A DNA stretch of 64,000 nt from Lineus longissimus (taxonomy: Eukaryota > Nemertea > Pilidiophora > Heteronemertea > Lineidae). The number at the start of each line of letters is the position of its first letter. The stretch's first letter is position 1. The stretch is from the NCBI RefSeq assembly GCF_910592395.1, contig NC_088317.1, forward strand, positions 12,464,001-12,528,000, in the 5' to 3' direction. The notes beneath the pieces were generated by a model. It made no database searches. It was not told the origin of the DNA and saw only the letters and a list, made by a program, of their open reading frames with translations. A program made the translations under genes and the position numbers. Shown one piece after another: positions 1 through 64,000 of this stretch.

Positions 1-207
1 CACCGGAACGGATTCGATATGCTCACGACAAGGCCAGGTGGCCACTATTAAAGTGAACAGCCGATTCCCGTCGCAGGGTGGCTCCAAAAGCCTCGGGGAA
101 ATAATATTTTACCTGACAAGTAACTTCCGACATTTTATGCCTGGACGTGAAATATTTACTTAAAATTCGAAATAATTTATATTCAGATGTAAGGGGGGGG
201 GGGGGCT
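1..207. repeat. Dispersed repeat, copy 1 (second copy at 16915-17112)
   Basis: The first ~185 bases match 16915-17112 in the same orientation with scattered substitutions. Shared words include ACGGATTCGATATGCTCACG and the GGACGTGAAATATTTACTTA block. Copy 1 ends in a G homopolymer at about 191-206. No coding potential is seen. It is probably a non-autonomous repeat or a fragment of one whose left border lies outside the window. Confidence 0.75.
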
Positions 208-439
208 CCAATTCGCCCATTTAGAGACATTTTAAGCAATTACAATCGCTGCCTGCTCTGGGAAATTTGCTTAATGTTATGATTAAAAGCATATTCCAGT
301 ACATGGCATTGAAAGAAGTGACCTTATATTAAAGCCTTTGACATTCTCAGTTGAAACTATAGGAAATAGAACATCATTTTACACCTACATCACAGAAAAA
401 AATATTATCAAATACATGTAGATAGCAATGTTTTTCAGC

Positions 440-2060
440 TTATTGTTAACTTTACAGATCAAACCATGGATACCCCAAATGCATCCATGTCGACGATCGA
501 GGAGGGAGGGGGTCAACTGGATACGAGTAACTTCTGGGAGTATTGTCTTACGACGACCCTTTATGAATACATTCTACATGTATTAATCATAACCGGGACC
601 TGCCTCAACAGTTTATTCATTTCTGTTCTTCTAAAACGGAAGATTGGTAAATCTTCGACGAGAATCTTGCTTATTGTTGCAGCAGTCGCAGACACCGCGG
701 TCCTGTGGACTGGCCTACGACGCTGGCTGCTCTAGTATATACCTTTGACGTGGATTGAAGGCTTCTAACATAACTTGCATGTCCTGTCCACTATTTCTTC
801 ACAAGTTTCTTCAACCAATTTTTAAGCTTTAATTCTGTTAACCATTGAGAGGTGTATCTCTGTAATCTTTCCTTTAAAAGCTAGGATTATCTGCACAGGA
901 AAATGAACGATCGTCATATTAACAACAGTTTTTCGTATGTTTTTCCTAAATTCACAAATACTCATTTGCTTCAGAATCGACCTCGAAACCCCGAGATATG
1001 CATTTTTTCTGTGTTATCCAACAAATATTAATTACATACAACCATTTCTGGGCAAACAGCTGTACCTGGATGGATCTACTTTCATCATCGTTTATGCCAT
1101 TCCTTGTAATAATTCTGTGCAACTGTTCTATTCTACACCAGGTCATCCGAAGTCATACAAAGAGAAAAAGTCTCCAGCATCCTGAGAAAGGTTCAAATAG
1201 TCAGATAGCACATGCAGATGATGAGCATGACCTACATGTTGCTACTGTTAGCATAGTGTTTATCGTATTAACGTTACCAGAACGCGTGTTTTTTTTATTC
1301 GTGTACAATTTTAATACTGATTGGACCATTATGCAGCAAGTAGTCCGAGTGGTTCTTGCTCATTGTTTTGCGATTTCATTTCTACATGTATACGCGATTT
1401 CATTTCAATACACCAATAATACAGTAAACTTACTGTTATACTTCGTAAGTGGAACACAATTTCAAACTGAGGTATACCGGATGTTCCGAGCATGATTCTG
1501 CGTCTGACATTATAGGTTACCTGTTAAACACATTCAACTATGAAGCAACGCATCAAAATACTTGCTCATTTTTTGCCACCTTTATCTCCAAAACAACATT
1601 GAGAAGAACCTCTTTGACGGAGATTGAAAATGACACGCGCCCCGAGTATTGCCATTGATGGGCTGAGATCATCATCAACTGTTCAGTGGTATCGTGTTAA
1701 AGTGGGATTACCATTTTGGATCATTGATTGATTCCCACAGTGAATTACGTAATTTGCATAGCTGCAAGTTGTGACGGTAACTCATAATCGGTTTCTCTGT
1801 TATCGATACGGCTGGTGATGACGGAAGTGACGAAATAACCTTGGAGGAAGTCCTATAACACTTGTACTATCCTCTTTATTTGTTAACGAAAGGGGATAAT
1901 TATAGTATTGCAATAACTGCCAACTTTGCCAAGAATCGAAATGACGGTAAGTCTCTATTCCCTGCCTGGTACAACCATTGGGAGCGTCCAATAAGCCTAA
2001 CAAAGTTAATCATCTTGGGAAACATAACCAGTGATTTTCAATTAAACTCCCCCTCTCGAT
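440..2060. repeat. Left arm of an inverted segmental duplication (partner 9240-10950)
   Basis: Similarity to 9240-10950 (reverse complement) covers the GPCR and continues past its stop: the block after 1495 matches the reverse complement of 9700-9860, the GGTTTCTCT block near 1790 matches that of ~9550-9600, and 1850-1950 matches that of ~9245-9350. The unit is therefore a genomic duplication of at least 1.5 kb, not a retrocopy limited to the coding sequence. Confidence 0.75.
466..1495 (+). pseudogene. Broken rhodopsin-type GPCR, paralogue of the gene at 9863-10924
   Basis: The first 89 codons (466-735) match the N terminus, TM1 and TM2 of the intact receptor on the opposite strand at 9863-10924. 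A small insertion at about 731 then creates a stop just after the RRWLL segment. Downstream homology runs through all three frames with further stops (TM3-TM4, about 740-1000). From 998 the second half is open again and covers TM5 to the C-terminal FRA residues, ending at 1493-1495. Shared landmarks include the TM5 stretch LLSSSFMPFLVIILCNCSIL, the LTLPERV segment before TM6, and the TM7 NNTVNLLLY motif. A short insertion also disturbs the segment before TM7. It is a dead duplicate and cannot make a seven-helix protein. Confidence 0.88.
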
Positions 2061-2363
2061 ACATTTTATGTACGGGTGTGTCATGAAGTATTGGCTACTG
2101 TCGTCCTTCGCATTTGATTTCATTGCTTTTCCTCAGGGTTTTGTAATGACGAAGGAGTGAGAACAAACCCTAATTCTCAAGATGATCTTCTATTGATACG
2201 CACCCTGAAACTTAGTGGTCGCTATGTACTTATGAACCTTGATTTGCCTGTCAAATGGGTCTTCGCTCTCGCGTCCGTTCATTCGTCATCTGCTGACACA
2301 CATGGCCGTGCTGCTGGCTGGGATCGATGTTTCAAGGCAATGATTCATTGAGCCAAGGCAAGT

Positions 2364-3388
2364 AAAGCTCTGTACACGCTGACAACATTTTCGGTAACAT
2401 TTTAGGAAACATCTCGGCAACACACCTGGGCAACAAAAATTTGGCCCTGTATACACATGACAACATTCGACAACATGTTGGGCAACTTGTTATCGAATGT
2501 TTCTGAGAAAATGAGGATTTTGGACGGATATTCATAAACAATGGAAGATTCCAAGAGAAGAAGATGTATTGTCGGGGGCTCTGCCATAATTTTACGTATC
2601 CTGATTGAAAGACGGTAAAGAAGACGTAAAGATGAGAAAAGAGTGTGGACAAAACCATGGATATATATGAGAGACCAGCATGGGGCCTACCACTGTCTCC
2701 TGTCTACTGTCATCCCATAAACAGGCACAACTTTCCCATACTGCGATAAGTTGTTCAACTTCACTCAATAACCATTCCTTGCTGGAGGCTGCTATTTTGA
2801 CTACATCACATGGCTTCAGGTAGATCATGTGATTTGTGGCCTATTTCTGATTGGATAAAACTCGACAACACTCGGCAACAAAATTGATTTGTATTATTTC
2901 GACAACATTTGAGCAACATTTGGCCAACATGTTACCGAATGTTTCCGAACTGTACACACTGCCAACATTTTCGATAACATCGCACCTGGACAACATGTTG
3001 GCCAACATGTTTCCCAAAATGTTGTCAGTGTGTACAGAGCTTAGCCGTCAGATATTAAAAAGACATACGTGTAAAGCTCTGTAAACACTGACAACATTTT
3101 GGGAAACATGTTGGCCAACATGTTGTCCAGGTGCGATGTTATCGAAAATGTTGGCAGTGTGTACAGTTCGGAAACATTCGGTAACATGTTGGCCAAATGT
3201 TGCTCAAATGTTGTTTATGAATTTCCGTCCAAAATCCTCATTTTCTCAGAAACATTCGATAACAAGTTGCCCAACATGTTGTCGAATGTTGTCATGTGTA
3301 CACAGGGCCAAATTTCTGTTGCCCAGGTGTGTTGCCGAGATGTTTCCGAAAATGTTACCGAAAATGTTGTCAGTGTGTACAGAGCTTT
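2364..3388. mobile_element. Foldback/MITE-like element with two nested inverted repeats
   Basis: Outer arms 2364-2541 and 3211-3388 (about 178 bp each) are near-perfect inverted copies, both ending in AAGCTCTGTACAC-type sequence. Inside the right half a second palindrome has arms 2902-3042 and 3074-3212 with a ~31-nt loop. Its right arm abuts the outer right arm at 3211. The arms are rich in CAACATGTTGGCCAACATGTT-like words, which are themselves palindromic. Open frames in the region come from the repeat. No transposase is present. Confidence 0.75.
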
Positions 3389-3399
3389 AAGCCTTATCA

Positions 3400-4890
3400 G
3401 CTGCAGGCAAGTCGGCTCATACAGCACAGGTCTATATACACAAGCTAAAAGATGTGTCGAAATTTCTCAACACTGGTCAAAAACAGAAATTTTCTGCTGA
3501 AATAACATGTATTCATAATCAAGAATATTGAAATTGGGATTGTCGTCGTATGGTTGCTGTTAACGGGTAAGGAAATGTCTTTGAATTCGAAAATGATAAT
3601 GTCCCTTTGTAAAAGCATCTTTGAATCTTTCTATTGACGGAGGAGCGGTCGATCAAGGAAGGGGGCAGTGGATGTGCAATTTCAGAACCGTATCCGCGCT
3701 GAATGGGCATTTTTTACTTGTCACTGCCGTTGGGCACCTATTATGTCTATAGACCTAGCGACTGCTTCTTCGACGAAATCCAATGAACTCATGTTTTTCA
3801 CTTTCATCTAGCAACCTATGCATGCAAATCGAGGAAATATTTCTTAGTTGAATATAATCGGTTGCTTCGATAAGAAATGAAGAGACTTTAGGACTGACGA
3901 ACACTGAACGCCTAAAATCGGCATGCTCACTTGGTGGTGTCTTTTATTGCTCGCCCTGAGCAAAAGACATCAGATGCACGGAACCTCCACTCAATTTTTC
4001 GCCTAATTCGGTGGACGAGGAAATTTGGATTGATAGTGTCCTTAAAGTGCGCAAGGCAAAACAGCGGTGATTCTTCCGATCGAGACGTGATTCGATTGTG
4101 AGCTCGCGCTTAATCACAACTGGTCTCCCTCGTGTAATGTTATGAGGTATTTGGCTCTTTGCTTGGTTGTTCAGAACAAATTTTGTCACTAACGCTGGCG
4201 TTAACTTAACTTGGCCCTATCTCCTTCAGTTAATCACTTTAGAAGTGAAAAAACTTGTTTTGAACGACTGCGCCCTGAAATGCATGCACGATGTTATACC
4301 ATCTCAAAGTAATAGTATTTTCTCCTAGTATATACAGCTTCTCTTTGCTGTTTCATATTGTTTGATAGCACAAGGCCTCGTCACATTCCGATGGCCGACA
4401 CCTACCGTCAATGATGACCTCTTCACCTTTTCGAAACAAAAACAAAATTATTTCTTGATTAGGCCCATTCGCAGACTGATACCAGGCAATAGATGTCACT
4501 GGATGTTTATTTGCCATTTTTCATTATCCATCGTCTTTTTTGATTCGCCAGACGGTTGGGGAAGATCTGATGATCATGATGAGTCGCCAGCACCACGACC
4601 GCAAACACCCGTGACTCCGGATAACCCGGGGCCAATACTTCCACGCCTTTGCAGCGACATTTCGGAGGGCGAGTCATTGTGCGCCCCCGCCAATTCCCGA
4701 GGTCGTGTTTGACAGTAGCTACGTTTACAGTTAGGCTAGTGATGCTTGTCTTCATGACGTTCAATGTACGGCTGTGTTTATCAGTTGTTGTGGGACTTGG
4801 TGCAGGGTATATTTGCTTCGTCTACTTTAGAATTCATAGGCCATGACAATGAATCAAGTTCTGAAATGCTAGTATTCATGAGTGAGCATA
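3400..4890. other. No gene seen
   Basis: Only short, unsupported open frames occur here. The 116-codon frame at 4362-4712 has no recognisable domain, and an 85-codon frame overlaps it antisense. I see no RNA gene or repeat of note. Confidence 0.5.
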
Positions 4891-4898
4891 TATCAAAG

Positions 4899-4922
4899 AC
4901 TCATTACTTTGAAGTAATGAGT
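4899..4922. other. Perfect 11-bp hairpin
   Basis: ACTCATTACTT is followed by TG and then its exact reverse complement. It sits just left of the ~295-bp tandem repeat array. There is no T-run after it, and function is unknown. Confidence 0.5.
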
Positions 4923-5502
4923 TTTCGCACCGAAATTCGGTGTCATAGGTTATCTAATTAAGGGAATAATGTGTATTAAATTTCAAGTTAATATCTTCAG
5001 CAGATAAGAAACGCGCATAGTTACCCTCAAATGGCCAATTTACGCCATTTGACCTCCGCGACCTTGAAAATTAGGTCAAATCAAAACTCCGTCTAATACT
5101 GTCTTCTCCCACTTAACCGAGCGCGGCTGAATCGTAAAATGACTAAGTCCAAATGAATAGGCCGATTTTACTGGTGGCAGGCGAACATTAGAAAGAACAG
5201 CCACAGCTGATAATTGACTCCCTTTTCGTGGGCAATGCCAATGCCTTCCACGTAAGTGGATAAAAGACATGAACATTGACATGGGTTAGTCCTGTACTGA
5301 ATGAATGAATACAATACAACTAGCGTCCTCATTTTATGCCTATAGTGTTCGTTGACCAGAAATTTCTAATCTAGGGTCTATAATAAATCCAGCTTCATGG
5401 GTCTGCAGAATGTCCCAATAAAGAAGTCTTGCTGTTAACGAATAAATTAAAGAAAAGATTTACTTATCAATTTACCAATCAATTTTATTATCCAAACGGG
5501 AT

Positions 5503-7486
5503 TTACACGTCATCATCAAAAACATCATCATCCTCTTCTCCTTCCGAAAACTCAATCTCCTCAACAAACTGCTCAAGCTCATCATTTACCATCTCTACCC
5601 CCTCCCCGACTTCGTCATCGTCCTCAGGAACTAGGCCACTGGCTCTCCAACCGTTCATAATCGTCTGTTGTGTGACCCTTTCCCAGCCGAGGCTGATCAT
5701 CCTGACCACATCCCGCCTGGTGATCCGCTCACAATGTCCTTGATCATCAGTGTGGCCGATTTTCCACACTTTCCAAATGGTCCTCAGGTGACACTTGAAG
5801 CTCCTGTTTACGGTCAAGTCCAAGGGCTGCAGTAGCGAAGTACATCGTCCTGGAATGAAAGTGTCTGTCCCATTCTCTGCGGTGATTGCATCACGAAATT
5901 GCTGATTTCGATGCGCCGGATATCTGTCTAAAAGTAACAGGAACGTGGCCCCTGCTACAAATGGCACAACCAGGGCCTGCAACCACTCGATTAGCGATTG
6001 GTGTCGGGCCCAACCCTGTGGACTACCAGTTACCTGGAAAAATAAACAACAAGTATGAACATTTACATTACTTTTCTGAACAGTCAGACACGCACAATGC
6101 TTTGGTTGCATCCATGACAAACCTACAACAATCTTAGTCAAAGAAGTTCTGATTTTCCTAAAAAATACTACCATTAACTAGAATAACCGTCAATGACAAC
6201 ACTGATGACGTCAGGTACATGTCCTGTACTACAAGCACGGACTTGTATTCTATGCCAATACTCACTCGCACATTGTCTGGAGCATTCGCCTGAAGCTGCC
6301 GAATGACGTCACCATCTGGTGCCAAGCCTCTGAAGTTGACCTCGGCTCATCCTTTTCGTCCGTCTGTCGTAACTACTAGAGTCACCGTGCATCCAGGTTT
6401 CGGGTTTCCTTGGGATGATCTAATGTCAACATTCTGAGACCCAGTCGCTTCCATTGTTGATCTTGGCACCATATCAAACAACACGAACGTCTCATTCATG
6501 TTCATGATGACATCAAAATCAGCGTCTCTGATGAGGTCGGCAAAATCTCCCCGGTAGTCGGCAACCAAAGCCTGGGCGTTATCAGGTAACCCCCTTGAAT
6601 CTTTGGTCTTCCTTCGATAGCTGATTTGTTTCCTTAAATGGAATTTGCATATTGTTAAAATTCACCGCATACAATCCATTAAGGCCGATCCATGCAACAG
6701 CGGAATGAAACTCACCTTTCCATAAAGTTGCTAAGCCAATGTGCAGATGCATGGAAAAGGTATCGCAGGGGTCTCTGTTCTTGTCTTTCGGCCTTCGCTT
6801 CGTTCGGAAGCTCTGCGCACCATTGCCGAAATTCTCTTTCAGCTTGCCCTTTAATATCCTCACCGGAAACAGGGAAACCAAGTCTTCGGCGCTCAAGGAG
6901 CCAGGTGTTCAAATTGTTTTCCATTTCGGGCCAGTATGCTGAAATAAAAAAGCTAACACGTTTAACATCTTTGGAAATATTGATTGCTGATAACCACAGG
7001 TATGAACGAAATGTTAGTCCTAGGAATAAAGGTCCCAGTAACAATAATACTGATATTGTTAAAGGCAATGGTCAGGGTCAGTCGCTTTGATGTATAGTGC
7101 GACTTATTCTTCCGTCCATGACACAGAAGCGGACTTATTCCGGTCAGTAAGGCCAACAAGGAAGGAAATTCATTTAGCGAGGAATATAATGCTTGTAGAA
7201 ACACTACCTTGTGCATCAGTGCCGTGTTGCCGTTGTCTCCTCCGTCTTCTATGGTATTGAGTTGATCTATCTCGGAGGGCAAACAAGTCATCCTGTGTGC
7301 TTAATCAACGTCTAAATGTCTGCGGTGCTATGCGGTGGTGTCTAGCAAAGGATGTCGCAGTTTCAGCATGACGTAATCCTATAGCATGCTCCAATTGGTA
7401 TGTCTCGATAAGGTCAATCTTCTGATTGAGACTGTAGCTTTTCTGGTGCCTACATGCACCAGGTACAGCCTGGTTAGCATCATATA

Positions 7487-7551
<65 letters not shown>

Positions 7552-7664
7552 GTAGTGGTATCAGGGTCAGGGCTGTCAACATCATCTCCATGCTCCATTC
7601 CATACGTTAACATCATCAGGGTGCCTGCTAGGCCTACCCACAAAATCCATCGCATTGCGTGCAT
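5503..7664 (-). pseudogene. pogo/Tigger transposase, multi-exon, inactivated
   Basis: Four exons can be read on the - strand: about 7664-7208, 6938-6716, 6620-6266 and 6033-5503, each bounded by AG acceptors and GT donors (three use GTGAGT or GTAGTG). Exon 1 has a psq-like helix-turn-helix (YSLNQKIDLIETY). Exon 2 has the CENP-B-type helix-turn-helix beginning YWPEMENNLNTWL. Exons 3 and 4 carry the DDE core: NMNETFVLFDMVP, LLLLDRYPAH and SLLQPLDLTV, with a DD35D spacing. Three faults are seen: a TGA where Trp is expected after PQTFRR (about 7289), a TGA after DGRKG (about 6346), and Asn at 6494-6496 in place of the first catalytic Asp. A GAT microsatellite adds a long Asp run to exon 1. The acidic C terminus is ordinary for the family. 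Confidence 0.85.
7482..7551. repeat. (ATC)n microsatellite
   Basis: More than twenty ATC units lie inside exon 1 of the Tigger transposase and encode poly-Asp on the coding strand. Open frames that read it as poly-Ile or poly-Met are artefacts. Confidence 0.95.
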
Positions 7665-8814
7665 CTTACCAAAAGAACGTGGTCAAAGCAAGATGGCAGA
7701 CAACAATTATGACATTTGACACGAAAGTGCCCTTTATTGGATTTCCCCCACAAGAAAACGATTCCATAATCGATTAGATAAAATAAATTCATTTGAAAGA
7801 CTCTGGATTGGTCAACCATTTACATGAACTTACGTTACTTCAATAATCATCACCCTGACTGCAGGGATTACTGGCCCTGACCGCGACCATGCGTTATTGA
7901 ATTGACAACATTTACAAGGTTGTCTTCCTATAACCATTGATCAATATAATTGGCTGTCATATTGAATGTTTGCAGCCCACGGGTAAAAACTACAGACTGC
8001 CATGTTTCTGGACTTAGTCATTTTCGAGCCATTTTCCTGGCGCTTGGTTAAGTGGGAGAAGACAGTATGTGATGTATCCCTACTAGGAGTAACTACCATA
8101 AACATTTTCGCGAAAACGCGTCGCTTATAAGCGAGATATCGCTCTTTTTAGGTTTTGACTTTTGCCCCCTGGTGGCCCGGTCGATAATCAGATCAGACCG
8201 AAATTCGGTGTCAGAGGTTTTCTTATTTAATGAATAATGTGCAGCAAATTTCAAGTTCATAGCTTCAGCAGTTAAGAAACGTGCCATAGTTACCTCCAAA
8301 CGGCCAATTTAGGCCGTTTGACCTCTGTGACCTTGAAAATTAAGTTAAATCAAAACCCCGTATGATATTTGATATACCGTTGCCAGGAGTACCTGCCATA
8401 ACAATTTAAGCGAAAACGAGTTGCTTAGCGAGATATCGAACTTTTTGGTTTTAACTTTTGGGCTGGTGGCCAAGTCGAGAATCAGATCGGACCGAAAGTC
8501 AGCGTCAGTGGTCACCTGACCTGGGGGTTTGTGTACAAAGTTTCAACTTCATAGCCCTTGCGGTTAAGAAACGTGCCACTGTTTTTGAAACAGGATACAG
8601 ACAACGACGACGACGGACGACGGACACTGCGGTGTACTATAGACTTCCCTACGGTGAGCCAGAAATGAAAAGGCCAGGGGCCATTGTGCTCACTGTATCG
8701 ACATTTAGTGGATAGGAATTCATTCTGGTTGAGAAACCTGTCACATGTATAGTATATACTGTAGGTCAAATCAAAATCGGTATGATAGGTGATGTATCCT
8801 TGTTTGAAGTATAT

Positions 8815-9015
8815 TAATGCCATTCTGTTTGATAACATGATACGTTTAATTAGATGCGAAATTCCCTAAGGCCATTTTAACATTGTGCATCAATCAAAAC
8901 GAAACACTTGATAAATTGTAGTAGTTTTGTTGTTGTTTTTTTTTAATTTGTAAAGTGTCAGTATCTGAATAATCAAGCAAGAAAAGTCATTCATCTACTG
9001 TGATCAATGCTTGTG
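8815..9015. repeat. Dispersed repeat family, copy 1
   Basis: The segment starting CTGTTTGATAACATGATACG and ending near AAGTCATTCATCTACTGTGAT is related to 13490-13735 (same strand) and 16590-16770 (opposite strand). No coding capacity is seen. It may be a non-autonomous transposon whose internal parts have diverged. Confidence 0.6.
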
Positions 9016-9239
9016 CGGATGTCTTTCCTGATCCGGAGTAAACTCATCCTCTCTGAGTCTCGATCACAGGAAGACCAAGACAGTGTAGATATTTTGAGAA
9101 TTCGCAACATGACAGAAGTATCCTACATCTTCAGACCTCCTGCCAGCCGGCGTCATAGTTGCAAACTTAGCTTCGTCCTAATTGTCCTAATCGTCGAAAT
9201 AGTTCCCAGTTATTCCTTTTTTCGGCAAATACTTTCTTG

Positions 9240-10960
9240 CCATAAATGCATCATTTCGATTCTTGGTCACGTTGGCGGTTTTCGTAACACTATAATTATC
9301 CCCTTTCGTTAACAAATAAAGAAGATAGTACAAGCGTTAGGACATCCGCTGATGTACACGTCGGCGTTAGTTTTGCTTCTTTGCACTTTCCCCAAGCAAT
9401 AATTAAACCACCCTCGTGCGATTTCCAAGTACAAGAAATGTTCTGCTTGTACTCGGAAAGTGCACGAGGGTGTTTTTGCGTTGATCATAAACAACAAAGC
9501 CGTCTTTTAATGCATTTCTGCCTCGTGTGAAAATGCATCCAATCTCCGTCATTACCTGCCGGATAACAAGAGAAACCGATTTTCAGTAACCAACACGATT
9601 TGCAGCACTGCAAATTACGTATTTTACAATGTGCATCAATCAATGATGGTGCTGGATAGTAACATATCACTGCTCAAAGAATGGCGGCCATATTGTCTGC
9701 CATCTTGATTACCAATGGCAATACCCGGGGCGGGTGTAATCTCCGTCACAGGGGTTCTTCTTAGTCGTTGTTTTGGAGATTCTGGTGGTATAATGAGCAA
9801 GTATTCGGATGCTTTGCTTTGCTTCACAATTGAATCAGTGTAACCTAATGTTAGACGCAGAATCATGCTCGGAACATCCGGTATACCTCAGTTCGAAATT
9901 GCGTTCCACTCACGCAGTACAACAGAAAGTTTATTGTGTTATTTGTGTAATGAAATGAAATCGTGAAACAATGAGCAAGAACAATTCGGACTCTTTGCTG
10001 CATAGTTAAATCAGTATTCAAAATGAATACATGTACGAACAAAAAGTACACGCGTTCTGGTAACGTCAATACAATGAACACTATGCTAACAGTAGCCAAA
10101 ATGTAGGTCATGCTCATCATCTGTGCTGTCTGACTATCTGAACCTTTCCCATGATGCTGGAGACTTTTTCTCTTTTTATGACTTCGGATGACCTGGTGTA
10201 GAATAGAACAGTTGCACAGAATTATTACAAGGAATGGCATAAACGATGATGAAAGTAGGTCTATCCAGGACCATCGTTTTGACCAGAAATTCCGGTAGTT
10301 TGCGGTTGTCGGATAACAAAGAATGCCGAAGGCAGCTCTCGGATTTTCGAGGTCGATCCTGTAGAACATGAGTATGTGTGAATTTAGGATAAACAGAATA
10401 AGAAAAACTGTTGTTAATATGACGATTGTCCATTTTCCTGTGCAGATGATCCTAGCCTTTATAGGAAAGGTTACAGAGATACACCTCTCAATGGTTAACA
10501 GCATGATGGTCCAGCTTGAAAAGTGGTTGAAAAAACTTGTGAAGAAATAGTGGACAGGACATGCAAGCTCTGTTAGAAGCCTTACATCTACGTCAAAGGT
10601 ATAGAGCAGCCAGTGTCGCAGTAGGCCAGTCAACAGGACCGCAGTGTCTGCGACAGCTATAACAATAAGCAAGATTCTCGTCGACGATTTACCAAATTTC
10701 CGTTTCAGGAGAACAGTAATGGTTAAACTGTTGAGACAGGTCCCAGTTATGATTAGTACAGGCGGAATGTATTTATAAAGGCTCGTCGTAAGACGATACT
10801 CCCAAAAGATGCTCATATCTGGTGGACCCCCTCCCAGCCCCTTCTCGATCGTTGACATGTAGGCATTGGGGGAATTCATTGTTGGATCTGTAAAGTTACC
10901 CACGTTGAGAATATCTACTTGCATGTAAACAATATTTATTCCAGCACTGCCTGTGTAAGC
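9240..10960. repeat. Right arm of the inverted segmental duplication
   Basis: This is the reverse-complement partner of 440-2060. It contains the intact GPCR copy and its 3' flank. Divergence is larger outside the coding region than inside it, which fits selection on this copy. Confidence 0.75.
9863..10924 (-). CDS. Rhodopsin-family GPCR, intronless, probably peptide receptor-like
   Basis: A 353-residue protein. It has an N-glycosylation site near the N terminus (NFT), TM1 with GTCLN in place of the usual GN, and TM2 with AVADTAVLLTGLL. The conserved TM3-top Cys is in ELACPVHYF, ERC replaces DRY at the TM3 end (TIERCISVTFP), and a second-loop Cys is in LCYPTT. The basic third loop RSHKKRKSLQHHGK is followed by TM6 and a TM7 motif NNTINFLLY. 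The protein ends shortly after TM7. The layout resembles FMRFamide-type and other neuropeptide receptors, which are expanded in lophotrochozoans and other invertebrates; that placement is an inference. A downstream Met (MNSPNAYMS) aligns with the start of the pseudogene and is an alternative start. It would sit in the plasma membrane and signal through G proteins. Confidence 0.85.
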   Translation of the reverse strand: MQVDILNVGNFTDPTMNSPNAYMSTIEKGLGGGPPDMSIFWEYRLTTSLYKYIPPVLIITGTCLNSLTITVLLKRKFGKSSTRILLIVIAVADTAVLLTGLLRHWLLYTFDVDVRLLTELACPVHYFFTSFFNHFSSWTIMLLTIERCISVTFPIKARIICTGKWTIVILTTVFLILFILNSHILMFYRIDLENPRAAFGILCYPTTANYRNFWSKRWSWIDLLSSSFMPFLVIILCNCSILHQVIRSHKKRKSLQHHGKGSDSQTAQMMSMTYILATVSIVFIVLTLPERVYFLFVHVFILNTDLTMQQRVRIVLAHCFTISFHYTNNTINFLLYCVSGTQFRTEVYRMFRA

Positions 10961-13480
10961 GATATTTTATTCCCTATTTTCCACTGAAAAGGCATTGATA
11001 TAAGGTCACTGGTTCCAATAGCCATGTACCGGAAATGCTTTTGATCATAAAATTGGGCATAATTCCTGGAGGGCACCAATTATTATTGTCTTAGTCATTG
11101 CGCCCACTCAAAAACAGAAATATTGCAGGGAGGCGCGTGGTCTTACTCAGGATGAATAGTCTCTATTATCTATCATAGACATCTAAAACGGTCACTTACG
11201 GCCTACATTTGAATAAAAAACATTTGGAATATTACACAATGTCTCAGAGATTTCACTGCCAGCGCGCGTCCCGGAGTAAAAAAATTGAGATGTCCTACAT
11301 AATTTGAATGTCTGGGGAACAAAGCAACTCGATTCTGCCCGTTTTATATCTGCGATATCGACGGCCATTCTGTCAGAATACAAGGGACGGACTTGAACAC
11401 TTTTTATAGGGGGATATATAATCGACTCCAACTCCGGCTTCACTCCAGTTCTCCTGCAAATCAAACTAACAGAAGCTTTTGCTTTACGATTTTGCATGCA
11501 CTAGGCGCTTCAAGCAAAATAGTGTTCAGTGGCACCCTTAGCGACACCTCGCGGAATCCAGAATGTCTTCTCTATCCTGAACATCCTCTCGGGCGGTCGA
11601 TTTTTGTTTCACTCCTCGATTTCTCGTTTTCTAGGTTTGTATGTTGTCATAATTTTATGGAGAGAGGGCCAAAATATTGTAGACGAGCGAGTATACAAGG
11701 CGAGTGAGCCTATAGTAAAATATAATGGCGAGTGGGCCAAAATATTGTAGATGACAATAATGTTCGGGACAATAATGTTCGGCTGTTAGGTGAATATTGG
11801 CAATTTTGTTCGTGAATATATGGTGGGCCTGGTTGAACTTCACGCATGGATGGACGGTGATTGTAGTCAGTGGAGCTGAAAGGGTGGATGTCGTCCTGGG
11901 GGCCGACAAATGGTACCCAGGTTCGAGATAGACTGGACAATAAGCACCCTGGGTGCCATTACACTAGACAAACAGCACCCAGCTTCTTTTTGCCTGGCTT
12001 ACGGATCTGAGGGACGAGGACGTTTCTTGCAACCTCGTTTTATCTCGCGCCCTGGTACATATCGACTGATTGTCAAGAAAAATACGCAGCAAATCCATTC
12101 ATTGTTGGTTGTCGCCTATTGTATGACCAGGTATATAATATTCTATAAATGATGAGGGTCATATGCCGTCTCTCCCTTTCATGATTGTGAAAAAATGTAG
12201 GCAACCAAATGGGGGACTGGTATTTTGTAACAAGAGTTTCGCGGGTACAGATGTGTATATACCAGGATTATGATTTTCTTATCCGGTTCTTTCAAATTGT
12301 TACCTCCTCCAGCTCCTTCCCGGGGATTCTTCTCCCCAGTGGAATATTGTCTATTCCACATGGGCTGGCTGCTGGTGGCTCTTTCATTTTCATTTGAAGA
12401 AAAAAAACAAAAAAAGAAATATGTTATTTTGGTTTCATGATGAGTGGAGTCATCAGATCCTGATTTGGGAAGTGAATTGTGTTTTCTTGGAATGAACTTA
12501 ACCTGATAGAAACATCCGAGACGGGTAAATGGTATAAGTCATGAAGAGCTTGGAAGGAGCCACCAGTAGCCAACCCATGCAGTATTGTTTGAAAATTTGG
12601 TGGTTCAGGGCCAACCTTGTCATTATAGTATTGATGATTGCTAGGAAGAGATCCAGATTATTTTCCGGCCAGCTTTGGTTCAGCTAATTCGACGGGAAGG
12701 GAAGAATGGTTTACACCACTGCACAAGCTAATCCAATTATGGATTAGAATGTTTTGGATCAGTCATAATCAGTTCAGTGGCATCTGGCCAGTGCTTGGCG
12801 GTTTAGCGAGAGTTGACTTAAATATAGGTTGGGTAATAAGAGTGAAATGTAATCAAATAGCTTGTTTTGCAAGGTGGTCACTACATGTATTGTATGTTCA
12901 AAACCTGGATACACATTTTGTTATTTATATTCAATCTCTTTTGACAAACTGTTCCTGGTCGTTCTTGTCTCACGTTTGTACGGTTGGTAACCGTTTACTC
13001 TGGTTGATCCATTAAACTTATTATTTCATTATAAACCCGGTGTTACATTTTTCGATTTAGGTGAAGTGATTGAGTATTGGGAAGTATTTGGGATGAAGAG
13101 TTACTCAATCACTGGTTGCGTTCGCTTGATCTCTATTGGGGTGCATTGTGATATAGGTGAGAAGTTCAAAAGGAATCTGCCCATTTTCCCCAATACTCTG
13201 TTCCTTAAAGTAATGGATTACAAGAGGTGTCGCTTAGGGTACGGTAATATCCAAATCGGGCTCGGTTCTTGGTTCGTAATAATCGTCATCAATTCCGTGG
13301 AATAACTGGTGAATCTGTCCTGCAGTTGTTTGCTGGAGACGTTCTAGTGTTACGCCAAATACATGTAACTCGAATACGTGGTACACAGTATTATACACTA
13401 CAATCCGACGAATCCGGTATCGGTGAGAATGAATTATTTGAAATAAAACATCTCGTTGAATTTATCACTGTTACAATTCG
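10960..13480. other. Non-coding stretch, no gene seen
   Basis: Short open frames (for example 12638-13015 and 13066-13305) have no recognisable motif. A small imperfect duplication (GGGCCAAAATATTGTAGA) occurs at about 11667 and 11733. Nothing else is supported. Confidence 0.5.
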
Positions 13481-13489
13481 CATATATAT

Positions 13490-13740
13490 GCAATTCTGTT
13501 TGAGAACATGATACGCTTAATTCAATGCGCAGAATCCCCAAGGCAAAGAACCGTAATTCAACATTAGACCTACACATGTACAGAGTGAATCAATAAACAT
13601 TTTACACTTAATAAATGGCTATCGTTTTTTTTAATTTGGTGCAGTTTTGCTTCACTGGTGTCAGAAGTGTTTAAGTTAAGACACCTTGTAAATATCTCAA
13701 GCCAGACAAGTCATTCATCTGTGATCATTATCACGCGAAC
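13490..13740. repeat. Dispersed repeat family, copy 2
   Basis: Begins TTTGAGAACATGATACGCTTAA and ends near AAGTCATTCATCTGTGATCAT, matching 8815-9015 on the same strand and 16590-16770 inverted. Confidence 0.6.
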
Positions 13741-13930
13741 AATGTTTCGATGAATGGCGTGGAAGTGACTTGAGCCGGTGTAGAAATGACATGGGAAAGA
13801 ATGTCCGGGGATTAAAGGATTCTATTATGCGCGTTTAATCCCTGAAGTGATGTCAGTCGTGGCCTCTATAGACAATAGGCCATCAGAATAAAGTAGGGCC
13901 GGGCACTTTTTCCAGGGGGGCATTTTCTAT

Positions 13931-13949
13931 CCCTAACCCTAACCCTAAC
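13931..13949. repeat. Three CCCTAA telomere-like units
   Basis: CCCTAACCCTAACCCTAAC matches the metazoan telomere repeat (TTAGGG on the other strand). It is short and interstitial, and could be chance or an old break-repair scar. Confidence 0.6.
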
Positions 13950-14789
13950 TGGATTTAGGCTTGCATTACTTCGAACCTCCGTCAACCTGGAAAAATTGGG
14001 TTTGTCCATGATTTCGTTCAATTCAGTCCGATAGAATTCATGCAACAATTACATTACTCTTTATATCTGTAATACCTGCAATACTCCCAGAGAGTTGAGC
14101 TTGAATCACGAATGTACAGGCCGATAGCTCGGGGTAATAATGTGAAGGGCTTTAATTTGAGCGACTGAAACCAGTTGGATTTAGCGCTATGTAAGTATCA
14201 GGAAAACAAGAGTAGCGTGGTATTGCGTCGCTGAGGAATTCTTCGTATCGCTGGACAGTCGGTGACATAACTTCGCATATCCTATAATAGGACTTGGGTA
14301 TGAGATATGTTGCTTCTTCATGCAAAAATGACCTCCCGAAGGACCGTGACATCTCCGAACAAGATAATTGAAAAACCACTGAACTGCAATATACAATGCA
14401 CTAGAACGGGGTGTACCCATAGGCCTGCCCGAGTTTCACAAGCAATGTCTAAACTGCCTAACAACCCAGTGACCAGCATGTAGAAGTTGGACTGGTCTGG
14501 TTAGATTATTAGATGTCTCTTATACACATAGACTATGATAATACGAGGATAGTCTCTATTCATGCCTATTACGAGTGACTTGGAATGCATGTTGCCATCT
14601 GGACACGACCTAATGTCCATGTCTACAAAAGCATCGTCGACATTGTCTTCAGTTCAAAGTTTGATACATCATCGAATTCTGACCATAATGGTCGAATTTC
14701 ACCGACTCGAACATTCCCGCGCCGTCGTTGCATCACTCGGCTCCAGCGGTCATTTGGAAATAAAAATTACCCAATCCAACTCTTGCGAT

Positions 14790-16037
14790 GAGAGAAGCCA
14801 ACTATTGACTTTTAAGCCTTTTAGTAGTTAATTTGTCAAATGTTTGACTGCGTTGCATTGTGACGGAGCGGGGATTTAGGCTATTGCACGGGCCTGGTCA
14901 CAAATTAGAAAAAGACGGCTGAATGTATAATTATTTACATGTATTAAAAATTAACAAGAACAAGAAAAATATATTTACAAAATTAACATTTCACCGCTCA
15001 AATCCAACAACTAAAAGTCTGTTTACACATTACCAAAGTCCAAAGCTCCCTCCACTCCGGGCTCCACTCCCTGGGTGCGGTCAATTCCCAACAACGGCTC
15101 CTCCACCTACCACCGGTCTCCCAACACGTAACACATGTAACACACGTCTCTCCGAACTCCTCTCCGGTTACCACACGACAACACACGACACAAAAGTGTC
15201 CGTCCCGACACGCAGTCGGTCCAAGGCTACTCCAGTAGCCACCAAGCACGTAGCTGGTTTACAAATTAACGGTCTGGCGACACCTTGGCCGCAAAGCCAA
15301 CTCACGGTTCGCCGACACGATGGCAGCAATGCCAAGGCGCTCCAACCCGCGGCTGGACGCAAATAAACAGGTGAGAACACCACGACTCTCCGACACACAG
15401 CCGGTTCACATTCCACCAGGAATGACGACCACGTTGGTCAAACGGAATTGAGTTCGGCACGTACGATGTACAACTTCTCCTTACAGAGGCCAGCCAGGAA
15501 CTGCCCACACCCAGTCCAGCTCCAACTAATGAACCCAAGAGTTATATAAGTCTATGTCCATGAGTAATCACACAACGTCCTGAAGTTACCAAAGTCCTAT
15601 TCAACACACTCAAGCCAAAGGTCTAAATTAACATGTAATAATATGACTGAAATACCAGTTACACATTCAGCCTAACCAGGGAAATTATGAATAAATAAAA
15701 CTAATAAGGCCAACAACTCAGGCCTAACACAAAGGCCTGTGATGCCATTCATCAAATGCATCAATTACTGCGTGCGGTTGTAAATCTGAAATTTGGATAT
15801 TTGGTACAGTCGGGCGAGTAACTGGTGAAATCTAAACAACAATCTGACAATTGCCAAATTAGCATCAATAAAAAATATTTTTTTCATCAAATAATTTCTC
15901 AATATCTGTAGACATTCCACAGCAACTATCTTTTTAATTCCTCTCTAAATATGGACGTGACAGTTAAAAACATGCAAGCGTCTAATTGATAGGACTGGAT
16001 CCTCCAACCTATGAATATTCAATGGTGGTTTTGTCTC
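14790..16037. mobile_element. GAGACAAGACCAC-family MITE, copy A, interrupted
   Basis: The left end (14790, GAGAGAAGCC) and the right end (16037, GTTTTGTCTC) match the terminal inverted repeats of the two intact copies at 44485-44931 and 45455-45900. Internal landmarks are shared: the CTTTTAAGCCTTTTAG block, the ATCTGTAGAC block, and CTCCAACCTATGAATATTCA near the right end. The copy is split at 14858 by an 898-bp insertion. Confidence 0.8.
14859..15756. mobile_element. 898-bp insertion with TGCAT target duplication, perhaps a solo LTR
   Basis: TGCAT occurs at 14854-14858 and 15757-15761. Removing the insertion and one TGCAT restores the MITE sequence seen in copies B and C. The insert starts TGTGACGG, as many Ty3-type LTRs do, but the right end (CATCAAA) is not the usual CA and no terminal inverted repeat is visible. 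It holds a CA-rich 147-codon open frame (14923-15366) without known motifs, and an AATAAATAAAA stretch near 15690. A solo LTR is the best guess; its class is unproven. Confidence 0.55.
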
Positions 16038-16589
16038 CGATTCATGTACCTCCGATTCCACCCAACCGCGCAAACAAGTTATTTGCATTACCAAATGCGC
16101 TCCGAGGACGAACGTCGTTTAAGTTTTGCCGCGGCGAGAACCGTAGCAAAAAAAGCTTCATATTTATAAAGGAAAGGCCTGCTTTTTACTGCAGTGTGAT
16201 TGTTCTTCCGGTTCAACAGAAAACTATTTTTCTGAACGTGTTTGATGCTTTTCCAATTTTGTTTCAACAAAATGTGTTATTCGTTATTTTAAGGAGGCAC
16301 ACGTCCTAGCGCAAAAAGGGACCTTTCCCGCCACGCGAGTGCACGCCGATATCCGAGTTCACGTCATCCCGCTATTACGACGCAACGTCATTTCCAATAT
16401 CGTCTTAGTAGCGGGGTAATCAATCACCATCAGCGTGACGTCAGAAAAATCGATATCTACACCAAGTCGTCATATCTCGGTAGACCCATGGCTACAGGAC
16501 GCGCTTTACTAGTGCATCGTTCTACATGGAAAGGATGGATGGAGAGCTAACTAGGATCACGAAAGACATCCACACATGCATTGATAACA

Positions 16590-16770
16590 GATGAATGACT
16601 TTTCTGGCTTGGTTATTCATCAGATACTGTCATCAAATGACATTATTGCACCAAATTAAAATAACAAAAACTGCCATTAAATGATTCATGAATTGTTTTC
16701 ATTTTTATTGATTCACACTGTAGGTATAATGTTAAATCACGCATCAAATTAAACGTATCATGTTTTTAAA
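16590..16770. repeat. Dispersed repeat family, copy 3 (inverted)
   Basis: The reverse complement of this segment carries the same ATGATACG-like start, the ATTGATTCAC block and the AAGTCATTCATCTG end as 13490-13740. Confidence 0.5.
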
Positions 16771-16914
16771 ATTAACTTCATTTAGCCTTTTCCCGACTTG
16801 TAACGAAATTGTACACCGAGACATTTTATTATTTCACTGCTTCACTAAAATAATATTGTTACAGTATGTTACAGTATACGCAGCTGTGAACTGCTGATTG
16901 GTTATACATTCAAC

Positions 16915-17112
16915 ACCGGAACGGATTCGATATGCTCACGACAAGGCCAGGTGGCCACTATCAAAGTGAACGGCTGATTCCCGTCGTGGGATGTCTCCAA
17001 AGGCCTCCGGGAAATAATATTTTACCTTACAAATAACTTCCAACATCTTACGCCTGGACGTGAAATATTTACTTAAAATTCGAAGTTAATTTCTATTCAA
17101 ATGATAAGGGGA
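16915..17112. repeat. Dispersed repeat, copy 2 of the 1-207 family
   Basis: About 90 percent similar by eye to the first ~185 bases of the window, same orientation, without the terminal G-run. Confidence 0.75.
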
Positions 17113-17239
17113 ACAAATCCTTGGACCAACTATATAGGCCTAGGTCCGTATAGCGAGGTAAATATCCATTGATATCCGCATACAACGGAGGGAGGTGCCA
17201 GTGTTGTCGTGATCGGCACTATATTCTTTACCAAATTAT

Positions 17240-17345
17240 AGAGAAAATGGGAAGGCCTACATGTAGGTGGGCGTCTGTAAATGACGAAATGAGAAATGAG
17301 AAATGAAATGAAAATGAAATGGAAATGAGTGTGTATAAAATATGG
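17240..17345. repeat. Inverted partner of 19105-19190
   Basis: The GACGAAATGAGAAATGAGAA and CCTACATGTAGG segments here reappear reverse-complemented at 19105-19190, next to a LINE-like 3' coding remnant. The two are probably copies of the same retroelement tail in opposite orientation. Confidence 0.55.
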
Positions 17346-17441
17346 AATTTTACGGTAAGCGCCACATGGGCAGATCATAGGGGTCATCTCAGAAATATTA
17401 CTGCGTTGTGCCTGGTTGATATTTCCTTTTGGTACAAAACT

Positions 17442-17704
17442 TGAGCGACGGGAAAAGGGCATATTAACCCCTGATCTCCTCAGGATTGATCCTTATAGTA
17501 AGGGTCTCTGCGACGAGGGAAGGGCATATTAACCCCTGATCTCCTCAAGATGGATCGTTATAGTAAGGGTGTCTGCGACGAGGGAAGGGCATATTAACCC
17601 CTGATCTCCTCAAGATGGATCATTATAGTAAGGGTCTCTGCGACGAGGGAAGGGCATATTAACCCCTGATCTCCTCAGGATTGATCATTATAGTAAGGAG
17701 GTCT
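17442..17704. repeat. 65-bp minisatellite, about four units
   Basis: The AGGGCATATTAACCCCTGAT core recurs with ATATTAACC at 17461, 17526, 17591 and 17656, exactly 65 bp apart. Each unit contains CTCCTCAAGATGGATC or CTCCTCAGGATTGATC and TATAGTAAGGGTCTCTGCGA. Units differ by a few substitutions only, so the expansion is recent. Confidence 0.9.
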
Positions 17705-17987
17705 CTCAAAACATCGATGAACTCAAGGGGTAGAACTATGTTGTTTGTTTCAGTGTCGGGTAGCCGTTCCCTTCATGATTGATCTGGGGTCATTTTAGTA
17801 GAAATGTTGGTCGACAATCATTGCCAGGATTGCAAATTGATGGGTCATCTCAGATACTTAGTAGGAGGAGAGTCCAACAGCTGCAGTCAGGATTGGCCGA
17901 GGGGGGGGGGGGGGTCAAGCCTTTCGACTTGTTAGGATTGATTTAAGGCACAAAACATATTACAAATCCACATGGGCTATAGCAGCT

Positions 17988-18452
17988 TAGGACAGGCTCA
18001 GGGGTTGGTTCTAAACCTGGCACTGGCACTGGCATTAGTCATGAAAATGGCTAAGTCCAACACTCTTGCTAGTATGTAAGGGGCCTGACTGATGCGTTAT
18101 ATCACGGACCTAAGGGTCATGGTTATATGGAAAAGTTCTTAGGCAAAAAAGTATCATATAGGCATAGAGAATTGAACTTTTAAAGGTTTATGAGTTTAAG
18201 GAGTAAGTTGAAAGGAGTAGAGAAGAAAACAATTTTGATGAGAACAAAAGTTTAATTAGTTTTGTGATTCGCATTCTTTATGCCAAAATAAAACCTTTTT
18301 GTCCTAAGAAGAACTTTTTCATAAAACGCACCAGTAAGGCTCCATAGGCCTACATACTAGCATGAGTGTTGGTCTTATAGCCATTTTCATGACCAATGCC
18401 AGTGCCAGTGCCAGCGTGCCAGTGCCAGGTTTAGAACCAACCCCAGGCTCAG
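17988..18452. mobile_element. Foldback/MITE-like inverted repeat
   Basis: Arms of about 100 bp (17988-18086 and 18346-18452) are inverted copies holding GGTTCTAAACCTGGCACTGG and ATGAAAATGGCTA words. The inversion continues inward over the AAAAGTTCTTAGG segment. A CACTGG micro-repeat varies in copy number between arms. No coding capacity. Confidence 0.7.
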
Positions 18453-19104
18453 CACCTGACCGAGGGATGGGATAGGCCTATATCTCGCCTAAGAAGAGCA
18501 GTCCCTGCCATGGTCATCGTGCTAAAGGCTAGTAGGCCTATGTAGTAATAGGCTGCACGGGGATGTGGCAGCAGCAGAGCAGACATGTAGCCATTGTAGG
18601 CTAGGCCTACCGTACTGTGCGCGGGTGGGTTTTAGCAGGTTGTGGGTCACCTGTACTTATAATAGGCCTATGTAAAGTGACTTGCATAGCATGACAATGC
18701 TAGCACCAGCTAAAATCCGCGGACACAGGATGACACAATAGGCCGGCCTATGTACATGAAGCATATGCATGCATTGCTATGTACATAATGTATGTTGCAG
18801 ACAACTACTGGTACACTCTCATCACTCATTTGTCATTGCCCTATGACTCCTCTCAATCTCATGCTCTTTGCTGATAGTTTACAACCTTTCAGTCATGTCA
18901 GTAGGCCAGAAAATTTATGTTGGATGTCATTATCCAATTTCTGAGCGAGTAATGAAGCACTTACCGACTCTGCATCAATAAAACTCGCCATCTTGACAGC
19001 CTTTGTCTTACATTGGTCTTAGCCATGTGCTTAATGCTGCAGACCAGAAATCGCTGACCCACTCAAGTTCTTGTTTTATCTCGACCCATTATCTGCAGAC
19101 CAGA

Positions 19105-19265
19105 ATCTGCCTCAGGGGTCCATTTCCATTTTATTTTCATTTCATTTCTCATTTCTCATTTCGTCTTTTACAGACGCCCCATGTAGGTCGAGGTCGAGCT
19201 TTCACGACCCAAGGACCATAAATGTGGAACTCTCTACCACGCTCCCTGAGCGCTGCACCAGATAT
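19105..19265 (+). pseudogene. Short LINE-type reverse-transcriptase tail remnant
   Basis: In one frame, broken by a stop, the translation gives RGRAFTTQGP then MWNSLPRSLSA. This resembles the extreme C terminus of CR1/L2/RTE-type LINE proteins, where an RAFS-x-AAP-x-LWNSLP motif is usual. Only this piece is recognisable. The 150-codon frame at 19071-19523 is mostly not coding. Confidence 0.35.
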
Positions 19266-19269
19266 CATC

Positions 19270-21130
19270 ACCTTCTTTTCAATATAGGCCCCAGCCCAAC
19301 AGGGCCTGTGATCATTGTTCCTCAGTTTTACAGGCGCTATACAACTGTCAATAACATTCCCTTTTTATTTTGTAATGTAGAATTTTTTACTTTTTACGAA
19401 GGTTGGTGTAGTAAATGTGAATGTTTCCGTCTGCGAGCCTTCCCTTACAATGGGTTCAGACCGAGAAAGGTTGTGTATCCCTCTCGCTCCAATGAATTTA
19501 GTTCCCAATCAAATATACTTTAATACCCAAAGGGACATTATTGGGGACTTGTTGATTCTTCGGCGTAATGGCGACGTCGAATGATTAGCCTAACTGTTGG
19601 AAGGCATTTTATAGCGTTAGTCATGTTAGTGGGACATATACAACCTTGGCATAGTGGCGAACTCACATTTTTCAGCATAATTGTTGAAATGCATATTTTC
19701 CAGGTTTGGTGCGTCTTATACAACTTGACCTGGTTATCATACGGTCCCTGAGGTCAAGGTCATCACTTGTCCTCACTGCTCGGGAAAATATGGGGTATAT
19801 TGTGGCCTTATAAGGGAGGAAAATTGGACAATCTTAAATCAGGAGTAGATTCCATGAACAACAGCGAGTAAGTGTTCGGAGGCCAAACGTAATGTGAAAT
19901 ACGCTCTAAACAACTTTCCACAGTGGGTAATAAAAAAAGGACCGTAGCGCGATAAAATTCGTACTACCTCTCAACCCGGTCGGGACGCGTTTACATGTAC
20001 CAGTATATTTCGAGTATTTACTGCCCGTGTACATGTGACAAAAACATGAAATGTCGTGGAAAAGATCGTTTAAATCTAACTTTATAGATGCGGAAGATAT
20101 ACATGATATTGTCTGTTTTTTTGGAGTGAAAGTCACTCTTTTTTTAATAAACTAGAGCTGGCTACTGCCAGCGAACTCTCTGCCGAATTAATATCTGGGG
20201 GTACCTGTTATGTTGACAGGAAGTTTTTGGGGCATGGTTTTGAGGGAGGTACGTGCACTTATGTACATTTGGGATAGGTGATGACCACAAAATGAGTCTA
20301 AGATGAAGATGTTTATCGAAAATGTCTATCGAAAATAGTCCGGCTGGCACTCAGTGCTGCAACGATTTAGCAGGTCACAAAAATCTAGTTTTCTGGGCGG
20401 GCGAAAGTACAATATCCGAACAAAACACAACACATAAAGGCTATTTTATTAAAAGCACAGTCTAGGCATAAAGAATATTTTGTACAGACTATTTTCATGC
20501 GAAATGTTCCGAGTATCGCGGACATTGACTAAATGGACCTACGAACTGGCGCTACACAAGATAACTGGGTTGTTTCACCCATGCTTTTTTGCCCTATTTT
20601 GGTAACATTGGTACACCTTTGGTCGTTACATCAATTCATCTTCATTTTACCAACTTTACGGCATATTCCTTGGGCATATTCAACCAAACCTGCATGGCTA
20701 AACAATAAATCTACTGAGGGCGAAACAACCACGCTGCAACGGCATTAGAGCGAAACTAAATCGCTGAGGGCGAAACGACCACGCTACAACGGCATGAGGC
20801 CGAAACGATCGTGAAACTAAAAATAGCATTTTTTAATTACTACGCGGTACGAAGATTTATATTCAGATTTTTATTTTTCGAAAGTCCGTAAATTCTGGGT
20901 AACACAGATGGACGCCGATTCAGAGTTATTAATATTCAGCATGCAATACAGTTAATAAATACGCCAGTGGAACTTGTGAAGTGAACACTCTGGGGAACTA
21001 CATGATGGAGGTGCGCTGTTCGGTCCGGCACAATGTTTACGACTTCACAGACTAACAGACGTCATTCCATACTACATATAAACTCTCTGCTATAGGCAGA
21101 GAGTTAAAAATGAAGAAATGTATCACAAAA
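19270..21130. other. Non-coding stretch
   Basis: A two-unit tandem repeat lies at about 20711-20812 (GAGGGCGAAACRACCACGCT words, ~52 bp apart). An AACTCTCTGC hairpin with its complement GCAGAGAGTT is at 21080-21105. No gene is supported. Confidence 0.5.
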
Positions 21131-21133
21131 TTT

Positions 21134-21420
21134 AGAAGGAGAATCACGGGCAGAAAATTAAAAAAGGCCTATGTGGGATACGAACCAGGGCCGTCGGGAT
21201 TTGAGACCAATATCGTATCCACTAGGCCACGGCGCTCTTTCGGAGGACATAGTCTTTAACGGGATCTTAGCTGACGTAGAAGGAGAATCACGGGCAGAAA
21301 ATTAAAAAGGCCTACGTGGGATACGAACCGGGGCCGTCGGGACTTGAGACCGATACCGTATCCACTAGGCCACGGCGCTCTTTCGGAGGACATAGTCCTA
21401 AACGGGATCTTAGCGGACTT
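21134..21420 (-). repeat. Tandem pair of 144-bp units with tRNA-like (SINE) heads
   Basis: Two units (21134-21277 and 21278-~21420) each carry on the - strand a 72-nt tRNA-like block (21237-21166 and 21380-21309). Each block has an A box TGGCCTAGTGG and a B box GGTTCGTATCC, the internal RNA polymerase III promoter. The T stem and acceptor stem do not pair properly and the anticodon loop (CTCAAGT) is only partly supported. These are tRNA-derived SINE heads, not functional tRNA genes. Confidence 0.65.
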
Positions 21421-21589
21421 GGATTTCTTAACTAGAAATATTGTAGAAAAGCATTTTCACATTCACTCACCGTATTAAAAAAAGCTATTGATTGTTTGAA
21501 TCAAATACTCGTGCATCCGTCACGGTCATGTCTAACTCTCAGCTGTGACTCGGCGCAGTTGAGGGCATGAATGATGAATGAATGAAAAT

Positions 21590-22293
21590 AAAATTTTTAT
21601 AGCGCCTTATTCTACTGTAGCAATGTTCTACGGCGCTCCCCACATAGTTCCTCACTCCCCAAAATGACGACGGAAAAGATGCGTCTTTAGGTCCTTTTTA
21701 AATGAGACCAATGAGGTCTCCTGCCGCAGTGCGGCGTCAAGTGCGTTCCACATGCCAGGAGCAAGAATTTGGAATGATCTGCCACCGAAAGTCTTGAGTC
21801 TATAATCGGGCTGAGTCAGTAGGTCCTGTGCCCCTGATCTAAGAGGGCGAACCGGTACGTGGAGAGTGACGAGGCTGCCAAGGTACCTGGGGGCAGTGAC
21901 ATGTATGGCTCCGAAGACCAGGACCAGCAACTTGTAGGTAATCCTTTGCTCTACCGGCAGCCAGTGCAACTCCTTCAGAACAGGTGTGATATGGTGAGAG
22001 CGCCTTGTTCTGGTGACAAGTCTGGCTGCACGGTTTTGGACAAGTTGGAGTCTGGCCACCGCTGACTGACTGCAACCAGCAAGGGTGCTGTTGCAGTAGT
22101 CAAGGCGAGATAGCACCATCGCCCGAGTCAAGTACCCAGCAGCCTCATCAGTCAACTCCTTTCCTATGGCATGCGTCAAAGAACTCCCGTATACCTTTAG
22201 TATTCTGGTCAGGGGATACGACTCCCGTTCATCTAGACAGTGCATATTACGTACCGCACTGCTTATTTCCGGACAATATTTCGACTTCCTCAA
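21590..22293 (-). pseudogene. CR1/L2-like LINE, C-terminal fragment of ORF2
   Basis: The reading frame contains the C-terminal region of a non-LTR reverse transcriptase: LSRLDYCNSTLAG, RLQLVQNRAARLVT, ITPVLKELHWLPVEQRITYK, RSLRSG-like and GGRSFQILAPGMWNAL motifs, ending KKDLKTHLFRRHFGE. The catalytic YADD part is missing, so this is a 5'-truncated copy. The roughly 40 N-terminal residues of the open frame do not fit the family and are probably flank. The 3' end has an AATG/ATTC-type short repeat near 21567-21590, as in CR1/L2 tails. Confidence 0.8.
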
Positions 22294-22299
22294 GTTTTT

Positions 22300-24490
22300 T
22301 TCCGTCGGACAGTTAATTGATGAAGAAACTTGATCGAAAATCTATTTTTTCATTAACTCGTCACTAACACCCTTCATGTTTTAAATCATATAATTTAATA
22401 TGATATTTGCATTTAAATGTCCTTCGGTAGAATATTGATTGGCAAATTTGACTTTTTTTGAAAGAGGTAGTTGATCCTCGTGCATGCGTTCACTTTCGTG
22501 CTTCCTGCATAGATCAGCGTACACCGATATGTGTCGACCTGCGTACACTTTCGTTACTTCAGATTCTAAAGGCGATACCTCATAAACTAGGTGATTGATC
22601 GCCAATTAATGCTACAGTGCAGCATGCGCACATACTTAAGATGCACAGTGTAAATCATGGAGGCCGTAAGTCAATGAAAACATATATCATATTTTGAACA
22701 TTTGTGAGATGTCAACAAATCAACGAATTTTCGATGTTAAAGCAGTGTATTCTGTCCATTCGTGAAAATGGTCTCACGGAGTGTGTTCACTGATATGCAC
22801 TCTCTAATATAGGCGAGGGGAAAAAATTAAAAGATGCAGAACGAACAAGAGCACTGGATATGGAGCATAGATGAGCAGCAGTTTATACATCTTACGATTA
22901 ATGGCCATTGCGACCTCGCACGATAACTGTTCGAAGTCAAGTGAGTTCCTCAATACACGCATGGTTTTAATACTAGCAAAGCGGGAAATTGTTGCATACT
23001 CCTATTATCATCACAGGGTGTCATGTTCATCTCCTGATTTTGTATCTTATGAATTCACTGTGCCAATATTGTAAAAGTGCAATTTCTAAAGGCCACCCTG
23101 AAACTACGCTACGCACTGGGTAAATCGTGTACGTCGTCCACCTTGTTTCAATACTTGATGTATTTGAAGAGGCACTCTTGGCTTGGTGTATCAAGAAACA
23201 GCTCATGGCGCTGAACCTCGACCTTGCCCGTTGACTATAAAGTGCCTTGCCCAAGACCTTGCCAGGAGGAGCAGGCATTTTAAAGCTATAGTTTTGTAGT
23301 CACGTGTTATTGTGAATGGTTCGAGCTTGGGCAACGAGCCGACATGTGTAGGCCTGTCTGAGTTCTCCTTCTTCTTCTCCGTATATGAAGGTACGAGGCA
23401 GAAGGTTGACCAAGGTACGAGGCATGTTGACATTGCCTCAACATCTCTATATCGGACCATTTATTACAATTTTATATGCGAGCATCAGCACAGGGTCCGG
23501 GTCTTTGAACAATTGGTCGGTTTTATTTGTCTCGTCGATATAGCCCCTTTAATATTGCATTATACATGTATTTTCATTGCAATTCAATATTTCGGCACAT
23601 GCAATTCGAGGTATAGCCCCTTTCATCCTGTCTGCGCCACGGGCATAATGCTAGTTAGAAATAATCGCAGGTGAACGAAGAAATCGGAGCACCTTATTGC
23701 AATATTTGCGAGTTGAAAATAAATACATTGTGGCTATTCTGTCATTGATAATAGAAACATCAGCGTTCGCAGTCGGAGCGGCACTTTTTGCGATGCACTA
23801 GGTGGATATGTAATGTAGGTGTTCTACAACGTGCAAGCTTTGGAATTGGTCGTGATCTTCGTTGAGGTTTGTGCACATTTGATTAAACACACGATACCGC
23901 TACGATATTCAATATTTGAGGTGTCGCTGTGTTTTGCCATTCAAAATAGGCAGGTTCGGCAACCCTGAGGAACGACAAACTACGAAGGACAAAGGTCAGT
24001 GGTGTCTTTGGTTAATCGATTTACGCAACACTCGCAATCATATTTACGGCAACCGCATATTGTTACGCCTTTTTTTCAATTTCTGCAGGAAAAATCGATA
24101 TTTTCGCGGATTTTATTTTCGAAAAATGGAATTATTCGCATAATCAAAACACCTGCAGTTTACTGTAATAGGACAATACTAATATTATTCTTGTCTCCTC
24201 CGTTAACTTAGGCTTCATCGACTTTGATATCCGCTATGTGGAATGCCCGTAAGACGTGGGGCTGAGAGTGAGTTTTGTCTTTTTATTTAGCGTCTACGAA
24301 GAAACTGCATGTTGGCTGTAGCCAAATAAAGTGGAGGTCCCTGCCATACATCCGTGCTTAACAGTCGAATCTTGTTGGATACACCAGAGGCGATACATTC
24401 CAATACAATTGACAAAGGACTGTCATCACGTAGTTGAATATTGGATGCTTCGCGGATACTTTGGAACGTCAAATATTATTTCTGATCTTC
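22300..24490. other. Non-coding stretch
   Basis: No recognisable gene. Open frames of 60-120 codons (for example 23312-23674) lack known motifs and do not stand out in composition. Confidence 0.45.
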
Positions 24491-24509
24491 CGAGTAATCT
24501 CGGCCCGCA

Positions 24510-24838
24510 ATTTTGAATAAAAAGTGGATGACTCGAGAGCACGTTTTTGATTGTGTACATCCAGATATTTCGCTTGATCATTCTCAACCAGTGGTTGAAT
24601 AAAAAGTTGACGCTTCGAGGGCTATTTCCGGATTATCCAACTTCAGGTAATATTGCTCGACGATTTTTGAACCGCAGTTGAATAATAGGTAGATTCGAGG
24701 GCGAACTTTTTGGATAATCCAAATCCAGATATTTCGCTAGACGATTCTCCCGCAGTTGAATAAAAAGTGGAATATTCGAGAGCTATTTTTGGATTATCCG
24801 ACTTCAGATATTTCGCTAGTGGATTCACAGCGTACGCG
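24510..24838. repeat. ~80-bp degenerate minisatellite, four units
   Basis: TTGAATAA recurs at 24513, 24595, 24678 and 24756. Each unit has a TTCGAGAGC-like word, a GGATTATCC-like word and CAGATATTTCGCT. Related degenerate units continue at about 25010-25130. Confidence 0.75.
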
Positions 24839-24900
24839 TATGGCAAGCCGCGTGTCCAATAATTAAGAAAACTCAGTTTTATGGAAGAAAACCATGTTTG
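24839..24900. mobile_element. End fragment of the TATGGCAAGCC element family
   Basis: TATGGCAAGCC followed by GTCCAATAATTAAGAAAAC matches the terminal inverted repeat of the complete element at 33957-34945. Only one end is present, so it is a truncated relic. Confidence 0.7.
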
Positions 24901-25678
24901 ATATTGCATATGTTCAGCAGACCTAAAAAAATCTTAATTTCTTTCTTTGACAATGAACATTGATGAAGAGTGACCTCCCCAATTTTCATTTCGCGAAAGA
25001 AGTCTCAGCGCGTAGTTTGATAATCCGTGGATATCTTGAAGGCTGACTTCAGATTTATCGCTGAAGGAGTCTCAGCCCGAAGGTGAATAATCCGTGGATA
25101 TTTCGGGAGCACTTTGCAATGTCTTAGACCTAGGAGTCTGAGCCAGTACTCGAAAACTGGCACAAACTGAGCAAATTTTGGTTCAAACAAGTGTCAACAA
25201 GCCAAGTCCTACAATGAGCAGAGCCTCATTTTGCGGGGTTTTGTCGAAAGCAAACATTGTCCTTGTTTTACAGTTTATCATCACCAGTGTTACTAGCCTC
25301 ACTAATGACCTAAAGTTTGACGGCAGAGACATTCTTTCCAATGTTAAATCTGCCCTGTTATCCAAATCACCTACGTCCAGAGCGGTTATAAGACAGACCT
25401 GCGTGTTCTCATACTGCGTTGCGTGGTACTTGACAAAGATAGAAAAGTTGTTTTTTGAAGAATCGGAAACTTGGTCGAAGTTGGGAAGACCACTATTCAT
25501 TAATGTTCATTGTGAAAGAAAAAAATCAAGAATTTGTTTTGGGCTGCTGAGCACAGTCAATATTTATATAACCAATTAACTTCTTAACGGGGACTCATAC
25601 CACTAAGATATATATTTATCCTGGTAGGTCAGCGAGACGAATTCTCGCCAAGGAAAACACGATTTTTTTCAAATTGAA

Positions 25679-27021
25679 ATGGAATTTGACAATACAACCT
25701 CCTCAATCACAATCGTATGGATCAATGGGCAAAACTATGACCAAAGATCTTATGCCTGGCTGCAAGCGGGTACCGATTTTCTGTTGAAGTGGTGGTTCCT
25801 TGCACCCGTGATACTTGGTGTGTTGGGAAATATGATGTCCTTGTTCGTGACCACACTGAGAGACAACAGGAGGATAAGTACATGTGTTTACATGTCTGGT
25901 CTGGCTGTCGTGGATTCGTGTGTGCTCATAGCAGTTGCTATATACAGGGTGTGTGTAGCTGACAATCTTGTGCTGGGATTTTATTCCAACTTCCTATTTC
26001 TAGGGTAAGTGAAACACTCCTACTACGTGTTCTGATAATGCAGGTCAGTTTAGAAAACGCTTTGAAGATGTAAAACACTAAAAAAGCTTATACATGTTAT
26101 TTGGGACAAAAAATCCTAGCGATCATGATAACGACGACGACAATGATTATGAAATATTTTTTTACAAAAAGTACGTGCTTTTAAATCTTGCTCAAACATT
26201 TAGACAATTATGTATAAAAGTCTCGTCGTGTATCATGTTATGCTTTGACATGTTTGAAGACTTCCACATTCCGTAACTGTCACTTCGATGTCATGATCTT
26301 TTTCAGTTTTATAAAGTTTTCCGGCAATGCGTTTGGAATGACGTCGGGCTTTTTCCTCGCTGAGATGACCTTTGACCGAGCAATAGCAGTCAGCTTCCCC
26401 ATGAAGGCCGTCTCCATCTGCACCGCGTCAAATGCAACCAAGGTGGTCACGGTCACTTTCGTCACCATGATGGTCTGTAACTCGCAGACGTTTTTCACAT
26501 ACAGGGCCCCGGATACCCCTAATGGAAATCTTATCCGTCATATTCCAAACGCCGCTTGGCTGGGACCATTCCTCAACTTCGGGCTCCTCATTTTCGGGTC
26601 CATTCTTCCGTTTGCCGTCGTTATTGTATGCAACTGTGTCATCATTGTTGCAGTTCGCCGTACAGCCATGGAAAGACTGAAACTCGAGATGAACCCGGCG
26701 AGCAACAAGAAAACGCCTGAGGAAAGTAACTTAACCTCCATTTTGATGCCGACGTCATTCGCGTATCTCGTATGTTCATGCCCGCTGAGAATCTACGAGA
26801 CGATGGCCGTTTATAACCTGAGCGACCCATGTTGGTTGGCGCGATACTCATTTGAATGGTGGCTATGCGCGGAACTTTGGAATCTGAACTTCGCCGTGAA
26901 TTTTTACATCTATTTTCTTGGTGGAGGACGAAAGTTTCGTAAGTCCGTTATCTTCGGATGCTGCGGTTTAAAGCCAAAAGTACAAAGTTCGAGTTCAGCC
27001 TATCGTTCTTTCAACGCTTAG
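25679..27021 (+). CDS. Rhodopsin-family GPCR with one intron
   Basis: Exon 1 is 25679-26004 and exon 2 is 26307-27021. The donor GTAAGT follows 26004 and the acceptor TTTTTCAG ends at 26306. The joined frame is 346 codons. Features: two N-terminal glycosylation motifs (NTT, NGQ-adjacent), TM1 ILGVLGNMMSLFV with the usual GN, TM2 LAVVDSCVL, and TM3 followed by FDRAIAVSFP (DRA instead of DRY). The third loop RRTAMERLKLEMNP is followed by TM6 with CSCPLR, TM7 NFAVNFYIYFLGG (variant of NPxxY) and a palmitoylation-type CCG. The start ATG is preceded by AATTGAA. It is not a close paralogue of the receptor at 9863. It is probably a peptide receptor-like orphan in the plasma membrane. The intron (26005-26306) lies between TM2 and TM3. 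Confidence 0.85.
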
Positions 27022-27029
27022 ATATTTCC

Positions 27030-28480
27030 CGCGATTCAACCCTCGGTGATCGACGAGTAATTAATTCGTTCTTTGTGACAGTGGACGATTTACTTAGTCC
27101 GTTAATTGAGACTATACTCGATTAACATTTCTTGTGTTAACAATGATTTATTACTCATTATCGGGCAGGTTCGTTAAAACATTGCTGAAGTAGATTGGCG
27201 TTGTGTACAGATGCATTATAGTCCGGCACGCCGGTGCTGTCAGTTTGAATAATGTTTTCCGAGTCGAGATGGCAAACAATTTCGTCTAACACTACAGTCT
27301 AAAGCACAATTGTCATCCCTAATTTCGCGTCATTGTCATTGACACGCTTCCAAGCGCATGGGTCGCGCGTAACTCGCGCGTCACTCGCGCGTTGGCGTCA
27401 ATACGAGAATCATGTGCGTCATTGACGCACAACTCGCGCGTACGTTGCGCGTCAATAAAGCAGGATGGATGTCATTTGTGATTGGACTATACTTGGTCGA
27501 GCTAACACTTGTGTACTAAACACAGTCCTTATTCGACTCTGTGTTGATAATGGCCGGGGTTATTTCAATCATGTAGGAACATCAGCAATTGGTAATGGTT
27601 GTTTGAAGTATACGATCTTAAAACGAAAGCTGCTCAGTCGATTGTGTCCAAAACGACGTGGGATTTTTGTTAGTCATCTAGATACACCGAGACTATTTCT
27701 CAGAATGTGATAAAAACAATTTGAACGTGCAGGTAATGTTCTGATCCCTGTTGAGAGCGAAAAAAAGTGTTTGTAATTTGTAGTTCAGCTTCCGTTCATT
27801 TCATTTGGATATGTGCTTTATAGAGGATATTACCCGTTATTAATAATTACCAGATGGTATTCATTTTCAATTTTAAAGGGGGAATAATCAATAGGCATGA
27901 GGAGGGGGGTTAAATTGGCCATCTTCAGGTGACTAATATGCACAGTATTAAAGACCCTAGGTCATAGATTCACCACCAGGCACTAAGTATATTCCTCGTA
28001 CAGCGTGAATACTGTCGACGTACTGTGAGATGGGTGAGACCCCTTTTGGCGACTTCGTGTAACTTTATTTTGCATAGCTAGTGGCTGCCTATAGTGTCCC
28101 TTTAATACTACCACTGTCAAGAGCACATTTCTACAATTATTTTGACAAGCATAAGTACCCGTGGCGAGCACGTTGGTGCTGGGTGGGGCTGTTGGTGTTG
28201 GGATATTTGTTGAGGGGGTGTTTGGTATTGTGGGGCGTGGATGCTGTGGTAGGGTGTTAAGAAGGTATGGGGGTATATCATAATGAGGAAGATAACATGT
28301 TTTTAGGAAAATATAGATTTGTATTTGTAAACAATACGTTTGAACTGTCGAGGGCAGTAATACAGATACATTGTATATGAGTGTTTGGATGAAATGGCTA
28401 GTTGAACAGTTTCTATATACAAAGAGAGAAGTAGGAAGTTATAAATGGAAGGCCTGGTTTGATCCTAAATTGAACAGAGT
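27030..28480. other. Non-coding stretch with a CGCGCGT-rich cluster
   Basis: At 27355-27455 CTCGCGCGT-type words recur several times beside GTCAATGACGC-like palindromes, in otherwise ordinary sequence. No gene is supported; the 81-codon frame at 27465 has no motif. Confidence 0.5.
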
Positions 28481-30330
28481 CAGCAGTCTGGATAAGTAGG
28501 GTTTCTGTGTGTAAATAGCTGGCAGAGGGGACTTAGGTTGTTCAATATATACAGGGTCAGCAGTAATAGTCTTGACTGGTAAGGTACATTGCAGGTTGTT
28601 CAATATATTGTTGGACAGCTGTGATAACCTTGATTTCTGTATGTATGGAGAGTCAGCAGTTGTATTGTTGGTTGAAAATATATACAGAGTCAGCAGTGTG
28701 GAGCTTGGTTGTGGATTGTTTATGTATATTCAGCAGTAGTAATTTGGTTTTGTCTCATATACATATGCAGTAGTTAAGGTCCTCAGTGCTGTGGAGCCTA
28801 GCTATAATAACCTGAGTGCTATAATAACCTGAGTTGTAAATTATACAAAGACAGCACTGGTAGGGCTTGTGGTATTCGACTCGATGACTCGACGACGCGA
28901 TGGCTCGATGACGCGATCGTTGCTATGGATTTTGCTAAAATACGGAATCCCATGATCCTGGTCTCCGGGCTACCGCTGCAACAGCAGAGGTTTTAGCTCG
29001 GCCTTCCCATACCCAGCTACGGTATGTAGAAGGATGTGCCCCCCCCCCCCCCAGCCATGGCCACTGAAGATTGGTCCCCGCGATTGATTTTGATATTTAA
29101 AGGACTCGCGGAAGTTTCATAGCATGCAAAATGACCGGAGATTTAATTGACAAACAAGCTTCTAGTGGCCAATGTCAGATGTCATGTGGTAGTCTGTCAA
29201 CAATCGGAATTTCGCATATGTGCAGTTTTTTAGACTCAGTCACTCAGTCCCTCTTCCGCCCCTTGAAATCTGCCCCCCCCCCCCCCCCCCCCCCCCCCAA
29301 TACATCAGCCCCTATACATGCTTTCCGAAATTGGTGGCTTGCATTGGAACTAACTTTTTCCCCCTTGTCCGTCATTAAAGGCATCCAAGTGTGTTGGTCA
29401 ACCATGACTATCTCCTTTGTCCCTCCACCACAGGCCTAGTTTCCCCTTATGACATCACTATTTCGGACACTCAGCGCCCCATTTCTGGAAAGGTGTATAA
29501 GACATTTAATATTGCCGTGCTGAACGGATATCCAGAGCCAACCTTGTCTCCAGGAACTCGCGTGTCATTTTAACATTGGAATTTCTGCTCGTAAAGAACC
29601 TGGGTAGGAGGTTGATCTGAACCAGCTATATTTAGGTGTATTCAGCTGTATTGACGGTAAGCTTGCATAGCAACATGGCGCATGGTTTTATCAAAAAATG
29701 CGAACTTGTAGGAAACGAAAAATGGTCGGATTAGATGCGGTGAAAACAGCTGGAAAGGGGTTGGTAATGATCGGTTCTTTTTTATTTTCCTCCACTTATG
29801 ATTCTATGTATAAATTACAGTCCAGGCAGTGATATTCTTTAAAAAGATTCCAACTTGATCGCGTCATCGAGTCATCGCGTCGTCGAGTCATCGAGTCGAA
29901 TACCACAAGCCCACTGGTAGTATTAGTAGTGTAGTAAACGATATGTCTACAGTGCTTGTGTTTGGTATCAGGTCTTATACAGAGTCAGATGTGGTAACTT
30001 GGGTTACTGTGTGTTTACAGAGGCCCAGTAGTAACCTTGGTTTTAAATATATACAGAGTCAGCAGTAAAACCGTAACCTGAGTGCTATAATAACCTGAGT
30101 CGTAAAATATAGAAAGACAGCACTGGTAGTATTAGTAGTAAAGTAAACAATATGTTTGCAGTCTACAGTGCTTGTGTTTGGTATCTGGTCTTATACAGAG
30201 TCAGATGTAGTAACCTTGGAGTCAGATGTGGCAAGATGGGTTGATGTGTGTATACAGTGCCCCCAGTTGTACGTAGTAACCTAGGTTGTTTATTGTATAC
30301 AAAGTTGGCTTAAAGAACCTTTGGCAGTGG
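28480..30330. repeat. Degenerate tandem repeat rich in ATACAGAGTCAGCAGT
   Basis: The word TATACAGAGTCAGCAGT recurs irregularly. A larger ~205-bp unit, AACCTGAGTGCTATAATAACC through CAGCACTGGTAGTATTAGTAG, is present at about 28810 and about 30070 once the inserted element at 28863-29912 is removed. It may be 3' non-coding sequence of the Helitron to its right, but this is not shown. Confidence 0.65.
28863..29912. mobile_element. Non-autonomous TIR element, 1050 bp, 7-bp target duplication
   Basis: Terminal inverted repeats of about 57 bp begin GGGCTTGTGGTATTCGACTC at both ends, with one mismatch. The flanks are ACTGGTA at 28856-28862 and 29913-29919. The neighbouring tandem unit at 30118 shows the uninterrupted site. 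The 7-8-bp duplication and size suggest a hAT-like non-autonomous element, but the class is not certain. The inside contains C homopolymers (29041-29052, 29274-29298) and no transposase. The TIR itself is built of GACTCGATGACTCGACGACG-type iterations. Confidence 0.85.
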
Positions 30331-30629
30331 GAACCTGGGCTGTTTATGGTATACATTATGAGATGGATAGCTTGAGTTGCAGGATAGGAAAATGCGGATG
30401 CTATGGAATAAGGTGCCAAGCTATAAAAATCGATGTTGAAAAAGTGGGTAGTATGGTACTGTTCTTGCACATGAGATTTTGATAAGTGCTTAAAAGTCAT
30501 TATAGTTATTGATTGGTTTTATTCAGAGGCCAAGAGGGTTGTCGTTGAAGTTGGGTTGTCTTGTATGGTTGACTCTGAATTGCAGACTTGCTTGCAACAA
30601 ACTCGCAAAGTGAAGCAATGTGGGTTGTA

Positions 30630-32631
30630 TTACAATATTTCCTTGTAGACAACATTGTCTGTGTAGATAGGGGGTGTGGAAGTTTTGGGGGTGAAGAGTC
30701 TGAGGGTGTCGGGGGAGCGAACGCGACTGACAGCGACATAGAATTGGCCATGGGTGAACATGGGTGTTTGGAGGTAGATGCCCACTTGTTGGAGGGTCTG
30801 GCCCTGAGATTTGTTGGCAGTTATGGCGAATGCCAGGCGAATTGGAAACTGCGGCGTTGCATTTGGAAGGGGAATGTGTTGTTGCTGGGTGCCATTGGTA
30901 TTCTTGGGATGAATAGTCTCTTTCCAGCGTGGGGTCCTGTTGCAATGACAGCTTCAATGATGTGTTGATGAAGGCCTGTTATGGTGTAGCGTGTGCCATT
31001 ACAATGTCCGTTGAGTGGATCGAAATTGCGCAGGAGCATGATGCAGCAGTTCATTTTCAAGATGAGACTGTGCGGTGGGAGGCCAGCAGGATTCAAGCGG
31101 TTGATGAATTCCAATGGGTATTGATGTTCGTTTTCAAGGATGGTGTCGCAGCTCTTGTATTCCACTGATGTACCTGGAAATCTGTTTATGACGAAGGTGT
31201 TGATTTCTTGCACAGCCTTATTTGTTGGAGCAATAATTTCCCTTGAAGACAACCATTCTGCTTGGGTGAAGTTCTGTGGTAATTTGGTGAAGACGAAGTT
31301 GCATAGATCTGTGAGAGATGTGATGTTCTGTGTGAAGTGTTCGGGGACCTTGATGGTGTGTGGGCCAATGTCTGGATAGGGTGTTTTAGTACCATTGCCA
31401 ATGTTTGTGAGATATTGTGGGAAGTTTGTGGTGTCTTGTGTGTTTGTTCGCATATTGCAGGTGAGTTGGAGTGTTTGAATGCTGGACCACAGGTATGATT
31501 TCTTGAGTGTAGCCTCTACTATCTGCGGTCGGCTGCCGTGGGGTACTACAGGCAATATCTGTCTCCAGTCTCCAGCAAAGAGTACAATGAGGCCGCCAAA
31601 GAGGTGTTCACTGTCTCGGATATCTTGTAAGGAGCGGTCCAGGCATTCGAAGATGTGTCCCATTGAAACTTCATCGATGATGAGTATTTTGGCCAGACGG
31701 AGGAGGTCAGCTGTGGCATCTTTGTTTGAGATGTTGCAGGTGGAGTGTTCAGTGAGATTGATAGGGATTTTACAGCGGGAATGGAGGGTGCGACCGTTGT
31801 TGAGGAGCGTTGCTGCAATGCCTGATAAGGCTGTTTCAAGAGCTACGTTTCCTTCTGCACGTATGGTGGTGAGTAGGACATTGATGAGGTATGTTTTGCC
31901 TGTGCCGCCACTTGCATTCAAACAAAATATCTTCCTGGCGTTATCGTTCACTGCACTCATGATCAACTCAAAGACCTGTCTTTGTTCTGGGTTGAGGGTG
32001 TTGATGAGCTGGGGGGCAGATTCTTGTAGGAGTGTAGTGTCAAAGGTTTCTTCTGCTATTATTCTTCTGGTGCTTGTTGTGTTGATGATGGTGGCGTCTG
32101 GGATTGGTAGGTGGGAGTCGGTAGCTAGGTCTAAATTATCTCTTTGTAGGATGTTTTGTATGTGTTGGAGGGCCTCATTTTCATTGTAGTTGGATAGTGT
32201 TGTGGCTTTGTCTCGATACATGTAGTCTCGGCACAATTCTTCTTTCCAGGTGGTCCAAAATTGATTGGGGTCTGCCGGGCGACAATACATCAGCAGTGTG
32301 GAGAAGAAGTTTCTGAGTTGGTCCCCAAATCGAATGGTGCAGGCCTCTGTCATTGCACGATGTATTTCCTTGTCTTCGGTGATCAGTCCAAGTTGAAGGC
32401 AGGCTTCTTGGAATGTTCCGCATTCCACAGCATTGACTGTACGCATTTCTTCATATGTTTGTGCACCCGCCTTGTGGTGAAGCAGTGTTCGAAGGTGGTA
32501 TAGTTCTGATTGATGTGGGCTGAGGGAGATTGTTGGTATGCGGCCAACATTGTCTGTCTGGAAGTGTTGGGTATTGGTGAGTTTGGTGCCTCGTTTGCGA
32601 CGCTGCCATTGCTTTTTGCTGCCATTCCATG
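30630..32631 (-). pseudogene. Helitron helicase part (PIF1-like, SF1B), frameshifted
   Basis: The frame continues from the inserted element at TWNGSKKQWQRRKRG, the usual linker between Rep and helicase in Helitrons. It carries Walker A GGTGKTYLINVL, Walker B ILIIDEVSM, FAGDWRQILPVV, LTCNMRT and the later LPPHSLILKMNCCIMLLRN segment. Near 30850 a small indel shifts the frame. The C-terminal helicase motifs (KSQGQTL, and HGQFYVAVSRV for motif VI) lie in the next frame, ending at 30630. The helicase would unwind DNA during rolling-circle transposition. As it stands this copy is inactive. Confidence 0.85.
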
Positions 32632-33294
32632 TCAGCCCTGCAATGGTAGAAGGCAGTAACTCCACTTTTCATAGTTTTGAGAAAAACAACAATTTGTGAT
32701 CAACCTTATGCCTCAAACATGAGGAATCTTATCAAAATACTTACAATTTGATATTTGTCTTTTCATCTTCCAAATATCAAAAGTACTGTGATTTAGGTCA
32801 AAAGGTCAAAGTTCAAGGTCAAAGTGGAGTTACTGCCTTGTTCCATTGTAAACCACCGCCACTATTTTTGGTTGTACAATCATCAAAGGCAGTAACTCCA
32901 ATGCGTTTTTGACTGTAACAGGGAAGTGGGAGAACCGTACAGTGGCTGTCAAGGATCAAGGGCACCCAGTCAATGATTTATCAGGGGCGGGGTACTGGGG
33001 TGGGGTGTGGGGGTCCACAGGCACTTGGAGAAAAACAATGGTAGAAGGCAGTAACTCCACAGGGGTTTAAAAAAAACAATGGTATAAAAGGCAGTAACTC
33101 CATGTCCAATGTGGAGTTACTGCCTTTTACCATTGTATTAGTGTCTGGAGGTCGGAGTTACTTCTCACCCCCATGCTGAAATCTCAGATAACAACCATTT
33201 CAGAAGATAAAGCACTAGCAGTAGTTCCAGAAATGCCCAAAAGGTGGATTTGACCAAAATATGGAGTTACTGCCTTCTACCATTGCAGGGCTGA
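32632..33294. mobile_element. 663-bp TIR element inserted in the Helitron
   Basis: A perfect 33-bp terminal inverted repeat begins TCAGCCCTGCAATGGTAGAA at both ends. The flanking CA (TG on +) is duplicated. Removing the element and one copy restores the Helitron frame across the Phe-Thr-Trp codons. The inside holds at least five further copies of GGCAGTAACTCCA in both orientations (near 32825, 32890, 33050, 33085, 33113). No ORF. Confidence 0.85.
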
Positions 33295-33956
33295 TGTGAA
33301 GTAGCGTGGGAAGTCCGGGTATAAGATACTGCGTGCATCTATGTCTGTGGTGTTGGTAGTGAAGAATGCGATGAGTTTTGTAGTGGGGGGGGGGGGGGGG
33401 GGGGGGCTTTGTCAACTGTTGCAGCAGCCTCCTCGGCTTCAAAGACGACTGTTTGCTGGTCAGGTAGATGTCATGGAAGTTTCTCTACTGGAGGGCACTT
33501 GTGGTGGATTGGGAAACTGTATATTTTCCATAGGGCTTCACTGGCTGAGATGTATCGTGCGTTAAGGTAGTTTTCGACTTCATCTAGTACTGCCACTTGT
33601 GTCCCATCAGCTGTCAGGGAGAAGATGATGCGGTCTTGGCCTTTTGTGATGTACTTGTATAAGTATTTTACTGCTTGGACTGAGTGAACAACTTCGATGT
33701 TGATGTGCGCTGAATATCGAAGTGATAGGAGCGGGTTGTAGGGTACGATAAAGGAGTTGTCACAGAGGAAGTCGTTGCGGCAAACTGTCATTTCATGAGT
33801 GTGACCTCCCTGTTGTGGCGAGCGACGGCGATAAGTGGGGTAGTTATCTTCAGTGACAATTGTGTGGAGTGAGAACGGTTTGGGAAAGTTCTTCGTACAC
33901 TTTCTCTCAACGCCAGTCCCATCCATACATGGACTGTTAAGGTTGATGCTGCCACA
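33295..33956 (-). pseudogene. Helitron Rep-helicase linker segment
   Basis: The open frame from 33956 reads GSINLNSPCMDGT, RKCTKNFPKPF, YLYKYITKGQDR and VLDEVENYLNARYISASEALW, all standard in the middle of Helitron proteins. It then runs into a 22-G homopolymer (33385-33406) that shifts or pads the frame with proline. The last residues before the 663-bp element, YPDFPRYFT-like, are in another frame. It is flanked on both sides by inserted elements. Confidence 0.85.
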
Positions 33957-34945
33957 TATGGCAAGCCGTTCGTCCAATAATTAAGAAAACCTAGTTTTAT
34001 TGAAGAAAACCTGGTTTTCTTCTTAAAAAACATAGTTTTCTTCAAGAAAACCATGTTTTCTTTCACGAAACTAGGTTTTCTTCGAAGAAGCATAGGTTGA
34101 TTTAAAAAACCTAGTTTTCTTTTTAAAAACCTGGTTTTTTAACAAGATAACTTGGTTTTTTAAATCAACCTATGCTTCTTCGAAGAAAACCTAGTTTCAT
34201 GGAAGAAAACATGGTTTTCTTGAAGAAAACTACGTTATATGCAATTCTTTTTCAAAACCAAGTTTTTAATGAAAAAGACCAGGTTATTTTTCATAACCTA
34301 GTCTTTTTACCTCGTCCCTGTTTGGCCTGAGCATGGCAGGGGAGAGGTTGGATTTTGCTTACCCGGGTTAGCAACCCGGGCTACGCATTTACGTACCAAA
34401 GGCCGCACAACCCGGGTAAACTACGGTGGATCGCCAATCTCGCCCCAAATGTCACGCGCATGCTGAGGGGACGGGGTAAAAAGACTGGGTTGTTTCGAAA
34501 CCAGGTTTTCTTCTTTTGAAACTACGTTTTCTTGTTAAAAAACATGGTTTTCTTTGTTTTCTTCAACGAAACTAGGTTCTTTTTGAAGAAAACCAGGTTT
34601 TTATGATAAAAACATGGTTGTTTTAATTATTAGTCAAATGGCTGGATAAAAACATAGTTTTTTTCTTTTTTCGAAACTTGGTTTTGAAGAGAAATCATGG
34701 AACCTACACTTTATGCAAAAAAGGATAAGTTATTTTTTAAAAAACCTAGTTTCATGGAAGAAAACCTGGTTTTCTTGAATAAAACATAGTTTTCTTCAAG
34801 AAAACCATGTTTTCTTGTTAAAAAACTTAGTTTCATTGAAAAAAACTAGGTTTTCTTGAAGAAAACTATGTTTTTTAAGAAGAAAACCATGTTTTTTTCA
34901 AAAAAAATAGGTTTTCTTAATTATTGGACGAACGGCTTGCCATAG
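33957..34945. mobile_element. 989-bp TATGGCAAGCC element inserted in Helitron Rep
   Basis: The terminal inverted repeat of 37 bp is perfect, beginning TATGGCAAGCCGTTCGTCC. The 6-bp target duplication GCCACA is at 33951-33956 and 34946-34951. Excision of element plus one GCCACA rejoins the conserved GPCG and SINLNSPCM residues in frame. The interior is packed with AAAACCTAGTTTTC and GAAGAAAACCATG words in both orientations. It also has a GC-rich island (34318-34485) bordered by TTTTTACC-CGTCC inverted ends and three CCCGGGT sites. There is no transposase. The 6-bp duplication is uncommon (known for Polintons and Dada elements); class unresolved. A one-ended relic is at 24839. Confidence 0.88.
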
Positions 34946-36671
34946 CCACAGGGTCCATGGATGTTGTTGGAGGAGATTATTTGGTGGAGCTGGGTGTTTG
35001 TTGCCTTGTCTGGTAGTTCTGCAGAAACAACTTGATCGATTAGCTCTGGTGTTCGCGGTTTGGAGTCATCTGTCATTATCAGCAAGATGTGGGCGTGTGT
35101 GAGGCCTCGCTTCTGCCATTCAATGGTAATGGTGTACGCACTGACTTTGCCGAGGACCTGTCGTTTCGTAATATCACTGATGAGGGAATCCAACTTCAGC
35201 TTGAACACCCTGGCTGCTAGGTCTGGACGGTCCTGTGGCGATTCTCCTGGGTGTAGTGCCTCCTGTATTTCAGGCCATTTTGGATTGGTGGTGAAGGTGA
35301 TGAAGTAGTCAGGCTTTCCCAACTTACGGACGATGGCCATCGCATCTTGAAATGCCTCCGAGTAAAATCTTGGGCTCCCATAGATTGTTGGTGGCAAGAT
35401 GATCTTTCGTCCTGGGTTGACGGTGTCGCCGGAGTGGACAGCGTCGAAGAGACCTGTATATTTTTCCGCCCTGATTGATCGCTGGTTTTGCTTCACCCAC
35501 TGTAAACGTGATAGCTCTATTTTTGCCCATTGGTCAACAGCGTACTGTTGCATAAGTCGTCGACAGCGCATGATGATGTTGAAGTTGTTGTGGCGAATCT
35601 GTAGGTTAAAGCTGTAAAAATCCAAGGCAGTTAGGGTCCTATTATCTGTTTTGGTGAGGGTGAGCTGCCAGCCATCTGTGCCGTGAGGAAAGAGTAGAAT
35701 GTAGTGAAGTGGATCATATGAGCGATGTAAGGTATTAATGCGTTTCAACGGACCGTTCCGGCAATGAAGGATGATGTCCAAGTGTTCCCCAATTTCTCCT
35801 GGGATTAGGGCTGATACTTCGGAAGTTTGTGGCAAGTTGTGGCGGCGGCAGTGTTCAGTGCTTGGTTGATGTTTTTTGTCGGCATGTAGAAGGATCTGTA
35901 TGTCAGTGTGGCGGGTGATTTCAATGGCAGCTTTGAATGATGCAATGTAGGAGTTGACATTATGTAGACAGTTTTGCAAGTTGTGTACGATGGTTTGTTT
36001 CAATATGTCTGTTTGCTGCAAGCGAGTCTGTAATTCAGAGTCAGAGTCATAGAAGAAAATTTGGGCGTATTTGGGGGGAGCAGAGGGGTCAGGTAAGAGG
36101 GAGCCAATCCGATGGTAAATTTTACCTTGAATTTTAACTGTGGGACTAAACCCTGGTGCCCTTATTTCCGTGCAACCCGTAGATGCCAGCGTCAATGCAT
36201 TATTATAAGAACGAATGTTGGAGAGGAAGTGGTCATTTTGCAGGTAATATGGGTGAACCTCAGGTGGGGGAGGGGGCGGGGGAGTTAACTTTACCTTGCC
36301 ATTTTGGCAGCACAGGGATTTTCGTTCTGACAACCAAATATAGGCAGAACAGAATTCGCAAATGTTCTCCTTAAATGAACCGCAAGAATGGGTCACCAAA
36401 GTTGGTGAGACGTCTAGTTCCCTGAATGGCGTGTTGTTTACTGCAGCTTTGTGGGTCCGTTCGTGTTGGATTCTGCTTGGTCCTGCAGTCTGGGTAGATG
36501 GTTCCGGATGATTCAAAGGTGGAGGATGAGGAGTGAGATTTCGACAGCTGCTTGCAACCGCGTTCTAGATGAGACTGGTTGTGGTGTGTCATTGTGACCT
36601 CTTGCTTCTTTTCTTCTGAGGGTATGTCGACTGGAGCGACCGAGAGCAGATTTCTGTTTTGCCTTTGGCAT
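34946..36671 (-). pseudogene. Helitron Rep (HUH endonuclease) part
   Basis: The start ATG at 36671 gives MPKAKQKSALGR, a typical Helitron start, but a frameshift near 36520 separates it from the main open frame (36516-34921). That frame contains the zinc-finger-like ICEFCSAYIWLSE...CC..GKV segment, FLSNIRSYNNALTLAS, YDPLHYILLFPHG, RRLMQQYAVDQWAKIE, the FITFTTNPKWPEI motif and the HUH motif RGLTHAHILLIM. It is cut at HGPCG by the 989-bp element. The Tyr-containing catalytic region lies in the next segment (YLYKYITKG). Rep would nick and join Helitron ends. Confidence 0.88.
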
Positions 36672-36870
36672 TGTAGGGGAAGTTACTGTACATTACTGTA
36701 AAGAGAGAAGTTTTCAATAATGAACTGTTTGATGGTGCAAGGTGTGTTGATTGCAAGAACACATGTTATACCGTGGAGACGCTGTTATTTGCGAGTGGTT
36801 TTTAAAGCCTGTAATGTGTTGACGAATGTCATTCACTGAGAACATTGACTGTGTTTGTAGGAAAGGAAAG

Positions 36871-37719
36871 TTATTTATCGTTGTGCTCTTCTAGGAGGGC
36901 TAAAGCTTCTTCAGCAGACAGTTCCAGATCGTTGTGTTTGTGGTTGTTGTTGTTGTCATCAACTTCAGCAGAATCGTCGGCAACTGGGGCTGGGTTAACA
37001 GCAACTGGTCCATCAACAGGGGCAGGGTTGCCAGCAACTGGTACATCAACGGGGGCAGGGCTGTCAGCAGTATGTTGTAGATCCAAACTAATATCGGACA
37101 GAGCCGCATCAGAGACTTCGTCGAACACGACGACTGGGAACTGAGGGGGGCCCTGAGTAGACGTTGATGGTTGGGGTTCCTGACTTGTCTTCTTTGGCGT
37201 GGATGTCTGGCGTTGGTGGCTATCTTTCCGTTGCAGATGCCAGTTGCTGAGGTTGGCCTTGGCTGTTGTGAGTATCTTCATGATGTAAGATACTCGGCCA
37301 TCGATATTATGGCGCAGGAACCTCAGCAACTGCACCGCCTCTGGAGTTTGTGGTGGTGCGTTCTCTTGAGTGTCTAGGTACACGCCCACCAGGCTCAGGT
37401 CGGAGACCACGTACTGTCTTAGGTTGCCTAACAGTGTTAGAGCGCGACGTAATTGCTCCTTGTCAAAGTTCTTTGTAGAAGTAAGGAGCTGTGTTATCTT
37501 TTTGGCTAGGAGCTGCAAGCCTTCATTGGCCATTCGGTTGAAATTTGCAACAGCAGTTGCTGTGCAAGGGTGATTTTCCTGAGCATTTACCTCAGCATAG
37601 GCAGCCTCACGCAGCATGTTGTGTAGGAGGGATCTTAGTTGCGAGATGATAGACATCACTACATTGTGGGGAGGCACATCGTATGGCATGACTGAAAAGG
37701 ATAGAGTGGATTGTGTCAT
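36871..37719 (-). CDS. Helitron-associated protein of unknown function (282 aa)
   Basis: An intact frame lies upstream of Rep on the same strand, about 200 nt from the Rep start. The N-terminal ~170 residues are helical and charged, with no domain I recognise (SIISQLRSLLHNMLREAAYA, then an RRALTLLGNLRQYVVSDLSL helix). The C-terminal part is Pro/Ala-rich with three repeats of PVDVPVAGNPAP type, then poly-Asn and an acidic tail. The position in the element suggests a Helitron accessory gene, like the RPA-like or OTU genes other Helitrons carry. No similarity to those is visible. It is the only unbroken gene in the element, which is odd. Confidence 0.55.
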   Translation of the reverse strand: MTQSTLSFSVMPYDVPPHNVVMSIISQLRSLLHNMLREAAYAEVNAQENHPCTATAVANFNRMANEGLQLLAKKITQLLTSTKNFDKEQLRRALTLLGNLRQYVVSDLSLVGVYLDTQENAPPQTPEAVQLLRFLRHNIDGRVSYIMKILTTAKANLSNWHLQRKDSHQRQTSTPKKTSQEPQPSTSTQGPPQFPVVVFDEVSDAALSDISLDLQHTADSPAPVDVPVAGNPAPVDGPVAVNPAPVADDSAEVDDNNNNHKHNDLELSAEEALALLEEHNDK

Positions 37720-38063
37720 TATGGACTGGTGTTGTTCTTTTTGATAGGCTGTAGGTGGCTCACATCCTTTTGTCAGGAATCAAGAACATGTGTGAGCTTT
37801 TAGTGTATGGTAGTGATAATAAACAGACGTGTTAAAGACGTATCTGCGGTAATACTTATAGCAGAAACACTGGTCGGGTGGCAAGGAGTCAGGTTAGCGA
37901 CGAAGCAAGGAGTCAGGTTAGCGACGAACAACTGTTTTTTTAGATGGTTCTGCAAAATAGAACAGTAGAGATTAGGAATGAAAAAAAGGATGGTTTAGGA
38001 CAGCTCGCAGTAAGTGGCAAGGAATGGTGAGTGGAAAGCATGAACTGTACCGTGTTAACATAC

Positions 38064-38380
38064 CAGGATAGAAGGCTTTTGTAAGCTTGTAGGGCGTACT
38101 CATATGAAAATCAAGTTTGTTGGTCTCGGCGTTGCTGGAAAAATGAATGGGGACTGTTAGAATAAAAATAAAAGCGAATGGGAAGGTAGGGCAATGCGAC
38201 ATGATGAGTACCGAGCACATAAGCATACTTCAGATCATTGTTTGATATACTATTATATGGCTCACCTAGGAAATAATCAATGCATAGCATGAATGGAAAG
38301 GGAAGGGAACATACCAGAATAGAAGCCTTATGGAAGTTGGAACTCGTTCATGTACTGAGGCAGTGTTAACCTCGGCGTTG
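38064..38380 (-). other. Two duplicated exon-like modules with splice sites
   Basis: On the - strand, TTTTTTCCAG precedes CAACGCCGAG at 38380 and the module ends at 38315 before GTATGTTCC. The paralogous module runs 38134-38064, again with TTTTTCCAG before CAACGCCGAG and GTATGTTAA after. Lengths are 66 and 71 nt. The surrounding ~250 bp is duplicated in tandem. They could be alternative 5' exons of a gene, or a relic; no protein is recognisable. Confidence 0.35.
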
Positions 38381-39405
38381 CTGGAAAAAAGAGCAAGTGT
38401 TAAATGAAAGATAGAAAGAAATGGGCATGTAAGTAAGTAGGCTAGAGGAGACATGAATACGAAAAAAACAAATTTGATAGGTGGCTAGTGTATTGTCCCT
38501 ATATGAAGTAGCTAAATACGATTTAAAGAACGATTGTCATGTTTGTTGATGATTGATTACCGGCGCCGCCATATTGGAAATACCCGGATGTACGAACTTT
38601 TCGCCAGCATGCTGCTCTGAACCCCACGTGTAACGGAGAAAACATCCTCAATGTATCTAGTAATATCTCCACCATCCTTATATTGATGTACAATATACTT
38701 ACAGGCAAATACAAACATATGTGGTATTTTAATTTGGTTTCAGAAATACATGTACACGTTATGCTTTTGAAGCTTTATTTCAAGATTAAAAAACATGCAC
38801 GATGACAATGTCATGTGCACTGGTGTGCACAACGCAATCCACGATCAATCTTTCCGGACTCATTTTGTGTGTTCAAAACAATGCTGGCGAAGACAATCGG
38901 TGCTGAGAAAGCCACATGGAATCAATATGGTTTTGACCACAAAAGCTCTCAAATCGGGATAAAAATACGCTGTGGAAAAATTGTTGCTCCTCTCTGAAAG
39001 TATGGCGGCATAAACGGGTAACTGACGCGAGTTAAACCCGAGTTAGTAGAACCTGAAGTTTCAAGTCACCGATGACTTCACTCGAACGGGTTCTGATGGC
39101 GAGACTTCACTCGAACGGGTTTTAAGTACCCGGGTCACAAAATGGGTTGTCTCCGACAATTTTGCAAATTTCTTTTGCAAATTTCTTTTGCAAATTTCTG
39201 AGAAACCAGCACACTTCCGAGGCTGAAACAATAACAATAACACACACCAGATAGTAAAGCAACGCTCTCCAGCGCTGATGTCTCCCGGCAATGCGTAGTT
39301 TAGAAGATTCGAGGGGACAAAGGTTTGTTCACCTAAATTATGTACGCGTAGCTACACTATTACTGTACACTATTTATCAACTACAGTTGGTACCGAACAT
39401 TCAAA

Positions 39406-39654
39406 ATGGAGTCCGTCAATTATAATAAGATGATTCCACAAGCCCCAGCATATAGGCCAGTGACGCGGCGAGTGGTCATGCGACATGCCGTCCCGTTCAT
39501 GGTTATTGACGCGGAATGCAGGGAATACGGATATGTCAGCCAGATCAGAAAGTGGCACAAACCTTCACGAGAGAAATTGACGTGTGCTTCCTGTCTGCTG
39601 TACTCTCCATCAGATGTCGCTGGTGGTACTGTCGACATGAAATACCGGTGGTGA
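39406..39654 (+). CDS. Possible small gene, 82 aa, unknown
   Basis: The frame starts ATGGAGTCC in a fair Kozak context (AAAATGG) and ends before AATAAA at about 39687. The protein is basic with two Cys near the C terminus (TCASCLLY) and ends KYRW. An overlapping antisense frame of 88 codons is equally long, which lowers confidence. I recognise no family. Confidence 0.3.
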   Translation: MESVNYNKMIPQAPAYRPVTRRVVMRHAVPFMVIDAECREYGYVSQIRKWHKPSREKLTCASCLLYSPSDVAGGTVDMKYRW

Positions 39655-40319
39655 CACTTGATGTTGAGTACTGTTCGTGGCGTCATGAATAAAAAAAATT
39701 CAAACCTTTTTTCAGAGGTAGATGGAAAAAAACATTTATCCTAAGGGGTACACACTATAGTAATAAAATGCTCATGCATTCACCAGTAAATTAGCGGCTC
39801 ATAACTTTTTCCCAGACGCTCCGGATGAAAGTTATACCCGGATCGAGGTCTGATAGACCTATGGTAGTCCTTCAAGCCAGAAAATTTTCGTTGTGGGTTG
39901 ACGGTGATTATATCAGGGTTGGGGGTCATTTTCAAAAAAAATTTACCCGTGAATCGACTTTTCGGCTATGACGGGTTAATATGATCCCTGGGAGACCAGA
40001 ATATTTTGGCTACTAAAACTTCATCAAGTGTTTCCTTTTTAGAGCAGAAATTCATAATTCATTAACAGATATGTATTTATAATGAAAAACACATCTATAC
40101 TGGTGACTGAGACCATGTATCAGAAATTCAAGTTCATTTATTTCTATACAACCTAGTCTCGCCGAGAAAACTCCACCTCGGACCTGGAAACAACTTCGAT
40201 GAGAAAACCTTGTGGCAAGTCAGCCAAACCCGATATGGAGGCTATAGAGATGGGTGTTCTGTACGTAACTTCGGGCTCTGAGAGACGACCAAAGCAATTA
40301 CCGTAAAAGTATTACTTCA

Positions 40320-41079
40320 TACATAGACAATACATCGAAGGAAATGATACAGTCTGTTGAGAAAAGTCATAAAGATTTGAATGACTACATGGATATGGAA
40401 TGTAGCAAGATAAGCAACCGCATTGACATATTTGAAGAGCGGCTTCGCAAAGTGGAGGCTAGGCATTGCGGGGCAAGTAATAAAGACGCTCTATGGTGTT
40501 GCTACTGAAGATGATGTGAACCAACTGCAGACGAACTTAGATGCCTACTACCAGGAGGCTGAGTTGTCAGCCAATGAGGTGAAGAAGACAGAAGAAACCC
40601 TGGGATCTTTTATGAACCTGACCGACGAAAGGATCGCTGCCGCAGTCGCCAGTATAGCCGAAAACCAACAACAGATTGATGCACTCTTGAGAGAGGACGG
40701 GACCACGAACATGCAGTTGCATGTGCTACAGGTTTCGGTTAAGGTTCTTCTGTTCCTTAACAAGAACATTGCCGAAACTCTGCTGGCCTTACAGCAGATC
40801 CAGATCACTACCGAATCATGGATCCTGGGAATCCAACAATTGGAAGGATATTTACCCGTCCAAATTGTCGGCCATCAAAAGGTTAAGGCTGTATTAGATC
40901 CTATCTCAGAACAGCTGGCCTTAGACTCAGGCCTTGCCACCTATTCTATCGCTCACCCTTCCGTTTCCTATTATCATCAGGCCAGGGATATTTTGTTTGC
41001 TCAAGACACTAATAATTTGTACATAACTATCAAGGCTGCCATCACTGCTGTAGCCGCCTCGATCTATCGATGTCTATAG
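40320..41079 (+). pseudogene. Env/F-like fragment of an LTR retroelement
   Basis: The 218-codon frame (40423-41079) looks like the ectodomain core of F-type envelope proteins found in Ty3/gypsy, BEL and errantivirus elements. A hydrophobic IAGQVIKTLYGVATEDDV stretch is followed by long heptad-like helices (VNQLQTNLDAYYQEAELS, then ERIAAAVASIAENQQQIDAL), then a NNLYITIKAAI segment. About 30 residues of upstream coiled-coil sequence lie in another frame, so the gene is frameshifted. Downstream to about 41900 only broken pieces remain. Assignment is by pattern, not by a diagnostic motif. The element is an old genomic copy. Confidence 0.4.
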
Positions 41080-41899
41080 CGTTATGTCCCTCAGTCTTCC
41101 CTTGAATGCCTCCACTCAGTACAGCTCCACCCTTATAACAAATTTACCTAATTTCACGGGATAACCCGAGGTGGCGAGTACCATGCAGAATTCGACTTCG
41201 ATTTGGACTCCTTTTGTGTGGATAATGATATTTAGTTCTCCCCATATTGCTCCCTTCCCGTGCAGCTAATTTCCCCCATAAAAAATGGCAATGTTGGAGC
41301 GCGCGTTGGGTCATGTCGCCATATCGCCGTATCGCTCACCTTAAATGTTCGCAGGGACCTGCGGCCCTTTTCTTATCTTCTTGCCCTGCATGTGATGCCG
41401 AAGACGCATCCTTGCCCCCACGACCCACGCGTTCTGTGCCATATCCTGAGCCCTGGGACTGATGAAACCAAAAAATACTCGCCATGGCCGGGGTTCTTTT
41501 ACAAAGCATTGTTAATAATTATCGTCGATTTTGCTCCTTGTAACCGTTAGTTATTCAGGTTTAGCGTTGAACAAAAAAGTAATGATACCATTGTCCAAAG
41601 ACATGATTTTTGTCATGAAGGATAATTGGACTTGTGTAACTTCTACTGACATGTCTTAATCAGTACTTTTATTCAAGATGAAATATCTACGGAAGGATTA
41701 TCAGAACTTTTATTCACGGTGCAATGTACACGGGAGGATCATAAGAACTTTCTATTGCCATCAGTATGCCCGTTCGATCTACCGATAATGCCGAAGTTTT
41801 CTTGCTCTCATGGACTCTTCTGTGCAACCATCAATGATTTACCAAGGATCTAAAACGGTCAAGGGTACCTGAAGCTTGAACTTCATTGCATCCAAAGTA

Positions 41900-44480
41900 A
41901 CCACCTTCTTGAACTGTTCCGAGGTTTTCTACCATGGAAATGGAATGCCCTGTTGACCGGGCAAGACAGGTCAAAGCAGTTGGCTGTATCGTGTATCACT
42001 TTATACCCAAGGGCGTGTGATTGTCAGACGACGATGAACTGCTATATCGTGTGGAAATGTACTTGCATAGCCGCGTTGACCGGGCTGAACAGGTCAACGG
42101 AGAGGAACGCCTCCAAAAGCAGTTATTAACGCCGGAATTCTGGAATTAACTTCCAGTTATTTTGGGTGGCTGGCTGTAGGTACGTGCGAGTTTTATGTGC
42201 GTCATTAAATGTTATACCAGCTAGGTTGCTAAAGCCTTCGGGTTTCAAGATCACCACGTATATTAAGTGGTACTTGATTCTGGTCGATTATGGACGATAT
42301 ATTAATTCGCGAAGGCAGGATCGTCAACCCTATATCAAAGCAGGCAGTCTATTCTTTCTCGGCTTTGGAACCGTCCGGTTCAAGTATCGATCGCAAATTG
42401 CGTCCGTTTTAAAAAAACTTGCTACAGCGGTTGGACTTCATAGTGGTCGGTCCACGTTTTCCACCACCTATCTGACTACATGGATCAGCAGTTAATTACG
42501 GAACAGAAGTCTTGACCATGGTCATACATCCTATTTCGAGAGTAAAGGAACTATAGACACAACTGATTGGTGAGAAATACGGAATTTCGGAACATTTCCT
42601 TCCAGAGTAAGACATTTTGGACGGATCATGCGACAATTGCTTTTTAAACGTCGTGGTCCAGATTTCTCCCCTAAGGAGGGAGGCGAATGACATTATCAAC
42701 TGACGTTTGGTAACGCACTGAATCTACTAATGCAGTTGACAATTTTGGAAATATAATTAAATGTCCCTATTTACGATCACAAACATAGGAAGGGTAGAAA
42801 CAGTGGAAAATTACAATCTAGTGGCCTATACTAATTAACAGAATATTTTTAAAGGGTCCATGCTAGGGATCATCACCATAAATCTTTTGACCATAAAATG
42901 TTTGCCAAAAAGTAGAAACTCGGGCATGTGTAATCACCATTGAGTTTAAAGATTTCTCGTAATGATAACATAATTATTATGCCGAGTTATACCATATAGA
43001 GTGGATTGGTAAAGAGTGTGACCAAAATATGCCGTTGGAGGTCATCGCAAACCTACCAAAATTTGCCGTTGGAGGTCATCGCAAACCTACCAAGACTTGC
43101 TGTTGGAGGTCATCGCAAACCTACCAGAACTTGCCGTTGGGGGTCATCGCACACCTACCACCCTGAAACTTATCAATTCCGGATTGAATCAACCCTGGCA
43201 CAGGTTTGCTCTGCTTTGCAATCGTATCCTCAGTGTGGGTATCACTGGAAATTGCGGAACGCTGTGACAAGTCAGACACATAGAGTTCCGATTCAGGCGA
43301 TGACTCTTAACAGGATATCCTTAACTCGGCAAGCCTGTCAAGAGTTATAGGGCCGGGAGATTCGGGTTGAATCTTTCCCCAGGGGGAGAGGTGTTGTAGA
43401 TGTCGAATTAGTGACCGATGGTCCCAAAGCATTTTGTTCATTTATTTAATTGAAGATGCTGTTTTAAAGTATCTATTTTTTCTTACTTATTAAAAACTTA
43501 AGAAACTATTTGGCACAGACTCTGGGTTCCATAAGGTCAAGATTCAGCAGGACGCGCATTAATTCCCCTGCGTTGATTCCTTCCGGGTCCTAGTGCAGGG
43601 CCTTGTTCGTCTAGAGTAGAGATTTATTGTCCTCGAAATGGCTTAATACCCTTCGCAGATGCTTGTTAAAGTCGCTCTCTCGCCAGAATTATTTCTGGGC
43701 CGCTTATACTGAACCGGAAGTGTCGAACCCGATGTGGTCAATATCTAGCCTAATGTATACATGGCGGATGTGGTCGTTGGTACTAAGAATGTGTCCCACT
43801 ACGCAATGATGAATAGGAGGTTTCTTTAAGCGGCTAATTGGCGCCATTTGGAATTAAGAAGGGACCACATATAGTTTAGCCTCATCAGGCGGCTGATTAA
43901 GCTAGTGAGCTGACGCATTAGTATCCAAGTATTAAAATTCTTCCTTCTGTAACGTGAAGTCCTTAAAACATAGGCTTCACGGTATTCATAGGGTTAATTT
44001 GTAAACGGAAAGGGACTGGCCTTATCTTAATTCGGTAAGCTCTTCGCCTTTGTTTCGCACCTTTCTTAAGTAACCTCATTGGTCAAAAGTTCGAGAGTTA
44101 GAGTCACGCGTTCGGAGTCAAATAAACAAAGTTTCGTAAATCAGGTCTTAAAGGGATAGCTAGTCAGTTTCTCTCGTAAAATTATTGTTTAGCGTCCCGG
44201 TCGTGGTCACCTGGTACGGGGCTGTCCAATCACGACTTTGCGCTGGTAAATGTCTACAAGAGGGAGGCACCTGACATGGTCAGTTCTTTCTGGACTCCCT
44301 GATATCAGATGGCCTCGACAGTTCTTTAATTAACAACCTTTCATAATAATGCCGGACTCTGGACTCGTGGCTCGGCTCCTGAATACTTAAGCGGTTGGTG
44401 CGACACACTCTCTCTCTCTCTGTTGCCAACCACCTCTGAACTAGGACTTGGGGCGTGCTCTGCCTATAAGGATTCCAAAC
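41900..44480. other. Decayed sequence, no intact gene
   Basis: A GTTGACCGGGC..AACAGGTCAA-like phrase occurs twice (about 41954 and 42073). A gypsy/BEL RT-like scrap (SGFHKVKIQQDA) may be present near 43515 but is too short to assign. A CT microsatellite is at 44410-44425. Confidence 0.35.
43025..43165. repeat. 34-bp minisatellite, four units
   Basis: GCCGTTGGAGGTCATCGCA recurs at 43031, 43065, 43099 and 43133, exactly 34 bp apart, each followed by AACCTACCA. Because 34 is not a multiple of three, the overlapping 114-codon open frame changes phase through the repeat and is not credible. Confidence 0.9.
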
Positions 44481-44484
44481 TGAT

Positions 44485-44931
44485 GAGACAAGACCACAAT
44501 TGAATTTTTAAGCCTTTCAGCAGTTAAATTGTCAATGTTTGACCGCGACGCATCAAAGAATGCGTCAAGTAGTGAAACCGAAATTCGGATATGATATACG
44601 GGTTAGTCTTGCAAGTAACTGGTGCGATTGAAATTGGTGATTGACCACGGAAATTTTTTTATAATCGACAAATTAGACAGACTTTGATATTTCCACTCTT
44701 TTCAGCCAACTGGCAGAAAAAACTCAAAACACTATTACCCAATTAGCAAAATTCGAAATTAATTTTTTCATCAAATAATTTCTTTATATCTGTAGACTTG
44801 CCACAGCAAATATTTTTTCAATACCTCTCCAAATATGTACTTGAGAGTAAAAAACATGCACTCGTCTAATTGATAGGCCTCGACCCTCCAACCTATGAAT
44901 ATTCATTAGTGGTCTTGTCTCAATGAAGGTA
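44485..44931. mobile_element. GAGACAAGACCAC-family MITE, copy B
   Basis: Begins GAGACAAGACCACAATTGA and ends TCATTAGTGGTCTTGTCTC, giving a ~19-bp terminal inverted repeat with two or three mismatches. Length 447 bp. It is nearly identical to copy C at 45455-45900, with a few small indels. The target duplication is not clear (2-3 bp at most). No ORF. Confidence 0.88.
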
Positions 44932-45454
44932 CATTTCAGGGGTTAACATTTTGAGATTTTTTTCAAACTAATGTAGATGACATCCCACAACTCTCCAACA
45001 AAGGAAAGTCATATCTGGACATTTTTGGAGAAATGAGAGACATTTCAAAGAGTGGTACAACTGTGCCAAAGCGTCGAAAGAGGACAAAATGGACAAAAAG
45101 TCATGATTTTGCAGCCAACAGCACCAAATTCAAAGACCAGCCCTGGCCTGAATAAGCAAGCTATGGAGCTGAAAATTTAGGATGTGATTTAGGAATATCT
45201 TACTTTCAGAATCAAGGCCTAAGAAGTTTCAAAGAAATTACAAAATGAATGGCAACACAACAAGACTTGTAAAAATGAAACCGAACTTAGACCGGGGCTA
45301 GGTTGGCTCATATTGGTGTCAAATTAAGTTTTTTTCTCATTATTTTAGCTTGTTTTGGCCTTAAATCATCAGCAATACAATATTCTAAATGAATTAGAGT
45401 GATTTGAGCACATTCAAATTTTTCACTAAATTGACCCAAAATGTAGTGTAAATG

Positions 45455-45900
45455 GAGACAAGACCACAATTGAGTTTTTAAGCCTTTTAGCAGTTAAATT
45501 GTCAATGTTTGACCGCGACGCATCAAAGAATGCGTCAAGTAGTGAAACTGAAATTCGGATATTATGATATACGGGTTAGTCTTGCGAGTAACTGGTACGA
45601 TTGAAATTGGTGATTGACCACGGACATTTTTTTATAATCGACAAATTAGACAGACTTTGATATTTCCACTCTTTTCAGCCAACTGGCAGAAAAAACTCAA
45701 AACACGCCCCCTATTACCCAATTAGCAAAATTCGAAATTAATTTTTTCATCAAATATTTTCTTTATATCTGTAGACTTGCCACAGCAAATATTTTTTCAA
45801 TACCTCTCCAAATATGTACTTGAGAGTAAAAAACATGCACTCGTCTAATTGATAGGCCTCGACCCTCCAACCTATGAATATTCATTAGTGGCCTTGTCTC
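45455..45900. mobile_element. GAGACAAGACCAC-family MITE, copy C
   Basis: Same ends and interior as copy B, direct orientation, 523 bp further on. Differences are small: an extra CGCCCC near 45709 and an ATT duplication near 45560. The high identity suggests recent activity or local duplication. Confidence 0.88.
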
Positions 45901-46651
45901 TGATTGTGATTGTAAGTACGAATAAACTATACTAATCAATACCCTTGGCTTCCGGCTTCATCTTCTACCAGTAGTTACTCTCTTTGCAAGTTCAACCGGT
46001 CTACGGCAGCAGGTCTTCTGGATACCCCGTATCCAGGGACTTTGTGTATACTTCCAACACATTAGTTTTATCAGGATTATAGGTTTTTTGTGGTATATTT
46101 ATCAAAATTTGGAGTTCACTGGTGTTGAGGTGCGTGCGAGGGGACAAAAGGGTTATTTGAGAGACAGATCTCTCCGATCCTCCCACGGTTGGCTGGACCA
46201 AGGGGGTGGTTTCTCATTTTGGCAAGGTTTTGGTCAAAAAACTTGGTTTTGTAACTCGGCGTTTGTTGTGAGTTGGATTAATTCTCAGGTCCAAGATAGT
46301 GTATAAACTCGGCGAGTCTGAGGTAAAGGGGAGACTCGAATCGAGAGACAGAAGCAGGCTTAGACTGTGTAAACTGATATCTGTGAAAACTCATATATTT
46401 TAAATTCGGACTAGCTCTTTTAAATCATTTCCAAACTCACATAAACAAGGAAGGTGTTCGACTATCCTTTTCCCGATATTATTAAACAAGTTTGAGTCGA
46501 TTTACTTCTTTATTTTCGTTGCATGTGATTCCTTGGGTTGAATTAGGGTTGCTGCCTTGAGTATCTCCACGGCTCAAGTTAGGCAAGATCGCGGCCTCCC
46601 CCTAAAGTCAATTTACCGCCCGTGCCCGCTAGGGGACCAGGTCTTAGGGGT

Positions 46652-46960
46652 TTAGAACAGTAGCTCTTCCTTCCGGGATGACCATTCCTTGGCTAATTCT
46701 TCTTCTATGGGGGCGTCCCAGTCCTCCTTCCTGATCCATGATCGTTGAAATAGGACCCAGGCTCGAATGCGGAAAGGATCCACCAGTCCTAGTGGATCAA
46801 AGACAGCAGCCAGGCATTTCAGCATACCCCTCCTCGTGGCCGGATAATCTTCTATCAATCGGGACTTCACGCTGAGCAAGAATATATGTATTGCGGTGGT
46901 AGGAACTAGGTTATGTTTTAGGCCCTTTTGACCAAAGACCTTACAGGTCTTTTGCCCCAA
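46652..46960 (-). pseudogene. BEL/Pao retrotransposon polymerase fragment
   Basis: The frame reads TRRGMLKCLAAVFDPLGLVD, then an FRIRAWVLFQ segment, then WDAPIEEELAKEW. This is the signature segment just after the reverse transcriptase of BEL/Pao polyproteins (TKR-x-hLs-x-lAsIfDPLGL). RT catalytic motifs, RNase H and integrase are absent, so this is a short relic. Confidence 0.75.
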
Positions 46961-47277
46961 ATTAGCCTACAACCCCAAAGAACCATCCACCGCAATACAT
47001 ATATTCTATCATTCATGAGATTCCCAGTGAAGCGTTGCAATGAAATGGTCAATGAAATGGTGAGGGAACTACTAGAGCTCAATGGGTTAATGTAATCATG
47101 ACTTACTGTATTCCAACAGAAAGTACACGTCAATAGCTTTCCAAGGATACCTCATTTGCAAATATCCGTTAAAAAATAGTAGAGAAATGAACCCTTGAAG
47201 TTCGCACATCTTGACAGTCCCAGCGTATTCCAATAAATGCTGTAGGCCTACAAGACAGCTGATACATTGATGAAGCA

Positions 47278-47520
47278 TTGATGCTTGAATCGAAAATTGT
47301 GGACAGAGTCATATGCTGCAATACATATGGTAACATATGCTGACCAAAACAATGGTCGTATCCCAAACCATTACATGTATTAAACAATACACAACAGTGA
47401 TTAATCATTGTTGCTTGAATCTATTGAAAATATTGTTGACAGAGTCTGCATGTACATGGTAACATATGCTGACCAAACAATACTCACGTCCCAAAGTATT
47501 ACAAAGGTCTATTGTTCGTT
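47278..47520. repeat. Tandem duplication, ~130 bp x 2
   Basis: TTGATGCTTGAATC...GACAGAGTC..GGTAACATATGCTGACC at 47278-47405 is repeated with changes at 47410-47515. It lies at the left edge of the Polinton, where subterminal repeats might be expected. Confidence 0.65.
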
Positions 47521-47628
47521 AATGCGTTTATCCGACAGAATTTCGAGAAATTATTTTAGCGTCGCAAAAATAATTTTCAGCGCTGAAAATATTTTCGAAA
47601 ATTCTGTCGGATAAACGCATTAAGACAC
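47520..47628. repeat. ~105-bp near-perfect palindrome
   Basis: AATGCGTTTATCCGACAGAA at the left is mirrored by TTCTGTCGGATAAACGCATT at the right, and the pairing continues through the middle (TTTTAGCG with CGCTGAAAA). It could be a tiny MITE or a structural element of the Polinton end. Confidence 0.75.
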
Positions 47629-47651
47629 AATAGGCCTTTTCATGTCTTTGA

Positions 47652-47750
47652 CAAGCAAAAATAATTAATGACTGCAACATCTGATATGGCCATTGTAATT
47701 TGCAAGCACAAATAATTAATGACTGCAACATCTGATATGGCCATTGTACA
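47652..47750. repeat. ~50-bp tandem duplication
   Basis: GCAAAAATAATTAATGACTG...GATATGGCCATTGTA occurs twice in a row, almost identical, between the palindrome and the capsid gene. Confidence 0.8.
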
Positions 47751-47880
47751 ACTGAATATCACTATGGTTTAAAGGCAAATGTTATTCTGATGAAATATTT
47801 ACTGTGGAACCAAGTGGTTTTTAGAGGTCTTAATTTTGCCTGGAAAATGTAACATAATTTTACTAGTAAATAAATAGAAA

Positions 47881-49137
47881 ATGGCAACAGGATATTTATT
47901 AAATACCGAAAGGGCACATAAGATTCCACTTGGTTTAAAAGCTGAGAGGCAGCATCATATCATCACTCATAACCCCTCATCTGCTAACCCCAAAGAAACT
48001 TTGTATGTTAGAATACCGGCATTGCGAGAGAATACATTCTTTGTACCTAAATCTCTTTATCTGTCTGCTGATGTAACCATTTCTGGTGATTCTAAAAATA
48101 GTGTTGTAAATAATCTTGGTAGAAACCTGATTTCAAAGATGGTGGTTAAGTGGGGAACAGAGCAGATATTTGACCTTGACGAATACAGTCATTATTCTAC
48201 ATTTAAAGATCTGTGGCTAACAGAAGAAGTAAGAAATGATAGAGTTTTTCAGGGTATTCAATCAGAAAATCTTAGAGAATTAAGATCAGGAGTCGCTGAA
48301 GCTGATGTCACTGAAGAAACAGTTAATGAAAAGACATTAAAGAAAGTGTTTGACAAGAAGTACAAAATACCATTAGATTTTGAACTATTCCAAAATCATG
48401 CTCCATTTTACAAGTTTCCAATTCAAGAAGATGTTATCATTGAAATCACATTAGCACCAAAGGAAGAGATCATAGTTACCGCAACCACAGCAAGTATGGG
48501 CTACAAACTAGAGAATATTTGTTTTGAATATGACACCGTAACCAACAAAATGATTGCTAGTCAATTGAGTAACAAGTACAATTCTGGATTCTCAATATTT
48601 TATGATTGGGTAGACCATTTTAAGACAGTCAATGTTACTGCTAATGAAACACCAATTAATGAGAACATCAACTTTCCAAGAATGTCTATTAAAGGATTAT
48701 TATTACTATTTGTGTCTGACTATGTAGATGGAGCTAGAGATTCAGAGAAGTTTGAAAACCCTAACATAAGTAAAGTGCAGATCACAATAGAGGGTGTTGC
48801 CAATCAGGTGTTCCCAGAAGGAATGAGAATGATGGATCAATGGGAGGAGATCAAGAAACATTTTATGTCTGAAGATTTGAAGAAAACACATGACTGTAAC
48901 ATGACCATGGAGAAATACTATGGTGATTCTAATCACTATGGTTTATGGTTGGACCTGAGAACTTCTGAAGACAATCGTCTACACGGATCAGGAAAGAAGC
49001 TCCAGAACACAAAAGATGGTATTCAATTATCTATTACGAAGAAATCTGGAAAGGGACCATACAAAATGCACATATTCGTGGTTTCTGACGCCCAGGTTAA
49101 CATTCAGAATTCTCAGATTGCTTCACTCCAGCACTGA
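47881..49137 (+). CDS. Major capsid protein (hexon-like, double jelly-roll)
   Basis: A 418-residue frame with no break. The N-terminal MATGYLLNTERAHKIPLG, the VRIPALRENTFFVPKSLYL segment and the C-terminal KMHIFVVSDAQVNI strand are typical of Polinton/adintovirus hexon proteins, which trimerise into the icosahedral shell. Length is at the short end of the family. The start ATG follows AAATAGAAA. The stop codon lies in the loop of a perfect hairpin (49129-49144), the first unit of the double-hairpin series. Identification rests on pattern and genome context; I cannot run a structure comparison. Confidence 0.8.
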   Translation: MATGYLLNTERAHKIPLGLKAERQHHIITHNPSSANPKETLYVRIPALRENTFFVPKSLYLSADVTISGDSKNSVVNNLGRNLISKMVVKWGTEQIFDLDEYSHYSTFKDLWLTEEVRNDRVFQGIQSENLRELRSGVAEADVTEETVNEKTLKKVFDKKYKIPLDFELFQNHAPFYKFPIQEDVIIEITLAPKEEIIVTATTASMGYKLENICFEYDTVTNKMIASQLSNKYNSGFSIFYDWVDHFKTVNVTANETPINENINFPRMSIKGLLLLFVSDYVDGARDSEKFENPNISKVQITIEGVANQVFPEGMRMMDQWEEIKKHFMSEDLKKTHDCNMTMEKYYGDSNHYGLWLDLRTSEDNRLHGSGKKLQNTKDGIQLSITKKSGKGPYKMHIFVVSDAQVNIQNSQIASLQH

Positions 49138-49207
49138 GGTGCTGCAAGAACAAAGTTCACTCCAACACTGAGGTGCTGCAAGAACAAAGTTCGCTCCAGC
49201 ACTGAAT
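49129..49207. repeat. 34-bp double-hairpin tandem after the capsid stop
   Basis: CAGCAC-TGAG-GTGCTG, a CAA spacer, then GAAC-AAA-GTTC; the unit repeats 34 bp on and starts a third time. The architecture (hairpin, 3-nt spacer, 4-bp/3-nt hairpin) is that of the 25-nt elements found through the rest of the Polinton, with a longer first stem. Confidence 0.8.
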
Positions 49208-49249
49208 ACTAGATAAATGAGTTTTACTAGTGATTTTCTAAGTAATTAA

Positions 49250-49456
49250 ATGGATACACCAGGAAAGAAAGATATCATAAATACACTGTATCAAAGTTTA
49301 CTGTTGGCATCAACAACAATTGGTTACTCTATGCTACTGAAAAGGTTCTTGAGAATCAATATTGGTCCCCCAAGTCAGGCCAACCTAGAGGAAATTCTTA
49401 AACTGGGCGGAACTGTAGCTATTAGTAATGGAACATTAGAGTACCTTTACGATTAA
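49250..49456 (+). CDS. Small membrane protein, 68 aa
   Basis: Start in the context TAATTAAATGG. Two hydrophobic stretches (LLLASTTIGYSMLL and GGTVAISNGTLEYL) flank a basic loop KRFLRINIG. It sits between the capsid and penton-like genes, where Polintons often carry short virion membrane or cement proteins. No family recognised. Confidence 0.55.
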   Translation: MDTPGKKDIINTLYQSLLLASTTIGYSMLLKRFLRINIGPPSQANLEEILKLGGTVAISNGTLEYLYD

Positions 49457-49543
49457 GGAATCCTACCCAGAAATATTATGAAGTAAGAATAATTTACTTA
49501 TTTGATAAAAGGTAAATTTGAAAACGAAAATTTGCTTAAGTAA

Positions 49544-50263
49544 ATGGTTACTGTAATGAACATAGATTCAAGTGACTATCCAGATCAGAGTTCAAGTGAT
49601 TTAACAGTCAATCTCAAGACTGAAATTCAGGATGCATGTAGCATCACTTTAACTTTTGCAGTAATACCTTGTACATTCTACAACATAAGTGCAGCCAGGG
49701 AGAATAACCGAATCAAAGTTAAGGGGTTTGATGTGGCAGAGATTACGCTACCAGATGGTCTCTATGACCTACAGAGCTTTTCAAAAGTATTTGCGGATAA
49801 GTTGAAAGAAAATAGTATGAGTAGATGTGCTGTCAGATTTGACCTTGAAGAACCAACAGGTAAGGCCATCTTACACTTCCTAAAGAGAAAAAATGAGGCG
49901 CATTATCAGATCTATTTTCTTGGTAAAAGTAATGAATTATTTGGCATGAAATCAGAATGGCCTTACCCTTTAGACAATAAAAGTAAGGATGATGTTGTAA
50001 GCGAGAAACCCATCAATTTTAGACCAATTAACCATTTTGTTTTTCACTGTGACATAATCGAATCTAATAGTGTATTAAGTAATGGTGAAGCATCTGATGT
50101 GCTAACCACAAGACCAATAAAGGAAGCTAATTTTGGAGATTTAATAGCATACACATTTGAGAAACCAATAGCAATTCCCTGTAAACCAAGATTCAATAAG
50201 CTGAATATTCGCTTAACTGATGAAAAAGGTGACATCATCGATCTTAATGGTTATAATGTATAG
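49544..50263 (+). CDS. Penton-like minor capsid protein (single jelly-roll)
   Basis: 239 residues, start in TAAATGG. The C-terminal strand KLNIRLTDEKGDIIDLNGY matches the common end of Polinton and adintovirus penton proteins (rhxhTDE-x-G-x-hhDhNG). The middle has the HFVFHCDIIES strand. It would form the pentameric vertices of the capsid. Gene order after the hexon supports this. Confidence 0.75.
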   Translation: MVTVMNIDSSDYPDQSSSDLTVNLKTEIQDACSITLTFAVIPCTFYNISAARENNRIKVKGFDVAEITLPDGLYDLQSFSKVFADKLKENSMSRCAVRFDLEEPTGKAILHFLKRKNEAHYQIYFLGKSNELFGMKSEWPYPLDNKSKDDVVSEKPINFRPINHFVFHCDIIESNSVLSNGEASDVLTTRPIKEANFGDLIAYTFEKPIAIPCKPRFNKLNIRLTDEKGDIIDLNGYNV

Positions 50264-50344
50264 TACCAATTGGTATTAACTCGAGCTATGCTCTCAGCGA
50301 CACATCATTAAATTCACTGGAATTAACATTTTCACTGGAATTAA

Positions 50345-50803
50345 ATGGCTGGCATTGGTATGTTATTTGGATCTGCAATAATCAATGGATTAGCATTCAC
50401 TGGATCCGGTTACCTTTTCAAGTCACTAGACAAAAACGGTTATGAAGATGAAGTGAAAAGACATGATTTGGCTCAGGAGCAATTACAGAAGGCCTCCACA
50501 GAATGGGAGGAGCATAGAAAGAGTACTATTGACTTTGTTAATCTTGAATTAAAGAGAGAAAGAGACGCTTCTATTGATTTTAACAATACTGATATAGCAC
50601 TTACTGTTTACAATCATTTACATCCAGAAAGAACTATTGTACTACCTCAGCGACCACAATTAAGTGATTACTACCAACCTAGTGATGAAATGAAGAAATA
50701 CGAGTACCTATGGATTATCCTAGGACTTAGTGGTTTAGGGTTAATAATTTATTATTTTACTAGGGTTAGAAAGACTAAGACCACTGATCGGACACAGTCC
50801 TGA
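50345..50803 (+). CDS. Membrane-anchored virion-type protein, 152 aa
   Basis: Start in TTAAATGG. An N-terminal Gly-rich hydrophobic stretch (MAGIGMLFGSAIINGLAFTG), a charged helical middle (about residues 35-85) and a C-terminal transmembrane segment (LWIILGLSGLGLIIYYF) followed by basic residues. It could be a membrane-active virion protein; that role is inferred only from layout. The last codons run into two GGACACAGTCC hairpins (50790-50800 and 50809-50819). Confidence 0.6.
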   Translation: MAGIGMLFGSAIINGLAFTGSGYLFKSLDKNGYEDEVKRHDLAQEQLQKASTEWEEHRKSTIDFVNLELKRERDASIDFNNTDIALTVYNHLHPERTIVLPQRPQLSDYYQPSDEMKKYEYLWIILGLSGLGLIIYYFTRVRKTKTTDRTQS

Positions 50804-50837
50804 TGATCGGACACAGTCCTGATGATCAGAAGCGGGA

Positions 50838-51458
50838 CTAAGATTTTTGATGGGAAAGAGTAAATCCAAATGGATGTTGTAGTCTAATGATCAGTTTTGA
50901 TCCTTTTTTCATCTTAAGTTCTTCTATGTAGTACTGTCTTTTCTCCTTAGGAATAACACTGTTTTCTTCTAAGGCATCTTTCATGGCTGATTCATCCTTG
51001 TTAAAAAATAATACTAAAATTCTTATGTTCTCTCTGTAGTCCTTGACAACTGAATTGTACTTCTGAACTAGTAACCAAACAGTGAGATTGTAGTGCCTGC
51101 CGGAAAAGGCAAGATTACATAACTCGGACACCTTCTTTTTTGTGTCTCTCAAATTAGCACAGTCATCAATGAGGAATAATGTGTTAGAACCAGCAAAGGT
51201 CAGAGTAGCAAACTGAAGCACAAGGTCCAAATTACTGGCCACAGCTTCGGGATTAACTATGTAGACGTTCTTGTCTTGGTAAATCCATTTCCTTTCATAT
51301 GTCTTATTGTTGAAATATGTTGGACAGAAAATGACTATGTTCTGGAACTTGTGCCAATACTCCTTTTCTAAGAGGTCAAGGGCAAAATATGTCTTACCAC
51401 AATTGGTAACACCAGAAATTAACATATTGTGTGGCTCGTAAATAAATACTTCACTCAT
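50838..51458 (-). CDS. DNA-packaging ATPase (A32/FtsK-HerA type)
   Basis: 206 residues. Walker A GVTNCGKTYFALDLL (residues ~16-30) and Walker B NTLFLIDDCANL (~95-106), followed by a conserved SGRHYNLTVWLLVQKY segment with a sensor-like Gln. The length is normal for Polinton ATPases, which drive genome packaging into capsids. The start codon is only 4 nt from that of the divergent integrase gene; both share the palindrome CATTTAAATG. Confidence 0.88.
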   Translation of the reverse strand: MSEVFIYEPHNMLISGVTNCGKTYFALDLLEKEYWHKFQNIVIFCPTYFNNKTYERKWIYQDKNVYIVNPEAVASNLDLVLQFATLTFAGSNTLFLIDDCANLRDTKKKVSELCNLAFSGRHYNLTVWLLVQKYNSVVKDYRENIRILVLFFNKDESAMKDALEENSVIPKEKRQYYIEELKMKKGSKLIIRLQHPFGFTLSHQKS

Positions 51459-51462
51459 TTAA

Positions 51463-52512
51463 ATGGATGTAAAGGATGACACACAGCAGTATCTAAGGGA
51501 TTTGTACTACAACCCCGAGAGTCCCGTGGCTTACAGTTCTTTGAGTAAAATCTGGAAACAGGTCAAGGAAGATATGACTTCGTCACGAGAGCAGAGCTCA
51601 GGAAAACTTATTAAACAAAAAGAAGTGAAAGAATTTCTAGAAACACTACCAACTCACCAACTACACAAACCGGCCATTAAGAAATTCACCTTCAGGAAGA
51701 CAATGGTATCGTACATCGATCAACAGTGGCAAGCTGATCTGGTTGACATGCAGAAATTCGAGAGTAAGAATAAGGGTTTCAGATTCATTTTAACAGTCAT
51801 AGATCTATTTAGTCGTTTTTCTTGGGCTCTAGCAGTTAAGAGTAAGAGGGGAGAAGAAATCAGAGATGCATTTAAAGTGATATTTGAGGAAGCAAAATCA
51901 ACGAAAATCCAGTTTGATGACGGTAAAGAATTTTACAACAAACACTTCAAGGAACTCTTAACAGAAAATGACATAGAATGGTTCTCCACAAAATCTGATA
52001 AGAAGGCAGCAGTAGTAGAGAGATTCAATAGAACCCTTAAAGAAAAAATGTGGCGTTATTTCACCGCTAAGGAGACTGACAAGTGGATTGACGTTCTGGA
52101 TGACCTGGTCAGCGGCTACAACAACACATTTCACTCATCAATAGGTATGAAACCTGTAGACGCCAGAAAGATGGAAAACGAAGGAACAGTGTGGTACAAT
52201 CTTTACGGTCTTCACCTCAAAGAGACATTTGGTAATCCAAAGTACAAAGTAGGTGACAGTGTAAGAATTTCAAAGTACAAGTCCATTTTCGGTAAAGGTT
52301 ACATGCCCAACTACACTGAGGAGGTGTTCCAAATCAAACAGATCATCTTTACTCACCCTATCGTCTACAAGCTTGAGGATTACCACAAAGAAGAAATTCA
52401 AGGATATTTCTATGAAGAGGAATTGAGCTATGTTCCTAATCCTGACCAGCTAGAGTACAAGATCGAGAAAATCCTCAGGTACAAGACCAGTAAAGGCAAG
52501 AAATACGGATAA
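51463..52512 (+). CDS. Retrovirus-like integrase (DDE), chromodomain truncated
   Basis: 349 residues in the open frame. Core motifs: QWQADLVDM (first Asp), TKIQFDDGKEFYNKHF (second Asp) and AAVVERFNRTLKEKMWRYF (Glu). An SH3-like region YKVGDSVRISKYKS follows, then the beginning of a chromodomain (EYKIEKILRYKTSKGKKY). The TAA at 52510-52512 and a TAG about 27 nt further on interrupt that chromodomain; VKWKGYSD lies between them and the rest continues to a TGA near 52583. The catalytic part is intact, the chromatin-reading tail is not. A double hairpin at 51575-51599 encodes SSREQSS near the N terminus. Confidence 0.9.
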   Translation: MDVKDDTQQYLRDLYYNPESPVAYSSLSKIWKQVKEDMTSSREQSSGKLIKQKEVKEFLETLPTHQLHKPAIKKFTFRKTMVSYIDQQWQADLVDMQKFESKNKGFRFILTVIDLFSRFSWALAVKSKRGEEIRDAFKVIFEEAKSTKIQFDDGKEFYNKHFKELLTENDIEWFSTKSDKKAAVVERFNRTLKEKMWRYFTAKETDKWIDVLDDLVSGYNNTFHSSIGMKPVDARKMENEGTVWYNLYGLHLKETFGNPKYKVGDSVRISKYKSIFGKGYMPNYTEEVFQIKQIIFTHPIVYKLEDYHKEEIQGYFYEEELSYVPNPDQLEYKIEKILRYKTSKGKKYG

Positions 52513-52672
52513 GTGAAGTGGAAGGGTTACAGTGATTAGTTCAATGAATGGTTACCAGTTTCTGATATCAAATCATTGAAATGAAATAAAGTCTCTAAAG
52601 TGACTTAAGTCACAAGAACAAGTTCGAAAAACGTAATTTAAAAAAAAAATGTCCTACTAAATAAAGAAAGAA

Positions 52673-53782
52673 ATGGAGGGAGCAATATTTGATAATCAAA
52701 ATGGTATGATGAATCAAAATGGTATGATGAATCAGAATAATATGATGAATCAAAATATTCAGAAGTTTTTGTATTATTTGCAACAAAATAATATGTTAAA
52801 TCAAAATATGATAAATCAGATTATGTTAAATCAAAATATGATAAATCAGTTTATCTTAAATCAGATTATGTTAAATCAAAACATGGAAAATCAAAACATG
52901 GAAAATTAGAATAATATGATGAATCAAAACATGGAAAATCAACCTACAATTTATTGTGTTAAGTGCTGTGAAAAGAAACCTGAAATTAATTTTGAAAAGA
53001 ACAGGCGTAATAAACTACTTGATTACTGTAAAGAATGTGGTTCAAGTAAAATCAAGGGATGTAATAAATGTTATGAAATTAAATTACTAAGTGATGGTGA
53101 ATTTGGTAAAAACGGAAATAGAGGTAACTGCAGATCATGTTTTAATTCATATTACAAAAAGGATTACCTTGACCAAAATGGTAATAGAGACAGACACAAA
53201 ATTAGAGTTGGTCTAAACCGCATTTCTAAGGGAGAGTGTACCGGTAATTCCTCATTTAATCTAGGATGTACAGACAGTTTCTTCCATCAGTGGTTAGAGT
53301 ACCAGAGGAGTCTATCTCCAATAGGACAAAGTCCCGAGAACAGAGTTCGAATAGAAGAAGAAGAGTTGGATCATGTCTTACCAATCAAGGAATTCAAAGA
53401 TAAACCTGAACTGTGCTTTGCTTGGTTTAACATGAGACCAATGGAAAAGACAGAAAACAGACAGAAGAGTGCTACAGTAGACTACACACTATTTAAGGAT
53501 CAATTGGATAGGTCAATGGATTTCATGGTAAAGATGAGAAGTGAAAACTGGTTTGTCTTTCGAGACCAGGATGTAATACCAGATTGGAAAATAGTGATAT
53601 CACAGCGTTTCGGGGATTATCTTCGTGATGAAAATATGATTCTGCTTGATAGATTATCGAATTTAAATAATAACATGAGAATGAACCAGATTATTAACAT
53701 ATGTAGTCAGACAGAAATCATAAACGAGATGATTAAGTTGAATAATAGACTTGAAAGAAATTTACTCTTTGCAGTGAATTGA
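52673..53782 (+). pseudogene. Zinc-finger/HNH-like nuclease gene with Asn/Gln/Met-rich N terminus, one stop
   Basis: Two open frames in the same phase (52673-52909 and 52916-53782) are separated by one TAG at 52907-52909. The first ~85 residues are an N-Q-M repeat (NQNMMNQN type), prion-like in composition. Then come CxxC pairs (YCVKCCEKK, YCKECGSS, KGCNKC, NCRSCF) and an HNH-like core: EEELDHVLPIKEF, CFAWFNMRPM and EKTENRQKS. Similar zinc/HNH proteins occur in large DNA viruses and Polinton-like viruses. A double hairpin (53324-53348) is read as IGQSPENRV. The second part has its own Met and may still be translated. Stop at 53780-53782. Confidence 0.65.
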
Positions 53783-53801
53783 TTTTATTCTACTTAATTA
53801 A

Positions 53802-54062
53802 ATGAATAGAACCTGGGGTTACACAAAACGACCACGTAATTGGAAAGAAAGATTAGAACGATTTCATAGAGAATTAGAGGCAGAAGTAGAGTCAAAGTTG
53901 GAGCCTGGTCCCGAAAAACCTTTAAAACCTGCTGGGTTAGAAAAACCTGTTTGGTCAGAAAAACCTTTAAAATTTAATGTACTTCAAAAACCTGTAGTGT
54001 CTGCAAGATCAACACTAAACACTAGAAATGACAGAACAACTGATTCTAGTTATTCCCACTAA
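53802..54062 (+). CDS. Basic Lys/Pro-rich protein, 86 aa, unknown
   Basis: Start in TTAATTAAATG. The N terminus is basic and aromatic (WGYTKRPRNWKERL), followed by an internal imperfect repeat of EKPLKPAGLEKPVWSEKPL. It might bind DNA or be a capsid core peptide, but no family is recognised. It ends 4 nt before the next gene's start. Confidence 0.5.
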   Translation: MNRTWGYTKRPRNWKERLERFHRELEAEVESKLEPGPEKPLKPAGLEKPVWSEKPLKFNVLQKPVVSARSTLNTRNDRTTDSSYSH

Positions 54063-54066
54063 TTAA

Positions 54067-54726
54067 ATGAATGGAGACAACAAGGTTTATCCAGATTTAA
54101 GTAATTTAAACTCTGAAAGTCAATTAAACTATGAAAGGTCTGAAAAGCATACAGAAAGTAACCCTCAGGCTTTCAGACTACAACAAATATGTGATGTTAA
54201 GAGTTTCTTAGAAAGCGAGATTGAATTTAGAAGAAAGATATTTTCAAAGTACAAAAAAGCATTTAGCGTAATTACTGGCATTAGTCATAGTCTTAATTTT
54301 GTAAGCGTTGCGGCTGGCTCAGTTGGTGTGTCTGCACTGGCTGGTGTCATCACTGCACCAATAGGTTTTGCACTTGGTGGAGTGACCATTGGTAGCGCCC
54401 TTTTTTCCTCATTTCTAAGTTGGCAGAAGAAAAGCATACTTAAGAAAATTGAAAAACATGAGAATATCAGAATGTTGGCAATTTCAAAACTGAACACAAT
54501 CAATGATTTGGTTAGTAAAGCCTTAACCGATTCTCACATATCTACAGATGAGTTTACTTTGATTCTCAAGGAGAAGGAGAAATACATTTCGATGAAAAAT
54601 GCCATTAGGAAAAAACAAAGGGAGGCAAGTTCAGCTGTTGATGTAGAGTCTTTAAAGAAGACTTTTTTAGAAGAAGGAAAAAAACTAGCACAGACAGAGA
54701 TGCTAGAAAAACTAAAAGTTCAGTAA
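54067..54726 (+). CDS. Conserved Polinton accessory protein with Gly/Ala hydrophobic core, 219 aa
   Basis: Start in TAATTAAATG. Layout: polar N terminus, helix SFLESEIEFRRKIFSKYKKA, a hydrophobic Gly/Ala segment (SVAAGSVGVSALAGVITAPI), then KKIEKHENIRMLAISKLNTI and LVSKALTDSHISTDEFTLIL helices. Proteins with this order are common in animal Mavericks/Polintons. Their function is unknown, probably membrane-associated. No break. Confidence 0.7.
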   Translation: MNGDNKVYPDLSNLNSESQLNYERSEKHTESNPQAFRLQQICDVKSFLESEIEFRRKIFSKYKKAFSVITGISHSLNFVSVAAGSVGVSALAGVITAPIGFALGGVTIGSALFSSFLSWQKKSILKKIEKHENIRMLAISKLNTINDLVSKALTDSHISTDEFTLILKEKEKYISMKNAIRKKQREASSAVDVESLKKTFLEEGKKLAQTEMLEKLKVQ

Positions 54727-54740
54727 ATCAAACAGGACTC

Positions 54741-54985
54741 GAGCTATGCTCTCAGGACAAAGTTCGACTAAATAGTCCTAATCCTAATGTGGTGTATCAC
54801 TATCACTATCACCATGACTTCGGTGTTAGGGGTGAATTTCACCAAGTAACACTACCATCAGCACCACCCTATTCATTAGTTTAATCGAGCTATGCTCTCA
54901 GGACAAAGTCCGAATAAAGATTTTGCACTCGAGCTATGCTCTCAGGACGAAGTCCGACTAGGACTACGTCCAGAGAACAAAGTTC
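54741..54985. repeat. Intergenic cluster of four double hairpins
   Basis: Units at 54741-54765, 54887-54911, 54931-54955 and 54961-54985 lie between the accessory gene and the PolB stop. The first three read GAGCTATGCTC, TCA, GGAC-NNN-GTCC (or GTTC). The fourth reads GGACTACGTCC, AGA, GAACAAAGTTC. Between the first two there is a TATCACTATCACTATCACCA tract. Confidence 0.9.
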
Positions 54986-54988
54986 GAC

Positions 54989-57900
54989 TCAAGCGAAGTT
55001 TGAATCGCTGTAATCTATGTAGCCTTCATAATACATTCCAAATGGTAAGGTGCTTATTCCATCTTCAAGTATGAACCTCTTGTCATCAAAAGGACTGAGG
55101 CTTTTTTTGTCAACTTCTTCCAAATAGATTTGGTGTTTATCTGATCTTAAGTGTCTCATCTTGTGGTAAAATGACCTACTCTTTTCAAGACAATCAACAT
55201 AGTCATCAAATGAGATATTTCTCCTTACTACATTCTTGGCAATACCCTTCAATTTCTTAGAATCGTAATCTTTTGTCCTGTAAGCGTACATCTTACTTCT
55301 CAGGGCAATGAATTCAGTCATCTCTACTCCTCCTAGCTCATCCTTGAAATAACCTGGTACCTTCTTTTTACTGGTATCATAGAGTGTATGATCTTTTGGA
55401 TAATTACTGAAATCAAAATAGTGTCTCAACTCCTTTAAGTCTTTAGTTAAGTCATCAGTATTAATGTTAACTACGAAAGAATCTGTATCTAGATACAGTA
55501 GTTCAATATTTTTCTCACCAAAATATGGTTGAAGAACTTCATAATAGAACTCATACATTAATAATTTAGACAATTCAAGTACGGCAGCTCCTATGTAGAT
55601 TGGTTTGTTGAATTTCATTGATGTTTTCCTCATGCTAATAGCAGCATTATGTTCGTCAAATACGCATATCGATGAAAACCTGGGATTGGCCATTACATTC
55701 CTGGCTCTCTCCCCGTCCGATACCAATTCAATTTCAACCCTGTTCCTTACATTCTCACAAGTCTTTCCGTAGAAAGCATTATTCATGAGCTTGAAATAGT
55801 CTTTCTCAAAATCAGTCTTAGAATCCATACGTCTTTTAGTATTAAAATCAATGTATGGTGCTAACCACTTTGATTGTTTAAAACATATCACCGAATGAAC
55901 CCTCTTAAGTACCATTCCGTGCTTGAGGTAAAATTGTAGCATTCTGTAATGCACTATGTAATTAGTTTTATCCTTTTGTGTTAGTATTAGTTTCTCTACA
56001 TTTGATCTTTTATCATCATCCAGTAACTCCCTCTGGTAAGGACTTAATTCATCATCTTCAATAAAGAGAGATTCAGGACAGAATGGAAAGTTCCTCGACT
56101 TAAATTTAATATTTCCTGGATACTCCAAATCCACCTCTAAGAAATACCCTACCTCACTATCACTTGGAATTGCCATAATCTGCTCTTTACTAATAACATT
56201 CATGTTAAGTCGAGCTTTGCTCTCTGGACTTTGTCCTAGTCGGACTTTGTCCTGAGAGCATAGCTCGAGTGGATCAATATCTATCATTTCAAAACTACCA
56301 TAGGGTTGAGGTTCCATCATGGCCCATCCGTAAAGATTATTAGCATCGATGTACAGCAATTTATGACTCTCATCGGCCTTGATATGTCTTGTGCCCATAA
56401 CACCCGATATTCCACCTCTTATTGCCTTTTCAAAAGTAAGTAATATGTTGGTATCAGTCAGTAGTTCTAGGTTTATTCCTGTGTATTTCAAACCAGCTTG
56501 CCAGGTTAGGCCTGGTGCCGAGTAACAGTGACATGGATCTATCTGAAAATAGTTCAAATTGACATCCCTGAATTTCTCAAATAAATCAGCTAGAAGGATC
56601 ACATCAGTTTTGAGGTAGAGGTCAATGAACTCACCGTGATTCCTGATCTTGAAATGATCCCATATTACCTTAGCTTCATCATAGGCAGAATCAGGTGCCA
56701 TTTCATTTTTCAATTCGTCAAAAAACATAGACTTTTCTAGGTAAGTAACATTGTAGCTTTCATGTGATGTGTAAAAAGAGTAAGGTACTGAACCCTTCTT
56801 CCTCAATAGCTTAAAGTCAGTGGTATTTGGGAACAGCTGTCTGGTAATTTTAAAATCATCATCCAACATTGATTTGGTTATGTTGTCTAAACTGGACTGC
56901 AGGAATCTGTACGAGTCCAAAAACCTGAAACAACCGAACTGAAATGAAATGTATTCCTCTGCTGTTTTGGCAAGTAATTTCAGTTTCTTGTACTTCGGTA
57001 GCTTAGTCATTAATTCTTTAATAAATAAGTGAGAATCGTAATTACTGAGATTGTGAAAAAACACTGGAACAAACATAGCTTTCTTTTCATTCAAATTACA
57101 CGAGTTGTGAGCAGCACCTCGATATCTACCACAGTAGTGATCATGATCCTTGACCTTGTCATATCCCAAAGGTTGATTACAATAGTAACAATGTGTTTCT
57201 AATTGATATTTATGCCAGTCTTCATCTGTCATTGTTAGAGGAAAGTTACAGTTCAATAAATTAGAGAATTGTTCTTCCATCCTGATTAACCAATTACAGA
57301 ACACATCTACAACATCAGCACCCCTGTGAGACACATACTGGCTACTGTAAATGTGTGTGTAGTCTGAGTGAACATAAACACCAACAGCTGATGCATTTTG
57401 TTTAAAAAGTTTTTTAGTGGTAACAGTGGTATCTGTCTGAGGACGAAGTCCGACTCGAGCTCTGCTCTGAGTTGTGTCGGACTTCGTCCTGAGAGCAGAG
57501 CTCGAGTTATCATTGACTGTTGTGCTTATCGCTTCGAAATCAGCATAGATCACAAACGGAACTCTATTTTTGAATGAGTGTTTTTCAAATTTAATTTGTG
57601 ACCATTTACTGTTAGGTGGAGGCAAAGTAATCTTACAGTAATCGTGTTCTCCACATTTCTTTTTATGTTTATCTAGTGTTGACTTCCTGTAAAAGTAATT
57701 CATGCATCTCCTGCAAAGATACACTCTATGAGCTAGTGTCCTGAAGAAAAGATTGATGTCTCTTATGTACATGAAATGGTCCTTGAAATACAGCAGATCG
57801 ATGACATCATCATCATCATAATTCTTGGACAGGTAGAGAGGTTCTAGTTTTGCCTCACAGGTGCTCTTAGCCGATTCATTCTGCAATTTAAACACATTAA

Positions 57901-58903
57901 TTTTGAGATTATTATCACTCTCTATCTTAGGAATATCCTTTTGAATACATACAGGAAATGAGTCTATTCGTACTCCGTACTGAGAGCTAGGCCCGATTAC
58001 GACATCAGTAGTTTTCGAACTCTGTTCTCGTGACGAAGTCATTTCTAGCATATCGGTAGTAATATTTAATGTACTCTCGAGCTCTGCTCTCAGGACAAAG
58101 TCCGTCTCTGGATTTTCTTTCAGATATTTAGCGGCCAATAAAGACCAGAGAAAACATTTATTTTCATTTGATTCCACATTTATTACTGCTTTTGTTTTAA
58201 ATGGTAATTTAGTGTAATGACCACCTTTACACCTCTTGTAAGAACAGATGGTCATGTTACAAGACTCTATTCTATTTAAAGTAAGTCCAGAACCTTGAAA
58301 GTACCTTTCCTCAATCTGTGTCTTAATGTAGTTTAACTGGTTGGTTATGGCATAAATTGCCTGGTTCCTTGAAATTATGCTTTCCATTGGAGACTGAATG
58401 GGGTGTGTCGAACTTTGTTCTCGGGACTTTGTCCTAGTCGAGCTATGCTCTCTGGACGTAGTCCGGGTTACACTTTCACCCTGACGATCAATGCTCTGCT
58501 CTGCGACCAAAGGTCGATCAAACTGAGCAAATACTGATATGCTAATTTTGTGATGGTAATCATTGAGTTGAAATAATACCTCCTCTAATTTATCTCTGTA
58601 TTCATACACTTGTTTAGCTTCTCTGTCAATCTTCAAACTAATGGTGACTACAGGCTTTCCAAATTGTTTTACTATTTCTATTCCACTCACTTTCTTTATG
58701 CCATCTAGCTCATTTTCCTCAAATGCAAGTTTCTTATCCATACTTTTAGGGATCAGTGATTGGGCTCGGGGTTGAGCAAGAGGCACATAATCCGGGTTTA
58801 ATTTACTTAAGTGACCTTTGGTTCTCCTGTGAATGGCCATATTATTGTATGATATGTACTTGTCACATGTAGTGCAAAGTATTTTCTGATTCTTAGCAGT
58901 CAT
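54989..58903 (-). CDS. Protein-primed family B DNA polymerase (pPolB)
   Basis: About 1304 residues from the ATG at 58903; an open TTG 11 codons upstream is less likely. An N-terminal C2H2 finger (CTTCDKYISYNNMAIHRRTK) and a second zinc module (CRRCMNYFYRKSTLDKH) precede the exonuclease: FVIYADFEAI (Exo I), FFHNLSNYDSHLF (Exo II), YLKTDVILLADLF (Exo III). Polymerase motifs: KLLYIDANNLYGWAM (A), KLMNNAFYGKT (B) and LLYLDTDSFVVN (C), plus a KKKVPGYFKDE region. It would copy the linear genome from a terminal protein primer. Five clusters of double hairpins lie inside the frame (56212-56266, 57441-57503, 58017-58041, 58079-58103, 58410-58464) without breaking it. It is transcribed divergently from the gene at 58960. 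Confidence 0.92.
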   Translation of the reverse strand: MTAKNQKILCTTCDKYISYNNMAIHRRTKGHLSKLNPDYVPLAQPRAQSLIPKSMDKKLAFEENELDGIKKVSGIEIVKQFGKPVVTISLKIDREAKQVYEYRDKLEEVLFQLNDYHHKISISVFAQFDRPLVAEQSIDRQGESVTRTTSREHSSTRTKSREQSSTHPIQSPMESIISRNQAIYAITNQLNYIKTQIEERYFQGSGLTLNRIESCNMTICSYKRCKGGHYTKLPFKTKAVINVESNENKCFLWSLLAAKYLKENPETDFVLRAELESTLNITTDMLEMTSSREQSSKTTDVVIGPSSQYGVRIDSFPVCIQKDIPKIESDNNLKINVFKLQNESAKSTCEAKLEPLYLSKNYDDDDVIDLLYFKDHFMYIRDINLFFRTLAHRVYLCRRCMNYFYRKSTLDKHKKKCGEHDYCKITLPPPNSKWSQIKFEKHSFKNRVPFVIYADFEAISTTVNDNSSSALRTKSDTTQSRARVGLRPQTDTTVTTKKLFKQNASAVGVYVHSDYTHIYSSQYVSHRGADVVDVFCNWLIRMEEQFSNLLNCNFPLTMTDEDWHKYQLETHCYYCNQPLGYDKVKDHDHYCGRYRGAAHNSCNLNEKKAMFVPVFFHNLSNYDSHLFIKELMTKLPKYKKLKLLAKTAEEYISFQFGCFRFLDSYRFLQSSLDNITKSMLDDDFKITRQLFPNTTDFKLLRKKGSVPYSFYTSHESYNVTYLEKSMFFDELKNEMAPDSAYDEAKVIWDHFKIRNHGEFIDLYLKTDVILLADLFEKFRDVNLNYFQIDPCHCYSAPGLTWQAGLKYTGINLELLTDTNILLTFEKAIRGGISGVMGTRHIKADESHKLLYIDANNLYGWAMMEPQPYGSFEMIDIDPLELCSQDKVRLGQSPESKARLNMNVISKEQIMAIPSDSEVGYFLEVDLEYPGNIKFKSRNFPFCPESLFIEDDELSPYQRELLDDDKRSNVEKLILTQKDKTNYIVHYRMLQFYLKHGMVLKRVHSVICFKQSKWLAPYIDFNTKRRMDSKTDFEKDYFKLMNNAFYGKTCENVRNRVEIELVSDGERARNVMANPRFSSICVFDEHNAAISMRKTSMKFNKPIYIGAAVLELSKLLMYEFYYEVLQPYFGEKNIELLYLDTDSFVVNINTDDLTKDLKELRHYFDFSNYPKDHTLYDTSKKKVPGYFKDELGGVEMTEFIALRSKMYAYRTKDYDSKKLKGIAKNVVRRNISFDDYVDCLEKSRSFYHKMRHLRSDKHQIYLEEVDKKSLSPFDDKRFILEDGISTLPFGMYYEGYIDYSDSNFA

Positions 58904-58959
58904 TCTATTTATTAGATTAAAATTTATTAAATTCAATAAATCTCTTGAATTAAATAGAA
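58904..58959. promoter_or_regulatory. Divergent AT-rich promoter region, PolB and penton-like gene
   Basis: 56 nt of nearly pure A/T separate the two start codons. Both ATGs are preceded by the same motif: AAATAGA on the PolB side and AAATAGAA on the other. The motif also precedes the capsid gene (AAATAGAAA at 47873). A bidirectional promoter or shared initiation signal is inferred. Confidence 0.5.
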
Positions 58960-60021
58960 ATGGACTTCATAATCAATGAACAAGAATGTAATGAAGCCAA
59001 ATTTGAGTACTACTTAACAGACCAATTAGACATAAAATCCATTACTTTGAAATCGATAACCTTTTACAATTCATGGTGGACAGGTGATTTTCTACCAGAG
59101 GGAGTCAGGATTTTCTCATTTCTAGTCGAAATAACCAGAATTACAACAAATGAGCCCTTAGATAAACAATTATGGTGTATGGATGAATTTAGGACATTAT
59201 TTGCTCCTGGACTTGAAACAGATACACTTGAAAAGGAAGTCATGAAAGTTTGCGAACGGTATTTGGAAAATGAATCTACCACAACTAAAGACACCATTAC
59301 TCAATACACATTTCCATACTCTCGACATTTTAGTTTAAGTGAGTTTTGTGAGGTATGGCAAAAATACATAAAAGAAATTGGAATAAGCCATGTGAAAATT
59401 TACTGTGATAACAATAATTACATAACCCTTGAACTTACAGAGGATAAAGAGTACCCTCTGAAAGTATACAAGTTAGATAAAAATGAAAAAATCAAGATTG
59501 AGAGAAACACAGAAGGTTTTCAAATAAGAAAAACCATAAGAGAGGTGACAGAAAAACAGCTCACAGTGGTGAATGAGTGGTTTGGCTTTAAGCAAACTAA
59601 ATTCACAAAGAAAGGAAAATACTACTCCACAAGACCACTCAACTTTTACAGGAAATATCTATTCCTGCAAGCTAATTTGGTTGACAAAGCTAAGACCCTC
59701 TACAACAATAAACCATCTAACATTTTCTGCATCATACCTGTAGAAGATGGTGACCAAATAAAAATGCAGCGATACGAACCGAATTGTAAGAAAACGATAA
59801 ATAAGTGTACTAATCACATAAAATTCGAAATCACTGATGAGAATGGTAAGCTAGTTAATTTCAGAGGAACAGAGGTTTCTTTAGAGTTAAGAATCGAGCT
59901 ATGCTCTCAGGACGAAGTCCGAATAGAGTTAAACTCTCAGGACAAAGTCCGAATAGAGTTAAACTCTTGTGGTGAAGACAAGCACCTCGGACTCGAGCTC
60001 TGCTCTCAGGACGAAGTCTGA
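58960..60021 (+). CDS. Second penton/fibre-like protein
   Basis: 353 residues. The strand near residue 300 (HIKFEITDENGKLVNFRGTE) is the same C-terminal motif as in the penton-like protein at 49544. The earlier part (SITFYNSWWTGDFLPEG, then mixed alpha/beta) differs. It may be a vertex or fibre-type protein; this is inference. The last ~40 codons are made of four double-hairpin units (59896-60019) read as ELCSQDEVRIELNSQDKV, so the natural C terminus was probably at about residue 312. Confidence 0.6.
   Translation: MDFIINEQECNEAKFEYYLTDQLDIKSITLKSITFYNSWWTGDFLPEGVRIFSFLVEITRITTNEPLDKQLWCMDEFRTLFAPGLETDTLEKEVMKVCERYLENESTTTKDTITQYTFPYSRHFSLSEFCEVWQKYIKEIGISHVKIYCDNNNYITLELTEDKEYPLKVYKLDKNEKIKIERNTEGFQIRKTIREVTEKQLTVVNEWFGFKQTKFTKKGKYYSTRPLNFYRKYLFLQANLVDKAKTLYNNKPSNIFCIIPVEDGDQIKMQRYEPNCKKTINKCTNHIKFEITDENGKLVNFRGTEVSLELRIELCSQDEVRIELNSQDKVRIELNSCGEDKHLGLELCSQDEV
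59896..60019. repeat. Double-hairpin tandem array in 30-bp steps
   Basis: GAGCTATGCTC/GGACGAAGTCC at 59896-59920, GAGTTAAACTC/GGACAAAGTCC at 59926-59950, GAGTTAAACTC at 59956-59966 with its partner replaced by a GGTG..CACC hairpin, and GAGCTCTGCTC/GGACGAAGTCT at 59995-60019. GAGT:ACTC keeps the stem paired after a double change. Confidence 0.92.
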
Positions 60022-60034
60022 CCACCTGATGAGA

Positions 60035-60496
60035 TCATTCCATTAAAGGAATAGTACATTTCTTCTCTTTAACTACAGGTTTAACAAGAGGGCTAATTGA
60101 CCCCTTCATGACTGCTTCATTCGGACTTTGTCCTGAGAGCATAGCTCGATTCAAGCCTGATCGCTGCTCTTTACTTACTTTTTTAGGAAGTTTCTTAAAC
60201 ATAATAAATGCTGCTAAAATAATTGCACCTAAACCTAGTACATAGACATAGGTATTACTGGTAGATTCACGCAGTGATACATCAGTATTTTGAGATTGTG
60301 GTTCTTCTTCCTCTACTTCTTCTTCCTCCTTTTCCACAACTCTGTTTTTTGGGACAGAGTCCTGTACTTTACTACCCAGTTCTCTAGACCATGCTAATTG
60401 TTTCTCTGATCGAGGTTTCTTAGACACTGAAACTTTAGTCGGACTTTGTCCTGAGAGCATAGCTCGAGTAGTATCAGTTACAGTTTCAAGTTCCAT
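60035..60496 (-). CDS. Single-pass membrane protein with acidic stretch, 153 aa
   Basis: Start in ATAAATGG (TAAATG class). The N-terminal third is basic, then a Glu-rich run (VEKEEEEVEEEEPQSQ), a transmembrane segment (VYVLGLGAIILAAFIMF) and a basic tail KKLPKKVSK. Two double hairpins (60441-60465, 60123-60147) are each read as RAMLSGQSP, and a single GGACAGAGTCC hairpin lies at 60352. No family recognised. Confidence 0.6.
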   Translation of the reverse strand: MELETVTDTTRAMLSGQSPTKVSVSKKPRSEKQLAWSRELGSKVQDSVPKNRVVEKEEEEVEEEEPQSQNTDVSLRESTSNTYVYVLGLGAIILAAFIMFKKLPKKVSKEQRSGLNRAMLSGQSPNEAVMKGSISPLVKPVVKEKKCTIPLME

Positions 60497-60544
60497 TTAT
60501 CTTGCTCAAATTAATTCGAACTATGTTCTCATAACCAGGTTAAT

Positions 60545-61417
60545 TTAGTATTCTTTATCATCACTACCTGTGATATCTAGACTTTCATCTATTGGTTTGT
60601 CACATTCAGAGACAGTCATATTTGGTGTATTCATATTTGATGCAGTCATACTCGATGTATTCATAGATGATTCCTCATGACAATGACCTAAAGTAATAAG
60701 TGTTGTTGAAGCAAGTGCAGTTAGTGCACCCATTCTCAAACTCAACCATCCAAGCCATTTATCCAACTCGTTAGTTATCAAATAATCATTTCTAAGATCA
60801 TGGTAAAGATCATCTTCATCATCTATTGGTAATAACCACCTTGATAATTTAGTGTAAGCTTTAAGTACTGTCTTACCCAAAGAATCATTAAGTCTGGCAG
60901 CCATCTTTGTTTCATACATTCTATTGTGTTTTAAGATTTCTTTTTCAGTCATATTATCTAAGTCATTAAAAGTTATTTGTGTATTAAGGAAATCCTTGCT
61001 TTTACCAGTTGCAACTAGAATCTCTAAGTCTTGTTTGGCTTTAAGGCCACTATCAGTCAAATAGTTCAAATTTTGTTGATTGCTAGTTGATCCTAGTTGG
61101 TAACTAAAATTGACTATTCCCTGACTGGGATTAACTATTCCCTGACTAGGAGTAACCAAATTTGAACTATTCAACTGCTTGTTTGAAACTTGTTGATTTG
61201 TAGAGCAGTTCTGTTGAAAGTTAGTACTGTTCTGTTGGTAACTACCAGTGTTCTGTTGGTTAGAAGCCCCGACTCGAGCTATGCTCTCAGGACTGCGACC
61301 GACTCGAGCTATGCTCTCAAGACGAAGTCCTACTGGGTTTTGATTGATAACACCAATATGTTTCATTTGTTGTTCAATTACAGATGATGTCTGACTATTC
61401 ATTTGCTGATTGTTCAT
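60545..61417 (-). CDS. Gln/Asn-rich Polinton protein, 290 aa, unknown
   Basis: Start in TTTTAAATG. The N-terminal half is Q/N/S-rich (NNQQMNSQTSSVIEQQ; SNQQNTGSYQQNSTNFQQ) with a short PSQGIVN repeat. The C-terminal half is folded-looking (TEKEILKHNRMYETKMAARL, WLLPIDDEDDLYHDLRNDYL) and contains a hydrophobic LGALTALASTTLI-like stretch near the end. Two double hairpins (61276-61330) are read as SIARVGRSPESIARVG. Similar-sized proteins flank PolB in other Polintons, but I cannot name it. Confidence 0.6.
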   Translation of the reverse strand: MNNQQMNSQTSSVIEQQMKHIGVINQNPVGLRLESIARVGRSPESIARVGASNQQNTGSYQQNSTNFQQNCSTNQQVSNKQLNSSNLVTPSQGIVNPSQGIVNFSYQLGSTSNQQNLNYLTDSGLKAKQDLEILVATGKSKDFLNTQITFNDLDNMTEKEILKHNRMYETKMAARLNDSLGKTVLKAYTKLSRWLLPIDDEDDLYHDLRNDYLITNELDKWLGWLSLRMGALTALASTTLITLGHCHEESSMNTSSMTASNMNTPNMTVSECDKPIDESLDITGSDDKEY

Positions 61418-61440
61418 TTAAAATAATAGAAAAATGAGTG

Positions 61441-61971
61441 TTAAGTGCAAAATGCTGTTTTCATAAGTTTATTGCACTTAACACTAGCTCGAGCTATGCT
61501 CTCAGGACAAAGTCCGGCTCGAGCTATGCTCTCAGGACGAAGTCCGGCTGGTGCTAACTTAATACTACTGATGCAGTTATTGTCTCTACCTGCACTGGCA
61601 CTCAGTAAAACGTCAAACTGCTTGTCAATATCCTGGTCATATACCTTCTCAAATTTGTAATTTTGGAAGAAAATACTTTGAGTGAAATCATACCATAATC
61701 TCTCCAAATCATTTACTCGCTCCTTGTTGGTTAAAAAAGGTCTAAATATTACATAATCAATTTTCAGCGTTTTAAAGGCTTGGTGTAAAAATACCTTGTA
61801 GTTAATTGTGACCTTCACACCACAGTAATGCAGAAATCTAAGGAAAGCATAGTACACTAGTCTAAGGTCAGTGATATTCTCATCGGTTAATTGCGGTTTA
61901 CCAATTGCCCTGTTAATAAATTCCAATGCAAGAAACCAGTCATATTCCCCACAGTGAAATTTAAAAAGCAT
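61441..61971 (-). CDS. Unknown protein, 176 aa, hairpin-derived tail
   Basis: A helical, aromatic-rich body (CGEYDWFLALEFINRAIG, then DLRLVYYAFLRFLHYCG, then RLWYDFTQSIFFQNYKF) ends at about residue 140. The tail contains two 30-bp double hairpins (61491-61545) read as SIARAGLCPESIARA. A second possible start lies just upstream out of frame. No family recognised. Confidence 0.5.
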   Translation of the reverse strand: MLFKFHCGEYDWFLALEFINRAIGKPQLTDENITDLRLVYYAFLRFLHYCGVKVTINYKVFLHQAFKTLKIDYVIFRPFLTNKERVNDLERLWYDFTQSIFFQNYKFEKVYDQDIDKQFDVLLSASAGRDNNCISSIKLAPAGLRPESIARAGLCPESIARASVKCNKLMKTAFCT

Positions 61972-62002
61972 GGCTTCACCATGTAACCCTTGGTTACATA
62001 AC

Positions 62003-62638
62003 TTAGAGGGGAGTGTTAATACCCATTTTTAGGGCTGACTGAAGAGTACTTTCATATCTCTGCTTACTAAGACATTTTCTGGAACTTGAAAAGCAACCCT
62101 GCAAATACCATTCCACAAAGTCCTTTAAATACTTAACTGCCGATTCGCACAGCCGACTCCATCCAAGTTTCCTTAGAATACTGTCAAAGTAACGTGTCTT
62201 GTTGTCAATATTGATCTCAAGAGTTTTAAAATCATCGTCGTAAGTAGTCGAATTGCAATTGGTGCAGAATTGATACCTCACAGTTTTAGCTGCGTACCTT
62301 GCTGAATTCAAGTTTTTTTTATACTCAAAAAGTGTCCACCTTTTACAATTTCTACATAATTCCGCTTTGGCGATGGTACTGGTGTCATACTCTTTCATTT
62401 TTGGCAGGACTGCTTTGTGTGTCTCAGTCAGACTTCGTCTTGAGAGCATAGCTCGAGTAGGCTTATCAAATTTCCCACTGTCATAATTCTTGCTGTCATT
62501 TTCTTCACTAAAATTTCTAGTCGGACGCAGTCCTGAGAGCATAGCTCGATCCATGATCCTAGGACGAATGTATCCTTTAAGATTCTCATTGTTCCACTCA
62601 CTAGAATAATAATCTTTAAATGAGATGTATTTATTCAT
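62003..62638 (-). CDS. Zinc-ribbon protein, 211 aa
   Basis: Start in TAAATATG. A CRNC...CTNC pair (LCRNCKRWTLFEYKK, about 45 residues apart with YQFCTNCNSTT) suggests a zinc ribbon. A helical C terminus follows (YLKDFVEWYLQGCFSSSRKC). Two double hairpins (62523-62547, 62430-62454) fall in the N-terminal 70 residues and are read as DRAMLSGLRPT and TRAMLSRRSLT. It might act in transcription or DNA binding; family unknown. Confidence 0.55.
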   Translation of the reverse strand: MNKYISFKDYYSSEWNNENLKGYIRPRIMDRAMLSGLRPTRNFSEENDSKNYDSGKFDKPTRAMLSRRSLTETHKAVLPKMKEYDTSTIAKAELCRNCKRWTLFEYKKNLNSARYAAKTVRYQFCTNCNSTTYDDDFKTLEINIDNKTRYFDSILRKLGWSRLCESAVKYLKDFVEWYLQGCFSSSRKCLSKQRYESTLQSALKMGINTPL

Positions 62639-62686
62639 ATTTACATGATAATTATTTTTTTAAACATTGTTTTTTGATAGAATGTC

Positions 62687-64000
62687 ACCTAAGACCTTTT
62701 ACGTGATTTTAAGGCTTTACGTGATTTTAAGGCTTTAACACCCTCTATTAAACCATAGATTATGGAGCTCACAATAGCAATAACTGCTATGATCAGATGT
62801 TCGGCTAGAAAGCCAACAACTGCACCAATTGTTTTCAGGAAAAATGAAACTAAAGACCCTATTATTCCCAGTAAAGCCGCAGCTGATTTCTTGGCTAGTT
62901 CTTTTAGCCATTCAGCAAACTTCTTGAGACCTTCTTTACTTTATCTGGTATTGATGGTTTTGGTCCTGGCCCAGGTTCTGGTGTAGGTCCTGGAGTTGGG
63001 TCTGGTCCTGGAGTTGGGTCTGGTCCTGGAGTTGGTTTTACAGATTTAGTGGCACCACTTAAAGCACTACTGATACTGAGACCTAGAGTTGTAAATGTCA
63101 TTACAACAGCTGTTATTATGGCGCTAATGGTTACACCATACGTCTTAAAAAGTAACTTTATTCTGTCCTTTAGAGGAATAGTTGAATCTGGTTTCTTTAG
63201 AACATCAACAATTAAACGTTTAATTCTTATAGTTTGTGACTCCCTGTCATTGTCTAACCTCCATACCTTTGACTGTTCCTCATACAATTTGTCATTTAGT
63301 TCATCTATTTGCTTTTTCAACTCTCCTTTATCTTTAGTATCTTCTTCTACAGACTTTACATAGTCTCTTGTTAAATTATGAAGCTGATCTTTTAATTCCT
63401 CTATTTGCATGTCCTTATCCATCTTTACTGCAGCTAGTTCATCACCAGCCTGTTTTAACCCTCTAAGTTCTCTCAAGGCATATTCAGTAAAACCCAGTGT
63501 TTTAAGTTCATCATCATTAGAATCTATCAGTTTATCTATTGGTTTGTTTGAACTGTTTACCTCATTAATTAATATATCTGTTTGAGTGGATGCAGATTTA
63601 GGTTCCCTTACTGGTGGGTCAGGTGCAATCATATCTTTAATCATGTTAGCAAATCTAGTACCAAACTTATTCTTTAAAGTGTTTTCAGCATAGAAGCTTC
63701 CATTATCCTTAGTTAAAGGAATTAACTTTATCTTTTCTCCATTATTATTAGTATAGACCGTGCTAAATAAATTTTTGTTTTCTAGTTTATCCGTTATCAA
63801 ATCAAATTCAGAATTTGATTTCCAATGTAAATAAAGTTTGTTACCTTTGTAAACAATTTGTGGTGCAAGATTACTCAATTTTTTCTTGTCATAATTCCAG
63901 TTTGATTCTCCCAATGCTTTATCAAGTTTATCCTCTATTTTATCGTAATTAAACTCCTTTTCCATCAATTCAGGGACAGTACCTCTTGCTCTTTCTGGAG
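62687..64000 (-). pseudogene. Long coiled-coil/membrane Polinton protein, frameshifted, cut by window edge
   Basis: The frame is open to the right edge with no certain start; a Met at 63965 is possible. The N-terminal part is mixed, then a long coiled coil (ELKDQLHNLTRDYVKSVEED and KKQIDELNDKLYEEQSKVWR), a hydrophobic segment (ITAIITAVVMTFTTLGL-like) and a Pro-Gly repeat (PGPDPTPGPDPTPGP). A frameshift near 62935 ends the frame at 62904. The adjoining frame then continues with an EWLKELAKKSAAALLGIIG helix and two membrane segments to a basic RKALKSRKRS end at 62687, the usual C terminus for this Polinton protein type. A viral membrane or core protein is inferred. Confidence 0.6.

Follow-up and report, generated by a model that had tools for sequence, protein, structure and literature searches.

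The 64,000-nucleotide window of Lineus longissimus DNA analyzed here contains a Polinton, a nuclear virus-like transposon, in which a short motif of two hairpins recurs many times; this raises the question of what these double-hairpin elements (DHEs) are and how they came to be there. The initial annotation had offered three options: a mobile mini-element, a packaging or replication mark, or RNA structure.

Carrier and architecture of the units

The carrier element is a Polinton. Its ORFs gave Pfam matches above cut-off for polB, the rve integrase, and an A32-like ATPase, and the double jelly-roll MCP gave a sub-threshold Capsid_N match (E 0.009); among other MCP loci, the start of homology to the window fell at 46865-46890 in 29 of 29 cases. 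No relatives were confirmed in IMG/VR, either by the MCP or by the HNH alignment.

The repeating unit consists of two adjacent short hairpins with a 3-nt spacer, as initially annotated, and all 24 positions named there were recovered among the consensus matches. The proposed size of 25 nt, however, has to be revised: the natural unit is a 27-nt core, C-GAGC-NNN-GCTC-TCA-GGAC-NNN-GTCC-G, situated between two copies of one triplet (mostly A[C/A]T), and each insertion adds 30 nt, comprising the core and a 3-nt target-site duplication (TSD). In four of the listed copies (54741, 59995, 61276, and 61306), one stem was not Watson-Crick perfect. The list had also missed 57970, 60518, 57441-57467, and 58490-58516 (table 1), together with additional incomplete units that are present in the window, and its interval starts, at 49129, within a separate 34-nt tandem repeat (49122-49189) that is not a DHE.

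A structure scan of the window detected 21 pairs of perfect 4-3-4 hairpins at 3-nt distance, beginning with the one at 51575. When up to 6 mismatches in the 19 consensus positions were allowed, 29 units were found within 50000-62700, compared with 0.85 per region at the same threshold in 20 first-order Markov resamplings. Over positions 1-50000, the four matches at this threshold all had 6 mismatches, and no unit was found at up to 5. Identical triplets flanked 18 of the 26 tabulated window units, with 8 lacking an identical pair. When structure and a 3-nt repeat were scanned for without any sequence consensus, over 329.5 kb that include overlapping loci and inherited copies, 117 matches were obtained at spacer 3, and every other spacer length in the range 0-8 gave 0-2.

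Table 1. Coordinates of the Polinton, two of its ORFs, and the double-hairpin units in the window
Feature	Position	Strand	Remarks
Polinton bearing the units	46879..64000	+	left end ~46879; right end past window
HNH-like nuclease ORF, candidate mobilizing enzyme	52916..53782	+	motif read by eye
polB ORF, 1315 aa	54989..58936	-	DNA_pol_B_2 E 6e-19; open across its DHE insertions
DHE core in integrase ORF	51574..51600	-	spacer TCG, in frame; flanks GAT/GGA; absent from copy L017
DHE core in HNH-like ORF	53323..53349	-	TSD AAT; +10 aa; empty in L053, L054; ten residues missing in homologue P0001
DHE core, intergenic	54740..54766	+	TSD ACT; one stem not Watson-Crick perfect
DHE core, intergenic	54886..54912	+	TSD AAT; empty in L017, L011
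DHE core, intergenic	54930..54956	+	TSD ACT
DHE core, intergenic	54960..54986	-	TCT-spacer subfamily; TSD ACT common to it and neighbour
DHE core in polB, inverted-pair member	56211..56237	+	TSD AGT
DHE core in polB, partner of 56211..56237 in inverted pair	56241..56267	-	TSD AGT
Permuted unit GGAC-GAA-GTCC-GACTC-GAGC-TCT-GCTC, 27 nt	57441..57467	+	TGA flanks
DHE core in polB	57478..57504	-	flanks TGT/AGT; empty in L011, L013, L015; half unit in L009, L010
DHE core in polB, GTAC stem	57969..57995	-	TSD ATT; empty in 7/11 other aligned copies
DHE core in polB	58016..58042	+	stems GAAC/GTTC, TGAC/GTCA; spacer TCG; no flanking repeat
DHE core in polB	58078..58104	+	TSD TCT; empty in L011, L013
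DHE core in polB	58409..58435	+	spacer TCG; flanks TGT/AGT
DHE core in polB	58439..58465	+	spacer TCT; flanks AGT/GGT
Divergent unit, second stem GACC-AAA-GGTC	58490..58516	+	first stem partly unpaired; flank triplet ATC; 30-nt presence/absence among copies
DHE core close to ORF353 C-terminus	59895..59921	+	TSD AAT
DHE core in ORF353	59925..59951	+	stem GAGT/ACTC (paired change); TSD AAT
DHE core providing ORF353 stop codon	59994..60020	+	flanks ACT/ACC; one stem not Watson-Crick perfect
DHE core in ORF153	60122..60148	-	TSD ATT; empty in L011
DHE core in ORF153	60440..60466	-	TSD AGT; clean empty site in L011 and others; 28 pairwise events
Degenerate DHE, 6 mismatches	60517..60543	+	both hairpins intact; no flanking repeat
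DHE core in ORF290	61275..61301	+	one stem mismatch; TSD ACT
DHE core in ORF290	61305..61331	+	one stem mismatch; TSD ACT
DHE core in ORF176, tandem	61490..61516	+	TSD GCT
DHE core in ORF176, tandem	61520..61546	+	TSD GCT
DHE core in ORF211	62429..62455	-	stem AGAC/GTCT (paired change); TSD AGT; 15 pairwise events
DHE core in ORF211	62522..62548	-	flanks AGT/ATC

Pair-preserving double changes in the stems were observed in 45 cells, whereas 500 shuffles averaged 12.9 and reached at most 22; this indicated that the hairpins matter. When five units were folded as single strands, their stability was modest, at -3.2 to -4.6 kcal/mol (z -0.14 to -2.26). Of 97 unique units, 44 had a standard outer C-G pair; beyond this pair, no terminal inverted repeats were found that would match those of an autonomous partner. 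Since folding is possible on either strand and genes contain units in both orientations, nothing favours RNA over single-stranded DNA. The Rfam search of 46800-64000 at gathering threshold gave no match.

In the 391-Mb genome, the consensus had 1593 matches, and the reversed-consensus control had none. On contig C1, each of the 96 listed matches overlapped Polinton evidence or was no more than 2.6 kb away from it, and among the 100 genomic matches listed of the 1593 (96 on C1 and 4 on C2), none lay outside Polintons. The earlier remark that no unit occurs outside the Polinton therefore holds for these matches as well as for the window (up to 5 mismatches). A host repeat spread over the whole genome was rejected on two grounds: the clean stretch at 1-50000 (up to 5 mismatches) and the Polinton association of the 96 listed C1 matches. 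The placed units sit in Polintons on long contigs rather than in mitochondrial DNA, and the exact consensus was absent from IMG/VR and GTDB genomes.

Presence, absence, and reading frame among Polinton copies

Presence and absence of single units, a comparison suggested in the initial annotation, was found between paralogous Polinton copies of this one genome: empty sites carrying one triplet occur in other copies, and 29 of 36 aligned sites were polymorphic among 13 copies. All-against-all comparison of these copies yielded pairwise indels of 30 nt (n = 476), 60 nt (n = 92), 29 nt (n = 10), and 31 nt (n = 26), the majority of such counts representing related copies and not independent events. 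No consensus match at up to 8 mismatches was present in 108 of the 476 pairwise 30-nt indels; by eye, some of these were divergent units and some were not. The 3-nt duplication was perfect in 35 of 49 filled/empty contexts and imperfect in 14, and the 98 flanking triplets of these contexts had T at position 3 in 94 cases and A at position 1 in 77. The units thus show a TSD of fixed length and empty sites, by which DNA transposons and MITEs are recognized.

The number of units ranged from 8 to 26 per 9.9-kb stretch in 12 other copies, although these stretches partly cover different regions. For the inverted pair in polB, two units were present in the window, L009, and L015, one in L010, L012, L016, L019, and L020, and none in L011, L013, L014, and L018. 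Copy-private insertions also exist, such as a polB unit of L017 that was missing in 10 of 10 other scored copies, and in L020 one unit was nested inside the hairpin of another. The four-gamete test was failed by 85 of 322 site pairs, and these conflicting site histories indicated that recombination, repeated insertion, or loss was also at work.

Genes contained 175 of 242 units, in both orientations. The inserted stretch stayed open in 170 of the 175 coding copies, which use several frames; in the frame turning TCA into TGA, 33 copies were found and none carried TCA. Insertion into protein genes is thus usually in frame, and the lengths of the HNH-like gene in 120 single-piece genomic matches, relative to the window, followed the same step: -30 (3), 0 (54), +30 (51), +60 (2), and other (10). 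Seven regular expressions for unit-like peptides matched none of 120 polB homologues among the matches listed (of 4203).

Probable mobility and the alternative explanations

We consider it likely that the units represent a non-autonomous mobile element of 27 nt, parasitic on a Polinton and moving through a staggered 3-nt cut, an element known from the traces of its movement. Empty sites, TSDs, nested and inverted insertions, and copy-private insertions all support the mobile mini-element among the three original options, and the precise ends with the 3-nt duplication point to the stagger. Insertion at an A[C/A]T-like triplet would duplicate this triplet and add 30 nt with the frame kept, and gene-breaking copies would be lost. 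Slippage seems to cause partial unit loss as well; simple tandem slippage as the sole cause is ruled out by the inverted neighbours at 56211/56241 and by the nested unit.

As to the enzyme, the intermediate, and the time of movement, we infer a nuclease or recombinase that would recognize the hairpins or the flanking triplet and cut the target with a 3-nt stagger. A Polinton gene acting in trans would be its most likely source, with the HNH-like ORF as candidate. Its motif was read by eye, and D152, H153, P156, and N172 are invariant in an alignment of five sequences (A1), but the window protein had no Pfam match, and a profile search with this alignment had no PDB match. No transposase other than the rve integrase was matched among the Polinton ORFs scanned. 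The Endonuclease VII domain of polB was set aside as a special enzyme because the same Pfam domain occurs in many polB homologues, and none of the 120 listed ones carries a unit-like peptide. The restriction to Polinton DNA suggests that movement may take place during extrachromosomal Polinton replication, when single strands can form hairpins. Much more tentatively, we suggest that this 27-nt unit, perhaps the smallest transposable element for which a TSD is defined, is mobilized in trans by a Polinton nuclease through an excised 30-nt, possibly circular, intermediate whose 3-nt junction would pair with target triplets; the 30-nt step suits coding DNA and could make the element a natural peptide-insertion engine for the virus.

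Passive spread, in which template switching or gene conversion multiplies the units as the Polinton replicates and recombines and no enzyme of their own is needed, would account for the tandem arrays of 30-nt period, for half units that resemble loss between 2-nt repeats, and for the 85 of 322 incompatible site pairs, which suggest slippage and recombination. We regard it as unlikely, however, given that the ends of the insert are fixed (27 nt plus the 3-nt duplication) at unrelated sites, whereas template switching predicts varied lengths and only 10 + 26 indels of 29/31 nt stand against 476 of 30 nt. A selected cis-acting site for Polinton replication, packaging, or recombination fits the stems kept by paired changes and the placement of units so far only in Polintons, but it is very improbable for units that are polymorphic at 29 of 36 aligned sites, number from 8 to 26 per stretch, occur in both orientations, and mostly lie inside genes (175 of 242); as sister elements differ in where their units sit, how many there are, and how they are oriented, the packaging or replication mark originally offered is unsupported. 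Equally hard to credit is an RNA-borne element, in which a hairpin RNA would be reverse transcribed into Polinton DNA by a host reverse transcriptase. It would be in keeping with the conserved structure and with a route proposed for yeast mitochondrial GC clusters (PMC4478555), but the visible Polinton genes had no reverse transcriptase domain match, and a host enzyme hardly explains the restriction to Polinton DNA.

Comparison with known mobile hairpins

MITEs and other non-autonomous DNA transposons are non-coding, carry a TSD, and are presumably moved in trans. The Polinton units resemble them in all three respects, the trans movement being presumed here too, but are far shorter, have a pair of internal hairpins where MITEs have terminal inverted repeats, and so far have one kind of carrier. 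Among the literature matches listed (titles and abstract openings), no such element was reported for Polintons.

Short mobile hairpins are already known from mitochondria and bacteria. For the mitochondrial DHEs of fungi such as Allomyces and fission yeasts, mobility has been argued from presence/absence variation (PMC10085805 and PMC7218506); these DHEs likewise consist of two short tandem hairpins in several copies, but they reside in mtDNA, where those of fission yeasts are mostly intergenic or lie in rRNA genes. Compared by architecture, the units described here differ in their nuclear virus-like transposon, their mostly in-frame position in protein genes, and their 27-nt core with a 3-nt duplication. 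The repetitive hairpin-forming elements of sponge mitochondria are also short hairpin repeats, a few of them inside genes (PMC2800124), but they are mitochondrial and mostly intergenic. Rickettsia palindromic elements share the in-frame position of palindromic repeats within protein genes (PMC10969869), but they are ~150 bp long with a conserved peptide, compared with 30 nt, several frames, and a eukaryotic transposon here. Yeast mitochondrial GC clusters (GC42 etc.) are likewise short, palindromic, and mobile, with AG as their target-site nucleotides (PMC4478555), but they are GC-rich, most abundantly 32-42 nt long, mostly intergenic, mitochondrial, and directed to another target; the mode of movement of mitochondrial short mobile hairpins is described as still open (PMC4478555).

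Here, one nuclear genome offers more than 1500 copies, together with cleanly empty sites, a target duplication of constant length, and few candidate carrier genes, which makes the mechanism testable. The unit looks like a mobile DNA element of unusually small size, and its relation to the carrier looks like nested parasitism, in which the element uses the Polinton as its genome and viral proteins gain 10-residue peptides in frame-keeping steps.

The double-hairpin unit

Twenty-six copies of the double hairpin were tabulated in the window's Polinton, and a scan of the window for pairs of perfect hairpins 3 nt apart gave 21, the first at 51575. Between 50000 and 62700, 29 matches to the consensus (≤6 mismatches) were observed, compared with 0.85 in first-order Markov resamplings of this region; all 24 of the places named in the initial annotation were among these matches. 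The proposed architecture was confirmed, but the proposed length of 25 nt was not, as 12 other Polinton stretches of the same genome (L009-L020) showed 27 nt between the triplets. Compared with these stretches, the natural unit is C-GAGC-NNN-GCTC-TCA-GGAC-NNN-GTCC-G, flanked on each side by a copy of one triplet. In a second subfamily of the same size and duplication, the spacer is TCT or TCG, and the stems include GAAC/GTTC.

A consensus-free scan for two perfect 4-3-4 hairpins with an identical flanking triplet, over 329.5 kb including overlapping loci and inherited copies, returned 117 places at a spacer of 3; the remaining spacer lengths between 0 and 8 gave 0-2 places each. Among 97 unique 27-mers picked by consensus similarity (≤7 mismatches), double changes that kept pairs filled 45 cells (mean 12.9, maximum 22 in 500 shuffles) and unpaired cells numbered 127 (mean 178.5, minimum 163), a case for paired change that is somewhat overstated because the shuffles ignore relatedness. 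The outer C-G pair was not conserved (unpaired in 53 of 97), and the folding energies of five units were modest.

Empty sites and the target triplet

All-against-all alignment of the 13 Polinton copies, including that of the window, yielded 476 indels of exactly 30 nt and 92 of 60 nt, with 10 of 29 nt and 26 of 31 nt as neighboring lengths; the 476 are pairwise events without independence and represent 109 distinct flank-plus-insert strings. A recognizable unit was present in 352 of them and absent within 8 mismatches in 108, and 16 tandem-ambiguous indels were dropped. The unit-bearing indels fell into 49 flank contexts; some of these contexts represent the same site, differing by a flank substitution. 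The triplet was single at empty sites of other copies, and a perfect 3-nt duplication was found in 35 of the 49 contexts. At 56211-56267, two units in opposite orientation were present in the window and in two other copies; five copies had a single unit at this site, and four were empty. Twenty-nine of 36 unit sites were polymorphic, and 85 of 322 site pairs failed the four-gamete test, indicating conflicting site histories.

Across the 98 flanking triplets, position 1 was A in 77, G in 14, and T in 7; position 2 was C in 49, A in 25, and G in 24; and position 3 was T in 94, C in 3, and A in 1. By a simple rule, 30 of 48 contexts were classed as non-nested, with a purine two bases to the right of the triplet in 28. 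Empty sites off the A-N-T form were ACC, ACA, TCT, TGT, and GAT; there the two triplet copies often differed, and the triplet adjoining the unit often resembled the usual one; one TCT site had a perfect duplication. These few cases of differing triplets suggest that the incoming unit brings its own flanking triplet, in the fashion of cohesive-end joining. The unit at 57441-57467, a single event, is circularly permuted with TGA flanks, the arrangement that would result if a tandem or circular form were cut in the spacer between its hairpins.

Units within genes and a candidate enzyme

In the window, 21 of the 26 units lie within open reading frames (ORFs), and one of these supplies the stop codon of ORF353. 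Of 242 unit copies across the 13 Polinton copies, 175 fell where the window is coding and 67 where it is noncoding; as coding sequence makes up 91% of this stretch in the window, coding copies are under-represented. The inserted stretch was stop-free in 170 of the 175. The TCA spacer gives TGA in one of six frames, and none of the 33 copies in that frame had TCA, compared with 126 of 142 in the other frames (counts of copies, without independence of sites).

For the HNH-like gene, the length difference from the window in 120 single-piece genomic matches was -30 (3 matches), -3 (6), 0 (54), +3 (1), +12 (1), +27 (2), +30 (51), or +60 (2); 15 two-piece matches ranged from +45 to +60, and the three at +45 began five residues later. 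Of six copies retrieved, four carried units and the other two were cleanly empty at 53323-53349. The ten residues that the window's unit adds are missing from a homologue in a different assembly (93% identity in the alignment), which is filed under Bartonella and is probably contaminating sequence. Unit loss or recombination must also be at work, because the HNH-like gene of an older Polinton in this genome carries a unit at what appears, by eye, to be the same site.

Because the ends are fixed and the 3-nt duplication arises at targets that are unrelated, an enzyme cutting with a 3-nt stagger would be required. The Polinton's own rve integrase, encoded in the window with a capsid-like gene, an A32-like ATPase, and polB, is unlikely to be this enzyme, since Polinton integrases leave duplications of 5-6 bp. 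Among the visible genes, the HNH-like ORF is the best candidate for the staggered cut: D152, H153, P156, and N172 are retained in its five-sequence alignment, but no match was found for the window's protein in Pfam or for the alignment in PDB. The substrate is likely to be a single-stranded Polinton replication intermediate, because both strands can fold.

Genomic distribution and the host Polinton

In the 391-Mb genome, the exact consensus matched at 1593 places, compared with 0 for the reversed consensus used as a control. Placement covered the first 100 matches listed in contig order, 96 on contig C1 (29.44 Mb) and 4 on contig C2. On C1, 89 were inside fetched Polinton stretches and 7 were ≤2.6 kb from Polinton evidence; all 4 on C2 were in one Polinton stretch (L020). 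The absence of units outside the Polinton, initially annotated for the window, holds there at ≤5 mismatches and extends, for Polintons of this genome, to these 100 matches. Two isolated-looking matches fell in older Polintons bearing units of their own, whose longer matching pieces showed about 68-84% identity to the window. Older Polintons of this genome (L051 and L052), with their own units, have an apparently different gene order. No exact match was found in IMG/VR or GTDB species genomes. A unit-like peptide was present in 0 of 120 polB homologues listed; therefore, the element may be young or restricted to few hosts.

Capsid-gene matches showed 97-100% identity to the window's protein among the 100 listed (686 first-look candidates), 94 of them without an internal stop; this identity and these open frames point to a large and recent expansion. 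Close homologues of Polinton proteins (P0001, P0002, P0005, and P0006) under Bartonella assemblies (CL42QHWL, CL32QHWL-2, and CL27QHWL) are probably eukaryotic contamination.

Features of the window
Position	Feature	Observation
30821-36516	Helitron	ORFs with Pif1-like helicase and Helitron-like N-terminal domains
~46879 to beyond window	Polinton	Homology to window stops at 46865-46890 in 29/29 other capsid-gene loci
47492-47650	Inverted repeat near Polinton left end	77-nt arms, MITE-like look; skipped by homology in many other Polinton copies
49122-49189	34-nt tandem repeat	On capsid gene's stop codon; CAGCAC-TGAG-GTGCTG hairpin, distinct from the double-hairpin unit
52694-52957	15- to 18-nt tandem repeat upstream of HNH-like gene	Rich in ATG-AAT-CAA-like words; open frame longer in many other copies than in the window
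52916-53782 (+)	HNH-like ORF	Motif read by eye
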